A stretch of 64,000 bases of DNA from positions 62,001 through 126,000 of the forward strand of contig JADLEK010000053.1 of NCBI GenBank assembly GCA_020846135.1, written 5' to 3'. Below are positions 1 through 64,000 of this stretch, one piece after another. Source of the DNA: Gammaproteobacteria bacterium. Its GTDB lineage: Bacteria > Pseudomonadota > Gammaproteobacteria > Competibacterales > Competibacteraceae. Both the position numbers and the translations under genes were made by a program. The notes below the pieces were generated by a model that did no database searches, was not told the DNA's origin, and was given only the letters and a program-made list of their open reading frames with translations. Position 1 is the stretch's first letter. Each line of letters begins with the position of its first letter.

Positions 1-372
1 GACAATCCCTTCCAGCATCAGCGCGGCTTCGCGGACATGCTCGCCTTCAACCCGGACAAAGCTTTTTTGCAAATCGGCCCGGTCGTACAACTCCAGTCCA
101 CGCAGTTGCTCGGGAATCAAATCCTCGGGCCGTTTTGAATTGACGGTGCGATGCTGGTAAAAATTAGTCAGTCCGGCAGCGACAATCGCTTCGGCCACGG
201 CTTCACAGCCATGGCAACACATCGGGCGGGGCTGGCCGTTAATGACCACGGTAAAATGGATATTCGGCGGAACCGGCAGACCACAATGGAAACAGTCCAG
301 TGCGGCATGAGTAGAAGGTAATCCGCACCGGAGGGGATCAGGATCAACCGGCGCTACTTGCGAATTAATCAT
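1..372 (-). CDS. Heavy-metal (copper) P-type ATPase, FixI/CcoI type, N-terminal part
   Basis: Open frame from ATG at 372 to the window edge, 124 residues, so the gene is cut. It has CHCGLPVP near residue 32 followed by a CCHGCEAVAEAI metal-binding motif. That pairing of a small Cys-rich motif with an HMA-like CCxGC site is typical of the N-terminus of FixI/CcoI copper pumps, which supply Cu to cbb3-type oxidases. The membrane and catalytic domains (CPC, DKTGT) lie outside the window and cannot be checked. It begins 15 bases after the stop of the diguanylate cyclase gene on the same strand, so the two may be co-transcribed. Confidence 0.8.
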   Translation of the reverse strand, partial: MINSQVAPVDPDPLRCGLPSTHAALDCFHCGLPVPPNIHFTVVINGQPRPMCCHGCEAVAEAIVAAGLTNFYQHRTVNSKRPEDLIPEQLRGLELYDRADLQKSFVRVEGEHVREAALMLEGIV

Positions 373-386
373 TAGCAGTCCATTGG

Positions 387-1967
387 TCAAAGTGGATCGG
401 ACGGTTCCATCACCGGCGATGACCAGAGCGCCGCCTGATTTTTGCCGGCCTGTTTCGCCGCAACCATCGCCGCTTCGGCGGATTGCGTCAGCGCTTGGGC
501 GTCTTCGGTATGCAGCGGATACAACACCAAGCCAATGCTGGCCGAAGCCGGGATAATAATGCCGCCGGTTAGTCTGAACGGTTCCGAGAGCCGGGCGATC
601 AACGCCTCGGCGACCCGTGTTACCGCCGCCAAATCAGTCACCGCCGGCAGAATCGCCGCGAATTCGTCGCCGCCCATCCGGGCCACGGTGTCGCTTTCGC
701 GCAACCGGTTCCGCAAGCGTAACGCCACCTGTTGCAACAATTCATCACCGGCGGCATGACCCAAGCGGTCGTTGATCGCTTTGAACCCATCCAGATCGAT
801 CCACAGCAGCGCCACATTCTGCCGTTCCCGGTTCGCCCGGCGCAGGGTTTGCTCCAGCCGTTCTCGAAACAGGACCCGGTTCGGCAACTCGGTCAGGGAA
901 TCGTAATGGGCCTGGACCCGAAGCTGCTGATCCTTGCGCCGCGTTTCAGTCACGTCGCTAAAAATCAGGATGGAACCGGAGAGCGGTTGCTGGACTGCCT
1001 CGAACAGGTGTACCCAATAGGCCGATACCCAGAGACCGCTACCCTGCAGACGAAATTCAATTCGGTGGACCTGGCTGGAGGCGCGGTTGATGTCCCAGGC
1101 GAATTTAACGTAGTCGCGGCTGTCAAGGTGGACAAAGTCGAAGAAGTGTCGTCCCCAAGCCGCCTGCTCGGCACAGTCCGTCAAGGCGCAGCCGACCGGG
1201 TTGAGATAACGACAGTGGCCTTCGATATCGAGCTCGGCGATACCGACCGGTGCAGCATTAACCAGGATGCGCAGATGGCGCTCCCGCTCGGTCAGTTCCT
1301 GGTTGGCCAGGCGCAATTCACGGATGATGGTCACCACCTCCCGCTCCAGGCGTATCACATGGGTGCGTAACGCCTCGCGGGCCTGCCAATGCGGGGTGAT
1401 GTCAAGCGCCGTGCCCCGATAGCCGCGCAGCTTGCCGAATTCATCCAGCAGCGGAATGCCATTGATCCGCACCCAGCGCGGCGGCTGATGAGGAGCAAGC
1501 TGGACCGACAGTTCGAGATTGCGAAACGGGCGGCAGGCGGTAATTGCGGCCTTGAGTACAGCCAGATCCGGGGCCTCCGGAAATAGCGATAGCCAGCGCT
1601 GGCCGAGCTGGAGCTTGAAAAATTGCGCTAGGATACCGTTCAGCACGGTAAAGCCGCCCCGGGCGTCCGTTTCCCACAGCAAGTCGTTGGAGACCTTGGC
1701 GAAGTCGCGGTATTGCTGAAGGTTCGTGCGGCAGAGCGCCAGTTCACCGCCCAGCAACAGTCCCAGCGTGGCCAGGGTCAATGCCGCCCATGGTGATGCC
1801 AGCAGGTAATTGCCATAACCGAATAAGGCCAGCAGCAGAGTCAGGTTCAGCATCGCAACACGGCGGGTTTTCCCCGCTGCGACAGAGGTTGGCGGCGATT
1901 CAGGCGGGATAGCCTGAGCGGCAGGTTGGGTCATATCTCTGAAAGCGAGAACGCTATTGCAGGTCAT
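387..1967 (-). CDS. Membrane-anchored PAS-GGDEF diguanylate cyclase
   Basis: 526 residues. Two hydrophobic segments at about 38-75 are followed by two PAS-like regions (about 88-190 and 228-345), each closed by a typical D(I/V)T sequence, joined by a helical linker. A GGDEF domain follows (about 355-515). The active site is intact (RMGGDEF), and an RESD sequence five residues upstream matches the RxxD inhibitory I-site, so a product-inhibited cyclase making c-di-GMP from two GTP is expected. No EAL domain is present. The ATG at 1967 overlaps the lipase stop as ATGA, implying translational coupling. A second ATG at residue 12 is possible. Confidence 0.9.
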   Translation of the reverse strand: MTCNSVLAFRDMTQPAAQAIPPESPPTSVAAGKTRRVAMLNLTLLLALFGYGNYLLASPWAALTLATLGLLLGGELALCRTNLQQYRDFAKVSNDLLWETDARGGFTVLNGILAQFFKLQLGQRWLSLFPEAPDLAVLKAAITACRPFRNLELSVQLAPHQPPRWVRINGIPLLDEFGKLRGYRGTALDITPHWQAREALRTHVIRLEREVVTIIRELRLANQELTERERHLRILVNAAPVGIAELDIEGHCRYLNPVGCALTDCAEQAAWGRHFFDFVHLDSRDYVKFAWDINRASSQVHRIEFRLQGSGLWVSAYWVHLFEAVQQPLSGSILIFSDVTETRRKDQQLRVQAHYDSLTELPNRVLFRERLEQTLRRANRERQNVALLWIDLDGFKAINDRLGHAAGDELLQQVALRLRNRLRESDTVARMGGDEFAAILPAVTDLAAVTRVAEALIARLSEPFRLTGGIIIPASASIGLVLYPLHTEDAQALTQSAEAAMVAAKQAGKNQAALWSSPVMEPSDPL

Positions 1968-3208
1968 TCGGGCAGCGGGTTAGCCGCCAGCCATTGCCGA
2001 ATCTGCTGATAGACCCGTGGTTCGTTCAGCAAGGCCATATGATGCAGCCCGCCCAGGCGCGCTGTGACGACATCGCCGGGCAGTTTCGGCGTCGTGGCGC
2101 TGTGGAGCGTGACCAGTCCGTCGCCGAGCAGATGACCGAGCGGATGATCGGGGTCTTTAACCAGATTGGCGCCGATGAAACGCAACGCTACGCCGGGCAA
2201 GGCTGGCGGATGATGGCCGGGCCGGGCGATGCGATGCAGACCGTAACGCAGATCCCTGATTCCGGCGCTGCGGGCGGCGGCGATTTTGCCCAGCGGCGCG
2301 GTGACTGGAGAACGATGCAAGGTCTGGGCGATCTGGTGGCCGAGCTTCTCCAGCGGCGCGCCCCGGTGCGGCGAGCCAAGGCAGATGATCATCCGGGTCA
2401 GGCGCAACCACGGCAGCCCTTGATCTGCGGCGTGCTGGCCAGCGCTGCGGGCGACCAGCCCCCCCATGCTATGGCCAATGATGACCAGTTCGCGGACCGG
2501 TTGCGGGTAGATGCCCAGCAAATTCTGAAGCTGTTGCGCTAGGGCCTGACCGTTGTCGGCGACCGGCAACCCGGTGTTGTAGCGTAGATAAAGCGGGGTA
2601 TAGCCCAGTTCGGCCTGCAAGCGCTGGCCGTAGTGCTGACTGGGCGCGCCGTCATCGGTTACGGCGTTCCGCTGCCAACTGTGTTCATCGCAGCCCAGGC
2701 CGTGAACGAACAGGCACAAGCGGTCACTGAGTTGCGGTAGATGGGCGGAGAGGCCCGCTGACGTGAGTGGAATCCGATGGCCGTCCGCGTAGAAACCCAT
2801 CTTAATGGCCAGCGGGTTGGCGCTGTGGTGCAAATGATCGCCGACCACTGCATTCAGGGCGCTGCGCAAACCGACCGCCAAGCGACTGGGCGGCTCGGTG
2901 GGCGCTGAAGTTTTTATGATCGCGGCGGCGTGGGGTTCCAGCAAATCCGCGACGGTCAGCGCCCCGCCGACGCCTTGACGAATGGCGGCATAAACGCCGC
3001 CGGCAATCGCATCATGGGTGTTCTGGGCCAGTCGTACCGGACCGGCCAGACCCGGAATCCAACCCAGCATCTGGAAAGATAATCCGGCAATCGCCTGATG
3101 CATTTCCTGCACCCGCGTCGTGGTTTCCTGTAAACCGGTTTTTAGCGCCGGGTAATAACCGCTGCGGTTTTCCCGCAATTTTACTTCGCGAACGGGATTA
3201 AATGACAT
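1964..3208 (-). CDS. Alpha/beta hydrolase, lipase/esterase-like
   Basis: 414 residues. The nucleophile elbow GHSMGG places the catalytic serine at S247. An HG oxyanion-type sequence (FVHGLG) lies at 168-172. GDGLVTLHSA and GLHHMALLNEP near the C-terminus can supply the acid and histidine. The family includes PGAP1-like and triacylglycerol lipase-like enzymes. About 150 residues of predominantly helical sequence precede the catalytic domain. No clear signal peptide is present, so it is probably cytoplasmic or membrane-associated. The substrate cannot be told from sequence. It overlaps the diguanylate cyclase by four bases. Confidence 0.78.
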   Translation of the reverse strand: MSFNPVREVKLRENRSGYYPALKTGLQETTTRVQEMHQAIAGLSFQMLGWIPGLAGPVRLAQNTHDAIAGGVYAAIRQGVGGALTVADLLEPHAAAIIKTSAPTEPPSRLAVGLRSALNAVVGDHLHHSANPLAIKMGFYADGHRIPLTSAGLSAHLPQLSDRLCLFVHGLGCDEHSWQRNAVTDDGAPSQHYGQRLQAELGYTPLYLRYNTGLPVADNGQALAQQLQNLLGIYPQPVRELVIIGHSMGGLVARSAGQHAADQGLPWLRLTRMIICLGSPHRGAPLEKLGHQIAQTLHRSPVTAPLGKIAAARSAGIRDLRYGLHRIARPGHHPPALPGVALRFIGANLVKDPDHPLGHLLGDGLVTLHSATTPKLPGDVVTARLGGLHHMALLNEPRVYQQIRQWLAANPLPE

Positions 3209-3316
3209 CGTTAAATTCCGTAGCTGCTCAATTCAGGGGCAGGATCCGCATCAAAAGTCATTGCGCTCGGGTTTTGCATGGTTTCGCTGCCGTCGAGTTC
3301 GATGTCGAATCGGCTT

Positions 3317-3487
3317 TCAAAAAACGGATCGCCCGATGGGACGCAGTTGCGCCGCAGCCCGTTGATAATTCGATTCATGGTTAAACAGCCATAAAATCCG
3401 GGTCTGTCGATTTTTAGGACGGAGTGGAATAGGCGACTCACCGTCGGTAAAAATAATCAGCCCGTCGTAATCACTAATCATAACCAT
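3317..3487 (-). pseudogene. C-terminal fragment of a VWA-like (DUF2201-type) protein
   Basis: A 56-residue frame reads SDYDGLIIFTDGESPIPLRP, then TRILWLFNHESNYQ, and ends RPIGRSVF before a TGA. The YDGLIIFTDGE stretch and the following ILWLFN match the end of VWA-like putative metallopeptidase domains, normally encoded beside MoxR-type ATPases. The upstream portion that should carry the DxSxS MIDAS motif is not in frame, so this is a broken remnant. Family assignment is from pattern memory. Confidence 0.5.
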
Positions 3488-3755
3488 GGCCGTAATAAGG
3501 ATTATGGTCCACTTTGATACTATTCAACCGGGATAACCGTTCTTTTATCTGCTAGTTAGCCGATTCACGCTCATCCGGCGCAATGCGCCACGACGTTGTC
3601 CCGGTAAAATTTTCCCGCATGGTTTTCTCAATAAAGGCTATGCTTAAACTCATGGTTTCTCCTTTGCCGTCAAACTCTTTTATCATACCGCTATTGTCGT
3701 CGACCACAGGGTGGGCCTTGATTCTAGCTGATTCCTGATCCGGGTTGCTGCTCAA
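3474..3755 (-). pseudogene. Unrecognised frame interrupted by a stop
   Basis: A frame starting at ATG 3755 runs 67 codons to TAG at 3552-3554. It then continues for 25 further plausible codons (QIKERLSRLNSIKVDHNPYY...) to a second TAG at 3474. The continuation across the stop looks coding-like, hinting at a decayed gene. It overlaps the VWA-like fragment in another frame. I do not recognise the family and cannot exclude a chance frame. Confidence 0.25.
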
Positions 3756-3858
3756 TCTTGGCTATGGGCGCATCCTGTTGATGAGAGGCTGGACGGTTTC
3801 CCGCCCTTCCGTTAGCTTAAGCGCCCCTTTCCGCCCGCTTGCCGTTGAATAACCGAGC

Positions 3859-5751
3859 ATGAATGCTACCGCTACCTATGATGCCGCCGCGATTGAAGTT
3901 CTCAGCGGCCTGGACCCGGTCCGCAAGCGGCCGGGAATGTACACCGACACCAGCCGGCCCAACCATCTGGCGCAGGAAGTCATTGATAACAGCGTCGATG
4001 AAGCCATTGCCGGCTATGCCTCTACGGTTACGGTCATTTTGTACGCCGATGGTTCGCTGTCGGTCGAGGACGATGGGCGCGGGATGCCGGTGGACATTCA
4101 CCCCGATGAGGGGATTCCCGGCGTTGAACTGATCCTGACCCGTCTCCATGCCGGCGGCAAGTTTTCCGACCGCAATTATCAATTTGCCGGTGGGTTACAC
4201 GGGGTTGGCGTGTCGGTGGTGAATGCGCTGTCCAGCCGGCTGGAGGTGTGGGTGCGGCGCAATGGCAAGGAATACCAGATGATCTTTGCCGGCGGCGACA
4301 AGATTTCGGAACTGGCGGTGGTGGGTAATGCGCCGCGCCGGGCCACCGGCACCACGGTGCGATTCTGGCCTGATCCGCGCTATTTCGATTCGCCGAAATA
4401 CTCGGCGCCGCGCCTCAAGCACGTTCTGCGGGCCAAGGCAGTGCTGTGTCCGGGGCTGAAAGTCGCGTTTACTGATGAAGCCGCTAATGAGCAGATCGTC
4501 TGGCATTACCAGGATGGCTTGACCGATTATCTGCGCGCGGCGCTGAGTCAGGCGGCGCTGCTGCCCGATCCACCGTTTGTCGGGCAGATCAGCGGCCAGA
4601 GGGAGGCGGTGGACTGGGCGCTGGTCTGGTTGCCGGAGGGCGGCGAGCCGGTGGCCGAGAGCTATGTCAATCTGATTCCGACTCCGCAGGGCGGCACCCA
4701 TGTCAATGGCTTGCGCGGTGGGCTGACCGATGCAGTGCGCGAGTTTTGCGAATTCCGCAATCTGGTGTCGCGTGGCTTGCGCATCGCCCCGGAAGATGTC
4801 TGGGAAGGTTGCTGCTATGTACTCTCGGTCAAGCTGGCCGACCCGCAGTTTTCCGGTCAGACCAAAGAGCGGCTGTCCTCACGGGAATGCGCGGTGTTCG
4901 TGGCTGGGGTGGTCAAGGATGCGCTGAGTCTGTGGCTGAATCAGCATCCGGAAATCGGCGAGCGGATTGCGCAACTGGCCTTGGCCAATGCCCATAAACG
5001 GATGCGGGCCAGCCGCAAGGTGATCCGCAAGCAGGTCACCAGCGGCCCGGCCTTGCCCGGCAAGCTGACCGATTGCACCGCCCAGGATTTAGCCCGCACC
5101 GAGCTGTTTCTGGTCGAGGGCGATTCCGCCGGCGGTTCGGCCAAGCAGGCCCGCAACCGCGAATTTCAGGCGGTGATGCCGTTGCGCGGCAAGATTCTCA
5201 ATACCTGGGAGGTGGATTCCGCCGAAGTCATGGCCTCGCAGGAAGTGCATGACATCGCGGTGGCGCTGGGGGTCGATCCCGGTTCGCCGGATTTGACCGG
5301 GCTGCGCTACGGCAAGGTCTGCATTCTGGCCGACGCCGATTCCGATGGGCTGCACATTGCGACGCTGCTGTGCGCGTTGTTTGTGAAGCATTTTTGTCCG
5401 CTGGTCGAAGCCGGGCATGTCCATGTCGCCATGCCGCCGCTGTTCCGGGTCGATGTCGGCAAGGAGATTTTTTACGCGCTCGATGAGCCGGAGAAGCAGG
5501 GGATTCTCGACCGCATCACCGCCGAGAAGAAGAAAGGCAAGGTGAATGTCACCCGGTTCAAGGGACTAGGCGAGATGAATCCGCTGCAATTACGCGAAAC
5601 GACGATGGACCCAGCCACCCGCCGGCTGGTGCAATTAAGTCTTGATACCAGCGATGACACACTACCGCTGATGGACATGCTGCTGGCGAAAAAGCGGGCT
5701 GGGGATCGCAAAAGCTGGCTGGAGAAGAACGGCAATCTGGCCCAGATGTGA
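3859..5751 (+). CDS. parE: DNA topoisomerase IV subunit B (ParE)
   Basis: 630 residues, the usual length of the E. coli ParE type rather than the longer GyrB. The GHKL ATPase domain begins with LDPVRKRPGMYTDT and includes EVIDNSVDEAIAG and the GGLHGVGVSVVNALS ATP lid. The Toprim domain carries EGDSAGGSAKQARNR and the DADSDGLHI acidic motif. The C-terminus has FKGLGEMNP. With ParC it forms the ATP-driven type II topoisomerase that decatenates daughter chromosomes. No strong Shine-Dalgarno sequence precedes the ATG. The stop is followed at once by an ATPase relic on the same strand. Confidence 0.96.
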   Translation: MNATATYDAAAIEVLSGLDPVRKRPGMYTDTSRPNHLAQEVIDNSVDEAIAGYASTVTVILYADGSLSVEDDGRGMPVDIHPDEGIPGVELILTRLHAGGKFSDRNYQFAGGLHGVGVSVVNALSSRLEVWVRRNGKEYQMIFAGGDKISELAVVGNAPRRATGTTVRFWPDPRYFDSPKYSAPRLKHVLRAKAVLCPGLKVAFTDEAANEQIVWHYQDGLTDYLRAALSQAALLPDPPFVGQISGQREAVDWALVWLPEGGEPVAESYVNLIPTPQGGTHVNGLRGGLTDAVREFCEFRNLVSRGLRIAPEDVWEGCCYVLSVKLADPQFSGQTKERLSSRECAVFVAGVVKDALSLWLNQHPEIGERIAQLALANAHKRMRASRKVIRKQVTSGPALPGKLTDCTAQDLARTELFLVEGDSAGGSAKQARNREFQAVMPLRGKILNTWEVDSAEVMASQEVHDIAVALGVDPGSPDLTGLRYGKVCILADADSDGLHIATLLCALFVKHFCPLVEAGHVHVAMPPLFRVDVGKEIFYALDEPEKQGILDRITAEKKKGKVNVTRFKGLGEMNPLQLRETTMDPATRRLVQLSLDTSDDTLPLMDMLLAKKRAGDRKSWLEKNGNLAQM

Positions 5752-5752
5752 G

Positions 5753-5946
5753 CATGGTGGCCTTGTTGAACGGGTGACCCATCTGGATCAGTTGGCTGAC
5801 AAACTGCGTGAGGAGCGGGTGCGGCGGGTGATCGAGCCGATGCTGGCGGGGATGTTGATGGAAGATGTCCCCGAAGATGACCGCCAGTATCTAGTCGATC
5901 TGGGGTTATTGCGCCGCGATGGCGCGGGCGGGCTGGTGACAGATCT
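5753..5946 (+). pseudogene. Relic of an AAA_35-like ATPase C-terminal region
   Basis: The frame around GGLVERVTHLDQLADKL continues with REERVRRVIEPMLAG and YLVDLGLLRRDGAGGLV. This resembles the segment just before the conserved IANPIYREVIPR in a widespread bacterial ATP-binding protein family (AAA_35-like). Here it has no ATPase domain upstream and stops resembling the family where that motif should begin. Past about 5946 the frame is only the shadow of comEC. It is best read as an orphan fragment filling the 209-base gap between parE and comEC. Confidence 0.5.
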
Positions 5947-5960
5947 TGCCGCTGTTCTCC

Positions 5961-8270
5961 TCACGGCGCATTCCAGTAGCGACGCTGATCGCGGCGATAG
6001 CGTTCCGGTTCCAGCGCCCGGCCCGGCTCCACCCGAAAGGTCAGCGCCCCCTCCTCCACCGGATCGAGGACCGTCGCGCCGGTGGCCTGATAACGGGCCA
6101 GGGTGTCGGGCCGTGGATAGCCAAAGCGGTTGCGATAGCCGGTCGCCAACAAAATGTAACGAGGCTGGACCGCATTGAGAAAAGCCGGGGTCGACAGATT
6201 GCGGTGGCCGTGATGCGGCGCAACCAGAATCTCCGCCGCCAGCCCGGTTCCCTGACTTGCCGCCAGCGCAGCTTCCGCGCCGCCCTCAATATCCCCCGTT
6301 AGCAATACCCGGCCCGCCGCGCCTTCCACCCGCAGCACACACGAAGCGTTGTCGTCACTGAAACCGCGTTCCGGCGGATGCAGGATCTCGAACCGCACCC
6401 CGTCCCACTCCCACGCCTGCCCGGCCCGACACGGTTCCGCACCGTCAATCGGGGTCTGTTCCGGGGCCGAGGTCAGCATCCGCGCCACCGGCATCAGCTC
6501 CCGCAATGACCGCACTCCGCCGGTATGCTGGCCGTCGGCATGACTGATGATCAGCAGATCCACCTGAGTCGCGCCCTGCCGGCGCAGGAACGGAACCACC
6601 ACCGCCCGCCCGGCATCCAGCGTCGTTCCCAGCTTCGGCCCGGTGTCATAGACCAGAATGTGATGCCGGGTTTGCACTACCGCCGCCGGCCCCGATCCAG
6701 CATCGAGAAAGGTGAACCAGAATCCGCCCGGCTTCGGCCCGACCGCTGGCGGCCACAGTAAGGGCAGGCACAGTGGCAACCCCAGCCAGCGCCCCGGCAG
6801 ACCCTTCGGCGCGAGCAACAACGCCATTCCCGGCAGAGCGAAAATCAGCGTCCACAACGGCGGCGCGGGCCGGTACAGCACCATCCCCGGCCACCGATCC
6901 AGCCAGACCATGATCTGCCACAGCCCGTCCAGGGTCAGCGCCGCCAGCTCCAGCAACGCAGTCTGCACCGGATCGCCGAGCGGCCCGGACAGCGCCGCCA
7001 GCAGGCTCAACGGCAACACCGTGCAATCCACCCATGGGATCGCGATTAAGTTGGCCAGCGCCGCCCACAGCGGGAATTGCTGGAAAAACACCAGGGTCGG
7101 CGGCAACATCGCCAGGGTGATGTTGAGTTGCAAACCGACGGTCTGGCCGAACAGTCGGCCCTCGCGCCAGCGCCCGCTAACCGAGTAGAGAATCGCCGCG
7201 ACTGCCCCAAACGACAGCCAGAATCCGGCCATCAGCGGCGCTTCGGGATCGCTGATCAGCACCGCCAGCAGCGCCAGAGCCAGGATCCGGCTGGGGACAA
7301 CTGGCCGTTGCAACAGCAGCGCGGTCATCGCCACCGCCGCCATCAGGAACGAGCGTTGCGCCGGGACCGACAGCCCGGACAGGAGGGTATAGCCGCCCGC
7401 ACCTAGAATGGTTCCCAACGCGGCGGCCCGCGTCGCCGGCCAGCGCAGCGCCAGTTTTGGACTCCAACTCCAGCCAAGCCAGATCAGCCCGAACACGATC
7501 CCCGCCACCAGCCCGATATGCGATCCGGAAATCGACATCAGGTGTCCAACTCCAACCCGGTTCAGCAGTTCCCATTGCCAGGGCGTAATCCCGCTCTCAT
7601 CGCCGACCGCCAGCGCGACCAGAATCCCGGCATAGGGATTGCCGGGCAGCAGGCGGTGGAAAGCATCGACCACCCGCTGGCGATAGCGATCCAGCGGATA
7701 ACGCTCGGCCTGACCCAGCCGTTGCGGTGGCGGGTGAGCGCGGATGTTGCCGGTCGCGACAATGCCCTTGGCGTACAGCCAGCGTTCGTAGTCGAAACTG
7801 CCGGGATTGAGCAGACTATGCGGACGTTTCAACCGCACCATGAAGCCCCAGCGGTCGCCGACCCGCAGTTCGGGACGTGACGCCGAACTATCCTTGCTGC
7901 GTTCATTGTCATCCCACCACGACAGACGCAGGCGGCCCGTCAGCGGAACCGGCTGATCGCCGCGTTGCGCCCGCAACGTCTCGAATTCAAAGCGGATACT
8001 GCGCGGTTCGCGGTCGGGAATGGCGACGATCCAGCCCTCCACCCACAGTTCCACCCCTTCCAGTTCCGCCGGCAATGCTGACGGCGGCGCGGCCAGCAGC
8101 ATCGCCCATAAAAATCCGGCAATGCCCCAAGCTGGCAACCGCACGCGGGGAACGAAGATCAGCGCCAGGACGACGACGGGCAGCGCCAGCGCCCAACTCC
8201 GAGCCGGGAGTTCGGGCAAGGTGTGCAGCAGCAGGATTCCGGCCAGAAAGGCTATCGCTCCGAGGCGCAT
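5961..8270 (-). CDS. comEC: DNA internalisation competence protein ComEC/Rec2
   Basis: 769 residues with many membrane segments. The competence domain contains HLMSISGSHIGLVAG, characteristic of ComEC, and a soluble metallo-beta-lactamase-like domain forms the C-terminal third (from about residue 515). ComEC is the inner-membrane channel that carries single-stranded DNA into the cytoplasm during transformation. The expected HxDxDH metal motif reads HADGQH (577-582), with Gln at the second acidic position. The later motifs LLTGDIEGG and APHHGH are present. The gene stands alone, with a perfect 17-base palindrome 57 bases upstream of its start. It converges on the parE side. Confidence 0.93.
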   Translation of the reverse strand: MRLGAIAFLAGILLLHTLPELPARSWALALPVVVLALIFVPRVRLPAWGIAGFLWAMLLAAPPSALPAELEGVELWVEGWIVAIPDREPRSIRFEFETLRAQRGDQPVPLTGRLRLSWWDDNERSKDSSASRPELRVGDRWGFMVRLKRPHSLLNPGSFDYERWLYAKGIVATGNIRAHPPPQRLGQAERYPLDRYRQRVVDAFHRLLPGNPYAGILVALAVGDESGITPWQWELLNRVGVGHLMSISGSHIGLVAGIVFGLIWLGWSWSPKLALRWPATRAAALGTILGAGGYTLLSGLSVPAQRSFLMAAVAMTALLLQRPVVPSRILALALLAVLISDPEAPLMAGFWLSFGAVAAILYSVSGRWREGRLFGQTVGLQLNITLAMLPPTLVFFQQFPLWAALANLIAIPWVDCTVLPLSLLAALSGPLGDPVQTALLELAALTLDGLWQIMVWLDRWPGMVLYRPAPPLWTLIFALPGMALLLAPKGLPGRWLGLPLCLPLLWPPAVGPKPGGFWFTFLDAGSGPAAVVQTRHHILVYDTGPKLGTTLDAGRAVVVPFLRRQGATQVDLLIISHADGQHTGGVRSLRELMPVARMLTSAPEQTPIDGAEPCRAGQAWEWDGVRFEILHPPERGFSDDNASCVLRVEGAAGRVLLTGDIEGGAEAALAASQGTGLAAEILVAPHHGHRNLSTPAFLNAVQPRYILLATGYRNRFGYPRPDTLARYQATGATVLDPVEEGALTFRVEPGRALEPERYRRDQRRYWNAP

Positions 8271-8326
8271 CGGTGGGGAAATCTCCTGAAACCAAAGTAA
8301 GGCGATTTCCTGAAATGATATAGCGG

Positions 8327-8364
8327 GTAGGGCGGGTTAGGGCTAACGCCCTAACCCGCCCTAC
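8327..8364. repeat. REP-like perfect palindrome (17-base arms, 4-base loop)
   Basis: The arm GTAGGGCGGGTTAGGGC (8327-8343) and its exact reverse complement (8348-8364) flank TAAC. It lies between the start of comEC and the end of the CptA-like gene. The core GGGCGG(A/G)TTA/TAAG and the following CTACGCTTA are shared with the larger element at 18296-18365, so this is a dispersed extragenic palindrome. It could also act as a terminator for transcripts from either side, though no T-run follows it. Confidence 0.75.
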
Positions 8365-8369
8365 TACGC

Positions 8370-8795
8370 TTAATCGCGCTGAGTGCGCAACCAGACCCGG
8401 AGCTGGCGCAGGGCATCGGGATCGGCGGAATCCGGCAGGAGCGTCACCGCCCGCCGCCCGCCGGATTCCAACTGGAAGTTGAGGATGATGATCTGGGGAT
8501 GGGCATAGCCACCGGTCAAATGCCCCCGTTGCATCTGACCATCGCCGGCTTCCAGCCGCCAGCGCCCGTCCAGCCATTCAATCTGGGCAATGAATCCGCG
8601 TCCGCGCACATGGCCGTAACACCATCCGAACCAAACCAGCGACAGGCCTATGCCAACCATCGCGCCTCCCTTGATCCACCACGGAATGCCAGCCAGGACG
8701 ACGGCAACGCCCGCCAGCAGGTGGCTAAGGCCACCGCCGATCAACAGCCGCTGCGAAGGACGCAGTTCAACGATCAGCGGGGATGGGTGATGCAC
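8370..8795 (-). CDS. CptA/YgfX-like inner-membrane protein
   Basis: 141 residues. Two transmembrane segments at about 20-60 are followed by a beta-rich soluble part with GRWRLEAGDG, then PQIIILNFQLESGGRRAVTL, and the ending LLPDSADPDALRQLRVWLR. This order, especially the final PDS...FRxLRxWL-type ending, fits the YgfX/CptA family. In E. coli that protein is encoded beside sdhE and was described as the toxin of a pair acting on cytoskeletal proteins. No sdhE-like gene lies next to it here. The assignment is moderately sure; the toxin role is not shown. Confidence 0.6.
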   Translation of the reverse strand: MHHPSPLIVELRPSQRLLIGGGLSHLLAGVAVVLAGIPWWIKGGAMVGIGLSLVWFGWCYGHVRGRGFIAQIEWLDGRWRLEAGDGQMQRGHLTGGYAHPQIIILNFQLESGGRRAVTLLPDSADPDALRQLRVWLRTQRD

Positions 8796-8846
8796 GAAGC
8801 GGTTGATGTCTGTCAGATCAGGCCACTAAATCGCAGCAGGCGAAAT

Positions 8847-10988
8847 TTACTTGGCCGGTGGCGACGGGAGGTCCGGCAGCCAGCGTTTGGCGGCAGCCTG
8901 TTTGCCAAGGCTGGTTTTGCCGCAGCGTTGCGCCAGCGCCTTGTAGAACCGTTCAGCGCCCTTGGCATCGTGGTTCTTGATCCAGTTGCCGCCGGAAACC
9001 AGCGCCAAAGCAGTCTGATCAGACTGATCGGGCATAAGCTGGGCGGCTTGCCAGGCCAGATCGGCGGCGCGATAGCGATAGTGAAAGCGGCGATCCGGAT
9101 TCGGGCGATTGCGGGCAGCGCGAGCCAGCTCCTCGGGTGCAGCACGATTGACGCCTTCCTTCGGGCGGGCGGCGGTCGTGGTTCCCAGATCAAAGCTGCC
9201 GCCTTCGCTGGCCCAGTCCGGATCGCTTTCCGTCCCTAACAGCTCCATGCCCTGTTCGCGGGTCTGTTGCGCCGCCGCCCATAACCCCTCGATATGTTGC
9301 GGACGAGTCATGTTGGGATTGTTGCCGCGCCGCAATGCCTCGGCATAGCGGCGGAAATTGTCCTGCTGATCTGCCGGATAGTACGGAACCGCGGCTTCCA
9401 GCATTCCCTGCCGCGCCAGTCTGCGGGCCAGTAGATAACGCATCTGGGCATCCACGTCCGGCGTTTTGCCCTCAGCGGGCGGCGGGACCGGATTCGGCCA
9501 GCGTTGATCGACAAACTCTTTCAATTCCGCCAGCGTCAGCACCTGTTCGGCCATGTAAGCAGCGTCGGGCCAGTGATCCGAATCGACCCGCTCCATGACC
9601 GGGTTGCCGGCCACACCGGGGGGATTGAACGCACTTTGCAGCAAGGCATCGAGCGCCGCGACATACTCACCGCGTCCCAGTCGCAACGCACCGATCTCGG
9701 CCTGAGCGCGGCGGGCATCGAAAATCTCGGTATCTTCAATCAGGTCGCGGCTGATCACGAACTCCGGGTCGCGGGGAAAATGAGCCGCTACCTCGGCGAT
9801 CAGCGGCAACGCCTCAACCACTTTGCCATCCCGTAACAGCAGCTTGGCCCGCAACCATTGGGCAATCGGCGCTTGCGCCGGCGCTTTCGCTAGCCAGCCC
9901 CGCGCCAGTTCAAAATTGCCGGCTTCATAGGCTGCCCAAGCCAACCGGTCGGCGTCTTCCGCCGGCGCATCGACGGTTTTCAGGCTGTCCAGCCAGGCGG
10001 TAACGGTATCCGGGCTATCCTTGAGCAGGCTCGCCGACAGCAGATAACCGGTGACCAGCCGGCGGGCGGTGGGATTTTTGACGCACTCGGCGCGAGCTTC
10101 CGGATTGGCTTTCCCCACCGTGCGCCGGGCGGCCAGCAACAGTGAAATCGGGGCCGAAGCATCACCGGCTTCCAGTTGCGCCCGGAACGCTTCCAGCGCC
10201 AGGGCGTAATGGCCTTGCGCCAGATCCAGTTGCGCCTCCCAGCCCAGACTCGCGGCGGCCAGTCCAAGGCGGTCGGCATAACCTTCTTTCGCCAGTTCCC
10301 GAGTTTGCTGGAACCAGCGCCGGGCTTCCGCCGGATTCTCGATCAAATAGCTGCGGCCCAGCATGTACGCCGCCCAGGTCGAACGGTTGCGGCGCTGATC
10401 GGCGGGCCGTTGCAACAGCGTCTGCCACGCTTGCCGGGCTGCGTCGGGCTGATTCTGCCGATAGGCAATAGCGCCGCGCAGATAATCAGCGAACTCACCG
10501 GGCAGACCGTCGGGAACGGTAAGCGCCGGAGCTGGGGCCGGTTGCGGCGGCGGCTTGTCATCGACCATCCCGCTCCATAACTGTTCTTTCCACTCGACCA
10601 TCTGTTGGGCGTGGGCGGTCAATGCCTGTCGCACTGCGGTGTATTCGGCCACAATTTTCTGCCGTTGGGCCGGATCGGGTTGCGCCGCCTCCAGCGCCTT
10701 GGCCAGTTCATCGAGATCGATGGCCTCGGTCTGTTTGGCCTGCGCAGTCCCCAGGGTATCGCTGTCACCCACGGTCGGCTTAACAGCCCGGAACGGCGCT
10801 GGATAGGGCGCGGGAACCCGCTTCGCCTCATAAGCAAAAGTCGAATACGGCAGTTCGAGAAAGTCACTGTCCTTTTCAATCAGGATGCGGCTGGGCAAAA
10901 ACGGGCCGCAGGCATTGACCGGTTGCAGCGGGGCAGTGAGCGTCAGCGCACCGAGCAGGGCGCTAACGAGCGGGCGAAGTGTCCACAT
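8847..10988 (-). CDS. Exported alpha-helical repeat protein, function unknown
   Basis: 713 residues from ATG 10988, chosen because it opens with a signal peptide (WTLRPLVSALLGALTL, then NACGPF after the cleavage region) and has GGAGA upstream. A longer frame to 11135 would bury the signal. After the signal the protein is almost entirely helical, with repeated A-rich pairs such as WAAYMLGRSYLIENPAEARRW and AAYEAGNFELARGWLAKAPA, suggesting TPR/SEL1-like solenoids. It overlaps the upstream DUF3142 gene by 26 bases, so the two are probably translated together. I do not recognise a catalytic domain. Confidence 0.7.
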   Translation of the reverse strand: MWTLRPLVSALLGALTLTAPLQPVNACGPFLPSRILIEKDSDFLELPYSTFAYEAKRVPAPYPAPFRAVKPTVGDSDTLGTAQAKQTEAIDLDELAKALEAAQPDPAQRQKIVAEYTAVRQALTAHAQQMVEWKEQLWSGMVDDKPPPQPAPAPALTVPDGLPGEFADYLRGAIAYRQNQPDAARQAWQTLLQRPADQRRNRSTWAAYMLGRSYLIENPAEARRWFQQTRELAKEGYADRLGLAAASLGWEAQLDLAQGHYALALEAFRAQLEAGDASAPISLLLAARRTVGKANPEARAECVKNPTARRLVTGYLLSASLLKDSPDTVTAWLDSLKTVDAPAEDADRLAWAAYEAGNFELARGWLAKAPAQAPIAQWLRAKLLLRDGKVVEALPLIAEVAAHFPRDPEFVISRDLIEDTEIFDARRAQAEIGALRLGRGEYVAALDALLQSAFNPPGVAGNPVMERVDSDHWPDAAYMAEQVLTLAELKEFVDQRWPNPVPPPAEGKTPDVDAQMRYLLARRLARQGMLEAAVPYYPADQQDNFRRYAEALRRGNNPNMTRPQHIEGLWAAAQQTREQGMELLGTESDPDWASEGGSFDLGTTTAARPKEGVNRAAPEELARAARNRPNPDRRFHYRYRAADLAWQAAQLMPDQSDQTALALVSGGNWIKNHDAKGAERFYKALAQRCGKTSLGKQAAAKRWLPDLPSPPAK

Positions 10989-12270
10989 GGGCCGAAATCT
11001 CCGGGAGGTGATGGAAACGCAGCCAGCCGATGAGGATCTGCTGACCGGGGGCGAGCCGCAATACTGGCGGGGCGGGCGGCTGAAACCGCAGGGCATCTGA
11101 GCCGATGCGCTGGATAGTAAACCCGGCCAAGCCATCAGCAGCGATCAATCGCGCCTGTCGCCAATCGAGTTGCACCGGCTGATTCAGCAGACTGTCGGCA
11201 TCACCGGTCGCCCGCAAGACCACTTCTATTAGGCCGGCGGCGGGTTTTTCCAGCTTCAATGCGGTTCTGGCCGCTGGCGCTTGCCCGCGCATCACGGTTT
11301 GCCAGGTTCGCTCATTCCAGCTTAGCCGGTCTTCCGGCAGGGGCAAGCGATACCAGATCACCCCGCGCAACGACTCGAACTGTTGGCTATCCAGCCAGCG
11401 CACCAACCCGGCCATTTCGACCGGATCGGCGCGGACTTCGCGCACCTGGGCATGACCGGCGGCGGTCAGAGCCGGCCCTTCGGCAGACAGGCCGAGCAAA
11501 CGGCTCTGGCCGTCAAACCAAGCGCGATAGCCATAAGTCGGCAATGCCACCAGAAACGGGCGGTTCAGCCGGGCGGCTTGGGCAATGGCGCGTTTGGCCG
11601 ACTCCGGATCGCAGAGCGTGGGTGACTGATCGGGGGTTTTTGGCGCCTCCCAGGAATGGACTTGCAACACATAACTCGCGGCGGCTTGGGCCAGTCGGGC
11701 GAAGGCGGCGCTGTTCAGCCAGGTTGGCAACGCAGTGAACACCAGCGGAGTCGGGGCAATGGCCTCGCGCAATGCCGCCAGCCAGAGCCGGTAACCGTCC
11801 AGTTGCCGGGTGGCGGCGTCGAAATCCAGATGCAGGGCGGCGGGTTCAATGCCGTGTTGCCGGGCGGTTTTGAGGATATCGCCAGCCAGTTCCAGCAGAA
11901 ATCGGCTTTCCGGGCGAGTACGGTCGAAGGAGCCGGAATACGGCGCAACCCGGATCGCGAAGCTGATCGGTCGCCCGGAATCGCGCAGCACGGCATAGTC
12001 GAGGGCCACTCGCGCCACTCGCGGCGCAGCATTGGCGCGAAATTCGACCTCTGCCGCCAGCGCCGCCCATTCGGCGATTAACGGTTGATTGCGTTGCAGC
12101 GCATCCCGAATGCTGTCCGTCCATTCCCGTTGCCAGATATAGGCGTTGTGGGTCAGCGGCATCGGCGGCGGGCGCAGCCACAAAAATCCGGCAGCGAGGA
12201 TCGCGAGGCTGGCCAGCAGGCCTGGCAGAACGTGGCGGGTTACATCGGCAAACCGAACAGGAGAAGTCAT
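10963..12270 (-). CDS. DUF3142 domain protein, membrane-anchored
   Basis: 435 residues from ATG 12270; earlier in-frame starts would run into the icmF coding region. An N-terminal anchor (about 14-32, LPGLLASLAILAAGFLWL) is followed by a domain with HNAYIWQREWTDSIRDAL, IEPAALHLDFDAATRQLDGY, LQVHSWEAP and a C-terminal LRGVIWYRLPLPED. This looks like a TIM-barrel glycoside-hydrolase-like fold, consistent with DUF3142. It probably faces the periplasm. The stop overlaps the start of the exported helical-repeat gene, implying a joint function that is unknown. It is divergent from icmF. Confidence 0.65.
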   Translation of the reverse strand: MTSPVRFADVTRHVLPGLLASLAILAAGFLWLRPPPMPLTHNAYIWQREWTDSIRDALQRNQPLIAEWAALAAEVEFRANAAPRVARVALDYAVLRDSGRPISFAIRVAPYSGSFDRTRPESRFLLELAGDILKTARQHGIEPAALHLDFDAATRQLDGYRLWLAALREAIAPTPLVFTALPTWLNSAAFARLAQAAASYVLQVHSWEAPKTPDQSPTLCDPESAKRAIAQAARLNRPFLVALPTYGYRAWFDGQSRLLGLSAEGPALTAAGHAQVREVRADPVEMAGLVRWLDSQQFESLRGVIWYRLPLPEDRLSWNERTWQTVMRGQAPAARTALKLEKPAAGLIEVVLRATGDADSLLNQPVQLDWRQARLIAADGLAGFTIQRIGSDALRFQPPAPPVLRLAPGQQILIGWLRFHHLPEISAHVDTSPAR

Positions 12271-12372
12271 CTGGCGATCATAAACCCGGCGTGAACCGGT
12301 GGGATCATCCGCCAAAATCAGGTGGCAACGGCGTATCATTAAGCCCATAACAACCGTAGGAGAACCCCAATC

Positions 12373-15300
12373 ATGTCCGCTGTCGCCAGTCCAGTCCGCG
12401 CCGCCATCGTCAACTTTGAACACAGCCGGTTCCAGAACAAAATCCGCTTCGTGACCGCCGCCAGCCTGTTTGACGGCCACGACGCCTCGATTAACATCAT
12501 GCGCCGCATTCTTCAGGCCAGCGGCGCGGAAGTCATTCATCTCGGCCATAATCGCTCGGTCGAAGACATCGTCACCGCCGCCTTGCAGGAAGACGCGCAG
12601 GGCATCGCGATCAGTTCCTATCAGGGCGGCCACGTCGAGTTTTTCAAGTATATGATCGACCTGCTGCGCGAGCGCGGCGGTGACAATATCAAGGTGTTCG
12701 GCGGCGGCGGCGGCGTCATCGTCCCGGACGAAATCCGTGAACTGCATGAATATGGCGTGACCCGGATCTTCTCGCCCGAAGACGGCCAGGCGATGGGCTT
12801 GCAGGGGATGATCGATCACATCCTGACCGTCTGCGATGTCGATCCCGGCCAGTACGCGCCCAAGACTCTCGACGAATTACAGGCGGGCGGAACCCGGGCC
12901 TTGGCGCGGTTGCTGACGGCGCTGGAAAATCGCACGGTCGCCCCGGAATTTCGCCAGCAGATTCACAGCGAAGCCAAGACCCGCACCGTTCCGGTTCTCG
13001 GCATCACCGGCACCGGCGGCTCCGGCAAATCGTCGCTAACCGATGAACTGGTGCGCCGCTTTCGGCTGGATCAGGACGACCGGCTGAAAATTGCCGTGAT
13101 TGCCGCTGATCCGTCGCGGCGCAAGACTGGCGGGGCGTTGTTGGGCGACCGGATTCGGATGAACGCGATTGACGGGCCGAATCTGTATATGCGTTCGCTG
13201 GCAACCCGCGCTGCTGGCAGTGAAGTGCCGGAAACTCTCGGCGATATTCTGGCCGCCTGTAAACTGGCCGGCTTTGATCTGCTGATCGTCGAGACCTCCG
13301 GTATTGGTCAGGGCGACGCCGCGATTGTGCCGCTGGTGGATCGCTCATTGTATGTGATGACCCCGGAATTTGGCGCAGCCTCGCAATTGGAAAAGATCGA
13401 CATGCTCGATTTTGCCGATACGGTGGCGATTAACAAGTTTGATCGGAAAGGCGCTGAAGACGCGTTGCGCGATGTACGGAAACAGGTGCAGCGCAATCAC
13501 AAGGCATTTAATCAATCCCCGGAAGAAATGCCGGTGTATGGCACGATTGCCGCCCGCTTTAATGACGATGGCGTGACCGCGCTCTATCAGGGTTTAACCG
13601 GACTGTTGCGCGACAAGGGACTGGATTTGCCGTCGGGTCGCTTGCCCGCGGTGGAAAATAAAGCTACTACCGCCAAGACCGTCATTGTCCCCGCGGCCCG
13701 CGCCCGTTATCTGGCGGAAATTGCCGATGCAGTCCGTGGCTATCATAAGCAGGTGGGTGAACAGGTCAAATTGATTCGCCGCCGTCAGCAATTAGTTGCC
13801 GTTAAAATCCTGCTGGATGCTGAATGCAAATCCACTGCGGATTTAGTGCCGCTCTTGGAACAGACTGAATTGCAGATTGATCCCCATGCCCGGAAACTGG
13901 TGGATATGTGGCCGCAAGTCAAGGAAAGTTATAGTGGCGATGAGTATGTGGTTAAAATCCGCGACAAGGAAGTGCGGAGCCAGATTACCAGCCGTTCCCT
14001 GGCTGGTTCCCGGATTCCCAAGGTGGCGTTGCCGCGCTTTGAAGAACACGGCGAATTATTGCGCTGGATGATGCTGGAGAATCTCCCCGGCAGTTTCCCG
14101 TATACCGCCGGTGTATTTGCCTTCAAGCGCGAGAATGAAGACCCGACCCGGATGTTTGCCGGTGAAGGCGACCCGTTCCGCACCAATCGCCGGTTTAAGA
14201 AGCTGTCCGAACATGCTGAGGCGACCCGGCTTTCCACCGCTTTTGATTCGGTGACGCTGTACGGCTGCGATCCCGACGAACGCCCGGATATTTATGGCAA
14301 AGTTGGCAACTCCGGGGTTTCCATCGCCACGCTCGATGATTTGAAAATACTGTATTCGGGCTTTGATCTGTGTGCGCCCACCACCTCAGTATCGATGACG
14401 ATCAATGGTCCCGCGCCGATGATTCTGGCGATGTTTTTCAATACGGCCTTTGATCAGCAAATTGAAAAATTCGAGCGTGATAATCACCGGCCCCCGACCG
14501 ATGACGAGATTGAAAAGATTAAGGAGTGGACGCTGGAGAATGTCCGAGGCACGGTGCAGGCCGATATTCTGAAAGAAGATCAGGGGCAAAACACCTGCAT
14601 TTTCTCGACCGAATTTGCGCTGAAAATGATGGGCGATATTCAGGAATACTTTGTCCATCACCAGGTCCGCAATTTCTACTCGGTGTCGATTTCCGGCTAT
14701 CACATCGCTGAAGCCGGGGCTAATCCCATTTCGCAACTGGCTTTTACCCTGGCCAATGGGTTTACCTATGTCGAAACCTATCTGGCGCGGGGGATGCACA
14801 TTGACGACTTCGCCCAGAATCTGTCGTTCTTCTTCAGCAACGGCATGGACCCGGAATACTCGGTGATGGGTCGGGTAGCGCGGCGGATTTGGGCTACCGC
14901 GATGCGCTACAAATACGGGGCCAATGAGCGCAGTCAGAAGTTGAAATACCACATTCAGACTTCGGGCCGCTCCTTGCACGCCCAGGAAATGGACTTCAAC
15001 GACATCCGCACCACCTTGCAGGCATTGATCGCTATTTACGACAACTGCAATTCATTGCACACCAATGCTTATGACGAGGCGATTACCACGCCGAGCGAAG
15101 AGTCGGTGCGGCGGGCGATGGCGGTGCAGTTGATCATCAACAAGGAATGGGGACTGGCCAGGAATGAGAATCCCAATCAGGGCGCGTTCATTATTGATGA
15201 ATTGACTGATCTGGTGGAAGAAGCGGTGTTGAAGGAATTCGAGCGGATCAGCGAGCGCGGCGGGGTTTTAGGCGCAATGGAAACCGGTTATCAGCGTGGC

Positions 15301-15642
15301 AAGATTCAGGAAGAGTCGCTGTATTATGAGACCCGTAAACATGACGGTTCATTGCCGATCGTCGGGGTCAATACCTTCCGCAATCCAAAGGCTCAGGAAC
15401 ACGTTACTGTGGAGTTGGCCCGTTCCACTGAGGAAGAGAAGCAGAGTCAATTACGGCGGTTGCGGGAATTTCAGGAGCGGAATCGCCGGCAGAGTGGTGA
15501 ACTGCTAGCGCGACTGAAACAGGCGGCGATTGCCAATGAGAACCTGTTTGCGGTGCTGGTGGACGCGGTGCGCTGCTGTTCGCTGGGTCAGATTACGACC
15601 GCGCTGTTTGAAGTCGGCGGGCAGTATCGGCGGAATATGTAA
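12373..15642 (+). CDS. icmF: Fused isobutyryl-CoA mutase (IcmF)
   Basis: 1089 residues in the IcmF order. The N-terminal B12-binding domain (about 25-160) has [13 protein letters not shown] MeaB-like G-protein chaperone domain follows, with P-loop GTGGSGKSS near residue 214. The acyl-CoA mutase barrel (about 550 onward) has [20 protein letters not shown] and [19 protein letters not shown]. IcmF interconverts isobutyryl-CoA and n-butyryl-CoA, and some members use pivalyl- or isovaleryl-CoA. GGAG lies ten bases before the ATG. In a PHA-storing cell it could feed branched-chain carbon into butyryl-CoA. Exact substrate preference is not readable here. Confidence 0.92.
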
Positions 15643-15667
15643 TTGAGTTGACGGGTACGCATTGAAT

Positions 15668-15697
15668 CCCCTCTTGCTCCACAACAGAGAAGAGGGG
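15668..15697. terminator. Hairpin between convergent icmF and PstS-like gene
   Basis: CCCCTCTT (15668-15675) pairs with AAGAGGGG (15690-15697) across a 14-base loop, in the 69-base gap between two convergent stops. No long T-run follows on either strand, so it is only a candidate bidirectional terminator. Confidence 0.45.
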
Positions 15698-15711
15698 CGT
15701 CTTCTGAACTC

Positions 15712-16497
15712 TCAGCGCACGATGTATTTCTGACCTTCCCCCGCAACAAAATCAAACAGCTTCTGCACCTTGGGCGAAGGCGCGCCTTTGGTTAATGCGG
15801 TAATCGGCCGACCGACTTCCGGAGTTTCCGGGGAGTGTAAATTGCTCTGACCTTGGGAAGCTAATGGCCCGGCGCCGACCGCGCCGGCAGTTTCGGCAAT
15901 TTTTTTCTGAAGATCGGCGGCTTCGGCGACTTCCTGCAGATTGGCTTTAGTCCATTCGCCGCCATCCATGATTTTCTCCTGCCAGAGCTTGTTGGTGCCG
16001 GTCATTTTGGCCGGGAATACCACCACAATCGCCAGGTCAGGACCGCCGACTTCCTTCCAGTTACTGATCTTGCCGGTGAAAATGCCTTTAAGCTGTTCTT
16101 TGGTCAGACTCTTGACTGCCGCTACATCCTTATTGGTCAGCACTTGAATTTTGTCGCGCCCGATGACCCGGTATTTATAGTCTTTGGGATTGGTGATGGC
16201 ATGGCCCTTCTGCTTCATCAAGTCCAGCCAGGACTCGAAGCTTAACCCGGCGGCGGCAACATCGACAGTCCCTTTTTCGACATTGATAAACGCCTGATCC
16301 GGCCCTTCTGAAGTTAAAACCAGTTGCATACCGGCCGCCTTTGCAAAGGGTTCCTGAATCTTCTTGAACACATTTTCAATGGGGGCCGAACCGCCGCCAA
16401 TCTTGATTTCCTCCGCATTAACACCGACTGCGCCAAGACCAAAACTGGCTGCAACCAGCAGGCTACCCATTCGCTTTATCAGTTTCTGATTCATCAT
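15712..16497 (-). CDS. Periplasmic PstS-like substrate-binding protein
   Basis: 261 residues. A signal peptide with hydrophobic core LLVAASFGLGAVGVNA ends near residue 28. The mature part begins EEIKIGGGSAPIENVFKKI and contains the PBP_like pattern GTVDVAAAGLSF, LTKEQLKGIFTGKISNWKEV and NKLWQEKIM. The last segments are typical of PstS-type phosphate-binding proteins, though this is shorter than classical PstS. No pstCAB genes are adjacent. It is followed 61 bases upstream by a chemotaxis receptor on the same strand, which suggests the binding protein might deliver a ligand to that receptor; this is inference. Confidence 0.75.
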   Translation of the reverse strand: MMNQKLIKRMGSLLVAASFGLGAVGVNAEEIKIGGGSAPIENVFKKIQEPFAKAAGMQLVLTSEGPDQAFINVEKGTVDVAAAGLSFESWLDLMKQKGHAITNPKDYKYRVIGRDKIQVLTNKDVAAVKSLTKEQLKGIFTGKISNWKEVGGPDLAIVVVFPAKMTGTNKLWQEKIMDGGEWTKANLQEVAEAADLQKKIAETAGAVGAGPLASQGQSNLHSPETPEVGRPITALTKGAPSPKVQKLFDFVAGEGQKYIVR

Positions 16498-16558
16498 TTT
16501 TCCTCCGGGTTGATTTGCATGAATGCGTCAATAAGTGCGTGATTCATCGTTACCCCCA

Positions 16559-18145
16559 TTAAACACTGACCACATCGGTCACCGCGGTAAGCTGGAAAAA
16601 CACCATCAACTGGCGCAGATCTGCCGCCTGCTCATCCAGGGCGCGACTGGCGGTCGTAACTTCCGCCACCAATACCGCATTCTGTTGCGTCGCCTGGTCC
16701 ATTTGCACAATCGCCTGATTCACCAGATCGACCCCGCTGGCCTCATCATGAGTGGCCGTCATCATCTCGGCGACGATATCACTCACCTTCTTCACCGCCA
16801 TGACGATTTCCTGCAACGTCTGCCCCGATTGGGCAATCAGCCGACCGCCATCGGCGACCTTGCCGGCGCTGTCGGTGATCAACTGCTTGATTTCCTTGGC
16901 GGCGTCGGCGCTGCGCTGCGCCAGTTTCCGTACCTCGCCGGCCACTACCGCAAAGCCCCGGCCTTGCTCACCGGCCCGGGCGGCTTCAACAGCGGCATTC
17001 AGCGCCAGCAGGTTGGTTTGAAACGCGATCTCGTCGATGACGCCGATGATGGCGGCGATTTGCCGACTACTGGCGCTGATCGCGGTCATCGCGGCGGCGG
17101 TCTGCTCAATGACCCGCCCGCCCTGTTCGGCCTGAAGCCGGGCGTCAGCAGCTAATTGATCGGCTTGCCGGGCATGGTCTGCGCTCTGGCGGACCGCGCC
17201 GGTCAATTGCCGGATGCTGGACGTGGTCTGTTCGAGCGCGGCGGTTTGCTCCTCGGTCCGCTGGCGCAGATCATTGTTTCCTTGAGCGATATGACTGGCT
17301 GCATCGCCAATGGTATCCGCGGATTGGCGCACCTCAATGACCACCTCGCGCAACCGATCCGTCATCGCCTGCATCGCCTGGAGCAGTCGCCCCATTTCAT
17401 CGCGGGAATAATGGGTATCAGCGCACGCCTGCAGGATGCCGCCGGCAATTTGATCGGCCCGGCGCATGGCTGACCACAAATGCCGCAACACCATGCGCCG
17501 AAACAGAATCCAGATCAGGCTACTGGTGATCAAGATAATACCGACCATGATGGCCGCCAGGATCAGGGTAGCTTTCCGCTGATCTTCCTGAATTTGCTGC
17601 GCCAGTTTTTGGGTTTCAGTGGCTCCCTGATCAGTAATTACGGTGCGTTGCCGTTCAACCCGGTTGAGATTGAAACCGACCCGTACTTCACCCAGAGGTT
17701 GATCCTGATCCAGGATCGGCTGGCTGATGATTCGCTGGGGCGGATGCTGGCCGACTTTACCGGCGCTGGCGACCACTTTTCCATCCTGATCGCGGAACTC
17801 CGCAAAAGAGACATCAGGGTCTTCCGCCGCCACTTCGGCAAAGTGGCCGACCACGCTGAAATCGTAATTGGCGAAATGTTGAACGGAGCTGGCTGCCAGC
17901 ATTTTGGTCAATTGCACAATTTTGAAGTGTTGCGTTTCCTGTAACTGATCGGCCTGATTTTGAATCATCACGTCGCTCAACTGATGGGCGGTCAGATCAA
18001 AACGGTTGATCATGTCCGCTTGCTGCTCACGGATCAGCAACGTCGCACCGATCAGCAGCAAGCTCAGAGTCAGGGCGACCGCGCCCATGTATTTTGCCGC
18101 AAGGCCAACGCTTGACGAATCTGTCCGGGAACCATCATGTTTCAT
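16559..18145 (-). CDS. Methyl-accepting chemotaxis protein
   Basis: 528 residues. It has an N-terminal transmembrane helix (about 19-37), a periplasmic sensor of about 150 residues containing VVGHFAEVAAEDPDVSFAEF, a second helix (about 195-218), then HAMP and a signalling coiled coil. The hairpin tip reads IDEIAFQTNLLALNAAVEAA followed by RAGEQGRGFAVVAGEVR, which is near-invariant in these receptors. It signals through CheW/CheA; none of those genes are in the window. The sensor resembles single-Cache type domains, ligand unknown. A 14-base perfect palindrome (18201-18214) lies 56 bases upstream of its ATG. Confidence 0.93.
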   Translation of the reverse strand: MKHDGSRTDSSSVGLAAKYMGAVALTLSLLLIGATLLIREQQADMINRFDLTAHQLSDVMIQNQADQLQETQHFKIVQLTKMLAASSVQHFANYDFSVVGHFAEVAAEDPDVSFAEFRDQDGKVVASAGKVGQHPPQRIISQPILDQDQPLGEVRVGFNLNRVERQRTVITDQGATETQKLAQQIQEDQRKATLILAAIMVGIILITSSLIWILFRRMVLRHLWSAMRRADQIAGGILQACADTHYSRDEMGRLLQAMQAMTDRLREVVIEVRQSADTIGDAASHIAQGNNDLRQRTEEQTAALEQTTSSIRQLTGAVRQSADHARQADQLAADARLQAEQGGRVIEQTAAAMTAISASSRQIAAIIGVIDEIAFQTNLLALNAAVEAARAGEQGRGFAVVAGEVRKLAQRSADAAKEIKQLITDSAGKVADGGRLIAQSGQTLQEIVMAVKKVSDIVAEMMTATHDEASGVDLVNQAIVQMDQATQQNAVLVAEVTTASRALDEQAADLRQLMVFFQLTAVTDVVSV

Positions 18146-18520
18146 AATTCACTCTTTTTCAGTAAGGATTTTTAATAGTCACTATGTAAATGAAAAAAGT
18201 GCATTGATCAATGCGGACGGAATATTTCGTTATTACCGCCACATCTGCGCCGGCGACTACTGTTGCAATCAACCTTAAATGACATCGGACGGGCAGGGCG
18301 GATAAGGCGCTTGCGCCGCATCCGCCAGCGGCCTGACCTGGCGGATGCACTACGCTTATCCGCCCTACTCCCGTTGGTCAATTCAGCGCAGTTGGAGTAC
18401 TACCCCGCTTCCGGGCGATGGCTTGTCTTGGCATATTAGCTTATGCTAATTTACCAGCGCGCCGGCAGTCCTTGACCTTGCGCACCGAAGCCCGGCTCAA
18501 ACCACACAAGAGTTTTCACC
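18146..18520. other. 375-base divergent gap with palindromes
   Basis: No gene seen. It holds the perfect palindrome GCATTGATCAATGC at 18201-18214, close to the start of the chemotaxis receptor and a possible operator, and the double REP-like element at 18296-18365. Promoters for the receptor and the SLAC1-like gene must lie here but no convincing -35/-10 pair was identified. Confidence 0.5.
18296..18365. repeat. REP-like double palindrome
   Basis: Outer arms GGGCGGATAAG (18296-18306) and CTTATCCGCCC (18355-18365) enclose inner arms GCATCCGCCAG (18318-18328) and CTGGCGGATGC (18338-18348). The nested arms would fold as a long stem or cruciform. The outer arm is related to the element at 8327-8364, marking one dispersed repeat family. 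Confidence 0.75.
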
Positions 18521-19513
18521 ATGAATTCTGCTGCTATTGCCGCCGCCGATCCGGAAAGCGCCTCACCCCGGCTCGAACATTTTCCCATTGCGATCTTCTC
18601 CATCGTGATGGGCATGACCGGACTGGCGCTGGCCTGGCTCAAAGCTCATGCCGTGCTGGGAATGCCATTCATGGTCGGGGAAGGGCTGCGCGGAACGGCC
18701 AGCATTCTGTTCATCCTCCTGCTGGTGGTTTACAGCCTGAAAGCGCTGCGCTATCCCCAGGCTATCGTCATGGAAATGCGCCATCCGGTGCGGATCAACT
18801 TTTTTGCCACCATTTCGATCTCGTTGCTGTTGCTGGCCACCGCCTATGTCGAAACCCACCCCGAAGTCGCCTTATGGCTATGGGGAGTCGGCGCAGCCCT
18901 GCAACTGATGCTCACCCTGGCGATTTTCAGCAGTTGGCTTCACCATACCCATTATGAGATTCATCACGCCAACCCGGCCTGGTTCATTCCGGTGGTGGGC
19001 AATATCCTCGTGCCCATCGCCGGAGTCCGGCTGGCCTCGCCAGAGCTGTCTTGGTTCTTTTTCAGCATTGGCCTGGTGTTCTGGATCGTGCTGCTGACCA
19101 TTGTTCTATATCGGCTGTTCTTTCACGAACCGTTGCCGGTGCGACTGACTCCGACCCTGTTCATTTTGCTGGCGCCGCCCTCAGTCGGCTTCATTGCCTA
19201 TCTGCAACTGGATGGCAATAATCTGGATGCCTTCGCCCGCATTCTTTATTACACGGCGCTGTTTCTGGCTTTGCTGCTGGCGAGTAACGCGGTGCGCTTT
19301 CTGCGGACCCCATTCTTTATTTCGGCCTGGGCTTATTCATTCCCGCTGGCCGCGCTGACCATTGCGACTCTGGTGATGAGTACCCGTCAGCCGGGGCCGG
19401 TTTTTATGGCGCTGGGTCTGGGATTGCTGGCGCTGGTGTCGCTGGTGGTGGCGATGCTGACCGTGAAAACTCTGGTCGCAGCGGGCCGACGCCAGATCTG
19501 CGCCCCGGAGTGA
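18521..19513 (+). CDS. SLAC1/TehA-type (TDT family) anion channel
   Basis: 330 residues, almost all hydrophobic, with about ten membrane helices. The N-terminus LEHFPIAIFSIVMGMTGLAL, the segment HPVRINFFATISISLLLLA and NPAWFIPVVGNILVPIAG fit the tellurite-resistance/dicarboxylate transporter family that includes the SLAC1 anion channels. The transported anion cannot be inferred. It starts a plus-strand run of five small genes, with 58 bases to the next start. Confidence 0.85.
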   Translation: MNSAAIAAADPESASPRLEHFPIAIFSIVMGMTGLALAWLKAHAVLGMPFMVGEGLRGTASILFILLLVVYSLKALRYPQAIVMEMRHPVRINFFATISISLLLLATAYVETHPEVALWLWGVGAALQLMLTLAIFSSWLHHTHYEIHHANPAWFIPVVGNILVPIAGVRLASPELSWFFFSIGLVFWIVLLTIVLYRLFFHEPLPVRLTPTLFILLAPPSVGFIAYLQLDGNNLDAFARILYYTALFLALLLASNAVRFLRTPFFISAWAYSFPLAALTIATLVMSTRQPGPVFMALGLGLLALVSLVVAMLTVKTLVAAGRRQICAPE

Positions 19514-19571
19514 GCGGTTTCACTTTTCTTCCCTGCTGTTGTTTCCCTGCATCCCTGAAAGAGGTCTTGTC

Positions 19572-19769
19572 ATGAACATGAAAATCAATGCTGGAACCCC
19601 GGATCGCGTTGTGCGCGTCATTGTCGGTCTGGGTCTGATCGCGCTGGCTGCGACTGGAACCGTGGGCGCATGGGGCTGGATTGGCGTCGTGCCGGTACTG
19701 ACGGGCGCTGTCGGATTCTGCCCGGCTTATACCCTGCTCGGCATTAACACCTGCAAAACTTCCTCCTAA
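19572..19769 (+). CDS. YgaP-like inner-membrane protein (DUF2892)
   Basis: 65 residues from the second ATG of the frame (19572), preferred because AAAGAGGT precedes it. It has NAGTPDRVVRVIVGLGLIAL followed by a second hydrophobic helix and GFCPAYTLLGINTC. This is the two-helix DUF2892 domain, which in E. coli YgaP is fused to a rhodanese. Two cysteines near the C-terminal end are conserved in the family. It is 20 bases ahead of the AhpD-like gene. Confidence 0.85.
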   Translation: MNMKINAGTPDRVVRVIVGLGLIALAATGTVGAWGWIGVVPVLTGAVGFCPAYTLLGINTCKTSS

Positions 19770-19789
19770 CTCTGCTCGAGGAACCCGGC

Positions 19790-20134
19790 ATGAGCAGCAA
19801 ATCGTTCAAGCAGATTACCCAGGACATTAATCAGGCGCTGGGCGCTTTCCACAAAGGCGCTGGTGGTACGATGGCTGGATTTGGCGCAATGGCGAAAGCA
19901 GCTATGGCCCCTGGCGTGTTGTCCGAACTGGACAAGGAATTGATCGCCTTGGCGATTGGTGTGACGTCGCGCTGCGATGGCTGTATCGGCTTTCATGTGA
20001 AAGCATTGGTGCGGCTGGGCGTCACCCGTGAGCAACTTAATGAAACATTGGAGGTTGCTGTTTATATGGGCGGTGGTCCGGCGCTGATGTATGCCGCCGA
20101 AGCGTTGCGGGCCTATGAGGAATTCAGCGGCTGA
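19790..20134 (+). CDS. AhpD-like/carboxymuconolactone decarboxylase family protein
   Basis: 114 residues with the single CMD domain. The redox motif is complete: C62-D-G-C65 with His69 (RCDGCIGFHV), preceded by the LDKELIALAIGV helix, and GGGPALMYAAEAL near the end. Members with this CxxC...H set act as thiol-dependent hydroperoxide reductases or related oxidoreductases. Its neighbours (DUF2892, NifX-like, metallo-beta-lactamase fold) suggest a redox or sulfur-related role, which is inference. A terminator hairpin follows. Confidence 0.85.
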   Translation: MSSKSFKQITQDINQALGAFHKGAGGTMAGFGAMAKAAMAPGVLSELDKELIALAIGVTSRCDGCIGFHVKALVRLGVTREQLNETLEVAVYMGGGPALMYAAEALRAYEEFSG

Positions 20135-20161
20135 TTCTTGCGCTCATCGCCTTTTTCACCC

Positions 20162-20189
20162 AAAGGGGCGATTTTTCCCGCCCCTTTTT
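20162..20189 (+). terminator. Rho-independent terminator after AhpD-like gene
   Basis: AAAGGGGCG (20162-20170) and CGCCCCTTT (20179-20187) form a nine-base stem with an eight-base loop, and the T-run continues to 20189. It lies 28 bases after the stop and would end transcription of the SLAC1-DUF2892-AhpD genes. Confidence 0.8.
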
Positions 20190-20271
20190 CTATTGCCGAT
20201 CATTGCGGATCCGCAATGCAAATCTGCACCGGATATAACGACCTACTGAATGCACCACGGAGAACGACTTG

Positions 20272-20652
20272 ATGAAAATCGCGGTCACCAGTCAGAATCG
20301 CCGCACCATCACCGAACACGCCGGCAAGTGCCGCAAATTCTGGATTTATAATGTTGACCAAGGCCAGACGACCGACCGGGAATTGCTGGAATTACCGCTG
20401 GAGCAATCCTTTCACGAAAGCTCACCGCATGATCCACACCCACTGGACGATGTGCAGGTGCTGATCTCCGCCAGCATGGGACCCGGTTTGCACCAGCGGC
20501 TGATGGCCAAGGGCATCACGGTACTGATGACCCCGGAAACCGATCCCGACGCGGCAGTCGCCGCTTATTTGCAGGGGACGCTGATCAGTGGCGCGGGATC
20601 CTGCGATCATGGTTCCGACGACCACGACCACCATCATCATCATCACGCCTGA
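20272..20652 (+). CDS. NifX/NifB-type dinitrogenase cofactor-like protein with His tail
   Basis: 126 residues. The start is taken at ATG 20272, nine bases after GGAG; a TTG one codon earlier is possible. The N-terminus MKIAVTSQNRRTITEHAGKC and the segment VQVLISASMGPGLHQRLMAKGITVLMTPE fit the small Fe-Mo cofactor-binding domain shared by NifX, NifY and the NifB C-terminus. The tail SCDHGSDDHDHHHHHHA is a probable metal-binding stretch. No nif genes are nearby, so a role in nitrogen fixation should not be assumed; stand-alone members occur widely. Confidence 0.8.
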   Translation: MKIAVTSQNRRTITEHAGKCRKFWIYNVDQGQTTDRELLELPLEQSFHESSPHDPHPLDDVQVLISASMGPGLHQRLMAKGITVLMTPETDPDAAVAAYLQGTLISGAGSCDHGSDDHDHHHHHHA

Positions 20653-20684
20653 ATACTCATCTGTCCGCAGGAGGGTTTATCGCC

Positions 20685-21635
20685 ATGTCCACTTCACCAC
20701 GGCTCGATATCGGCGTCCTGCAACGGTTGAAAATCCGCTGCATTTCGGAAACCGGCTGGTTTGACACCGCCACGGTCTTTGACGACATCAAGACCGCGGG
20801 CGGCGCGGAAATCGATCAATACACCATTCCCTGGCCGCCGTTCGGGGCATTGCACCCGGACAACGCTGCTGGTTTTTCGGCGCTGCTGGAGGCCGAGGCG
20901 ACCGATGGAACGATGCGGCGCATACTGTTCGATACCGGCTGGAATCCGGCCTGGATGGATCGGCGCTTTGCTGAAGAAGGCATTGACCGGTTGTTACAAC
21001 AGGGCCAGATCGAAGCGCTGGTCATCAGCCACGAGCATTTCGATCACTTCTGGGGAATCGGCTCGACGCTCAAGCACTGCCCTGACCTCACCATCTATGT
21101 TCCCGAAGGCTTCCATCCCGTCGGAGGCTTCCATCCCGCCGGATTCGAGCTGATCCGGCAGCAGGGCCATACCGGCAAGGTAGTCACGACGCCCGGAGAT
21201 CAACCACTGGTGCTGTTTCCGGGCCTGGCGCTGGTCAATTTCCCCATGCACACCCTGCTGAAAGTGGATGGCGAAAACGTGCTGTACGCCCACCTTAAAG
21301 ACCGGGGCCTGGCAATGGTCACCGGTTGCGGTCACGGTGGGGTGTTGAATCTGCTGAACTATGCTCGTCAGACCTTCATCGGCGGCGAGCATATTCACGC
21401 GATCTATGGCGGGCTGCATATTGCACCCCTGGAAGACTGGGACGAAGCGCGGGATCAGGTCATCAACACCCTGAGCCAGTATGGAATTGACAAGGTCGCC
21501 TGTAACCACTGCACCGGGCGCACTGCCGTCGAGAAAATGCTCGCCGTCGGCATCCCGGTCATACGCGGGACGGCTCGCAATGGTTCGCAGATCCCACTAT
21601 TTGTGGGTAACGGTGACGTGCTGGAACTGGGGTAA
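20685..21635 (+). CDS. Metallo-beta-lactamase-fold hydrolase, dihydropterin-RFAP synthase-like
   Basis: 316 residues, ATG preceded by AGGAGGG. The metal motif is SHEHFDHFWG (HxHxDH intact). The later TGCGHGGVLNLLNYA and AIYGGLHIAP blocks are typical of the subgroup annotated as 7,8-dihydropterin-6-yl-methyl-4-(beta-D-ribofuranosyl)aminobenzene-phosphate synthase, a name taken from an archaeal relative that may not describe the bacterial reaction. It follows the NifX-like gene by 32 bases. Its last 39 bases overlap the end of the convergent TPR-like gene. Confidence 0.82.
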   Translation: MSTSPRLDIGVLQRLKIRCISETGWFDTATVFDDIKTAGGAEIDQYTIPWPPFGALHPDNAAGFSALLEAEATDGTMRRILFDTGWNPAWMDRRFAEEGIDRLLQQGQIEALVISHEHFDHFWGIGSTLKHCPDLTIYVPEGFHPVGGFHPAGFELIRQQGHTGKVVTTPGDQPLVLFPGLALVNFPMHTLLKVDGENVLYAHLKDRGLAMVTGCGHGGVLNLLNYARQTFIGGEHIHAIYGGLHIAPLEDWDEARDQVINTLSQYGIDKVACNHCTGRTAVEKMLAVGIPVIRGTARNGSQIPLFVGNGDVLELG

Positions 21636-22736
21636 CCGGGCTAACCGCTGGCGGACCGTATCGCTATACCAGTCAGTTCCCAGGCGCTGATCTTGTTCTT
21701 CAGCCCAGCGCAGCGCATCTTGATAACACTGTTCCCCCTCGCGGAGTCTGGCGGCTACGGAATCGGTTGCCGCCGGCGCAGCGGTAGCAGTAACCCCGGT
21801 TTCGCCATAATCGTCATCAACTGCCGACAGTCCCAGCGCGGCGCGTACCCGACTGACCGCCAGATCGCCCAAACCCAGCGCAGTCTCAAAGCAGACCGGA
21901 TGCAAGGGTTCATGGCGCAATGTCGTATCGATCCGGTTCCAGTCGCCAACCAGCGCCACTACCCGCAGCGCCTCAAGCCGTGCGCCGAAATCACGAGGTT
22001 TGCCCTCCCCGACGCGCCGAGCCAAAAACGTCTGGGCCTGCGCAACCGGGGTCTGATCCGCGCTGACTTCCACCGCTTGATCGACGCGCCGCGCTCGCCA
22101 GACCAGCCACTGCGCCCGCATCGCCAGTTGGCGCTCCAAGGTTGAATTTGGTTGCAGTTCGCACAATTGGCGAGTGAAGCCCTCCAGTTCCAGCCATTCG
22201 CGACGGCGAAAAGCGGTACGGCACAAGGCCCACAAATAGGTCGCGGGCGTCAGCCGGGGATGAGCATCCCGCCGTCCCGCCCAGGCTCGCGCCTGCCAAT
22301 CCCTGGCTGCGGCAAAATCACCTCGCCGAAACGCCAGTTCGCCCTCTAGGAAATCCAGCAATGTTGACCACGGCTGACGCGATTCCGCCAGTTCCCGCCG
22401 ACCCTGCGCCAATAATGCCCGGCAGAAACCAGCGGATTTGCGTTCCAGGCTGATGTGCAGAACGGCGATCAGGGCGCTAAAGCGATCCCCGGAATCGATG
22501 GCGGGCGCATTCAGCGCCTGGAGCAACGCCGCCAGCGCCAGATCATCATCGCCGGCCTGCCGCAGGCTGTGGCCTTCCCAGAGCAACGCCCGCGCCCGCT
22601 CACTCGCCAGTCCCAGCGTTTCCGCCAGTTCCACGGCCTTCCGTTCCCACTGCGCCGCCTGGGCATAATGGCCCAGCCGCCGCGCTTGGGCGGCCCGTTC
22701 CCGCAAGTGCGCCAGCGACGGCCGATCAAGGTTCAT
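21597..22736 (-). CDS. TPR-like helical protein, partner of HSP90-like ATPase
   Basis: 379 residues, no signal peptide. The sequence is a run of amphipathic helix pairs, for example RLGHYAQAAQWERKAVELAE, LALAALLQALNAP and FRRGDFAAARDWQARAWAG, as in tetratricopeptide solenoids. No enzyme motif is visible. Its start lies inside the last codons of the HSP90-like gene (11-base overlap), so the two are translationally coupled. Eukaryotic HSP90 works with TPR co-chaperones; whether that logic applies here is inference. The 3' end overlaps the convergent hydrolase gene by 39 bases. Confidence 0.65.
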   Translation of the reverse strand: MNLDRPSLAHLRERAAQARRLGHYAQAAQWERKAVELAETLGLASERARALLWEGHSLRQAGDDDLALAALLQALNAPAIDSGDRFSALIAVLHISLERKSAGFCRALLAQGRRELAESRQPWSTLLDFLEGELAFRRGDFAAARDWQARAWAGRRDAHPRLTPATYLWALCRTAFRRREWLELEGFTRQLCELQPNSTLERQLAMRAQWLVWRARRVDQAVEVSADQTPVAQAQTFLARRVGEGKPRDFGARLEALRVVALVGDWNRIDTTLRHEPLHPVCFETALGLGDLAVSRVRAALGLSAVDDDYGETGVTATAAPAATDSVAARLREGEQCYQDALRWAEEQDQRLGTDWYSDTVRQRLARLPQFQHVTVTHK

Positions 22737-24582
22737 GGCGGGTCTGCAAATCCAGATGGGAAGCCAGCAACGCCTGTAAATCGGCGTGGAAATGGCGGGC
22801 GGCGGCGGCGGTCAGGCGATGCCGGGCATTGAGCAGGGCGCTGTAGTACAACCCGGTCAGCACCGGACGGTAACGCGGCTGGTCCGGATCGGGCAGTTCC
22901 CCCAAACGCTGCACCAGCGGATGCCGGGCGTTCAGCAACAAATCCAGCGGTTGACGCCGAAGCCGGTCGCGCACTTCACCGGCCAGTTCCGCCAACTCAT
23001 TCACCAGCAGCGACTTTTCCAGCATCTGTTCCATCTGGTCAAACGCGGTCAGCCGTTGGCCGGACAGTACCACCGCGCTCAGACTGGCGGGCTGAAATTG
23101 CCGGATTTGGGTTCGCGCCGGCGCTTCAGTCGCCGCCAACGCCCGATCCATCGCCTGTAGCAAGGGGGCATAACGACGCTGCGCCGCCGCTTCGAGCGGG
23201 GGGTACAGCAGCGAATCGTCGAGCCGATCCAGCGGTTGGAGTTCAATCTGATCGGGATGCCGGCTGATATAGCGGTGCAACAGCGTTTCATCAAAAGCGC
23301 CGCCCGCGTTGATGCCGATCACGCCATGCGCTTCACAAAGCGGGTAGAACTGGTTGGCGTCGGCGGCATGGGTGAAGAAATACAGAGGCCGTTTCCCATT
23401 GACGCCGGGCGTCTGCCGGGCGAGATAGTCGGGCAGGGTCAATTGCCCCTGACTGGTGGCGAACGGCAGGTCATCCAGCACCGCCGCGCCGAAGGCTTCA
23501 TGCTGCGCCGCCATGCCTTTGAGGGCATCCTGATGCCAGTCACACAGCCGCAGAAATCGGGGTCGGTCATGAGCCGCCAGGTTCAGCAGCGCCGCGACGA
23601 TGGTCTGCCCCAGGGCGTCGCGCAAGGCGTGATAGACCGAGTCGCGCTGCACATTGTCGCGGGCGGCGGTCGGCTGCACCTCCACGCAGTCCACGATCCC
23701 CCGCACGAACGGCGCCCACTCCGGCAACAGTTCAGGATCGTTCAGGCGAATGCCCATCCGCGCCTGGAACAGGTCCACCACCCCGCCCGCCTGCTGACCC
23801 GGCGCATAGCGGGCCGGGACGTACAAGCCGCCGAGGGTCCGGGGCTGCGGCAGGTCGAGGGGAATCACCAGCAACGGCGCGTCGGCGTACCGCTGGCTGA
23901 GAAACGCGGTCAGCAACTGCCGGCGTTCCACCGGATCGCACCAACCCGGCTCATGCCAGGGCGCGTTGACCGCATTGATCGGCCCGACCCCGTTCAGCCG
24001 GATCGGAAATGGCAACAGATCGGCATAGCGCCGCACGATCCCGCGCAGGCGTTGACCGTCGAGAAACGCGGTCTGGTTAGGCGCGAGCGTGACCACGACC
24101 CGCGTGCCGGGCGGTTGCGCAGTCGCGGGCAAGGCGGTCAGCTCATAATCTTCGCCACCCTGATTAGTCCAGCGCCAGGTCTGCGCGGCACCCGGCTTAC
24201 GGGTATAGACGTCGATGCGTTCGGCGACGACGAAGGCCGACAGCAACCCGATGCCGAATTGGCCGATGGTTGAAACCGCCACGTCCCGCGAGGCCAGTTC
24301 CTGAGTGCGACTGCCGGTGCCGGTGCTGCCGATAACGCTCAGAAATTCCTCAATATCCCGCTGATCCATGCCCGTCCCGTTGTCGCTGAAACTCAGCGTT
24401 TGGGCGCGGTCATCCACATCAATACGAATCTCCCCGTCCTGTTCACCGTCAGCGACTAGGCGCAGTTGAATGCTGTCATGGGCGTTCTGCAACAATTCAC
24501 GGATGAACACATCCGGTTCCGGGTACAGGCTTTTCGCCAGCACCTGAACCAATCCCTGAAAGCTGGCGCGCATTTTCGGCAT
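22726..24582 (-). CDS. HSP90-family (HtpG-like) ATPase
   Basis: 618 residues, ATG preceded by GAGGAG. The N-terminal GHKL domain is clear: PDVFIRELLQNAHDSIQLRL with the catalytic Glu and the Mg-binding Asn, then FSDNGTGMD (G1 box) and TIGQFGIGLLSAFVVAER (lid). The middle domain keeps FVRGIVDCVEVQPTAARDNV, like the HtpG region VVDSEDLPLNVSRE. The C-terminal part is divergent. It belongs to a subgroup distinct from housekeeping HtpG, so I do not give it that symbol. It forms a two-gene unit with the TPR-like gene. Confidence 0.85.
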   Translation of the reverse strand: MPKMRASFQGLVQVLAKSLYPEPDVFIRELLQNAHDSIQLRLVADGEQDGEIRIDVDDRAQTLSFSDNGTGMDQRDIEEFLSVIGSTGTGSRTQELASRDVAVSTIGQFGIGLLSAFVVAERIDVYTRKPGAAQTWRWTNQGGEDYELTALPATAQPPGTRVVVTLAPNQTAFLDGQRLRGIVRRYADLLPFPIRLNGVGPINAVNAPWHEPGWCDPVERRQLLTAFLSQRYADAPLLVIPLDLPQPRTLGGLYVPARYAPGQQAGGVVDLFQARMGIRLNDPELLPEWAPFVRGIVDCVEVQPTAARDNVQRDSVYHALRDALGQTIVAALLNLAAHDRPRFLRLCDWHQDALKGMAAQHEAFGAAVLDDLPFATSQGQLTLPDYLARQTPGVNGKRPLYFFTHAADANQFYPLCEAHGVIGINAGGAFDETLLHRYISRHPDQIELQPLDRLDDSLLYPPLEAAAQRRYAPLLQAMDRALAATEAPARTQIRQFQPASLSAVVLSGQRLTAFDQMEQMLEKSLLVNELAELAGEVRDRLRRQPLDLLLNARHPLVQRLGELPDPDQPRYRPVLTGLYYSALLNARHRLTAAAARHFHADLQALLASHLDLQTRHEP

Positions 24583-25412
24583 GGGAACTCCTCAGCAGCG
24601 TTTTTGTAGGGACTGTCAGGCTCTTACCAAGATAACCCGCCGGCCTTGGAGCTTCTTTCCTTAGTCATTGAATTTCTCCGGTCAGTGGTCGCTCCCGATT
24701 CAAAGCTAACAGCCGACGTAATACTTCGAGATAATTTCAAAATTCTAAAAATCGCATGATTTTCTCAGAAAACCTGAAGAAAAAAGCAGCCTTATTGAGG
24801 TAATTGCAAAATTATTTCGTAGCATCTTAAAACACGAGTTTCACCTAAATTTCATACCTAAAAAGTAGATTAAAAGCAACTTTTAAAACTGTTATTTTAT
24901 AAGCCTACCCAATCCAAATCGCCTGCACCCCCTGATCAGAATGAGGCAATGCCAACCCTCCCTCTTTCTCCACCCCGAGAAACCCATCTATGCTGATGTC
25001 CGGCCAGGATTACCGCGAATCACTGCGGCGCTATCACCCGCAGGTCTTTGTCAACGGCCAGCCCACTGCTGCAGTCATCGGCGTGGGAACGACTGCTGGA
25101 GCGCGGCCTGCTGACCGCTGAAACCGGCCCGAAACTGCGCCGCCAACCGGGACGTTACTGCGCGATGGGCTATCAAACTCCCTCCACCTCGCCCGCAGTG
25201 GGATCAACCCTCATCCCCAACTAATTCAAGGTATACTTTGCGGCATCGGTACGCCCGGCGCTTGACCCCTCCAATAAAGCAGACGCCCGCCATGGCCCGA
25301 TCACCCAGGCAAGGCCGCGCCATTTGCGACAATGCCCACCGGCCCGCCCCGGTCTCAAGCATCCACCGCCGGGCATACCCTCAACCGCCAACAGAAAACA
25401 GGAAATAGAAAC
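24583..25412. other. 830-base gap: AT-rich segment and gene relics upstream of glgB
   Basis: From about 24700 to 24910 the DNA is strikingly AT-rich against GC-rich surroundings, with many A and T runs and no open frame. A relic of a flavin-dependent dehydratase/hydroxylase follows (24990-25121). A second open frame ending at TAA 25222-25224 (LLERGLLTAETGPKLRRQPG) has no recognised family. TATACT at 25232-25237 could be a -10 element for glgB but lacks a clear -35. Confidence 0.5.
24990..25121 (+). pseudogene. N-terminal relic of an HpaB/4-hydroxybutyryl-CoA dehydratase-like gene
   Basis: From ATG 24990 the frame reads MLMSGQDYRESLRRYHPQVF then VNGQPTAAV. This resembles the conserved N-terminus (YRESLR...VFVNGE) of the 4-hydroxyphenylacetate hydroxylase/4-hydroxybutyryl-CoA dehydratase family. 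Resemblance ends after about 30 codons, and a TGA closes the frame at 25121. A full gene would be about 1.5 kb, so nearly all has been lost. Confidence 0.45.
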
Positions 25413-27692
25413 GTGACGAGCCCGAAACTCCAACCCGAATTGCAGCGCATCATTGAAGCCCGCCACCATGACCCCTTCGCCGTGCTGGGCCGCCATCCCC
25501 AGGACAAGAAGGTCGTGGTTCGCGCCCACCTGCCCTACGCCCAGGAAGTCCACATCGCTGAGGGCAATCTGGCGATGCAGCGCGTCCCCAACACTGACCT
25601 GTTTGAATGGCAGGGCAAGCCCGATCAGGTTCCGGAACGCTACCGACTGATCTGGCGCGACTCCGATTGCCACGAGCATATTTCCTACGACCCCTATTGC
25701 TTCCCACCGCAGATCGCCGATTTTGATCTGTACCTGTTCGGCGAAGGCAAGCACTGGCACGCCTACCGCTTCCTTGGCGCGCATCCGCACCAGGCCGATG
25801 GCGTCGCCGGCGTACTGTTCGCAGTCTGGGCGCCCAGCGCCGAACGGGTCAGCGTGGTCGGCAGCTTCAACCGCTGGGATGGCCGGGTTCACTCAATGCG
25901 GGTGCGCGGCAGCAGCGGGGTCTGGGAACTGTTTATCCCCAATCTTTGCCCCGGCGATCTGTACAAGTTTGAAATTCGCCATCGCCACAGCGGCGCGATT
26001 CTGCTCAAATCCGATCCCTACGGTCAGCACTTCGAACTGCGGCCCAGCACCGCCACTATCGTCGCCAAGACCGACAGCTACACTTGGAACGATGGCGAGT
26101 GGCTTGACCAGCGTAAGAACAGCGACTGGTTGCACGGTTCGATGTCGGTCTACGAAGTCCATCTGGGTTCGTGGCAGCGCGGTCCGGAAGGCGAATTCAT
26201 GAACTACCGGGACCTGGCCCACCGCTTGGTGGAATACGTCAAGGACCTGGGTTTCAGCCATATTGAACTGTTGCCGATCACCGAACACCCTTACGATGCG
26301 TCCTGGGGCTACCAGACCACCGGCTATTATGCCCCGACCAGCCGGTTCGGAACGCCCGACGATTTCCGCTATTTCATCGACTACTGCCACCAGCACCACG
26401 TCGGCGTGATTCTCGACTGGGTGCCGGCGCATTTCCCCAAGGACGCGGCCGGCTTAGCCCGCTTTGACGGCGAAGCGCTGTACGAACATACCGACCCCCG
26501 CAAAGGCGAGCATCTCGACTGGGGGACGCTGATTTTCAACTTTGGCCGCTACGAGGTGAAAAACTTCCTGCTGTCTAGCGCCCTGTACTGGATCGAGGAG
26601 TTTCATCTGGACGGGCTGCGGGTCGATGCGGTCGCTTCCATGCTCTATCTCGACTACTCGCGCAAGGAAGGCGAATGGATCCCCAACAAGTACGGCGGGC
26701 GCGAGAATCTCGAAGCGATTGATTTCCTGCGCGAGCTGAATACGGTCGTACATAGCGAGCATCCCGGCGCGCTGGTCATCGCTGAAGAATCCACGTCCTG
26801 GCCACAAGTCACCCGCCCAACCTATCTGGGCGGCCTTGGCTTCAGCATGAAATGGAACATGGGCTGGATGAACGACACTTTGCGCTATATGGCGCAGAGT
26901 ACGGTACATCGCAAATATCATCATGATCTGCTGACCTTCAGCATGTTGTACTGCTTCACCGAGAACTTCATGTTGCCGTTCTCGCACGATGAAGTGGTGC
27001 ATGGCAAAGGCTCGATGATCAACAAGATGCCGGGCGATGAATGGCAGCGGTTTGCCAATCTGCGGCTGCTCTATGTCTATATGTTCACCCATCCCGGCAA
27101 GAAACTGCTGTTCATGGGGACGGAATTTGGCCAAGGCACCGAATGGAAAAGCGCCACGACCCTGGACTGGTATGTGCTGGAATACCCCTTACATCAGGGA
27201 ATGCAGCAACTGGTCAAGGATCTGAACCGGCTCTATCACGGCAGCCCGGAATTGCATCATTACGAATTTGAGTGGCAGGGTTTCTCGTGGATTGATTGCC
27301 ATGACGCCGAGCAATCCATTCTCAGCTACCTGCGCAAGAAGGACGATGATTTTCTGGTGGTGCTGGTCAACTTCACTCCGGTGCCGCGCCACGGCTACCG
27401 GATTGGGGTGCCACGGGCGGGCCGTTATACCGAAGTGCTGAACTCTGATTCGCACTTCTACGGCGGCAGTGGGGTCGGCAATGGCGGGGTTGATTTGATC
27501 GCCGAAGAACGGCCGTGGATGGATCTGCCCTACTCGATCACGATTACCGCGCCGCCGCTGGGTGGGTTGGTGCTGCGGCCTGACCCGTTGCCCCCCAAAC
27601 CGGTGTTGCTGGAGGCAGAAGCCGTAATAACCGAAGATTTAGCCACGTTGACGGCGGAGGAAGCTGAGGAAGTGCTGGCGCAACCGGAGTAG
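25413..27692 (+). CDS. glgB: 1,4-alpha-glucan branching enzyme (GlgB)
   Basis: 759 residues from GTG 25413 (AGGAAA upstream). With this start the catalytic residues fall at Asp405 (GLRVDAV), Glu458 (IAEES) and Asp526 ([12 protein letters not shown]), the numbers of E. coli GlgB, which supports the start. An N-terminal CBM48 pair precedes the GH13 barrel ([20 protein letters not shown]). It makes alpha-1,6 branches in glycogen. The C-terminus carries an acidic, Ala/Glu-rich extension of roughly 30 residues after the usual end. No other glg genes are next to it. Confidence 0.96.
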
Positions 27693-27742
27693 CGGATAGC
27701 CGCTGGTGGCGGCGGCATTGATTAGGACTTTCCCTTTCCGTC

Positions 27743-27806
27743 ATTCCCGAGAATGCGGGAATCCAGGCAGCCGCTGAAAGGACTAGATACCCGCTTGCGC
27801 GGGTAT
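27743..27806. repeat. dRS3-like palindrome plus hairpin between convergent genes
   Basis: ATTCCCGAGAATGCGGGAAT (27743-27762) has the ATTCCC-N8-GGGAAT form of the dRS3 repeats known from Neisseria. After 24 bases comes a second hairpin, ATACCCGC-TTGC-GCGGGTAT (27787-27806). The pair lies between the converging ends of glgB and the CoA transferase and may also stop transcription. Confidence 0.65.
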
Positions 27807-27883
27807 GACGAACTCAAGGAATTGGCAAAATTTCTGTTGATCATCAGGGCGCGCTAATCCCGCGCCTTGATCGTTTCTATGGT

Positions 27884-30061
27884 TCAGACATAGCCGCCGG
27901 CGATCAACTCGGAGACGATCAGTTTCTGGATCATCTTCTCCCGCTGGCCGGATGGATGATCCAACTGGAGACGCGCCAGATAGCGCTGCGCTTTTTCCGG
28001 CGCCGAACCGACAGTCATCGCCTTGACGATGGTCTTCATCAGATCGCCCTTGGTGGACAACCGCAGCTTGAGTCCTTTCAGCACCCGCCCCAGGATCATT
28101 TCTTCCTCGGTGAAGTCGGTGCCCAGCGGAAAGTCCGGCAACAATCCCAACTGCTTGTGCGGGACCAGCCGCGCCTGAATCCGGCCCGGCGTGTTGTGCA
28201 GATACTGCGGCGGAATCTGATAATCCTGCGGAATCTTGCCGCCGCGTTTGGCTTTTTCCAGCAGTTCCGGCTGGAAACGCGAATCGGCGATGTTAATCAG
28301 CGCGGTCATCACCTCCCGATCCGACCGCCCGCGCAAGTCGGCAATCCCGTATTCGGTAATCACGATGTCCCGCAAATGGCGCGGGATGGTGATATGGCCG
28401 TAATTCCAGACGATGTTGGAACTGACGCTCAGACCGCTCTCGCGGGTGCTGCGCAACATCAGGATCGACCGGGCGCCCGGCAGTTCATGGGCCATCGCGA
28501 CGAAGTTGTACTGTCCGCCCACCCCGCTGATCACCTGACCATTCTCCAACCCGTCTGACACCGCCGCGCCCAGCAATGTGACCATGATGGTGGTGTTGAT
28601 AAAGCGGGCGTCGCGCCGCTGCAAAACCGCCAGTTCCTCGCCGCCGTAGAGATGGTTGACCTTCCTGACCGTAGTCATGCAGATCAGCCGGCTTTCCGCT
28701 TCCGGCAGAGTGCGCAACGCCTCATAGAAGCTCTGCGGCCCCATGAAAAACCCGCCATGCATGATGATGCCACCCTTGAGCTGATCGCCGAGACCATTGG
28801 CGACGACGGCAGCATAGCTCTCGACCCGATCCAGCTCCGCAGGAACTCGCAGCGTTTCACCGATCAGCAACTCGCCGTTCTGGTAATGAACCCGGCTATT
28901 GACAATCCCGAACCGGCGCAGGAAAGCCACATCAGTTTCGGTCAGCCGGGCTGGAATCACGCCCCGCTCCAGCAAAGTCGCCAGCATCCGCTCATTCACG
29001 ACTTCGGTAATCACGCCTTCATTCAGCAGTCGCTGCAGCGGTACGCTGTCATAGACCCGGCGTTTGAGAATCCCGTCCTGATGCAGATACATGAAGCCGT
29101 TGACGAACATCTCGCTGGCCCCATACAGCCCCTGGGCAAACGGACCGGTTCCGCCAATGTCGCCAATCAGCTCGCTATAACGCTCCGGAATCCGCAGATC
29201 GGCCAGTAACTGCTGATAGCGGTCGTTCTGCTGCTGGCGCATCCGGCAGAAATGAACAATCGCATCGCCCAGACAGCCGATACCGATTTGCAGGGTGCCG
29301 CCATCGCGAATCAGGGCGCTGGCCTGCAACCCGAGCAGATAATCGGCGTTATCGACCGGCATGTTGGGCGCGCCAAACTGGCGAAAATCGTAGCGGGGAT
29401 GATCAATCACCAGGTCAAAATCAGCGGGCCGCACCATCGCGTCGTTGTACATGAACGGCATCTCGCGGTTGACCTCGGCGATGGTCACCACGGCCCGGCC
29501 CTGGCGGCGGGCTTCGGCAATCAGCGGCAGCAGATCCAGGGTCACATCCGGATTGCTGCCCAGGCTGAACCAGCGTTCCCCATCCACCTCGCGGGTGGCC
29601 ACCTGCTGGGCGAGTACGTTGACGCCATTGGCCATCAGGTCGCGGGCGGCGTGAGTATAGTTGGTGCTGATGTAGTTCTGCTGCTGCATCGGCACATTCA
29701 TATAGCCGCCCGGCTTGAAAAAGAATTCGGCGACCTCGACATTGGGCGGCAACTGGCCGGTGCGCAAATCAACGGCATAATCCAGATCCGGGTAATTGCC
29801 GAACACCCGCTCGACGAACGGCCCCAAAAACCGCTTCTCCAGATCGCTGGAACCCTTGGGCGTTTCAACAGTGATCGCGGTGATGATTTTGAGCCGCAGT
29901 TGCGGATCGGCCTTGGCCCGCTGATAAAAAGCGTTGACCAGTGGGTTAGGCTTGCCAATCCCCAGAGGAATGCCCAGCACCACCTGCTGACCGACTCGGG
30001 CGATGCTTTCGTCTACGCAGCGTTCGACATCCTGAAAATATGATGGGCTTGGTTGAGACAT
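27884..30061 (-). CDS. Acetyl-CoA hydrolase/CoA transferase family protein
   Basis: 725 residues, longer than the about 500-residue Cat1-type enzymes because of extra N- and C-terminal sequence. Family signatures include VVLGIPLGIGKPNPLVNAFY near the start, ALIRDGGTLQIGIGCLGDAI, VISGVGGQYNFV and RDIVITEYGIADLRGRSDRE. A Glu in the family carries CoA; I did not fix its number. It probably moves CoA between short-chain acyl groups or hydrolyses acetyl-CoA. Six degenerate heptamers lie 32-73 bases upstream of the ATG. Confidence 0.85.
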   Translation of the reverse strand: MSQPSPSYFQDVERCVDESIARVGQQVVLGIPLGIGKPNPLVNAFYQRAKADPQLRLKIITAITVETPKGSSDLEKRFLGPFVERVFGNYPDLDYAVDLRTGQLPPNVEVAEFFFKPGGYMNVPMQQQNYISTNYTHAARDLMANGVNVLAQQVATREVDGERWFSLGSNPDVTLDLLPLIAEARRQGRAVVTIAEVNREMPFMYNDAMVRPADFDLVIDHPRYDFRQFGAPNMPVDNADYLLGLQASALIRDGGTLQIGIGCLGDAIVHFCRMRQQQNDRYQQLLADLRIPERYSELIGDIGGTGPFAQGLYGASEMFVNGFMYLHQDGILKRRVYDSVPLQRLLNEGVITEVVNERMLATLLERGVIPARLTETDVAFLRRFGIVNSRVHYQNGELLIGETLRVPAELDRVESYAAVVANGLGDQLKGGIIMHGGFFMGPQSFYEALRTLPEAESRLICMTTVRKVNHLYGGEELAVLQRRDARFINTTIMVTLLGAAVSDGLENGQVISGVGGQYNFVAMAHELPGARSILMLRSTRESGLSVSSNIVWNYGHITIPRHLRDIVITEYGIADLRGRSDREVMTALINIADSRFQPELLEKAKRGGKIPQDYQIPPQYLHNTPGRIQARLVPHKQLGLLPDFPLGTDFTEEEMILGRVLKGLKLRLSTKGDLMKTIVKAMTVGSAPEKAQRYLARLQLDHPSGQREKMIQKLIVSELIAGGYV

Positions 30062-30092
30062 GATCCGATCTCTCGCGGCCGGTTGATTATGA

Positions 30093-30134
30093 GGTTAAAG
30101 ATTAAACGTTAAAGATTAAAGGCTAAAGGTTAAA
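30093..30134. repeat. Array of six degenerate heptamers (GGTTAAA type)
   Basis: Six consecutive seven-base units ending in TAAA: GGTTAAA, GATTAAA, CGTTAAA, GATTAAA, GGCTAAA, GGTTAAA. They sit just upstream of the CoA transferase start. A second six-unit array stands in the same relation to clpV (38911-38952). Confidence 0.8.
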
Positions 30135-30243
30135 GTCTGAGACTACGGTTTGGCCCATAGCAGGCGGGTATGGAACGGATTAAACTCAATTCGCGTTCCT
30201 TCCACAGAATACCCGCCCCGCATCCCTCTAAGGAGAATCCCCT

Positions 30244-30696
30244 ATGTCCGACCGCAGTACCCTCGACGCCAACAAGGCCCTCATTCAGCGCAACTTTGAA
30301 GTCATCTGGAGCCAATGCAACCTGTCGGTCGCGGCTGAAATCATCGCGTCTGACTACATCGGCCATATTGCGACTCTGTCAGAACCGGTGCGCGGCGTGG
30401 ATGGCTTCAAGCAGATGGTCATGCTGTATCACGTCACGGCCCCTGATATCCACTTTGATATTCAGGATCAGGTGGCCGAGGACAACAAGGTCGCCACCCG
30501 CTGGATCGCCTGCGGCACCCACCGGGGCGAGTTTATGGGGATTGCGCCCAGCGGTCAGAATCTCACCGTCACCGGCATGAGCTTCCATCGCATCGAGAAT
30601 GGCCTCATCCAGGAATCCTGGGATGATTGGGATGCGCTGACGGTATTGCAAAACATGACCGGCGACGTGTTTGAATCACTGTCGATGCGCATTTAG
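30244..30696 (+). CDS. SnoaL-like (ester cyclase/NTF2-fold) protein
   Basis: 150 residues, ATG preceded by AAGGAGAA. It has ANKALIQRNFEVIWSQCNLS at the start, then YIGHIATLSEPVRGVDGFKQM, VATRWIACGTHRGEFMGIAP and GMSFHRIENGLIQESWDDWD. This is the order of the SnoaL-like ester cyclase family, which has an NTF2-like cone fold. Such proteins act on small hydrophobic substrates or have no assigned reaction. It is monocistronic, with an inverted repeat 49 bases after its stop. Confidence 0.85.
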   Translation: MSDRSTLDANKALIQRNFEVIWSQCNLSVAAEIIASDYIGHIATLSEPVRGVDGFKQMVMLYHVTAPDIHFDIQDQVAEDNKVATRWIACGTHRGEFMGIAPSGQNLTVTGMSFHRIENGLIQESWDDWDALTVLQNMTGDVFESLSMRI

Positions 30697-30744
30697 GGGA
30701 TTTCTCATAAGGACTATACTGAGTATCGATCATCATTCCAGAGA

Positions 30745-30799
30745 TTAGCCACGGAAAAACACGGAAATTCTTTCTTTTTCTGTGTCATTCCGTGGCTAA
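30745..30799. repeat. Inverted repeat with TTAGCCACGGAA arms
   Basis: TTAGCCACGGAA (30745-30756) and its exact complement TTCCGTGGCTAA (30788-30799) bracket a second, imperfect inner pair (ACACGGAAA with TTTCTGTGT). The result is a 55-base extended hairpin with a T-rich centre. It lies between the SnoaL-like gene and the end of the ACP gene and may be a dispersed element or terminator. Confidence 0.7.
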
Positions 30800-30918
30800 A
30801 AGTCTTACGTTTGACTGGAGTGGGAATCAAGGCGGGTATCCTCTTTTCAGGAATCGCCTTAATCCCCAGCCTCCTGGAATTAATGCCCACCGCCCTTCAC
30901 TGAATGGCAGTCATGCGC

Positions 30919-31176
30919 TCAGGCCCCGGTCCTGAGCTTGTCGCAGACAAATTCATGAACCTTGCCCAGCGTCTCAAAGGTTTCAGCGCTGATTTCGTCA
31001 TCAGCGATCTGCAGATCAAACCGTTCTTCCAGGGCGCTAATCAGCGCAACGACCGCCATGGAGTCGAATTCCGGGATGCTCCCCAGCAGCGGGGCATCCG
31101 GGCCGAGTTCCCCCAGCCGGTCACCCAGTTGTAGCATTTCGCTGATTAGCTGCCGTACTTCATCGAACTCGACCAT
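30919..31176 (-). CDS. Stand-alone acyl carrier protein
   Basis: 85 residues from ATG 31176, which has GGAG upstream; a longer start at 31248 is less likely. Helix I is FDEVRQLISEMLQ. The phosphopantetheine site is EFDSMAVVALI with the Ser in DSM, followed by ALEERFDLQIADDEI, a normal ACP helix II-III. It is not the fatty-acid ACP, because no fab genes are adjacent. It is the last gene on the minus strand after three TPR-methyltransferase genes, 114 bases downstream of them, and could carry an acyl group for that set; this is inference. Confidence 0.8.
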   Translation of the reverse strand: MVEFDEVRQLISEMLQLGDRLGELGPDAPLLGSIPEFDSMAVVALISALEERFDLQIADDEISAETFETLGKVHEFVCDKLRTGA

Positions 31177-31290
31177 CGAGATCGTCTCCAAGAGTGAAAA
31201 AACCTTGCGCGAAGCCGGTGCAAGCGATTTGCCGTCATCTGCGCCCAAAGGGCGTCAAGATAACGGCGGCGGCGGATGGAATCCAGCAAT

Positions 31291-32694
31291 TCATGCCACA
31301 GCATCCTCACCGGGACGTTGCGCCAGCATCACATAGCCGGCAACCGGCTCGCCGGCTTCCAGTCGAAGCGCTGCGGGGGCCATTGCCCGAAGTTTCAATC
31401 CGGATGCTGTCAGCGTCCGCTGCACATAGTCAGCAGTATGGCTATAACGACCACTCTGGTTTAACCGGAAGCCATTGGGCGCTGTTTCTCCGGTCGCCTG
31501 CTCCACCGTAAACGCCAGCCAGCCGACGGGATGCAAGGCATGAGCGGCCGCGTTCAACACCGACTCCAGATTGCCGAAATAAATCAACGTATCGGTGGAC
31601 GCAATCAAGTCATAGCTCGCTGGCCGTTCGGTCAGAAACGCGGTCAATTCCGCCACGACCAACTCATCATAGCTGCCCCGCTGCCGGGCTTTATCCACCA
31701 TGCCGGGCGACAAATCCACTCCGGTCAGATGGCGCGCCCAAGGCCGCAGCAAGGGTCCACATAAGCCGGTGCCGCAACCCGCATCCAGCGCCCGCCATTG
31801 ACCCGCCGGCGCTCCCGCCACTTCAGCCAGTTGTTCAGCAATCAATGCAGGCGCCCGGTAAGCGAGTCCAGCCAGGGCTTCGTCAAAAGAATCCGCATAT
31901 CTGTCAAATAAATCAGCCACATAAGCATCGGCCGCCCGCATCGGCGCCTCCTGACCAAACCAGGCTGCCAGGCGATGTTGAATGATCGGATCGCCCGGCA
32001 TCAAACTCTGCCAGTGCTGCAGCAGGACCAGCGCCTGTTCCGCACCGCCACGCCGGAATATCGCATCGCCGATCAGGTTCCGCGCTTCCTCGATCCGGCA
32101 GTGGTTATGCAGCAGCGTCGCCAGCAAGGTAATGGCCGCATCATGGGCCAGATTGCCCTCACAAGCGGCGGCTAATTCAATGATCGCTTCTTCGTCCCGG
32201 CCCCATTCCGCCAGCGCCGAACCGAGTCGGTAGTGAAGGTCTGGATCGTGTGGGCGCGAGAGTTTGGCTTGCCGCCAAACCGCGACCGCTTCTGGCAACC
32301 GCCCCAGCGCCCGGAATACCGCGCCCAAGGCGATGCAGGTTTCCCCATCGCCAGGTCGGAGCCGGATGGCGTGGGCAAAGGGGGCTACCGCTTCTTCATT
32401 GCGGCGCTGCGCGAGCAGTATCGCGCCGAGACGGGCATAGGTCGCGGCGTCAGCCGGGGCGATGCGGATCGCCTGCCGGATGGTCTGCTCCGCCTGAGTC
32501 CACTGCCCGCGTTGTTGCAACAGCATCCCGAGCAGATTCAGCGTTTCGACATGGTTGGGCTGGATCGTCAAAATCTGCTGACACAGGGCCTGGGCTTCAA
32601 CCAGGTTGCCCTGGCGTTGCCGGTCTCGCGCCTGAAGGAGCCATGAATTGATCAGGGCTGGAGATGGATTAAATGGGGAGTCAGCGTTGCTCAT
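31291..32694 (-). CDS. TPR-methyltransferase paralogue 1
   Basis: 467 residues. Residues 1-250 are TPR repeats (NSWLLQARDRQRQGNLVEAQ onward, with repeated GRLPEAVAVW-type units). A class I SAM-dependent methyltransferase follows: motif I ALDAGCGTGLCGPLL at 302-316, then LTGVDLSPGMVDKARQRG and DLIASTDTLIYFG. It matches the predicted TPR-containing methyltransferases of COG4976. No target is known. It overlaps paralogue 2 by four bases (ATGA) and is closest to it in sequence. It lies downstream of the T6SS gene clpV on the same strand. Confidence 0.8.
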   Translation of the reverse strand: MSNADSPFNPSPALINSWLLQARDRQRQGNLVEAQALCQQILTIQPNHVETLNLLGMLLQQRGQWTQAEQTIRQAIRIAPADAATYARLGAILLAQRRNEEAVAPFAHAIRLRPGDGETCIALGAVFRALGRLPEAVAVWRQAKLSRPHDPDLHYRLGSALAEWGRDEEAIIELAAACEGNLAHDAAITLLATLLHNHCRIEEARNLIGDAIFRRGGAEQALVLLQHWQSLMPGDPIIQHRLAAWFGQEAPMRAADAYVADLFDRYADSFDEALAGLAYRAPALIAEQLAEVAGAPAGQWRALDAGCGTGLCGPLLRPWARHLTGVDLSPGMVDKARQRGSYDELVVAELTAFLTERPASYDLIASTDTLIYFGNLESVLNAAAHALHPVGWLAFTVEQATGETAPNGFRLNQSGRYSHTADYVQRTLTASGLKLRAMAPAALRLEAGEPVAGYVMLAQRPGEDAVA

Positions 32695-34133
32695 GGCATC
32701 GCCTGCTCACCATCAGGATGGGTCGCTGGTCTGGCCGCCATCACCAGCCATCCAGCGACCGGTTGATCGTATTCCAGCCGCAGCGTCACCCGATCCAGCG
32801 TCGCCAGCGTCAGGCCAGCCAGTGTCAGCATCTGCCGTACATAATCAGCAGTATGGCTATAACGACCACTCCGGTTCAGGCAAAAACCGTCCGGCGTCAC
32901 CTCTGCATCCGCCGCCTCCACCGTGAACGCCAGCCAACCGCCTGGCCGCAACGCCACCGCCGCTGCGGTCAATACCGGTCCCAGTTCGCCGAAATAGACC
33001 AGCGTATCGGCAGACGCGATCAGATCGTAGGCCGCTGGCCGCTCCACAAGAAATGCAGTCAGTTCGGCCACCGCCAGATCATCGTAATCGCCGCGCTGCC
33101 GGGCCTTGTCCACCATCCCCGGCGACAGATCAACCCCGGTCAGATGGCAGGCATAAGGCCACAGCAACGGAGCGCACAGACCGGTGCCGCAACCTGCGTC
33201 CAGAATCTCCAGCGTCCCGTCAGGTGGCCCCAGCGTCGCCGCGATGGCCTCAGCGATCAATTCCGGGGCGCGGTATTGGAGTCCCTGCAAATCCTCATCG
33301 AACTGATCGGCATATTGATCAAACAGCCGGATCACATAGGCGTCAGCGGCGCGCGGTGGAATGTCCTGACTAAACCACGCCGTTAGGAAGTGCTGGGCCA
33401 CCGGATCGTCGGGCGTCAGCATCAGCCAGTCGCGCAACAGGGTCTCGGCTGCCGCCGTTGCCCCCCAGTCTAAAATGGCGCTGCCGACGACCTGGCCGGC
33501 ATCAATGATCCGGCCCTGACGGTGCAACAGCGTTGCCAGCAGGGTGATCGCCTGAAGGTGATTGGGATTGCCCTGGCGGGTGATTTCCAGGGCGGCAATC
33601 GCCTCTTCAGCTTGACCCTGTTCCGCCAGCGCCAAACCGAGCCGGTAATGCAGGTCGGGATCGGCAGGACGCAGAAGGCTGGCTTGCCGCCAGGCCATCA
33701 CCGCTTCGGCCAGTTGACCTAACTCCCGGTAGGCATCACCCAGTTGAATCTGAACGTCCGCATCGTCAGCACGGAGCCGGAGGGCATGACTGAAAGCGGC
33801 AACCGCTGCTTCATGGCGGCGCTGTGCGGCCAAGGTAGCGCCAAGGTTGGCGTAGGCCGTGGCGTCGCCCAGCGCACTCTGGATCGCCTGCCGGATGGTT
33901 TGTTCGGCCAAAGCCAGCCGCCCTTGCTGGAGCAGCAGCATTCCGAGCAGATTGAGCGCTTCGGTATGGCGGGGCTGAACCGTCAGAATCCGCCGGCACA
34001 GCGCCTGTGCTTCACCCGGATTACCTTGGCGTTGCCAGTCCCGCGCCTGGATCAGCCAGACGCCGAGAGTCGCCGCCGAGACCGCCGGAACTGCTGGGCC
34101 AAGCTGGGCAGGGGGTTCGTTATCGTCATGCAC
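32691..34133 (-). CDS. TPR-methyltransferase paralogue 2
   Basis: 480 residues, same architecture as paralogue 1: TPR helices with LLGMLLLQQGRLALAEQTIR, a linker with FDQYADQFDEDLQGLQYRAP, then methyltransferase motif DAGCGTGLCAPLL and LTGVDLSPGMVDKARQRG. The C-terminal SGRYSHTADYV is identical to paralogue 1 and the underlying DNA is also nearly identical there, pointing to a fairly recent tandem duplication. Eleven bases separate it from paralogue 3. Substrate unknown. Confidence 0.8.
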   Translation of the reverse strand: MHDDNEPPAQLGPAVPAVSAATLGVWLIQARDWQRQGNPGEAQALCRRILTVQPRHTEALNLLGMLLLQQGRLALAEQTIRQAIQSALGDATAYANLGATLAAQRRHEAAVAAFSHALRLRADDADVQIQLGDAYRELGQLAEAVMAWRQASLLRPADPDLHYRLGLALAEQGQAEEAIAALEITRQGNPNHLQAITLLATLLHRQGRIIDAGQVVGSAILDWGATAAAETLLRDWLMLTPDDPVAQHFLTAWFSQDIPPRAADAYVIRLFDQYADQFDEDLQGLQYRAPELIAEAIAATLGPPDGTLEILDAGCGTGLCAPLLWPYACHLTGVDLSPGMVDKARQRGDYDDLAVAELTAFLVERPAAYDLIASADTLVYFGELGPVLTAAAVALRPGGWLAFTVEAADAEVTPDGFCLNRSGRYSHTADYVRQMLTLAGLTLATLDRVTLRLEYDQPVAGWLVMAARPATHPDGEQAMP

Positions 34134-34144
34134 GGGAGGCGCTC

Positions 34145-35509
34145 TTAGCCGTTGACCAACGTCGGTTGATAAGCCATGGCCAACAGCCCGGCCACCGGCC
34201 GTTCGCTCTCCATGCGCGGGGTCACCGGCTCCAGGGTCGCCAGCGTCAAACCGGTTTCGGCCAGAGTCCGGCGCAGATAGGTCTGGGAGTGCCGGTAACG
34301 ACCGCTGAGTTCAAGGCTGAAGCCGACCGAGGTTTCGGCGTCAGCAATTTCCTCCACCGTAAACGCCAGCCATCCCCCCGGACGCAAAGCGGTGGCGGCG
34401 GCGACAAACAGCGGTTGCAGATCGCCGAAATACACCAGGGTATCGGCAGACACGATCAAATCGCAGGTTGCGGGCCGTTCCGCCAGGAACGCAGTCAGTT
34501 CGGCCACGATCAACTCATCATAGCCGCCCCGCGCCCGCGCCTTCTCAACCATCCCCGGCGATAGATCGATGCCGGTCAATCTGTGGGCATAGGGGCGCAA
34601 CAGCGGTCCGCACAAGCCGGTGCCGCAACCGGCATCGAGGACCTCCAGCGATCCATTGGGCGGTCCCAGCGCGGCGGCCACGGCCTGGATGATCAGCGCC
34701 GGAGCCTGATAAGCCAGGCGCTGCAAGTGCTGATCGAAATCGTCAGCCATGTCGTCAAAGATGGTCTGAACATAGTCATCCGCTGCTCGCCCCGGCACCT
34801 CGCATCCCGAACTGGCCGCCAGCATGTGTCGGGCCGCCACATCGTCCGGATTCCGCTCCAGCCAGCGCTGGAATAACTCAGCGGCGTCCTCGCGACGGTT
34901 CAGCTTGTAAAAGAGCAGGCCCAGCGCCTTGTAGGTCCGAAGGTGATCGGGATTCAGGCGCAAGGCTTCCTGGTAAGCCACCATCGCTCCAACATAATCA
35001 CCCTGCGCCAACCACGCGGTCGCCAGATTAAAATGCCCCTCTGCCCATCCGGGCGCTAACGCCGTCGCTTGCTGGCAAGCGGTGACTGCCTCCTCGATCT
35101 GGCCGATTTGAGTCAGGATGACGCCGAGGTTGCCATGAGCGCCCACATTGGCGGGCGCCAGTTCAATAGTCCGGCGGTAAGCGTCCGCAGCCTCTTCCGG
35201 TTGCTTGAGCGCTGTCAGTACATTACCCAGGTTATTCCAGGCATCGGCGTACTGTGGATTCAGTTCCAGCGCCCGCCGGATCAACTCGGCGGCGGCTTCG
35301 TGCTGGCTGCGCTGCGCCGCCAGCACCCCGAGAAAGTGGAGGGCTTCGACTTGTTGCGGATCGCGCTGCAATACCTGCCGATACAGCGCTTCCGCCTCGC
35401 TGAGCTGACCTCGTTGCTGGGCCTGAATCGCCTGTTGCAGCCACTGGGCCAATTGTTCCACGCTGGGACCGGCCCCGCTGGCCAGCGCCCTACGCTGCTT
35501 GCGGTTCAT
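34145..35509 (-). CDS. TPR-methyltransferase paralogue 3
   Basis: 454 residues from ATG 35509, chosen because MNRKQRRA is a common start of TPR proteins; an upstream ATG at 35545 would lengthen the overlap with the previous gene. TPR units (WNNLGNVLTALKQPEEAADA and similar) are more regular than in the other copies. The methyltransferase has LDAGCGTGLCGPLLRPYAH and LTGIDLSPGMVEKARARG. It ends SGRYRHSQTYLRRTL, diverged from copies 1 and 2, so it is the older branch of the trio. It overlaps the beta-flower gene by 20 bases. Confidence 0.8.
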   Translation of the reverse strand: MNRKQRRALASGAGPSVEQLAQWLQQAIQAQQRGQLSEAEALYRQVLQRDPQQVEALHFLGVLAAQRSQHEAAAELIRRALELNPQYADAWNNLGNVLTALKQPEEAADAYRRTIELAPANVGAHGNLGVILTQIGQIEEAVTACQQATALAPGWAEGHFNLATAWLAQGDYVGAMVAYQEALRLNPDHLRTYKALGLLFYKLNRREDAAELFQRWLERNPDDVAARHMLAASSGCEVPGRAADDYVQTIFDDMADDFDQHLQRLAYQAPALIIQAVAAALGPPNGSLEVLDAGCGTGLCGPLLRPYAHRLTGIDLSPGMVEKARARGGYDELIVAELTAFLAERPATCDLIVSADTLVYFGDLQPLFVAAATALRPGGWLAFTVEEIADAETSVGFSLELSGRYRHSQTYLRRTLAETGLTLATLEPVTPRMESERPVAGLLAMAYQPTLVNG

Positions 35510-36170
35510 CGGGTGCGTCCTGTGGCAGGGGAGGATGCTGCTCACGCTGCAAGCGGAAGGGCAAACTGCGCCCCGCTTCTCTCATCCAGCGCAGCAGCAA
35601 CGAATTGCCGGTAAATTCGATGATCCAGTAGCGCCGATCCGGCTCTTCAACGCCTTGCCAGTGCAGCCACAACTCCTCACCCCGCAATGCCCAGGTCCCG
35701 GATGCGATTTCGGTCTGGTCCGTCGCGGCCCATTGAAAGCCGCTTTCCCGATCGAACTCCAGGGACTCACTAGCGGAACTCCAGCGCCCAACCAGCTCGC
35801 CGGAAGTTGGCATCCGCAACAGATCTTCCAGCGGGTCCCGGCAGCCCAGCAATGGTCTATGCAACGGTCGCGGCGACGGTGGCAGCGGCGGTTGAGCCGG
35901 CACTGGCGGCACTCGCGGGGTCCGGCGCTCAGGCAGCATCCGCAAGTCGTAGGCCAGATAATGCTCGGCCATAACCTGACCCAACAGCCCCCCGTCATAT
36001 TTCCACACTGGTCCATCAGGTTCGCGCCAGCCCAGGTAACGACCGAACCGATCGTATAAATACTCGCCCTGGAAAAAGCCCGCATAAGCCCCGGTCCACT
36101 TGAAGACCGGGATGGCGATGTCGTCGCCCTCCTGATCATCGCCCGCTTTGCCGAATCCGCTTGGGATCAT
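35490..36170 (-). CDS. 4-fold beta-flower-like protein next to clpV
   Basis: 226 residues. The N-terminal 70 residues contain YAGFFQGEYLYDRFGRYLGW and VWKYDGGLLGQVM, matching the pattern of small beta-flower domains. A proline-rich linker (about 82-108) leads to a second beta-rich part with GRWSSASESLEFDRESGFQW and SGTWALRGEELWLHWQG, a lipocalin-like pattern. No enzyme motif is seen. It lies 35 bases after clpV, the position usually held by vgrG in H1-type T6SS clusters, so it may belong to the secretion system as an accessory or cargo. That is inference. Confidence 0.55.
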   Translation of the reverse strand: MIPSGFGKAGDDQEGDDIAIPVFKWTGAYAGFFQGEYLYDRFGRYLGWREPDGPVWKYDGGLLGQVMAEHYLAYDLRMLPERRTPRVPPVPAQPPLPPSPRPLHRPLLGCRDPLEDLLRMPTSGELVGRWSSASESLEFDRESGFQWAATDQTEIASGTWALRGEELWLHWQGVEEPDRRYWIIEFTGNSLLLRWMREAGRSLPFRLQREQHPPLPQDAPDEPQAA

Positions 36171-36205
36171 GGGTCACACCTCCGCCAATCTCTTACTCAA
36201 ATCGC

Positions 36206-38890
36206 TTACTCAAAGCTGTAGGCAAACTCGCCATCCCGCACCGACAGTTGCACCCGCGCCACCGGCTGGCCCTCCACCATCCGGGTCAGGAACTCCTGAC
36301 TGATGGTAGGTAGAACGGTATTGGTCAGAATGGCGTCCACCATCCGCCCGCCGCTTTCCAGTTCGGTGCAACGGCTGACGATCAACTTGACCACCTCGTC
36401 GTCATAGCTGAACGGCAGCTTATGATTTTCCAGAATCCGCTTCTCGATCCGGCGCAGTTGCAGACGAACGATGTCGCCGAGCATCTCGTCGCTGAGCGGG
36501 TAGTAGGGAATAGTCACCAGCCGGCCCAGCAGCGCCGGCGGGAACACTTTCAGCAGCGGTTCGCGCAGGGCTTTGCCCAGGCCATCGACCTCCGGCAGCA
36601 GTTCCGGGTCCTTGCACATACCCATGATCAGGTCGGTGCCGACGTTGGTGGTCAGCAGAATCAGGGTGTTCTTGAAGTCGATCAGCCGGCCTTCGCCATC
36701 CTCCATCCAGCCCTTGTCGAATACCTGGAAGAAAATCTCATGCACGTCGTGGTGGGCTTTCTCAACTTCATCCAGCAGCACTACGCTGTACGGCCGCCGC
36801 CGCACCGCCTCGGTCAGCACCCCGCCTTCACCGTAGCCGACATATCCGGGAGGAGCGCCCTTCAGGGTCGAAACGGTGTGCGCTTCCTGGAACTCACTCA
36901 TATTGATAGTGATGACGTTCTGTTCACCGCCATACAGCGCCTCGGCCAGCGCCAGTGCGGTTTCGGTCTTGCCCACCCCTGACGGGCCAGCCAGCATGAA
37001 CACGCCGATGGGCTTGTTGGGATTGTCGAGCGCGGCGCGAGAAGTTTGAATTCGCCGGGCGATCAGGTCCAGAGCGTGGCGCTGGCCGATAATCCGCCGG
37101 TTGAGAATATCGGCCAGACTCAGCACGGTTTCGATTTCATTCTTGACCATCCGCCCGACTGGAATCCCGGTCCAGTCCGCGACCACTGAGGCGACCGCCT
37201 GGGCGTCCACACTGGGCAGAATCAGCGGCGATTCGCCTTGCAGGGCGTGCAATTGGGTCAGCAGTTCCTTGAGTTCGACCAGCCGGGTTTGCCGTTCCAA
37301 ATCCGCTTCGGCCTCCGGCGCAACTTCAACCTTGCCGCCGTCGCCGCGCAATTTGGCCCGCAGCTCCAGAATCCGGTCAACCAGCCCTTTCTCTTCCTGC
37401 CAGCGGGCGTCGAGTTGCGCCAGGCGCGTTTCTTCGACCTGCAACTTCTCGCTGGCGTCGGCTTGGCGTTGGGCGGTCTCGATGCCGATGGCGGTTTCGC
37501 GGGCGATAATCTCCAGTTCAACCTTCAGCCCTTCAATTCGGCGGCGGCAGTCCTCCACTTCAGCGGGCACCGCGTGGAGGCTGATGGCGACCCGGGCGCT
37601 GGCGGTATCGAGCAGACTGACCGCCTTGTCCGGCAACTGGCGGGCCGGGATGTAGCGGTGCGACAGCTTGACCGCCGCCTCCAGCGCTTCATCGAGAATC
37701 TGCACCCGATGGTGTTGTTCCATAGTGGAGGCCATGCCGCGCATCATCAGGATGGTCTTTTCTTCGCTCGGCTCGCCGATCTGCACCACCTGGAAACGAC
37801 GGGTCAGGGCCGGGTCTTTCTCAATGTGCTTTTTGTATTCGGCCCAGGTGGTGGCGGCGATGGTGCGGAGCTTGCCCCGGGCCAGCGCCGGCTTGAGCAG
37901 GTTGGCGGCGTCGCCGGTGCCGGCCGCGCCGCCGGCGCCGACCAGAGTATGCGCTTCGTCGATAAACAGGATGATCGGCTTGGGCGAAGACTGCACCTCG
38001 TCAATCACCTGACGCAGTCGGTTCTCAAACTCGCCCTTCATGCTGGCCCCGGCCTGGAGCAGGCCCACATCCAGCACCCGCAGCGTCACGTCCTTCAACG
38101 GCGGCGGCACCTCGCCGGCGGCGATACGATGGGCAAAGCCTTCCACCACTGCGGTTTTTCCGACCCCCGCCTCGCCGGTCAGGATCGGGTTGTTCTGGCG
38201 GCGGCGCATCAGAATGTCGACGATCTGGCGGATTTCCTCATCGCGCCCAACGATCGGATCGAGTTCACCCTTGCGCGCCCGCTCGGTCAGATCCACCGAA
38301 AACCGCTGCAACGCCTCCTGCTTACCCATTTGCGCCGGAGCTAGCGCATCGCTGGCCTCGCCGGGCGCCGCGCCGCCGCCCACTTGCGAACCGTCGGTCG
38401 CGCGCAGCCCGGTTTCCGGGGATGCCGCCACGATGTCGCCGAACTGCCCCATTAGATCATCCGGCTTGATCCGGTCGAACTCGCGGGAAATCGCCAGCAG
38501 CGCATTGCGCAAATCCGGGGTTTTCAAGACCCCGACCAGCAGATGACCGGTGCGCACCTGCGAATCATTGAACAACAGCGTCGCGTAGACCCAGCCTTCC
38601 TTAACCGCCGCGTCAACATGCGCCGACAGATCGGAAATCGAGGTAGCGCCGCGCGGCAGACGATCCAGAGCGTCAGTAAAATCCTTGGCCAATCGCGAAG
38701 GATTCAAGCCAAAATGCTGAATCGCCCGGTGCAGGTCGGAATCCGGTAATTGCAGAATCTGGTGCAACCAATGCACCAGCTCCACATAGGGATTACCCCG
38801 CAGCTTGCAAAAAACCGTAGCGCTTTCAATGGCTTTATAGCCGAGACTATTCAGCTTTCCAAACAAGGCGACGCGACTGATTTCGGCCAT
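36206..38890 (-). CDS. clpV: T6SS AAA+ ATPase ClpV (TssH)
   Basis: 894 residues. A Clp N-domain (1-160) precedes two AAA+ modules: Walker A GEAGVGKTAVVEGFA in the first and GPSGVGKTETALALAEAL in the second, with NMSEFQEAHTVSTLKGAPPGYVGYG between its motifs. The N-terminal ISRVALFGKLNSLGYKAIES and the divergent N-domain separate ClpV from ClpB. It disassembles contracted TssB/TssC sheaths for reuse. Last core gene of the minus arm, 93 bases after tssG. Four perfect GGCGAAA heptamers (on the plus strand) precede its start. Confidence 0.94.
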   Translation of the reverse strand: MAEISRVALFGKLNSLGYKAIESATVFCKLRGNPYVELVHWLHQILQLPDSDLHRAIQHFGLNPSRLAKDFTDALDRLPRGATSISDLSAHVDAAVKEGWVYATLLFNDSQVRTGHLLVGVLKTPDLRNALLAISREFDRIKPDDLMGQFGDIVAASPETGLRATDGSQVGGGAAPGEASDALAPAQMGKQEALQRFSVDLTERARKGELDPIVGRDEEIRQIVDILMRRRQNNPILTGEAGVGKTAVVEGFAHRIAAGEVPPPLKDVTLRVLDVGLLQAGASMKGEFENRLRQVIDEVQSSPKPIILFIDEAHTLVGAGGAAGTGDAANLLKPALARGKLRTIAATTWAEYKKHIEKDPALTRRFQVVQIGEPSEEKTILMMRGMASTMEQHHRVQILDEALEAAVKLSHRYIPARQLPDKAVSLLDTASARVAISLHAVPAEVEDCRRRIEGLKVELEIIARETAIGIETAQRQADASEKLQVEETRLAQLDARWQEEKGLVDRILELRAKLRGDGGKVEVAPEAEADLERQTRLVELKELLTQLHALQGESPLILPSVDAQAVASVVADWTGIPVGRMVKNEIETVLSLADILNRRIIGQRHALDLIARRIQTSRAALDNPNKPIGVFMLAGPSGVGKTETALALAEALYGGEQNVITINMSEFQEAHTVSTLKGAPPGYVGYGEGGVLTEAVRRRPYSVVLLDEVEKAHHDVHEIFFQVFDKGWMEDGEGRLIDFKNTLILLTTNVGTDLIMGMCKDPELLPEVDGLGKALREPLLKVFPPALLGRLVTIPYYPLSDEMLGDIVRLQLRRIEKRILENHKLPFSYDDEVVKLIVSRCTELESGGRMVDAILTNTVLPTISQEFLTRMVEGQPVARVQLSVRDGEFAYSFE

Positions 38891-38910
38891 GATTCGGACT
38901 CCATAAATGA

Positions 38911-38952
38911 GGTTAAAGGCGAAAGGCGAAAGGCGAAAGGCGAAAGATTAAA
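38911..38952. repeat. Array of six heptamers (four perfect GGCGAAA copies)
   Basis: GGTTAAA, four exact GGCGAAA units (38918-38945), then GATTAAA. The array lies 21-62 bases upstream of the clpV ATG, between tssG and clpV. It has the same number of units, same orientation and same flanking units as the array at 30093-30134. Perfect short tandem repeats can change copy number by slippage. Confidence 0.85.
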
Positions 38953-38983
38953 ACCCAAGGTAGTAGCTGGAATTCTTTAGCCT

Positions 38984-40015
38984 TTATTCACAATACATGA
39001 CGGCGTCCAGCTTCAGATCGTCGGCGTCGCGGGCCAGCGGCTGACTGCTGAGCCAAGTCGTCCAGCCAAGCCGGGTTCCCTCGCCCAGTTGCAGGGGCGG
39101 AACCTCTTCCTTCTGCAAAATCAGGTTCACATCCCACAGCAGTTCGTCGCCGACGTAGTTCCGTACCCAGGCCACCAGTCGTCGCAAGCTGTCGCTGCCT
39201 GGCAGGAACCGCTGAAACTCTTCCAGATTCATTGGCCCCATGACGATCCGGAACCGGTGCTGGCAATCCCACACCCGCTCGCCGATCACCGCTGTCATCC
39301 CGAGCAGGCCGGTCGCGGGAGTCTCGCCGAGCCGGCACCTGCTGGCCTGATCCAGGGATAGCCAGTGACCCACGAAGGAGTCCACCCGCACCGGCAACTT
39401 GAAGAAATCAGCCAGAATTGCCTCCAGCCCTTCAGGATTGCGGGTCTGGCAGGCGAATCGTCCGGCGTAATGAAATTTGGCCAGGTCTGGCGCAGCATCG
39501 CGGTTCCACAGCGACGGCATGCCCAACCCAAACTGGGCGCCAACGTAGACATTAAAACGGTCGGTTTCGGGCCGGTCAAAGCTGACCGTCGGTTGGGTAT
39601 CGGCCCAGGCCCGGTAGAACAGACTCAGAATCCGGTGATGAAACAGGTCAGCAAACCGGGCGAACGTCCGATCACCATGCTGACGCGACCGATCCCGCGC
39701 ATACTCGGTCAGATGCACCGGCAACGGTCCATGCGGTCCGAACAGGCCCAAAAAGTATTCGCTCAGGCGCGGCGGACGCTCGTCATTGCCCGGATCAAAT
39801 GCAGTCAGGGTGGACGGCGCAAACGCCATCGACGGCTCCTGGGCCAGTCGCACCGGATCGTCCGCCAGGCGCGTGGCTTTACCCAGCCGGGGCCGGTCAC
39901 GGTAACGACATTCCAGCCGCCGCAACGCCTGGAAAAAATGAAAGGCATACGGTTTTTGCCGCAGCGCTTCCAGCAGATCTACAGGGTCTGCCGTCGTCCG
40001 ATCCGGGCTGGCCAT
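38984..40015 (-). CDS. tssG: T6SS baseplate protein TssG
   Basis: 343 residues. The start ALRQKPYAFHFFQALRRLEC, then DDPVRLAQEPSMAFAPSTL and YFLGLFGPHGPLPVHLTEYA, is the standard TssG (VasB/ImpH) signature; LGMTAVIGERVWDCQHRFRI comes later. TssG joins two copies of TssF in the baseplate wedge. It overlaps the end of tssF by 37 bases, so the pair is translationally coupled. Confidence 0.95.
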   Translation of the reverse strand: MASPDRTTADPVDLLEALRQKPYAFHFFQALRRLECRYRDRPRLGKATRLADDPVRLAQEPSMAFAPSTLTAFDPGNDERPPRLSEYFLGLFGPHGPLPVHLTEYARDRSRQHGDRTFARFADLFHHRILSLFYRAWADTQPTVSFDRPETDRFNVYVGAQFGLGMPSLWNRDAAPDLAKFHYAGRFACQTRNPEGLEAILADFFKLPVRVDSFVGHWLSLDQASRCRLGETPATGLLGMTAVIGERVWDCQHRFRIVMGPMNLEEFQRFLPGSDSLRRLVAWVRNYVGDELLWDVNLILQKEEVPPLQLGEGTRLGWTTWLSSQPLARDADDLKLDAVMYCE

Positions 40016-41856
40016 CGAATGATCTCGCCGCGCTCGGTCGATTTGACGACCGTTTCGGTGAAGGAGTTAATGGAGGCGTATTTGGCGAAGAACTGCTCCA
40101 GCACCGCGCCCAGCAGGAAAATGCCCACACCCTCGAACGCCGCCTCATCCAGGGTCACGGTGACTTCCAGACCCCGGGCGAAGGCGATCGGACCCGGAAT
40201 GGGCGCTCGCCGGGTAATGGGCGCAGTCCGCACCGAACCAACCCCGTCAATCTGCTTGCGGACACTCGATTCAGCCAGATCGCCGTACAGCGCCAGCAGT
40301 TCCCGTAGCGCCCCAGCCCCTTGCCGAGCATCAGTATCAGTGATCGACAGATAATTGAGACTCAGGTGGCTGATCAAACGCCAGGCGGTATCGCCATGGG
40401 CATGGGAGGGGCGGGGCTGGGTCGGGCCGGCCAGACAGCGCACCACGCTGACCGGCGCCCCGGAGGTCAGGGTGAAATCGGTATCGCCCCGTCCAACCGG
40501 CATGTGCAGCGGCAAATCACGGTTGGTGCATAGCGTCGAAACCGCCAGTTGCCGCAAGTCGCCACGATAAGGCGTCTCATCGGCATCGACCAGCGCCAGA
40601 TAAACTTCGCCGCCAATATAGCTGGAGCGCGGACCGACCCGTCGTTGCCGATCGGACAACAGGCGCGGCAGACGATGTACGGTGTAAAACGACCGCTGGC
40701 TGCATTGACTGAGCCGGTCGTAGCTGGCGTAAAACGGCAAAAATTCCTGCTCCTCGTTATCAGCGCCAATGCCGGTCACGCCGGTGACCTGGTAAGTCTC
40801 GAAATCCAGCGGTCGGGTCCGATCCGGAATGACATGATGTTCGGCGACCTGATCGCTCAGATGAATCCGATCGGCCCGCTTGGGAAACAGATTGATCGCA
40901 GGCGTGCTGAACAGCGCGAAGTTGGCGGCAGCGACTGCATTCTCCAGCGCCGGATCGGCCCGGTTGAGCAGAATCAGCAGCTCCAGCTCCGGCCCGGCGC
41001 AGCGCCGCACCACCGGCCCCAGTCCGCCCAGTTCGACAAACAGATAGCGTTGCGGGAAGGCAAAGTACTCATGCAGCAGCCGGTAGCCCTGGAAGGACAC
41101 CGGCGGGCAAGGCAACAGCGCCTGGCTGTCCTCGAACCCCAGCCGCTGAATGGAACCGTCCGCCAGCCGCTCAAACCAGGGCGCCGGGCGTTGACCAGGC
41201 CGCGCCACCACCATCACGGCATTGGTCAGCAACTGCTCATGCAACCGGGCCGGCAAAGCGTCGCTGCCATTCAGAAACAGCGGCAGACGATCCAGCGCCA
41301 GCTTGTTAAACACCAGCCCCGGCAAGGTGGTTCGCAACCGCAGCCGAATCCCGGCGCGAACTTTCGACAACTCCGGCAGATCTAGTTGCGCGACGGGTTC
41401 CTTGCCGGCGAAATAGTGTGCTTCGGTCAGCTCCAGCGGCCACAACGTCACATCATGGGCCGTCCGGTATTGGCAGGAGGTCTGTTCGCCCTTGCCGAGC
41501 AACCCATGCAGTTCGCTACCCCGGGGAATGACAAACCCTGCTTCAAGTGCGCCCTCGGTCGGATCGGGCTGGAAACGGGCGACCAGCATTGAGGGGGTCG
41601 GCGCCAGAAAGTAGGGATAGATAATTTCCAGCAGGTGCTGGGTAAAGCGCGGGAACTCGGCATCCATCTTGAGCTGCACCCGCGCGGACAGAAAGCTGAA
41701 CCCCTCCAGCAACCGTTCGACATAAGGATCAGCGCACTCGAAGCCTTCCAGCCCCAGCCGCCCGGCGATCTTGGGGAATTCGCGGGCGAATTCCCCACCC
41801 AGCTCGCGCAGGTGTTGCAGCTCCCGGTTGTAATACTCCAGCAGGCGGGGATCCAT
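39979..41856 (-). CDS. tssF: T6SS baseplate protein TssF
   Basis: 625 residues. The N-terminus MDPRLLEYYNRELQHLRELG and the following EFAREFPKIAGRLGLEG are diagnostic for TssF (VasA/ImpG). Central YFLAPTPSMLVARFQPDP and the C-terminal RGLEVTVTLDEAAFEGVGIF also fit. It is a wedge component binding TssG, TssE and TssK. Its ATG overlaps the tssE stop by one base (TGATG). Confidence 0.96.
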   Translation of the reverse strand: MDPRLLEYYNRELQHLRELGGEFAREFPKIAGRLGLEGFECADPYVERLLEGFSFLSARVQLKMDAEFPRFTQHLLEIIYPYFLAPTPSMLVARFQPDPTEGALEAGFVIPRGSELHGLLGKGEQTSCQYRTAHDVTLWPLELTEAHYFAGKEPVAQLDLPELSKVRAGIRLRLRTTLPGLVFNKLALDRLPLFLNGSDALPARLHEQLLTNAVMVVARPGQRPAPWFERLADGSIQRLGFEDSQALLPCPPVSFQGYRLLHEYFAFPQRYLFVELGGLGPVVRRCAGPELELLILLNRADPALENAVAAANFALFSTPAINLFPKRADRIHLSDQVAEHHVIPDRTRPLDFETYQVTGVTGIGADNEEQEFLPFYASYDRLSQCSQRSFYTVHRLPRLLSDRQRRVGPRSSYIGGEVYLALVDADETPYRGDLRQLAVSTLCTNRDLPLHMPVGRGDTDFTLTSGAPVSVVRCLAGPTQPRPSHAHGDTAWRLISHLSLNYLSITDTDARQGAGALRELLALYGDLAESSVRKQIDGVGSVRTAPITRRAPIPGPIAFARGLEVTVTLDEAAFEGVGIFLLGAVLEQFFAKYASINSFTETVVKSTERGEIIRWPARIGRRQTL

Positions 41857-42371
41857 CAGCGCTCCCGGGACCGTGAGGATTCTTCAATCAGCACCTGGCC
41901 GCTTTCTAGGTCAATCTCGGTTTTCAGATACAACTGCAAGGGCAGCGGCTGCGCCCACAAGTCACCTTCGATCTCGAAGGTCAGGGCGTTGTGGCTCATC
42001 CGTTCCTCAGTCAGTTCGGTGCGCACCCGCAGCGATTGCCGGAAAATGCGCGGCTCGAAGTCAGCAACGGTCTGGCGCAGATTGCGCTCCAGCGCCTCCA
42101 TGTCAACGCTGCGCGCGGTCGCACCGGTCAGCGGCGGCAATCCGAAGTTGATGACCGAATGGGCTGCGAATGGGTAACGCTCAACCTCCTCACGCTCGGG
42201 CAACCGGGTCGAGTTGAATAGCCAGCCCAAATCACGCAGGACGCATTCACGCAGGCGGTTGGCGGACAGCACCCGCTGATCACGCGACTCTTGCTGCTGA
42301 TCCGGCTCATCATCGGTCAACCGATCCAGCAGCGAGGGCTGTAGACGCTCTTTGGAGGTCAGTTCAGCCAT
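41856..42371 (-). CDS. tssE: T6SS baseplate protein TssE (gp25-like)
   Basis: 171 residues from ATG 42371, which opens MAELTSKERLQPSLLDRL, the normal start of TssE; longer forms run into the upstream gene. LRECVLRDLGWLFNSTRLPE and YPFAAHSVINFGLPPLTG are gp25 features, and an ERNLRQTVADFEPRIF segment precedes the beta part. It links the baseplate to the sheath. It overlaps the end of tagJ by eight bases. Confidence 0.93.
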   Translation of the reverse strand: MAELTSKERLQPSLLDRLTDDEPDQQQESRDQRVLSANRLRECVLRDLGWLFNSTRLPEREEVERYPFAAHSVINFGLPPLTGATARSVDMEALERNLRQTVADFEPRIFRQSLRVRTELTEERMSHNALTFEIEGDLWAQPLPLQLYLKTEIDLESGQVLIEESSRSRER

Positions 42372-43188
42372 CGCCGGCTTCGGCCTCCGCCCCATCCACG
42401 CCGGTTTGCAGATCGATCCGCCGCACGTCCAGCAGCGGGTATTCACCCTGGTCAGTGGTCAGAATGCGTTGCCCCAGCCCCAGCCAGATTCCGGCTGCAC
42501 ATTCCTGCCATTCCGTCTTGCGCCCCAATTGCGTCAGCGGATCGGCGCTGTCGGGCGACCCGGGGTAACGAGCCGGAATCAGGCCAACGGCTTCGCCTCC
42601 GTTAGCCCAGGTGAATTGCGCCGGCATCCAGACGTAATCGCGCAGATCAGTGGGCGGCTCCAGCACAATGGTTTGAATCCGCTGAAACGGAATCCAGTAA
42701 TAACGACCGTTGACAATCGCCTCCAGTACCGGCCCCAGGCGTTGGTCTGCGTCGGCAATCCACTCAAACGGCTGTTCATCCAGCGCCCCAGTCGTCGCTG
42801 GCGCGGCCTCAAACGCCTGCTCGCGCACCGTCTGGGCCTGGGCATAATGACCCGCAGCAGTCAGTCGCAAGGCTTCCAGCACCAGCGCCGCCCACGGCTC
42901 CGGATCGCCAAACACCAGCGGCGAGCGCCGTCCGGCGAAAACATCAGCCCGGAATGATTCGCAACGCAGCGCCTCCCGGTAGGTCTGCACCATCGGCAAA
43001 GTTGAGGCGTCCATCTCGCCCAGCACGTTCAACTGGTTCAGCGCCCGATCCCAGCGGCCCAGCACCGCCAGCAACTGGAACAGAAAAATCCGGAGCTTGG
43101 GGTTGGCGGGTTCCTTGCGCACCTGGGTTTGCAACTCGGCCAGGGCCTCCGCCAGACGACCTTCACGCAGGCTTTGTTCAGCTAACAT
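42364..43188 (-). CDS. tagJ: T6SS accessory protein TagJ (ImpE family)
   Basis: 274 residues from ATG 43188, which starts MLAEQSLREGRLAEALAELQ directly in the helical N-domain and has AGGGG upstream. Further ImpE features are FLFQLLAVLGRWDRALNQLN, GRYYWIPFQRIQTIVLEPP and YVWMPAQFTW. TagJ binds TssB in the Pseudomonas H1 system and marks a subset of T6SS. It lies between hcp and tssE, as in that cluster. Confidence 0.92.
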   Translation of the reverse strand: MLAEQSLREGRLAEALAELQTQVRKEPANPKLRIFLFQLLAVLGRWDRALNQLNVLGEMDASTLPMVQTYREALRCESFRADVFAGRRSPLVFGDPEPWAALVLEALRLTAAGHYAQAQTVREQAFEAAPATTGALDEQPFEWIADADQRLGPVLEAIVNGRYYWIPFQRIQTIVLEPPTDLRDYVWMPAQFTWANGGEAVGLIPARYPGSPDSADPLTQLGRKTEWQECAAGIWLGLGQRILTTDQGEYPLLDVRRIDLQTGVDGAEAEAGDG

Positions 43189-43313
43189 GGCCACGCCCCT
43201 TTCAGTTTCAGTTATCGCCAGTAAAAACGATTCCGCGCTTCCAGGAGAGTATCCCGAAAACGCGGATATTTCATGACCGGATGACCCGTCGAACAGCCAT
43301 CCGTCCGGCCGCA

Positions 43314-43808
43314 TCAAGTCTTCTTGTTCAGCTTGACGTCGTAGCCCAGCTTGCCCTTCGACTTCAGAGCGCCGGTCGCATCCTGCTCAAAGTACTCCAG
43401 CTCGATCTTGCTGAAATTGAGCGAGCAGCTTTCGTGCGGCAATTCAGCGCCGGAACTGCCAGTCTGGTAGGAACTGACCAGAACATCGGACATGGTGATT
43501 TCCAGGAATTTCGCCGGGGTCTCCTCGCCAACCGATTTACGCTGGGTAAAGATGGCGGTCTTGAAATGCTTGCCCGTCGTACAGAGCGTCATCAAGGGTC
43601 CCGAAGCGGTGTTCATGGTCATGGTGAAATGGAAATCCTGCATATTCACCGTGCCGGTCCCCATACCGCCACCATGGGACGCGGACCCCGAGTTGGTGCA
43701 ACCCCAGCTCCAGGACAGCAACTGAACGCAATCCTCAAACCCTTTTTCCTTAGATTCACCCTTCACGTTGCCCGATTTCAGATCCAGAAAAGCATCTAAT
43801 CTTGCCAT
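43314..43808 (-). CDS. hcp: T6SS inner-tube protein Hcp
   Basis: 164 residues from ATG 43808, with GAGGTGAT ideally placed upstream; the 15 codons before it are not Hcp-like. The protein reads MARLDAFLDLKSGNVKGES, then CVQLLSWSWGCTNSGSASHG, MQDFHFTMTMNTASGPLM and KIELEYFEQDATGAL, matching the Hcp1 family. Hexamers stack to form the tube and carry effectors. It is separated from tssC by 244 bases holding a terminator and a hairpin, so it probably has its own promoter. Confidence 0.95.
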   Translation of the reverse strand: MARLDAFLDLKSGNVKGESKEKGFEDCVQLLSWSWGCTNSGSASHGGGMGTGTVNMQDFHFTMTMNTASGPLMTLCTTGKHFKTAIFTQRKSVGEETPAKFLEITMSDVLVSSYQTGSSGAELPHESCSLNFSKIELEYFEQDATGALKSKGKLGYDVKLNKKT

Positions 43809-43945
43809 GACAATCACCTCGCGGTTTGGAAGAAACAGTGGATTGAATGACAATCCAGCATGAACGGATCGGCGCCCTTTCCAAACTCAGACTTGCTATC
43901 TTCAGAAAGTTTTGCCGACTTGCCTTACTCTAAGCACATCACATG

Positions 43946-43972
43946 CCAATAAAAAACAATTGTTTTTATTGG
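43946..43972. promoter_or_regulatory. AT-rich hairpin in the tssC-hcp spacer
   Basis: CCAAT and A5-CAA pair with TTG-T5 and ATTGG around the centre CAATTG, with a single bulged A. The stem spans 43946-43972. It is immediately downstream of the T-run of the terminator at 43973-43996 on the minus strand and about 138 bases upstream of hcp. It may be part of the terminator, an RNA-stability element or an operator. Confidence 0.4.
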
Positions 43973-43996
43973 AAAAACCCAGGAAGTTATCCCTGG
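43973..43996 (-). terminator. Rho-independent terminator after tssC
   Basis: Read on the minus strand, CCAGG and CCTGG (43996-43992 and 43983-43979) form a five-base GC stem with an eight-base loop, followed by G and T5. It lies about 57 bases beyond the tssC stop and would partly separate tssBC from hcp. Confidence 0.5.
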
Positions 43997-44052
43997 ACGG
44001 CCCATAATGAACCCCTTAGGGCCACTCTGAATCGTCCATCACGCCATCCTAT

Positions 44053-45555
44053 TTAACCGCCCTTGGCCGAAGGCAACTTAGAAACCAGCCGCAGCGACAC
44101 CGTGAGTCCCTCCAACTGGTAATGCGGACGTAAAAAGAACTTCGAGGTGTAGTAGCCAGGATTCCCTTCCACTTCTTCCACGATCACTTGCGCATCAGCC
44201 AAGGGTTTCAAGGCCTTGGTCTCCTCGCTGGAAAAAGCCGGATTGCCGTCCACATACTGATTGATCCAGTTCTGCAACCAGAGTTGCATGTCGTCGCGTT
44301 CCTTGAACGAACCAATCTTGTCGCGCACCATACATTTAAGGTAGTGCGCGAACCGGCAAACCGCAAACAGATAGGGCCAGCGCGCCGACAGGTTGGCGTT
44401 AGCGGTCGCATCCGGATCTTCGTACTCCGCCGGCTTTTGCAGCGACTGCGCGCCAATGAAGGCGGCAAAGTCGGAGTTTTTCTTGTGAATCAACGGCATG
44501 AAGCCGTTTTTAGCCAGCTCGGCCTCGCGCCGGTCACTAATCGCGATCTCGGTCGGGCATTTCATATCGACCCCGCCATCGTCGGTTGGGAAGGTGTGGG
44601 TCGGCAGATTTTCCACCGCGCCACCCGATTCAATGCCGCGAATCCGGGTACACCAGCCGTACATTTTAAACGCGCGGGTAATATTGGTCGCCATCGCATA
44701 GGCCGAATTGGCCCACACATACCGGCTGTGATCCGCCCCCTCGACATCTTCCTCAAAATCGAAATCCTCGACCGGGTCGGACTTCGCCCCATAAGGTCGC
44801 CGCGCCAGGAAGCGGGGCATCGCCAGCCCGACATAGCGCGAGTCCTCGGATTCACGCAGCGACCGCCACGCCGCGTATTCCGGCGTCTGGAAAATCTTGG
44901 TGAGATCGCGGGGGTTGCTGAGTTCCTGCCAGGAATCCATCTGCATAACAGTCGGCGCGGCGGCGGCTAGAAACGGGCAATGCGCAGCAGCAGCGTTCTG
45001 GGACATCTCCCGCAGCAATTCCACATCGGTCGGGCTGTGATCGAAGTAATAGTCGCCGACCAGACAGCCAAACGGTTCGCCGCCAAACTGGCCGTATTCT
45101 TCTTCGTACATCTTCTTGAAGATCGGACTCTGATCCCAGGCGGTGCCCTTGAACTTCTTGAGGGTCTTGTGCAGGTCCTTCTTGGAGATATTCAGCACCC
45201 GGATTTTCAGCATCTCGTCGGTTTCAGTGTTGTTGACGAGGTAGTGCAGACCGCGCCAGGCGCTCTCGACCTGCTGAAAATCAGGATGGTGGATGATCAG
45301 ATTCATCTGTTCGCTCAGCTTCTGGTCAATCGCCGCAATCATCGATTCGATCGACTTGACCACGTCCCGCGAAATCAGCGTCGTGTTCTGCAAGGCCTGC
45401 TCGGCCATAGTACGGACGGCGTTCTCGACCGCTTCCTTGGCCTGATCGGACTTGGGCTTGAATTCCCGTTGCAGCAACGAGGAAAAATCGCCGCCTTCCA
45501 GAGTTTGAGTTTCGACGCCGGGCTGGGCTTGGGCAGTAGCATTAGGTTCGGCCAT
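44053..45555 (-). CDS. tssC: T6SS sheath large subunit TssC (VipB)
   Basis: 500 residues. Diagnostic segments are WRGLHYLVNNTETDEMLKIR, FGCLVGDYYFDHSPTDVELL, PYGAKSDPVEDFDFEEDVEG, FAHYLKCMVRDKIGSFKERD and, at the end, EEVEGNPGYYTSKFFLRPHYQ. TssC packs with TssB into the contractile sheath. It starts three bases after the tssB stop. Confidence 0.97.
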   Translation of the reverse strand: MAEPNATAQAQPGVETQTLEGGDFSSLLQREFKPKSDQAKEAVENAVRTMAEQALQNTTLISRDVVKSIESMIAAIDQKLSEQMNLIIHHPDFQQVESAWRGLHYLVNNTETDEMLKIRVLNISKKDLHKTLKKFKGTAWDQSPIFKKMYEEEYGQFGGEPFGCLVGDYYFDHSPTDVELLREMSQNAAAAHCPFLAAAAPTVMQMDSWQELSNPRDLTKIFQTPEYAAWRSLRESEDSRYVGLAMPRFLARRPYGAKSDPVEDFDFEEDVEGADHSRYVWANSAYAMATNITRAFKMYGWCTRIRGIESGGAVENLPTHTFPTDDGGVDMKCPTEIAISDRREAELAKNGFMPLIHKKNSDFAAFIGAQSLQKPAEYEDPDATANANLSARWPYLFAVCRFAHYLKCMVRDKIGSFKERDDMQLWLQNWINQYVDGNPAFSSEETKALKPLADAQVIVEEVEGNPGYYTSKFFLRPHYQLEGLTVSLRLVSKLPSAKGG

Positions 45556-45558
45556 GGC

Positions 45559-46083
45559 TCATGACTCCTCGGCAGCGGGCTTGGCGCTGTCTTGCGGCTT
45601 GGGCGCGGCAGCCAGCGCTTGCAACAGACTCGGATCATTGAGGACGTTGGCGATCAGTTCTTCGGCGCCAGTCTTGCCGTCCATATAGGTCATCAGATTG
45701 GTAAGCTGCTCGCGGGCTTGCAACAACCGGTTCAGGGAATCGACCTTGCGGGCCACCGCCGCTGGCGAGAAGTCGTCCATGCTCTCAAAGGTGATGTCCA
45801 CGCTCAGATCGCCCTCGCCGGTCAGGGTGTTGGGTACCCGGAACGCGGCGCGGGGTTTCATCGCTTTCAGGCGGCTGTCGAAGTTGTCCACGTCAATTTC
45901 GAGGAACTTGCGATCCGCCACCGACGCCAGCGGATCAGCCGGTTTGCCCGACAGATCGGCCATCACCCCCATCACGAACGGTAACTGCACTTTTTTCTGC
46001 GAGCCGTAGACCTCAACGTCGTACTCGATCTGGACGCGCGGCGCCCGGTTACGGGCAATAAATTTCTGGCTGCTCATCGCCAT
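45559..46083 (-). CDS. tssB: T6SS sheath small subunit TssB (VipA)
   Basis: 174 residues, ATG 46083 with GAGAGGT eight bases upstream. It has SSQKFIARNRAPRVQIEYDV, LPFVMGVMADLSGKP and RKFLEIDVDNFDSRLKAMKP, the standard TssB sequence; the C-terminal helix that ClpV recognises in homologues would be LNDPSLLQALAAA. It is coupled to tssC by three bases. Confidence 0.96.
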   Translation of the reverse strand: MAMSSQKFIARNRAPRVQIEYDVEVYGSQKKVQLPFVMGVMADLSGKPADPLASVADRKFLEIDVDNFDSRLKAMKPRAAFRVPNTLTGEGDLSVDITFESMDDFSPAAVARKVDSLNRLLQAREQLTNLMTYMDGKTGAEELIANVLNDPSLLQALAAAPKPQDSAKPAAEES

Positions 46084-46164
46084 TGGAACTTACCTCTCTC
46101 TGGAATCACGGTATTGGTAACGCCCAGCGGGAATCCGGACCATACAACCAACTATTGTAGTCGG

Positions 46165-47259
46165 TTATTCAGCATTGTCGTCCTGCGTCCCGAAAATCAG
46201 GTTGGCTTGCTCGACTCCCCCTGGAGTCAAGTCGAGCAGAATGGCCATAAAGTCCTTCGTCGCCAGCCGCTTGGCGCGTTTCAACAACAATGGCGCCGGG
46301 CTGGACGGTTCATAACGGTCAAAGTATTCGCAAATTTTGTCGATCATGCGCAGAGCATCTTCCCGGCTGGCGATCTCGCCGACGACCAGCCGGGCGCCGC
46401 CCGCCGTCGACGGTTGCCCGGCGGCTCCAGCTTTCCCGGTCTCTTCCTCGCCAGCGCCTTCAGATCCAGTCACAGCATCGCTGGCTATCCCTACCCCCTG
46501 CCGCTGGAGATGATCAACCAGCGGGTGACGCATCTCCTTCAAAACCCCAACTAATGCGCTCAGATCGGGGGCCTGGCTGACGCCGATCTGGTCGGTCAGC
46601 CCGGCCTCAATCCGCTGGACCCGGTCGATGGCTTCGGCAATCGTGGCGGCAATGGCCTGCACTTGCTCCGATCCGACTTCCTGGAACGCGCCGTTGATTT
46701 TCTCCGGGGTCGGCAACTCTCCTCCTCCCTGATCCTTGTCCTTGGCCAACGGCGTCAGCGCCCCGGATGCGATCTGGACATCGCGCAGGCTGAACCGCCC
46801 CAGGCTGCGCGAGTGGACCAACGGCGTCTCGCGCAACGCATGCAGCGTAGCTTCCGGATCGCACAGCGCCACAATGGTATTGACCCGTAAAGTTGGATCG
46901 TTGTCGTCATCAGGATCCAGTTGCGGGTAAACCTGCGCCCAGAACCGTTCGATCAGGCCGTCCACCAGCGCCAGGCCCTCAGCAAACCCGGGCAAGCCAT
47001 CAGTGTGGAGCAGGGCGCGGGTCAAATACACCGCGACCCGCAAATCCCGGGTGCGCTCCGCCAGCGCCAGCGCAGTCTTCTTGACGCTACGCCAGTCAGC
47101 CGGCTCGGCGGGAATGATGGTGTCGCCATACTGGCGCTCCGGGGTTTCCTGCGCCTGTTCCTCCAACTGGGCAAACGCCGGGTCGTATTCGAGATCGGCG
47201 CCGCACGGCGAACCGGCAGCAACCTCGCCCAGCAAGGCTTGAACGTCAATAACACTCAT
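46165..47259 (-). CDS. tssA: T6SS baseplate/cap protein TssA
   Basis: 364 residues from ATG 47259 (MSVIDVQALLGEVAAGSPCG), the usual start of the ImpA N-domain; an open frame extends 165 codons further but overlaps the divergent gene. The ImpA domain continues with LEYDPAFAQLEEQA, DWRSVKKTALALAERTRDLR and AEGLALVDGLIERFWAQVYP. The C-terminus SREDALRMIDKICEYFDRYE and PSSPAPLLLKRAKRL is typical of the short TssA class, as in H1-T6SS. It primes sheath assembly. First gene of the minus arm. Confidence 0.93.
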   Translation of the reverse strand: MSVIDVQALLGEVAAGSPCGADLEYDPAFAQLEEQAQETPERQYGDTIIPAEPADWRSVKKTALALAERTRDLRVAVYLTRALLHTDGLPGFAEGLALVDGLIERFWAQVYPQLDPDDDNDPTLRVNTIVALCDPEATLHALRETPLVHSRSLGRFSLRDVQIASGALTPLAKDKDQGGGELPTPEKINGAFQEVGSEQVQAIAATIAEAIDRVQRIEAGLTDQIGVSQAPDLSALVGVLKEMRHPLVDHLQRQGVGIASDAVTGSEGAGEEETGKAGAAGQPSTAGGARLVVGEIASREDALRMIDKICEYFDRYEPSSPAPLLLKRAKRLATKDFMAILLDLTPGGVEQANLIFGTQDDNAE

Positions 47260-47436
47260 AGCTGAATGCGCCTCATGCAAAATTGTAGGTTCAAGTATAG
47301 TCGGCTTGGCGCGGCGATCCGGGCTGGTATAGACTGAAAATTGTAGAACTAAAAATTGTTGTAGCGATTGCGCCGGATCGATATCGCTCATCCGCCCGCA
47401 CGGTTGAAACGGCGTCCCTGCCCACGGAAAGCGTGT
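47260..47436. promoter_or_regulatory. Divergent control region between tssA and tagH
   Basis: 177 bases between the two T6SS arms. On the plus strand TTGGCG (47306-47311) and TATAGA (47328-47333) with 16 bases between could be a weak sigma70-type promoter for tagH. On the minus strand TATACT (47299-47294) could serve tssA, without a clear -35. AAAATTGTAG occurs at 47279-47288 and 47337-47346, and a variant (AAAAATTGTTGTAG) at 47351-47364; these direct repeats may bind a regulator. Confidence 0.4.
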
Positions 47437-49053
47437 ATGTCCCTGAAACTGACCATCACCAGCTACCAGCGGCTCTCTCCGGGCCAGGAAACCACCAAAA
47501 TCCTGGATCGCGGGTCGATCAGCATTGGCCGCGCTGCGCAGAATGACTGGATCCTGCAAGACCCGGAGCGCATTCTTTCCAGCAAGCATTGCACGGTCCA
47601 TCACCAGGACGGCGGCTATTTCCTGACCGACACCAGCACCAACGGCGTTTACCTGAATGACGCCGACCAGCGCATCGGTCGCAATCAGAAAGCTCGGCTC
47701 AAGGACGGCGACCGTTTCGTGCTGGGCGAGTATGAGATCGGGGTCATCCTGCAACCAGGAGCGGACGAACTGGAAGAATCCCCGTCAGATGGACCGATCA
47801 CCGATATCGTGCCGTTTCCAGGATTGATGGCTGGCGACTCGATCATTCCCGGCGAACCCGCCGGGATCGCCAGTGGCGATCGCGACAAACCCTCTTTTTC
47901 CGACCTGCTGACTGATGATCAGGAGGCTTCTCACCTGCCGTTGCCTGGCCGGAGCTACCCTGCCGGACGAGTCATCACTGAGCCGCCACCCGATATTTCA
48001 GCGCCGGATCGCGCGTTTTTTGAACCGCCGGAGCTGATTCCCGAAACAGTTCCGCCACCGTTCGATCTGGCCCCGCCCGTTCCAAAGCCGGAACAGCGGA
48101 TCGAACCGGTTCGCCCGGTTGCGCCCCCGCCGCTGGAAATTCCCGAATTGCCCGCAGTAGCGCCCCCGATCATTCCGGAGATTATCCCCGCTCAACCGGT
48201 TGACGAAACGCCTGGCGCCGCACAAAAAGCGGTGATTCCTGATGACTGGTGGCTGGCGCCCCCAACCGCGCCACCTGCAGCCATAGCCGCTACAGCGCCA
48301 GCTTCGCCATCGCCACTGTCGCCAGCTGCTCCTCACGCTGCGGCGCAAGCGCCGGAACCGCCGTTGCCAAGCGCCACTGCCCCCGCCAGACCAGCCGCTC
48401 CACCACCGCGACCGCCAGTTGTTGTTGCTGCGCCGCCCAAGCCGCCCGTGGAGTCCGGCGATCAGGATTTGCTGCGCGCCTTTCTAGGGGGGGCCGGACT
48501 GCCTCAGGTGCGGCTGGCCGATGACCGGTTGCCGGAAACCCTGGCCAATCTCGGCGCAATCTTCCGCGAGACCGTTCAAGGGCTGGCTGAAATTCTCCGC
48601 GCCCGGGGCGACATCAAGGGTGAATTCCGGCTCGACCGGACCACCCTTGGCCCGATGGAAAACAATCCGCTCAAGACCCCGCCGGGTCAACCCCCCCTTC
48701 GTATTGAGGAGATCATGGTGCTGCTGCTGGCGCCCCGGCAGGATGCCTACATGTCGCCGGTGCAGGCGGTGCATGAGGCTTTTACCGACATCAAGGCTCA
48801 TCAGGTGGCGGTCATGGCCGGTATCCAGGCCGCCCTGAATCGCCTGCTGGAACGCTTCGATCCCGACAACCTGGAGACCCGCCTCCAGCACTCGGTCTTC
48901 GACACCATCCTGCCGGCGAGCCGTAAAGCGAAATACTGGGATCTGTTTACGTCGGAATATCAGACGATTGCGCGGGAGGCTGAGGATGATTTCAACGAAC
49001 TGTTCGGCGATGAATTCGCCCGCGCCTATCAGGAACGGTTGCGTAACCGGTGA
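47437..49053 (+). CDS. tagH: T6SS-associated FHA-domain protein TagH (Fha)
   Basis: 538 residues from ATG 47437 (MSLKLTITSYQ). The FHA domain (about 5-100) has SIGRAAQNDWILQDP, SSKHCTVHH and DTSTNGVYLND with the Gly-Arg, Ser-His and Asn positions needed for phosphothreonine binding. A Pro/Ala-rich disordered linker (about 110-340) leads to the TagH C-domain (DLLRAFLGGAGLP to the end). In H1-T6SS this protein is phosphorylated by PpkA to trigger assembly; no ppkA is present here, though the phosphatase gene is. First gene of the plus arm. Confidence 0.93.
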   Translation: MSLKLTITSYQRLSPGQETTKILDRGSISIGRAAQNDWILQDPERILSSKHCTVHHQDGGYFLTDTSTNGVYLNDADQRIGRNQKARLKDGDRFVLGEYEIGVILQPGADELEESPSDGPITDIVPFPGLMAGDSIIPGEPAGIASGDRDKPSFSDLLTDDQEASHLPLPGRSYPAGRVITEPPPDISAPDRAFFEPPELIPETVPPPFDLAPPVPKPEQRIEPVRPVAPPPLEIPELPAVAPPIIPEIIPAQPVDETPGAAQKAVIPDDWWLAPPTAPPAAIAATAPASPSPLSPAAPHAAAQAPEPPLPSATAPARPAAPPPRPPVVVAAPPKPPVESGDQDLLRAFLGGAGLPQVRLADDRLPETLANLGAIFRETVQGLAEILRARGDIKGEFRLDRTTLGPMENNPLKTPPGQPPLRIEEIMVLLLAPRQDAYMSPVQAVHEAFTDIKAHQVAVMAGIQAALNRLLERFDPDNLETRLQHSVFDTILPASRKAKYWDLFTSEYQTIAREAEDDFNELFGDEFARAYQERLRNR

Positions 49054-49182
49054 GTCTGGCAGTTGCGGCGATCCCCTGCCGTTTTGTAGTCGGGATGCTA
49101 CGATCTCCATAGAATTAACCCGGGTCTACTATCCTTAACCTTAGATGATCTCCCACAAAGCGATGAAGCGAGCGACGCCGCC

Positions 49183-50541
49183 ATGAGCTGGTACAGCAAG
49201 GTCGTATGGTCCGAGGGGATGTTCCTGCGCCCCCAGCATTTCCAGCAGCAGGATCGTTATCTCGAAGCCCTGGTCCGGCAATCCTGCGGCGATCTGCGCC
49301 CCTATTCCTGGGGGATCAGTGCGCTGACCCTGGATCGGGAAGCGCTGGCGCTGGGCAAGATCGCGATCACCGCGGCCCGGGGGCTGTTGCCGGATGGCAC
49401 GCCATTCAGCATCCCCGACCACGACCCGCCGCCTACCCCACTGGATATCGGCGCTGACGTTCGCGATACCCGCGTCCTGCTGGCGCTACCGTTGCGGCGG
49501 ACCGGCATGGCCGACATCGAACGCGGCGATCTGCAGGACACTGCCGCCCGCTACCGGGCAGCCGCCCGCGAGGTGCGCGACAACAACATCGACACCGCCA
49601 ACAACAGCGCCTTTGTCGAGATTGGCGAGCGCCGGCTGCGCTTGTTCCCCGACACCCGCGATTTCAGCGACTACACCTGCATCGGCATGGTCCGGGTGCG
49701 AGAGAAACGCACCGATCAAACCGTCGTGCTGGATGATGACTATCTGCCGCCGTGCCTAGATTGTCGGGGTGTCCCGGCCCTGAATGGCTTCGTCACCGAA
49801 GTACTGGGCCTGCTGCACCAGCGGGGCGATGCGCTGGCCGATCGGGTGTCTGGAGCGGGGACCGGGCGCGGCGCCGGCGTCGATATCGCCCAGTTCCTGC
49901 GTCTGCAAGCCGTTAACCGCTTTGAGCCGCTGTTTGTCCATCTGGCGGCAATGCGGGGTCTGCATCCTGAAGCCTTCTACCAGATCGCGGTACAACTGGC
50001 CGGTGAAATGACGACCTTCACCGGTAAGGCCAAACGCCGCCCGCCCTTATTCCCTGCTTATGATCATGACGATTTGCAAAAGACCTTTGGCATCCTGATG
50101 ACCGAATTGCGTCGGTCGCTCAGCCTAGTCGAGGAACAGGCGGCGATCCGGATTCCCATCGAGGAGCGGCAATACGGCATCCGGGTGGCGATCATCACCG
50201 ACCGCGAGCGGCCGCTGCTGACCAAGGCCACCTTCATCCTGGCGGTGCGGGCCGACATGGCGACCGATCTGTTGCGCGCCCGGTTTCCCACCCAGGTCAA
50301 GATCGGCCCAGTGGAGCGAATCGCCCAGTTCGTCAACCACCACCTCCCCGGCATCGGAGTCAGCGCCCTGCCGGTCGCGCCGCGTGAGATTCCCTACCAG
50401 TCCGACTTCATCTACTTCCGGCTGGATCGCAGCAGCGAGTTCTGGAAGCAGATCCTCAGCTCCGGCGGCTTTGCCTTCCATGTGGGCGGCGAATTCCCCG
50501 GACTGGACATGGCGTTCTGGGCCATCAAAGAGGCAGAGTAA
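49183..50541 (+). CDS. tssK: T6SS baseplate protein TssK
   Basis: 452 residues. The start SWYSKVVWSEGMFLRPQHFQ followed by QQDRYLEALV is the TssK signature. Later HLPGIGVSALPVAPREIPYQ and FYFRL-type ending (DFIYFRLDRSSEFWKQIL) fit. TssK trimers connect the baseplate to the TssJLM membrane complex. The gap of 129 bases from tagH is where tssJ is expected and holds no gene. The gene is six bases ahead of tssL. Confidence 0.96.
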   Translation: MSWYSKVVWSEGMFLRPQHFQQQDRYLEALVRQSCGDLRPYSWGISALTLDREALALGKIAITAARGLLPDGTPFSIPDHDPPPTPLDIGADVRDTRVLLALPLRRTGMADIERGDLQDTAARYRAAAREVRDNNIDTANNSAFVEIGERRLRLFPDTRDFSDYTCIGMVRVREKRTDQTVVLDDDYLPPCLDCRGVPALNGFVTEVLGLLHQRGDALADRVSGAGTGRGAGVDIAQFLRLQAVNRFEPLFVHLAAMRGLHPEAFYQIAVQLAGEMTTFTGKAKRRPPLFPAYDHDDLQKTFGILMTELRRSLSLVEEQAAIRIPIEERQYGIRVAIITDRERPLLTKATFILAVRADMATDLLRARFPTQVKIGPVERIAQFVNHHLPGIGVSALPVAPREIPYQSDFIYFRLDRSSEFWKQILSSGGFAFHVGGEFPGLDMAFWAIKEAE

Positions 50542-50547
50542 CGAACC

Positions 50548-51912
50548 GTGACGATTGACGACCCGTTTGCACCCACTGACGGCAATGGCGACGGTGACCG
50601 CACCCTGATCCGGCCTATGCCCGGCGGACGGCGTTCCAGTTCCGGAGCGCCGTCCGCCCCCCCGCGTCCAGCCAGCCCGCCCCCGGTGGAAACCGCGCCC
50701 ATCTCGCCCGGAGTCGGCCTTAATCCGTTGGAGGCCGCCGCCGCCCCCTTGCTCAGTCTGATCATGCGCCTTAAAAACACCGCCTCGCATCCGGAGCCGG
50801 AGCGGCTGCGGTCGCGGATGATCGATGAGGTCAAGGAATTCATGGCCAATGCCCGCAACGCCGGCATCCACGAGAAAACCGCATTTCGCGCCCGCTATAT
50901 TCTTTGCACTACCCTGGACGAGGTGGTGCTGAACACGCCGTGGGGCCGGGCTAGTCAGTGGAGCGAAAACAGTCTGCTGATCACCTTTCACAATGAAACC
51001 TGGGGCGGTGAGAAATTCTTTGAACTCCTCGATGCGATCATCCAGGACCCCCGCAAGAACCTTTATCTGCTGGAACTGATGTACCTGTGTCTGGCGTTTG
51101 GCTTTCAAGGCCGCTACCGGTTGCTGGACAACGGCCGCAGCCGGCTGGAGGAACAGCGGGAGCGGGTCTATAACGCCATTCGCACCGCGCGTGGCGAATT
51201 CGAGCGGGAACTGGCTCCGCACTGGCGGGGCGGCGGCGAACAGCGCAACCCGCTGATTCGCTATGTACCGCTGTGGGTGGTGGCAGCGGTCGCAGCAGCG
51301 CTGCTCCTGTTGGCCTATGCAACCTTTAACTGGCTGTTAAACAGCGCCTCTGACCCCGTACTGACTGCGCTCAGCGGCATCCGCGAGGAACCGGTCGCGA
51401 TGGTGCGGCGCGGTGGCATGGTCGCTGCGCCGGCGCTACCGCCCAAACCGCAGGTCAACGCCGGTTACGCCCAGGTCACCCAGAACCTGCGGACCTTCCT
51501 GGACCCGCAGATCCGTGCAGGCAAGGTCTCGGTGCTGGAGGCCGCCGATAAAACCACAGTTCGTATCAACGGCGATGGGCTGTTCGACTCCGGCAGCGCT
51601 AACGTCAAACCGGAGGTTCTGCCGCTGCTGGTGCAGATCGGCAAGGAACTGAACACCGTACAGGGCAAGGTGCTGGTCACCGGCCACAGCGATAACATTC
51701 CGATCCGCACCCTGCAATTTCCGTCCAACTGGCATTTATCCAAGGCTCGCGCCGACAGTGTGGTGGCGATTCTGGCCGCCAACAGCGCCAATCCCGGGCG
51801 GTTCTCCGGTGAGGGCCGCGCCGATACCGAACCGGTCGCCCCCAACGATACGCCGCAAAACCGGGCGCTCAATCGACGAGTCGACATCATCCTGCTGACC
51901 GGCGTCAACTAG
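50548..51912 (+). CDS. tssL: T6SS membrane protein TssL with OmpA-like domain
   Basis: 454 residues from GTG 50548. After a Pro/Ser-rich N-terminus comes the DotU domain (NPLEAAAAPLLSLIMRLKNT, RYILCTTLDEVVLNTPWG, NLYLLELMYLCLAFGFQGRY). A single transmembrane helix (about 240-262) is followed by a periplasmic OmpA-type peptidoglycan-binding domain: GDGLFDSGSANVKPEVLPLL, TGHSDNIPIRTLQFPSNWHL, NRALNRRVDIIL. Only some T6SS have this extended form; the wall anchor could matter given the absence of tssJ. Confidence 0.95.
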   Translation: MTIDDPFAPTDGNGDGDRTLIRPMPGGRRSSSGAPSAPPRPASPPPVETAPISPGVGLNPLEAAAAPLLSLIMRLKNTASHPEPERLRSRMIDEVKEFMANARNAGIHEKTAFRARYILCTTLDEVVLNTPWGRASQWSENSLLITFHNETWGGEKFFELLDAIIQDPRKNLYLLELMYLCLAFGFQGRYRLLDNGRSRLEEQRERVYNAIRTARGEFERELAPHWRGGGEQRNPLIRYVPLWVVAAVAAALLLLAYATFNWLLNSASDPVLTALSGIREEPVAMVRRGGMVAAPALPPKPQVNAGYAQVTQNLRTFLDPQIRAGKVSVLEAADKTTVRINGDGLFDSGSANVKPEVLPLLVQIGKELNTVQGKVLVTGHSDNIPIRTLQFPSNWHLSKARADSVVAILAANSANPGRFSGEGRADTEPVAPNDTPQNRALNRRVDIILLTGVN

Positions 51913-51921
51913 GTCGGGACT

Positions 51922-54900
51922 ATGAACAAAATCCTGCGTTTCCTGAAAAGTCCCTGGTTTATCGGCGTCACTGGCCTGCTGGCCGTGGCTGCGCTGATCT
52001 GGTATCTCGGCCCGCTGATCGCAATAGCGGGCAACACCCCACTGGCGAGCGATGCCGGACGAGTCTGGACTCTGATGACCGTCGGCGGCATGTATGGGCT
52101 TTACCAGCTCATTTATTACATCGATGCGCTGAAACGAAATCGCGACATTCTGACCGATCTGGCCGGTCAGGCCACCGGCGGAGCGGCCGGCGGTGGCGGT
52201 GGTTCCGGTGGTGATAGCGGCGGTGGGGGCGCCGGCGGCGGGGGCGGTCAGGACGCCGCCGAGCAACAGCGCAAAAAGCGGGAGAATGAAGCCGCTTCTT
52301 CCGAAGAAATCTCTACCCTCAAGCAAGGGCTGGAAGAGGCGCTGGCAACGCTCAAGCGGGCGCGACTGGGGGGCAAGTCCGGACGTTTCCAGTATCTCTA
52401 CCAACTGCCGTGGTACATCATCATCGGTCCGCCCGGCTCCGGAAAAACCACGGCGCTGATCAACTCCGGGCTGCGTTTTCCATTGGGTGCCGGCAAGGTG
52501 CGCGGGGTGGGCGGCACCCGCAACTGCGACTGGTGGTTCACCGATGAAGCCGTGATGCTTGACACCGCTGGCCGCTACACCACCCAGGACAGCCACGAAG
52601 AGGTGGATCGGGCGGCATGGCGCGGCTTCCTGGACCTGCTCAAGAAACACCGCAAGCGTCGTCCGATCAATGGCGCCTTTGTTGCGCTCAGTCTGGCGGA
52701 TCTGATGCAGCAGACCGAGGAGGAGCGCACCGCCCAGGCAGTGGCGATCCGGCAGCGGATCCAGGAACTGCATGAGCATTTCGGGATTCGCTTTCCGATT
52801 TATGTGCTGTTCACCAAAGCCGATCTGATCGCGGGGTTTATTGAATTCTTCAACGATCTCGGGCAGGAGGAGCGGGCGCAGGTCTGGGGCGCGACCTTCC
52901 CGATGGACGATCCCGCCAATCCGGAGGGTGTGGTCGAACACTTCAGCCGCGAGTTTGAACTGCTGGAGCAGCGCCTCAACGACCGGCTGGTGGAACGCTT
53001 GCAGGACGAGCGCGACCCGCAGCGACGCGATCTGATCTATACCCTGCCCCAGCAATTCGGCTCGCTTCGACAGGTCGCCGAACGGTTCATGACCGAAGTG
53101 TTCCGACCCAGCCGTTTCGAGGAGCGGGTGCTGCTGCGCGGTTTCTACTTCACCAGCGGCACTCAGGAAGGCACCCCGATTGACCGGCTGACCAGTGCGC
53201 TGGCCTCCACCTTTGGGCTGAACCGGCAAACCCTCAGCACGTTTTCCGGCAAAGGCAAGAGCTATTTCATCACCCGTCTGCTGCGCGATGTGATCTTCCC
53301 AGAAGCCGAGATCGCCGGGGCCAATCTGCGGGTGGAGCGGTGGCGGGCCTGGATTCAGCGCGGCGCTTACGCCACGGCGGTGCTGCTGACCGCGATCTTC
53401 GCCACCTTGTGGCTGGTCAGCTACGCGCGCAATGAAATCTATGTGCGGGCAGTCGAAAAACAGCGTCTGGAAGTCGCCCGCCAGATTCAGGCGCTGTCAC
53501 CCGATCAGGTTGATTTGATCGCGACGCTACCGGTGCTAAACGCAGCCCGCGCCATTCCGGGCGGCTATGACGACCGCACCGCCAAAACGCCGTGGCTGAT
53601 GGGCTTTGGCCTCTATCAGGGCAAAAAACTCGGCGGTCAGGCTCAGGCCATCTATCAGCGCTTGCTGCAGCAAGCCTTGCTGCCGCGCATCGTGCTGCGG
53701 TTGGAAGATCGGCTGCGCCAGAATGCCGGCAATCCAGGTGCGCTGTATGACGCGCTCCCGATTTATCTGATGCTGAATGACGCTCAGCATTTCGACGCCA
53801 AGGCCGTCAAGGACTGGCTGGAGCGGGACTGGCAAACCAACCTGCCGCGCTCCGTCACCCGGGAACAGCGCGCCCAGTTGTCGGCGCACCTGGACGCCCT
53901 GTTGGAACAGGCCCCGCTGCAATCGCCGATCGCCCTAGACGCCGCCCTGATCCAGAACACCCGCACCCTGCTCAACCAGTCTCCGGTCTCACAACGAATT
54001 TATGACCGGCTCCGCCAACATCAGCGTAATGCCGGCCAGCCGCCGGATATTGGCCTGATCGCCGCCGCTGGTCCCGATGCCCCCCGGGTGTTCGACCGTA
54101 AAAGTGGCCAACCCATGAGCGGCGGGATTCCGGGTCTGTACAGCTACAACGGCTATTACCAGTTTTTTCTGACCGAGAACCCGAAGCTGGTCGGACAAGT
54201 CGCTGATGAAAGCTGGATCCTGGGCACGACCGTCCAGGTTTCCACCGATCTGTCCGATCGGCAACAGGTCGCTGACGGCGTGTGCCGGCTGTATTTCAAC
54301 GATTTTCTGAAACAATGGCAGGACCTGCTGACCGATCTGGCGATCAAGCCGCTCGCCAACCCTGATGCGACGCTGGAAATCCTGCAAGTGCTGTCGGCCC
54401 AGGCTGATTCGCCGTTGCGCAAGCTGTTTGAAACGGTCGCCCATGAAACGGCATTGAGTCAGCCCCCGCCCGCGCCACCTGAAGACGCGGCCAAACCGCC
54501 GCCTGACAAGTCGATCACCGACAAGATCGCCGGCATTCTCGGCGCGCCCGCCCCGACCGCTATCCCTACTCTGCAACCCTGTGCGTCCGACATCCGACTG
54601 AACGGGTTGAATAGCCTGTATAGCCGCGAGGTCAAGGGCGCCGAAGGCGTGATTCCACCGCTGGACAAGACCCTCGCCGCGCTTTCTGAACTGTACAGCC
54701 AGATGAACGCGATCGTCCGCGCCAAGGAAACCAGCCCGGACGGGAGCGTACCGCAAACGCTCAAGGATCAGATTGGCGCGGTGGTCAATCAGGTGCAAGT
54801 GGACGCGGTGCGCAAACCACCGCCGTTTAACACCCTGCTCAACAAGCTGGCGCTGGACAGCGCCGACAGCGTTCGCAGTTTGCGCGACCGGTTGAACGCC

Positions 54901-55704
54901 CAGTGGAAAACTGCGCAAATCGCCGCCTTTTTTCAGGACAATCTGAACGGGCGCTATCCGCTGGTGCGCAGCTCCATTCAGTGGAGCGGCGCCGGGCAGA
55001 ATGCGCCAGGATCGACGGTTCCGACCAATAGCATCCAGTGGGTCGGCCAGGGTCCCGCCACCCCGATTGCCCGCCCCACGGTACAAGGTCCGCCGGATGC
55101 AACCCTGGCCGCCTTTGGCCGGTTCTTCGGCCCCAATGGACTGATGGACAGCTTCTTCAAGCAGAATCTGCAAGCCTATGTGGATACCACTGGCGGGCTT
55201 TGGCGCTGGCGCGGCCCTGCTGCCGGGCCGGAGAGTCTGCCGCCGGAAACCCTGCAAATCTTCCAGCGGGCTGCGGTCGTTCGTGATGTACTGTTCAGCG
55301 GCAACAGCCAGACGCCATTGATTCGTTTTCAACTGGCCCCAACTGAACTCAGCGGCGATGCCACTCAAGCCGTACTTAACATCGACGCCGGTCAAACCCT
55401 TAGCTATACGGCTGGTCAAGCGGCGCGAGTCGCCGAGATGCAATGGACTGGCGCCGGAGGTCAGGCGAAACTCGAATTTTTGCCCCAGGTCGCCGGCAGC
55501 CCCTCGCAACTGAGCGAAACCGGTCCCTGGGCTTGGTTCAAGGTTCTCGATCAGGCGCAAATTCAGCCGCTGAACACCGGACAGTACCGGATCGTGTTTC
55601 AGATCGGCGGACGGCAAGCGAGTTACGAATTACGGACTTCCAGCGGCGCTAATCCGTTCCGCTTGCCGACGTTGGAGGGATTCCGGTGTCCGGAGCAACT
55701 GTGA
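51922..55704 (+). CDS. tssM: T6SS membrane protein TssM (IcmF/VasK)
   Basis: 1260 residues. Two N-terminal membrane helices (about 12-36 and 47-66) precede a glycine-rich linker (residues 86-109, mostly Gly). A P-loop follows, GPPGSGKTT at 169-177, within the cytoplasmic NTPase domain (RNCDWWFTDEAVMLDTAGRY). A third helix lies near 480-500 (YATAVLLTAIFATLWLVSYA), and the long periplasmic part carries the IcmF-related and C-terminal domains (LPTLEGFRCPEQL end). It spans the envelope with TssL. It starts nine bases after tssL. Confidence 0.96.
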   Translation: MNKILRFLKSPWFIGVTGLLAVAALIWYLGPLIAIAGNTPLASDAGRVWTLMTVGGMYGLYQLIYYIDALKRNRDILTDLAGQATGGAAGGGGGSGGDSGGGGAGGGGGQDAAEQQRKKRENEAASSEEISTLKQGLEEALATLKRARLGGKSGRFQYLYQLPWYIIIGPPGSGKTTALINSGLRFPLGAGKVRGVGGTRNCDWWFTDEAVMLDTAGRYTTQDSHEEVDRAAWRGFLDLLKKHRKRRPINGAFVALSLADLMQQTEEERTAQAVAIRQRIQELHEHFGIRFPIYVLFTKADLIAGFIEFFNDLGQEERAQVWGATFPMDDPANPEGVVEHFSREFELLEQRLNDRLVERLQDERDPQRRDLIYTLPQQFGSLRQVAERFMTEVFRPSRFEERVLLRGFYFTSGTQEGTPIDRLTSALASTFGLNRQTLSTFSGKGKSYFITRLLRDVIFPEAEIAGANLRVERWRAWIQRGAYATAVLLTAIFATLWLVSYARNEIYVRAVEKQRLEVARQIQALSPDQVDLIATLPVLNAARAIPGGYDDRTAKTPWLMGFGLYQGKKLGGQAQAIYQRLLQQALLPRIVLRLEDRLRQNAGNPGALYDALPIYLMLNDAQHFDAKAVKDWLERDWQTNLPRSVTREQRAQLSAHLDALLEQAPLQSPIALDAALIQNTRTLLNQSPVSQRIYDRLRQHQRNAGQPPDIGLIAAAGPDAPRVFDRKSGQPMSGGIPGLYSYNGYYQFFLTENPKLVGQVADESWILGTTVQVSTDLSDRQQVADGVCRLYFNDFLKQWQDLLTDLAIKPLANPDATLEILQVLSAQADSPLRKLFETVAHETALSQPPPAPPEDAAKPPPDKSITDKIAGILGAPAPTAIPTLQPCASDIRLNGLNSLYSREVKGAEGVIPPLDKTLAALSELYSQMNAIVRAKETSPDGSVPQTLKDQIGAVVNQVQVDAVRKPPPFNTLLNKLALDSADSVRSLRDRLNAQWKTAQIAAFFQDNLNGRYPLVRSSIQWSGAGQNAPGSTVPTNSIQWVGQGPATPIARPTVQGPPDATLAAFGRFFGPNGLMDSFFKQNLQAYVDTTGGLWRWRGPAAGPESLPPETLQIFQRAAVVRDVLFSGNSQTPLIRFQLAPTELSGDATQAVLNIDAGQTLSYTAGQAARVAEMQWTGAGGQAKLEFLPQVAGSPSQLSETGPWAWFKVLDQAQIQPLNTGQYRIVFQIGGRQASYELRTSSGANPFRLPTLEGFRCPEQL

Positions 55705-56465
55705 CGCCTGAATCGACCGGCTTCTTCGGCAAGCTGCCGAGCCGGGGCGACTTTATTGGCCGCCATTTATCCCGAAGCTTTCTCGAACCCTGGGATGACT
55801 GGCTGCAAGCGGCCATCGCCGCCAGCCGCATCCAGTTGGGAGAATCCTGGCGCGACTATTACTGCACCAGCCCGATCTGGCGCTTTGCGCTGGGTCCGGG
55901 CCTGTGCGGGCCGGCGGCGCACGCTGGGATCCTAATGCCCAGCATGGACCGGGTCGGGCGCTACTATCCGCTGGTCATTGCCGCAGCGCTGGAGCCGGAC
56001 TGGCCGTTGTTGACGCTGCCCACCCGCGCCAGCGCCTGGTTCCAGCGCGCGGAGCAACTGGCGCTGGCGGGTCTCGATAACGATGCGCTGGAGCTGGACG
56101 ACTTCAGCCGTCAGGTGGAAACCTTGGGGCCGCCGCCGCCCGTCGCTGGTTTTGTCGTAAGCGATGCAACCGCTAGCCGCGCTTGGTGCTATCCCCTGCC
56201 CGATACACTGGACTGGCCCCAAATCCTGCCGGGGCTGGCGACGCATCTGCTAACGCAAGGGTTTGCTCAACCCAGTTTGTGGTGGACAGAAGGATCGGAA
56301 TGGGTGCCCCGCTGCCTGCTGTTGTGCGAGGGGCTGCCGCCGACGGATGGCTTTGCGGCGCTGCTGGCTGGGGATTGGCGACAACGGGGCTGGAGCGAGA
56401 AACCGCTCGTCGGTATTCACTGTGATTCCGGCGAGCCACTGGCTGCCGATGAGGACGAAGAATAA
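55686..56465 (+). CDS. tagF: T6SS accessory protein TagF
   Basis: 259 residues. GTG at 55686 is preferred because GGAGGG lies six bases upstream; GTG 55701, overlapping the tssM stop, is an alternative. TGFFGKLPSRGDFIGRHLSR and ALGPGLCGPAAHAGILMPSM with DRVGRYYPLVIAA are the TagF (ImpM/SciT) signature. In Pseudomonas TagF is a post-translational repressor of assembly. It overlaps tssM by 19 bases and the phosphatase gene by one. Confidence 0.93.
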   Translation: MSGATVTPESTGFFGKLPSRGDFIGRHLSRSFLEPWDDWLQAAIAASRIQLGESWRDYYCTSPIWRFALGPGLCGPAAHAGILMPSMDRVGRYYPLVIAAALEPDWPLLTLPTRASAWFQRAEQLALAGLDNDALELDDFSRQVETLGPPPPVAGFVVSDATASRAWCYPLPDTLDWPQILPGLATHLLTQGFAQPSLWWTEGSEWVPRCLLLCEGLPPTDGFAALLAGDWRQRGWSEKPLVGIHCDSGEPLAADEDEE

Positions 56466-57295
56466 TGAACAGAAAACTGCCTTTTCAATGGTCATCCGCC
56501 GGGCGTAGCCATGTCGGCATGGTCCGGGCGATCAATGAAGACGCCTGTGTTGCCTTACCCGAACTGGGGCTGTGGGCGGTCGCCGACGGGATGGGTGGTC
56601 ATGAAGCAGGCGATGTCGCTAGCCGAATGATCGTCGAAACCTTGCAGCAGACCCCGCCCCCGAACAGTTGGCAGGAATTCCTGGACGCCGTGCGGGAACG
56701 GCTGTGCCGGGTTAATACTCAATTGCGCGAGGAATCCGCCCGGCGTTACCAGAATCGCACCATTGGCAGCACGGTGGTGGTGCTGGCGGCTTATGAAGGC
56801 CAGTGCGCCTGTTTGTGGGTGGGTGACAGCCGGATTTACCGGTTGCGCGATGGCCAACTACAGCAACTGACCCGTGACCACAGCCATGTCCAGGAACTGG
56901 TGGATCAGGGGTTAATCTCGCCTGAAGAGGCGCACCGTCATCCATTATCCAACGTGATCACCCGGGCGGTTGGCTCGTCCGATCAGTTGCTCGTCGATCA
57001 AGTCGATCAACCACTGCGGGCTGGTGACATGTTCCTGCTGTGCAGCGATGGCCTCAACAAGACGGTCAGCGATGAAGAAATCACCCGCCTGCTGGCCCAC
57101 AGCGATCACAATTGCCAAGAAGCGGTCAAAGCGTTCATTCATCTAGCCCTGATGCGTGACGCCAGTGACAACGTGACCACGGTCGTCGTAAATATCAGCG
57201 AAGAAACCGAAACGCTGACGGAAAATGTAGAAGACTCCGAACCGGGTTCGGAAACCCTGGATAATCCGATTCCGCCGGACTGGTATTTGCAGTGA
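56465..57295 (+). CDS. pppA: T6SS PP2C-type protein phosphatase PppA
   Basis: 276 residues with all PP2C metal-binding motifs: VRAINEDAC, AVADGMGGHEAGDVAS, CLWVGDSRIYRLRDGQ, FLLCSDGLNKTVSDEE and DASDNVTTVVVN. It reverses threonine phosphorylation of the FHA protein in the H1-T6SS. ATG overlaps the tagF stop by one base (TAATG). It is the last T6SS gene in the arm; the partner kinase gene ppkA is absent here. Confidence 0.93.
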   Translation: MNRKLPFQWSSAGRSHVGMVRAINEDACVALPELGLWAVADGMGGHEAGDVASRMIVETLQQTPPPNSWQEFLDAVRERLCRVNTQLREESARRYQNRTIGSTVVVLAAYEGQCACLWVGDSRIYRLRDGQLQQLTRDHSHVQELVDQGLISPEEAHRHPLSNVITRAVGSSDQLLVDQVDQPLRAGDMFLLCSDGLNKTVSDEEITRLLAHSDHNCQEAVKAFIHLALMRDASDNVTTVVVNISEETETLTENVEDSEPGSETLDNPIPPDWYLQ

Positions 57296-57359
57296 GCAAA
57301 TGGAATCCTGTTACTTGCACCGCGCCGCACAACGCCTCATGCTGCAACTGCGAAGTCGG

Positions 57360-57389
57360 TTGACAAGGCTTGGCGCAAACTTCAATAAT
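57360..57389 (+). promoter_or_regulatory. Sigma70-type promoter of the pha operon
   Basis: TTGACA (57360-57365), an 18-base spacer and AATAAT (57384-57389) give a near-consensus promoter about 155 bases before phaA. Just upstream of the -35, CATGCTGCAACTGCG (57338-57352) resembles the TGC/GCA-rich sites bound by PhaR regulators, so autoregulation by the operon's own PhaR is possible. The 248-base gap holds no gene. Confidence 0.6.
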
Positions 57390-57543
57390 GCCCGCCTTGC
57401 CTTGCAAGGAGCCTTTCCGGTTCCGCCGGGCGATTTTAAGGAACAAGCGCGCCGTCCGGCCTCCTCCGTCCTGATGCCTGTTGCGATGCACGGCGTCTGA
57501 TCCAAATCAAAAACGGCATTGTCCATAATTGAGGTTAGTCCCG

Positions 57544-58725
57544 ATGGAAGACGTGGTTATCGTCGCCGCCGCCCGTACCGCTATCGGCAATTTCATGGGT
57601 TCCCTGTCGGCCATTCCCGCTAATGTTCTCGGCGCCAAGGTCATCCAGGACCTGTTGCGGAAAACCGGTATCGATCCGGCCCGGATTAACGAAGTTATCC
57701 TCGGCCAGGTGTTGACCGCAGGTACTGGCCAGAATCCCGCCCGCACCGCTGCGCTGAATGCCGGCTTGCCCATTGAAGTCCCCTGCCTGAATATCAACAA
57801 GGTTTGCGGCAGCGGCCTGAAGGCCGTGCATCTGGCCTGCCAGTCGATCCGCGATGGCGACAACCTGATCGTGATCGCCGGTGGCCAGGAGAGCATGAGC
57901 CTGTCGCCGCACCTGTTGCTCGGCTCACGGCGCGGCACCACGATGGGCGATGCCCGACTGGCCGATTCAATGTTGAGCGAAGGTTTGCATTGCGCGATTA
58001 ATCACTACCACATGGGCATTACCGCTGAGAACATTGCCGCCCAGTGGACCATTTCTCGCGAAGAGCAAGACGCGTTCGCCGCCGCTTCCCAAACCAAAGC
58101 CATCGCGGCCATTGAGGCAGGGCGTTTCAAGGGTGAAATCACCCCGATCGAGATTCCCCAGCGCAAGGGCGCCCCAGTCGTATTCGCTACTGATGAATTT
58201 CCCCGCGCCGGCACCACTGCAGAAAGTCTGGGCAAGTTGCGGCCCGCCTTCAAGCAGGATGGCAGCGTCACCGCCGGCAACGCTTCCGGCATCAATGACG
58301 GCGCTGCTGCCGTGCTGGTCATGGCCGCCAGCGTCGCCCGCGATCTGGGCCTGAAGCCGCTGGCCCGTATCGCCGCCTACGCCAAAGCTGGCGTTGACCC
58401 GAAAATTATGGGGGCCGGGCCGATTCCCGCTTCCCGCGCTTGCCTGAAAAAGGCCGGCTGGACGGTGGATCAACTGGATTTGATCGAAGCCAACGAAGCG
58501 TTTGCCGCCCAAGCGATCTGTGTCAACCGCGAAATGGGCTGGGATGCCGGCAAAGTCAATGTCAACGGCGGCGCCATCGCGCTTGGCCACCCGATCGGCG
58601 CTTCCGGCTGCCGGATTCTGGTGACCCTGCTGCATGAAATGGCCCGGCGCGACGCTAAAAAGGGTCTGGCGACCCTGTGTATCGGCGGCGGTCAGGGCGT
58701 GGCTCTGGCCGTCGAACGTGATTGA
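57544..58725 (+). CDS. phaA: Acetyl-CoA acetyltransferase (beta-ketothiolase)
   Basis: 393 residues from ATG 57544, eight bases after GAGGT. Catalytic residues are all visible: Cys88 ([11 protein letters not shown]), His349 ([14 protein letters not shown]) and Cys379 (LCIGGGQG). It condenses two acetyl-CoA to acetoacetyl-CoA, the first step of polyhydroxybutyrate synthesis. It lies 33 bases ahead of phaB. Confidence 0.96.
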
Positions 58726-58758
58726 TTCATCACCAAATAACCAAATGAGGAGTTTCTA

Positions 58759-59502
58759 ATGTCTCGAGTTGCAGTCGTTACGGGCGGAATCGGCGGGCTG
58801 GGCACCGCCATGTGCAAAGCGCTGACCGAGCAGGGTCGGCGGGTCGTTGCGGTGGATTACAACGGTCTCAAGCCGGAAGCCGTGGACAAGTGGAAGGCGG
58901 ACCGCGCTGCGGAAGGCTTTGAAATCCCGGTCTATCTGGCCGATGTCACCAGCTTTGAATCCTGCGCCGAAGTGTGCAAGAAGATCGAAGCGGAAGTGGG
59001 TCCGATCGAAATCCTAGTCAACAACGCCGGCATCACCCGTGACTCCATGTTCCACAAGATGACCCCGGATCAGTGGGACGCCGTGATCAAGACCAACCTG
59101 TACAGTGTCTTCAATATGACCAAGCAGGTCTATGAAGGGATGACTGGACGGGGCTGGGGCCGGATCGTCAACATCTCGTCAGTCAATGGGCTGCGCGGTC
59201 AGGCTGGCCAGACCAACTATTCCGCCACTAAAGCCGCTATTTACGGCTTTAACAAGGCGCTGGCCCAGGAATGCGTCAAGAAGGGCGTGACCGTCAACTC
59301 CATCTCGCCGGGCTATATCGGCACCGAGATGGTGCGGGCCATTCGTGAAGACGTACTGGCCAAGGTCATTGCCGGCATTCCGGCGGGCCGCCTGGGCGAA
59401 CCGTCTGAAATCGCCCGTACTGTGGCTTTCCTTGCTGCCGAAGACGCTGGCTTTATCACCGGCGAAGACATTACCGTCAACGGCGGTCTCTACTACCACT
59501 AA
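58759..59502 (+). CDS. phaB: Acetoacetyl-CoA reductase
   Basis: 247 residues, ATG preceded by GAGGAG. A short-chain dehydrogenase with VTGGIGGLGTAMCKALTEQG (cofactor glycines), LVNNAGITRDSMFHKM, the Ser in VNISSVNG, and Tyr154/Lys158 in YSATKAAIYGF. GYIGTEMVRAI and GFITGEDITVNGGLY complete the PhaB pattern. It reduces acetoacetyl-CoA to (R)-3-hydroxybutyryl-CoA, normally with NADPH. Confidence 0.96.
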   Translation: MSRVAVVTGGIGGLGTAMCKALTEQGRRVVAVDYNGLKPEAVDKWKADRAAEGFEIPVYLADVTSFESCAEVCKKIEAEVGPIEILVNNAGITRDSMFHKMTPDQWDAVIKTNLYSVFNMTKQVYEGMTGRGWGRIVNISSVNGLRGQAGQTNYSATKAAIYGFNKALAQECVKKGVTVNSISPGYIGTEMVRAIREDVLAKVIAGIPAGRLGEPSEIARTVAFLAAEDAGFITGEDITVNGGLYYH

Positions 59503-59556
59503 GTCCCGAACACGCGGCGCTGCCTGTTGCATATCGGCAGCGTCGCGTTGCTTTTT

Positions 59557-60099
59557 ATGCCTGCCATGAGCGAACCGCGCGTCATCAAGAAGTACCCGAA
59601 CCGTCGGCTCTACGATACGGCCATCAGCAGTTACATCACGTTAGAGGATGTCAAGGCGCTGGTGCTGGAGCGGGCCGCGTTCCATGTCATTGATGCCCGC
59701 ACTAATACCGATATTACCCGTGGGATTCTGCTGCAAATCATCAGCGAGCAGGAAGAGCAGGGCAATCCGATCTTCACCAGCGAAGTGCTGGCCCATATCA
59801 TCCGGTTCTATGGCGACACGCTGCAAGGGATGATGGGCAACTATCTGGAGAAGAGCCTGCAAGCTTTTGTCGATCAACAGCACCTGTTCCGGGAACAGAT
59901 GCGGACCCTGATCGGCAAGAATCCACTGGCGATGATGACCGAGCTGGTCGAACACAATCTATCGTTATGGAAGAGCGTCAACGAGCAGTTTCAGCAAAAA
60001 TCTGCGTCTGGCGGCGAGCCTGGTCCAGCCCTGCCTCCCGATGCGCCGGCTCCAGTGGTGGAACGTGAGCGCAAAGGTCGCAAAGTCAGGGATTCCTGA
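59557..60099 (+). CDS. phaR: PHA synthesis regulator PhaR
   Basis: 180 residues from ATG 59557; ATG 59566 (MSEPRVIKKYPN) is an equally possible start and neither has a good ribosome site. VIKKYPNRRLYDTAISSYIT is the PHB/PHA accumulation regulator DNA-binding domain, and IRFYGDTLQGMMGNYLEKSL belongs to the second domain. Such proteins bind DNA and nascent PHA granules, derepressing pha genes when polymer forms. The last 14 bases overlap the end of the convergent phaC. Confidence 0.93.
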   Translation: MPAMSEPRVIKKYPNRRLYDTAISSYITLEDVKALVLERAAFHVIDARTNTDITRGILLQIISEQEEQGNPIFTSEVLAHIIRFYGDTLQGMMGNYLEKSLQAFVDQQHLFREQMRTLIGKNPLAMMTELVEHNLSLWKSVNEQFQQKSASGGEPGPALPPDAPAPVVERERKGRKVRDS

Positions 60100-61201
60100 C
60101 TTGGTGGCGCTTGGTGGTTTTTCGTCCCTTCTTTTTTGGCGCATCCAGCCGCGCCAGTAACCAAGCGGCAATCGCCGGCGGTACTTCCTGCTGGGCGCGG
60201 CCGCTGACGTAAATCCCGATATGACCGCCCCGGAAACACAGTTCCGAGTAATCCCCGCTTCCACAACACCCGGCAAGGGCTTTGGACGCCGCCGGCGGCA
60301 CCAGATGATCCTGACTGGCGTAGACATTCAACACCGGCATGGTGATCTTCTGTAAATCGACCCGGCACCCGCCGATGATCACCTCGTTTTTGACCAGCTT
60401 GTTCTGCTGGAAAAAATCCTTGGCGAACTGGCGGAACGCCTCACCGGCCTGATCCGGGCTGTCGAAAATCCATTTTTCCATCCGCAGAAAATTCTTCAGC
60501 GCTTGGGCGTCGTCGAGAATGTCCACCACATCGACATATTTCTGGCCGGCCAAGCGAAACGGACTGAGCGAGACAAACGCAAAATTCAGCATCTGGCCAG
60601 GCAAATTGCCCAGCGAGTCCACCAGTAAATCAATATCGACATGCCGGATTAGGTGAGTCAGCAAGTTGTCCGGGGTATGAAAATCCACCGGGGTCACCAT
60701 CGTCACCAGATTGCGAATCTTTTCCGGGTACAGCGCCGTAAAGCACAGACTCAGCGCCCCGCCTTGGCAGACGCCGAGCAGATTGATCGCCGCCAGTCGC
60801 CGTTGTTCGCGCAGAACATCCACGCAATGCCCGAGATAGCGGTGAACGTAATCCGCGAGGTTGAGATGCCGGTCATCAGCGTCGGGATAGCCCCAGTCGA
60901 TCAGATAGACATCGATGCCGGCGTCCAGCAAGCCCCGAATCAGTGAGCGATCTTCCTGCAAATCCATCATGTAGGGCCGGTTGACCAGCGCATACACGAT
61001 CAGCAGTGGGACCGGATGCAGTTCCGCCACCCGGGGCTGGTAGCGGTACAGGGTCAGCTTGTCTTCCTGATAGACCGGATCGCGGGGCGAAACACCAGTT
61101 TCGATCTCGCCTAACTCGCCCAGGGTTTTAGCACCTTGGGCCAGCTTGTCGGTAAAGCTCCGCAATTCTGCGGCGATTTGATCCGGGCTAAAGTGAATCA
61201 T
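60086..61201 (-). CDS. phaC: Class III PHA synthase catalytic subunit PhaC
   Basis: 371 residues, the short class III length. The catalytic triad is intact: Cys145 in GVCQGG, Asp298 in ASQDHLVPP and His327 in RGGHIGIYVSG, each four positions below the Allochromatium vinosum numbers. VYALVNRPYMMDLQEDRSLI and YLIDWGYPDADDRHLNLADY are further PhaC blocks. It polymerises (R)-3-hydroxyacyl-CoA with PhaE. Its ATG overlaps the phaE stop (ATGA). Confidence 0.95.
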   Translation of the reverse strand: MIHFSPDQIAAELRSFTDKLAQGAKTLGELGEIETGVSPRDPVYQEDKLTLYRYQPRVAELHPVPLLIVYALVNRPYMMDLQEDRSLIRGLLDAGIDVYLIDWGYPDADDRHLNLADYVHRYLGHCVDVLREQRRLAAINLLGVCQGGALSLCFTALYPEKIRNLVTMVTPVDFHTPDNLLTHLIRHVDIDLLVDSLGNLPGQMLNFAFVSLSPFRLAGQKYVDVVDILDDAQALKNFLRMEKWIFDSPDQAGEAFRQFAKDFFQQNKLVKNEVIIGGCRVDLQKITMPVLNVYASQDHLVPPAASKALAGCCGSGDYSELCFRGGHIGIYVSGRAQQEVPPAIAAWLLARLDAPKKKGRKTTKRHQVRNP

Positions 61202-61797
61202 GGCGCAGCCTCGCGGCGTGGGTAGCAGACCAGCAGCGCATTGAGCAGCCGCCCGCTGAGTTCGCTGTATTCCACGCTGCGCAGCATTCGGGCGTAAGTT
61301 TCCTCATTGCACTCCACCCACAGGTTGTACAACTCGCGCAGACTGTTAATGGTCTGGCCAGTGGCGGCGCGGTCCTGCAAGCGTTGCTCCATCAGGTCCA
61401 GCGCCTGCTCGGCGGTTTGTTGCAACAGGTCAAGATAGTGATTCTGAGTCTGCTGATAAGTCCGCCAGGCGACGGAGTTCCGGTCGAGCGGCATCCGGCT
61501 GGGCATGGGCAGATCCAGCGCCAGCGCGGCTTGCTGCCAGGCATCGACTGTCATGGCCGATAGCCGGGCCAGATCCGAATTGACGCCTGGCGCATTAGAG
61601 GATTGCGTAATCGCGTCCTTGAACTGCTCGAACTGTCGGCGCGCCGCTGTCCGCCAGTCGGTCTCCTGATCAAGAGAGTCCTGAAACCGATCGGTAACCT
61701 GGCGGATCTGCTCGCCGAAGGCCAGATAGGCGCGGGCCTGCTTGAGCAACAGTTCAGCATCGAATCCGGCAGGGGAAGTCTCAGAGGGATCGGCCAT
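61198..61797 (-). CDS. phaE: Class III PHA synthase subunit PhaE, short form
   Basis: 199 residues from ATG 61797 (MADPSETS), with AGGATG upstream; a start at 61836 has none. The body is helical, with LNALLVCYPRREAAP at the end and NSLRELYNLWVECNEETYAR, EYSELSGRLLNALL, the conserved PhaE core that contacts PhaC. Allochromatium PhaE is about 360 residues, so roughly the outer half is missing here, though the core is kept. Upstream of and coupled to phaC. Confidence 0.85.
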   Translation of the reverse strand: MADPSETSPAGFDAELLLKQARAYLAFGEQIRQVTDRFQDSLDQETDWRTAARRQFEQFKDAITQSSNAPGVNSDLARLSAMTVDAWQQAALALDLPMPSRMPLDRNSVAWRTYQQTQNHYLDLLQQTAEQALDLMEQRLQDRAATGQTINSLRELYNLWVECNEETYARMLRSVEYSELSGRLLNALLVCYPRREAAP

Positions 61798-61874
61798 GGC
61801 AAAACAGCATCCTAAAAGTGGGAATTCGGCGGCCATTTGAGTATAGCCGCTGCAAACCGGATCGTTGAGTCCAT

Positions 61875-63365
61875 TCAGGGCGTGGTTCGTTTGGACAGCG
61901 CCGGGTCTACAACGCCAGCATCAGCCTTGAACTGCTTGAGTCGGGCGCGTAACTGCGCCTCCTGATTAGGGGAAAGGCCGGGGTTTTTCAGGCCAAGTTC
62001 CAGTTGCTCGATAGCGGGCAACACTTCGCCATTCAGGTAGTGGTATTCAGCCATCGTCGCGTGAGTCGCCGCCAGATCGCCGGCCCGTTGCGCAGCCTGA
62101 GCGTAAGCCGCATACAGCGCTGGATCGTTAGGTCGGCGGCGCAGGTGCGGTTGCAATAATTTCAGCGCCCGTTTTGGATCGCCCTGGGTAGCCAGCGCTC
62201 GCCCATAGCTCATCGCCAGAGTGAAATCATCGGGATACAACTGACGGGCCTCCTCGAACAGCCGCCACGCCTGATCCCGGTCGCCCTTGGCCAGCGCGAT
62301 CTCCGCAGCCTCAAGCCGAAACGTCAGCCGATCCGGATCGCTCTTGAGCAGGCGGGTCATCTGCTGCTGCGCCTCGTCGTAACGACCCGCCTGGCGCAGC
62401 GCCAGCGCATAGGCATAGCGATCCGCCAGATCATTTGCTGAACCACCTTTGGCCTGCACCGTTTCCAGATTGCGGATCAGGGTTCGATTGTCATCCGTCG
62501 CCAGCACCAGCGCCCGGGCCTTGGCCAGTTCATAGGCTTTGCCGTCGCGGGGGACATTGCGGCGCAATACCGGAATCTCAACCCGATCCTGGGTGTCAGC
62601 CACCCGGTTCGCTGGGCGGGGATGGGTCAGCAACATTTCAGGAATCTGGTTGCGCGCCTCGCCGCTGCCCTGACGCTCCAGCTTGACGAAGAAATCGCTC
62701 ATGCCCCGGGGATCAAAGCCGGCCTTGGCCAGCAACTGGGATCCAACCCGATCCGCTTCCTGCTCATTAACGCGGGTAAAGCTGATCTGATGCTGGGCAC
62801 TGGCGGCCAGCGACCCCATCATCGCCGCCTGCCCGGCCTGTTTGCTGGCCGCCGCCAGCGCGGCTCCGGCCAGCATCGCCGCCGCCAGCGGCAGGGTCAT
62901 CCGCTTGGAATCGGCAATGGCGCGAACGATGTGCCGCTGCGAAACGTGGGCGATTTCATGAGCCAGCACCCCCGCCAGCTCGTCTTCGCGCTGGGTCGCT
63001 AGCAGCAGACCTACGTTGATGCCGATAAAGTTGTGCGGCAAGGCAAAGGCGTTGATGTCGTTATCGCGAACCATGAAGAAGGTATAGGGAACGCCATTCT
63101 GATCGGCGTAGGTGACAATGCTCTGGCCGATGGAATTGATGTATTCGGTCAACTGGGCGTCATCCAGAATCAGATCCCGCTCACGCAGTTTTCTCATGGT
63201 TTCCAGCCCCAGTTTCTGTTCCTCATCGGGGCCAAAATCGACCTGGGAGGCATCGCCCATGTCGGGCAGGCGGATGGATTGCGCGGTGGCGGGCGCGGCA
63301 GGCGACAGAGCCAGAATCAGGCTGAGGCTGAGGCTGAGGCTGAGGGAAATCAGGCGATAGCGCAT
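61875..63365 (-). CDS. bepA: Periplasmic M48 metalloprotease, BepA/YfgC-like
   Basis: 496 residues. The signal peptide has a hydrophobic core of alternating Ser-Leu (encoded by a hexamer repeat) and ends near ATAQS. The zinc motif is His136-Glu137-IA-His140 (HEIAHVSQRH), the same numbers as in E. coli BepA, and the third ligand is in NEQEADRVG. TPR repeats fill the C-terminal half (YALALRQAGRYDEAQQQMTR). BepA chaperones LptD assembly and degrades stalled outer-membrane proteins. It lies 78 bases after phaE's start on the same strand, so its transcript may read into phaEC. Confidence 0.92.
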   Translation of the reverse strand: MRYRLISLSLSLSLSLILALSPAAPATAQSIRLPDMGDASQVDFGPDEEQKLGLETMRKLRERDLILDDAQLTEYINSIGQSIVTYADQNGVPYTFFMVRDNDINAFALPHNFIGINVGLLLATQREDELAGVLAHEIAHVSQRHIVRAIADSKRMTLPLAAAMLAGAALAAASKQAGQAAMMGSLAASAQHQISFTRVNEQEADRVGSQLLAKAGFDPRGMSDFFVKLERQGSGEARNQIPEMLLTHPRPANRVADTQDRVEIPVLRRNVPRDGKAYELAKARALVLATDDNRTLIRNLETVQAKGGSANDLADRYAYALALRQAGRYDEAQQQMTRLLKSDPDRLTFRLEAAEIALAKGDRDQAWRLFEEARQLYPDDFTLAMSYGRALATQGDPKRALKLLQPHLRRRPNDPALYAAYAQAAQRAGDLAATHATMAEYHYLNGEVLPAIEQLELGLKNPGLSPNQEAQLRARLKQFKADAGVVDPALSKRTTP

Positions 63366-63811
63366 GGGATTTTCGCTGAGCGGAATAGTGTTTCTAAGAC
63401 TTGAGATTCTGTGGGGCGTTCCCGCTACGACGGCATCAACCAGAAATGGATCTGCCTACAGCGGGTTCTGATTCAGGGACAAGAACGGGAGCATTACTCC
63501 GTTGCATCAACCATGACATTCTATTCCACGGCTGACTTCCTGCCTCATCGAGGCTGCCCAGGGGTACGGCTTGGTTTTCGCCACTCAAATTCCCCACGGG
63601 TGGGGACCTTTACGCCGATGAGGCGACCGTATGTTCCCCCAGGCCTCACGCCCTCTCTGCAAGCGTTACTTCCCGCCCAACAGACGGTAGGTCCCTGAGA
63701 ACGGAGAATGTTTTAGATGAAAAGGCCATGAAAGCCAACAAATTTTTCAGTGGCTGTCAGCCCCATGTCAGCTATAATCCTAGGCATTATTCCAACGCAT
63801 AAAGACGATTC
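63366..63811. other. 446-base gap with structured sequence, possible tnpB 3' relic
   Basis: Around 63540-63712 there is a long-range stem, GCCTCATCG (63542-63550) with CGATGAGGC (63616-63624), and a hairpin TCCCCA/TGGGGA (63591-63606). On the minus strand an interrupted frame (GLGEHTVASSA, SPPVGNLSGENQAVPLGSLDEAGS) resembles the C-terminus of IS200/IS605-type TnpB proteins, where the RNA guide overlaps the gene end. This is only a resemblance from memory and in-frame stops are present. A 95-codon plus-strand frame (63411-63698) has no recognised family. Confidence 0.3.
63751..63778 (+). promoter_or_regulatory. Sigma70-type promoter for the MeaB-like gene
   Basis: A perfect TATAAT (63773-63778) with the weak -35 TGGCTG (63751-63756) 16 bases upstream. 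The predicted start of transcription is about 25-30 bases before the ATG at 63812. Confidence 0.5.
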
Positions 63812-64000
63812 ATGAACGACATTAATCAGCGACCCGACTGGGTTCCGGAAAACGCCGGTGCGGAATTCACCACCTCGGTCATGAGCGGCGTCGAAGGCGG
63901 CCATGATGGCCTTCGCGGCCAGGCCAGCATAGCCATGCCGCGTTCTCACACTCCGCGCCGGCGACGGTTGACGGTCGACGAATATGTTGCCGGGGTCCTG
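63812..64000 (+). CDS. N-terminal part of a MeaB-like GTPase
   Basis: 63 codons from ATG 63812 to the window edge. After a variable, low-complexity start the frame reads HTPRRRRLTVDEYVAGVL. This matches the opening helix of MeaB/ArgK-type G proteins (normally followed by AGDR...LARAITLVES). MeaB guards methylmalonyl-CoA mutase and loads its B12 cofactor. The P-loop lies outside the window, so the call rests on one short motif. If right, a methylmalonyl-CoA mutase gene would be expected nearby. Confidence 0.45.
   Translation, partial: MNDINQRPDWVPENAGAEFTTSVMSGVEGGHDGLRGQASIAMPRSHTPRRRRLTVDEYVAGVL

Follow-up and report, generated by a model that had tools for sequence, protein, structure and literature searches.

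TPR-methyltransferase genes of the clpV-vgrG interval: a candidate protein-modification step in type VI secretion of Competibacteraceae and other families

Which role, if any, do three tandem methyltransferase genes and an acyl carrier protein (ACP) gene play behind clpV in a type VI secretion system (T6SS) cluster? The locus lies in a 64-kb window (the whole stretch of DNA analysed, 64,000 nucleotides), which comes from a Competibacteraceae genome of 3.7 Mb. The T6SS cluster of the window is nearly complete, with the core genes tssA, tssB, tssC, tssE, tssF, tssG, tssK, tssL, tssM, hcp and clpV all present. The minus strand carries, in the order of transcription, tssA-tssB-tssC-hcp-tagJ-tssE-tssF-tssG (38984–47754) and clpV/tssH (36206–38890; TIGR03345, 1271 bits vs the cut-off of 885), and the divergent half on the plus strand encodes an FHA protein, tssK, tssL, tssM, tagF and pppA (47368–57295). 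The clpV gene forms the upstream anchor of a variable interval that extends to vgrG in related loci. In the window, clpV is followed on the same strand by genes for a beta-flower-like protein (35490–36170), three TPR-methyltransferases, MT3 (34145–35545), MT2 (32691–34133) and MT1 (31291–32694), and the ACP (30919–31176; PF00550). This gene content, strand and order, as given by an initial annotation made from the sequence alone, was confirmed by the window sequence and the profile matches. A homology search of the 64-kb window found no vgrG homologue.

The initial annotation also described nearly all of these genes as overlapping or separated by very short gaps. The description is accurate from clpV to MT1, where spacing is 35 nt or less: the gap between clpV and the beta-flower-like gene is 35 nt, the latter overlaps MT3 by ~20 nt when counted from the conserved MNRKQRR start (35509, probably the true start of MT3), MT3 and MT2 are 11 nt apart, and MT2 and MT1 overlap by 4 nt. 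The ACP gene begins 114 nt beyond MT1 at its conserved start MVEFDEV (31176); the listed open reading frame starts with a TTG at 31248, 72 nt upstream. Tight spacing thus reaches as far as MT1, and the ACP is more distant. A scan of the locus for promoters and terminators returned signals at chance level.

Each of MT1, MT2 and MT3 consists of TPR repeats and a Methyltransf_11/25 domain in Pfam, with PF08241 and PF13649 matches above their cut-offs that place the proteins among the class I SAM-dependent methyltransferases. In the AlphaFold2 model of MT3 (pLDDT 89.6), a TPR superhelix leads into a methyltransferase domain of class I. A Foldseek search with this model retrieved mainly TPR superhelices, OGT and SPINDLY being among the best matches, and such model-based matches say little about the substrate. 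SAM methyltransferases of the class I fold can also use small molecules or lipids as substrates. The residues of the SAM site (DxGCGTGLC, DL, DT, YFG, E and GR/H) were invariant or nearly so across 64 T6SS-linked sequences, and the methyltransferase genes had dN/dS values of 0.15–0.20.

The number of methyltransferase copies varies from one to three per genome in Competibacteraceae. MT3 represents the copy type that is commonest across the family, MT1 has orthologues in several genera, and MT2 has an orthologue in the near relative L010. A recent duplication had been proposed for MT1 and MT2, and this proposal does not stand. The two genes share 65% DNA identity (61% protein identity) and a single exact run longer than 20 nt, of 27 nt. 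Their orthologues in L010 are nearer to them than the paralogues are to each other (72.5% DNA identity for MT2 and 67.7% for MT1), and in the tree MT2 falls beside or outside a clade of MT1 sequences from several other genera (SH-aLRT 99), so the duplication is old. The view of MT3 as the more divergent copy was borne out. Within this one locus, the TPR arms of MT3 and MT1/MT2 share 32–42% identity vs 52–65% for the catalytic domains, and the arms of MT1 and MT2 (50–59% identity) are less divergent from each other than either is from MT3. Between close orthologues, the TPR arm and the catalytic domain evolve evenly. Greater divergence of the arms than of the catalytic domains would be expected if the copies had catalysis in common and differed in their clients, although the same pattern could arise if the copies had swapped catalytic domains.

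Targeted searches and flank analysis covered f107 and f181, which look like large gammaproteobacterial families. In every locus of the two families with a detected vgrG (31/31), the genes followed one order on one strand, clpV-[effector genes]-TPR-methyltransferase-vgrG, and the distance between the methyltransferase gene and vgrG was below 1 kb in 22 of these 31. All 33 genomes of f181 with a high-scoring methyltransferase carry clpV, which is found in 65 of the 198 genomes overall; the co-occurrence involves 10 genera and has a hypergeometric P of 9e-20 when kinship is ignored. Where both genes are on the same contig (31/31 cases in f181), the methyltransferase gene follows clpV at a distance of 2–9 kb and in the same orientation. 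About half of the clpV genomes of f181 carry the gene, indicating that it is accessory to the T6SS. Within Competibacteraceae, linkage to clpV was found in 22 of the 25 genomes with a methyltransferase gene, the remaining 3 having the genes on other or incomplete contigs.

The genes surrounding the methyltransferase vary from locus to locus. An f181 locus reads clpV, PLC-like gene, methyltransferase, vgrG, and an f161 locus has clpV, a lipase gene and two adjacent methyltransferase genes, vgrG coming a few genes later. In an f107 case hcp and the methyltransferase gene are separated by 6 nt, and the Chromatiaceae plasmid pTs485 carries vgrG together with PAAR and two consecutive methyltransferase genes. 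The effector types beside the methyltransferase gene differ (lipase class 3, PLC-like, M35 peptidase and calpain peptidase) while that gene itself is constant, and DUF2169 genes occur near the methyltransferase loci in the f107/f181 flanks. The methyltransferase gene thus usually sits in the interval from clpV to vgrG, next to effector genes and immediately ahead of vgrG, and the proposed tie of these genes to the T6SS, at the position just before vgrG, holds across several families. The window methyltransferases lie downstream of clpV on the clpV strand without vgrG directly downstream of them. Since vgrG follows the methyltransferases in the Competibacteraceae genera g7 and g8 and in f107 and f181, the window layout is probably derived, vgrG having been lost or moved.

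A class-wide search retrieved mostly unlinked, more distant relatives and, together with a phylum-wide search, also T6SS-linked cases. In a tree of 110 sequences, all 64 T6SS-linked ones fell into one group of 79 (SH-aLRT 96), the window methyltransferases belonging to the clade with all T6SS-linked sequences (SH-aLRT 96–99), and each of the 31 sampled sequences outside this clade had no T6SS link. For this clade, the whole-genome comparison argues against a predominant location away from T6SS loci and a missing link to clpV, the outcome named beforehand as refuting the association. In 15 of the 79 clade members no T6SS gene was present in the fetched flanks (one of them at a contig end, and some with short flanks), which means that the T6SS is not the only setting of this family. 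Clade members of Azospirillum adjoin flagellin, and one member adjoins a two-partner secretion haemagglutinin. This suggests that the methyltransferase family may serve secreted or surface proteins generally, and the T6SS most often.

The gene linkage described above is an observation; for the substrate and the chemistry we infer the following. Tentatively, and with rather less than even confidence, we consider MT1–3 to be T6SS-linked, TPR-guided SAM methyltransferases that would modify effectors or proteins of the tip or tube ahead of firing. The TPR arm would grip one T6SS client in the cytosol, which may be the tip (VgrG or PAAR), the tube protein Hcp or a bound effector, and the catalytic domain would methylate the gripped client before assembly or loading. 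In the window lineage, where vgrG is no longer adjacent, copies with different arms were kept, which would permit several clients. Methylation of T6SS clients is favoured by the conserved SAM site, the diverging arms and the precedent of FlmG, a flagellin O-glycosyltransferase of Caulobacter; flagellins bind to the TPR arm of FlmG, and they are not modified ahead of export unless this arm is present (PMC7591256). FlmG (PMC7591256), like TPR-OGT/SPINDLY, combines an N-terminal TPR superhelix with a C-terminal modifying domain, and its TPR part selects the client. The Azospirillum members of the methyltransferase clade adjoin flagellin. In contrast to FlmG, the methyltransferases carry a class I SAM methyltransferase domain instead of a glycosyltransferase and are linked to the T6SS; the comparison is one of architecture and arm divergence.

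The broader form of this proposal, held more tentatively still, is that TPR-guided methylation by the product of a gene just before vgrG may be an undescribed conserved step of T6SS maturation or loading in several proteobacterial families, with the Competibacteraceae copies amplified for several clients. To our knowledge, type VI secretion has not been described as involving protein methylation. In the open PubMed Central literature, including that on the Competibacter T6SS, we found no description of a T6SS TPR-methyltransferase gene, and the methyltransferases named in other T6SS papers there are different proteins. A methyltransferase gene that is constant before vgrG in several families and has an intact SAM site makes a directly testable candidate for methylation in the T6SS, as well as for the mechanism that matches tips to effectors.

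Holding protein clients is a common function of TPR folds, and the main role of the TPR-methyltransferase could be that of an adaptor or chaperone in the loading of VgrG, or of an effector bound to VgrG, with methylation being secondary. DUF4123/Tap-1, EagR/DUF1795 and DUF2169 proteins are VgrG adaptors or chaperones; the methyltransferase genes resemble them in lying beside vgrG and effector genes and in their variable presence, and differ in an unrelated methyltransferase fold with an intact enzymatic site. The location of the gene, immediately before vgrG and surrounded by effector genes, and the nearby DUF2169 genes agree with such a role. However, full conservation of the SAM site over the 64 sequences argues that catalysis matters, and the neighbouring effector types change while the methyltransferase gene stays, making a mainly adaptor function unlikely, if still of some weight.

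The interval between clpV and vgrG is a hotspot of gene turnover, and relatives outside the clade sit elsewhere in their genomes, as would be the case if the methyltransferase genes were passengers on a T6SS island of variable content and their enzymes acted on a housekeeping or some other substrate. The gene order is nevertheless constant across 10 f181 genera and many in f107, and the clade structure and the dN/dS range given above also speak against this reading, so that we regard a passenger status as improbable. A role of the methyltransferases as secreted effectors acting in the target cell appears decidedly improbable. Their place in the clpV-vgrG interval is one that effectors also occupy, and a review of Xanthomonadales T6SSs names 'TPR-repeat proteins' among the candidates beside orphan VgrG/PAAR genes (PMC6653060). 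However, the neighbourhood of the methyltransferase gene showed no immunity-like partner that recurs, and an effector-immunity pair was rejected for this reason; unlike polymorphic toxins, the proteins keep their length and catalytic domain from family to family, and two or three paralogues occur together.

The beta-flower-like protein, encoded by the gene that overlaps MT3, may be a lineage-specific helper if the methyltransferases modify T6SS clients. Its gene was found in 13 of the 39 Competibacteraceae genomes and thus only in part of this family, and neither it nor the ACP was detected beside the methyltransferase gene in families outside Competibacteraceae. Likeness to the 4-fold beta-flower family PF21784 (PMC10584680) consists of a weak profile match over residues 22–102 (E 6e-5; 23.7 bits vs the gathering cut-off of 25). 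In addition to this sub-cut-off score, the window protein differs from the family (PMC10584680) by an extra beta-rich C-terminal half. The structure model of the protein was poor (pLDDT 40.6) and too low in confidence for a fold search.

The ACP of the window is of the exosortase-A-associated type, sharing the motif GSIPEFDSM with the ACP that accompanies the TIGR03100/TIGR03101 hydrolases, and is single-copy in 34 of the 39 Competibacteraceae genomes. In 11 of the 12 relatives bearing hydr2 (TIGR03101), the ACP gene lies directly upstream of it, with hydr1 next where examined. The ACP-hydr2-hydr1 group is located away from the T6SS in g2, g7 and g8, and after clpV or a methyltransferase gene in g13, G013, G014 and G030; in g10 and g13 the ACP directly follows clpV and methyltransferases are missing. 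Among Competibacteraceae genomes, hydr2 tracks exosortase A (XrtA). The window ACP differs from its counterparts in being orphaned, as hydr2 was not found in the window genome and the exosortase match there was sub-threshold only; the window genus and several others are without XrtA and hydr2 and have kept the ACP beside the T6SS. The orphan ACP retains the serine of its DSM motif and shows purifying selection (dN/dS 0.08–0.25). In the simplest reading, the T6SS cluster became the neighbour of an exosortase-associated operon, and a single gene of that operon is left. The ACP would then be a retained neighbour that probably does not belong to the methyltransferase unit, although its retention under selection beside clpV leaves room for a role in the T6SS.

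A single acyl- or lipid-modification pathway of MT1–3, the beta-flower-like protein and the ACP, offered as an alternative by the initial annotation, is strongly weakened by these data and highly improbable: the genes are adjacent in several Competibacteraceae genera, the ACP was kept under selection after loss of XrtA and hydr2, and the catalytic domain weakly resembles BioC, a malonyl-ACP methyltransferase, but the ACP belongs with hydr2-hydr1, also away from the T6SS, follows clpV in g10 and g13, where methyltransferases are missing, and goes undetected beside the methyltransferases of other families. Methylation of the ACP in the manner of BioC was likewise rejected, the BioC profile scoring the catalytic domain at ~44 bits, far under its cut-off of 342. 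Membership of the ACP in the methyltransferase module was rejected as the default on the same grounds of gene neighbourhood, and the ACP provides an example of a misleading syntenic neighbour, which comes from another pathway and has outlasted the rest of its operon.

The orphan exosortase-A-type acyl carrier protein (ACP) of the window (30919-31176) belongs to a type that has remained under purifying selection in many Competibacteraceae from which hydrolase 2 and XrtA have been lost. In a near relative (L010:590-6645), mfd, cysM and an rlmD-like gene took the place of tssG ahead of clpV, and cysM/rlmD-like genes also flanked the ACP group of the Competibacteraceae genus g7 (L070). These arrangements would be a trace of a rearrangement or of the ancestral site. 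The window also encodes an HSP90-family protein (22726-24582), which scored below the cut-off for both HtpG and the PRK14083 family.

In other genomes (L069:9473-13618, L080:4378-5481 and L081:985-1461), the interval between clpV and the TPR-methyltransferase genes carried candidate effector genes, their types being a class 3 lipase, an M35 metallopeptidase, a calpain-like peptidase and a small protein, a homologue of which (L078) contained a HELAHADG motif.

Elsewhere, TPR-methyltransferase genes lay directly or closely 3′ of hcp with no further T6SS genes nearby (L143:9206-10989 and L224:7384-9368). A member of the T6SS-linked methyltransferase clade from another class (L142:539-10493) followed a caspase-like gene and the genes of a two-partner secretion pair, which comprised a transporter and a haemagglutinin-like protein. 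An Azospirillum TPR-methyltransferase, possibly involved in flagellin modification, was encoded in a locus (L152:1-11107) that also specified flagellin, FlbT and a number of TPR proteins.
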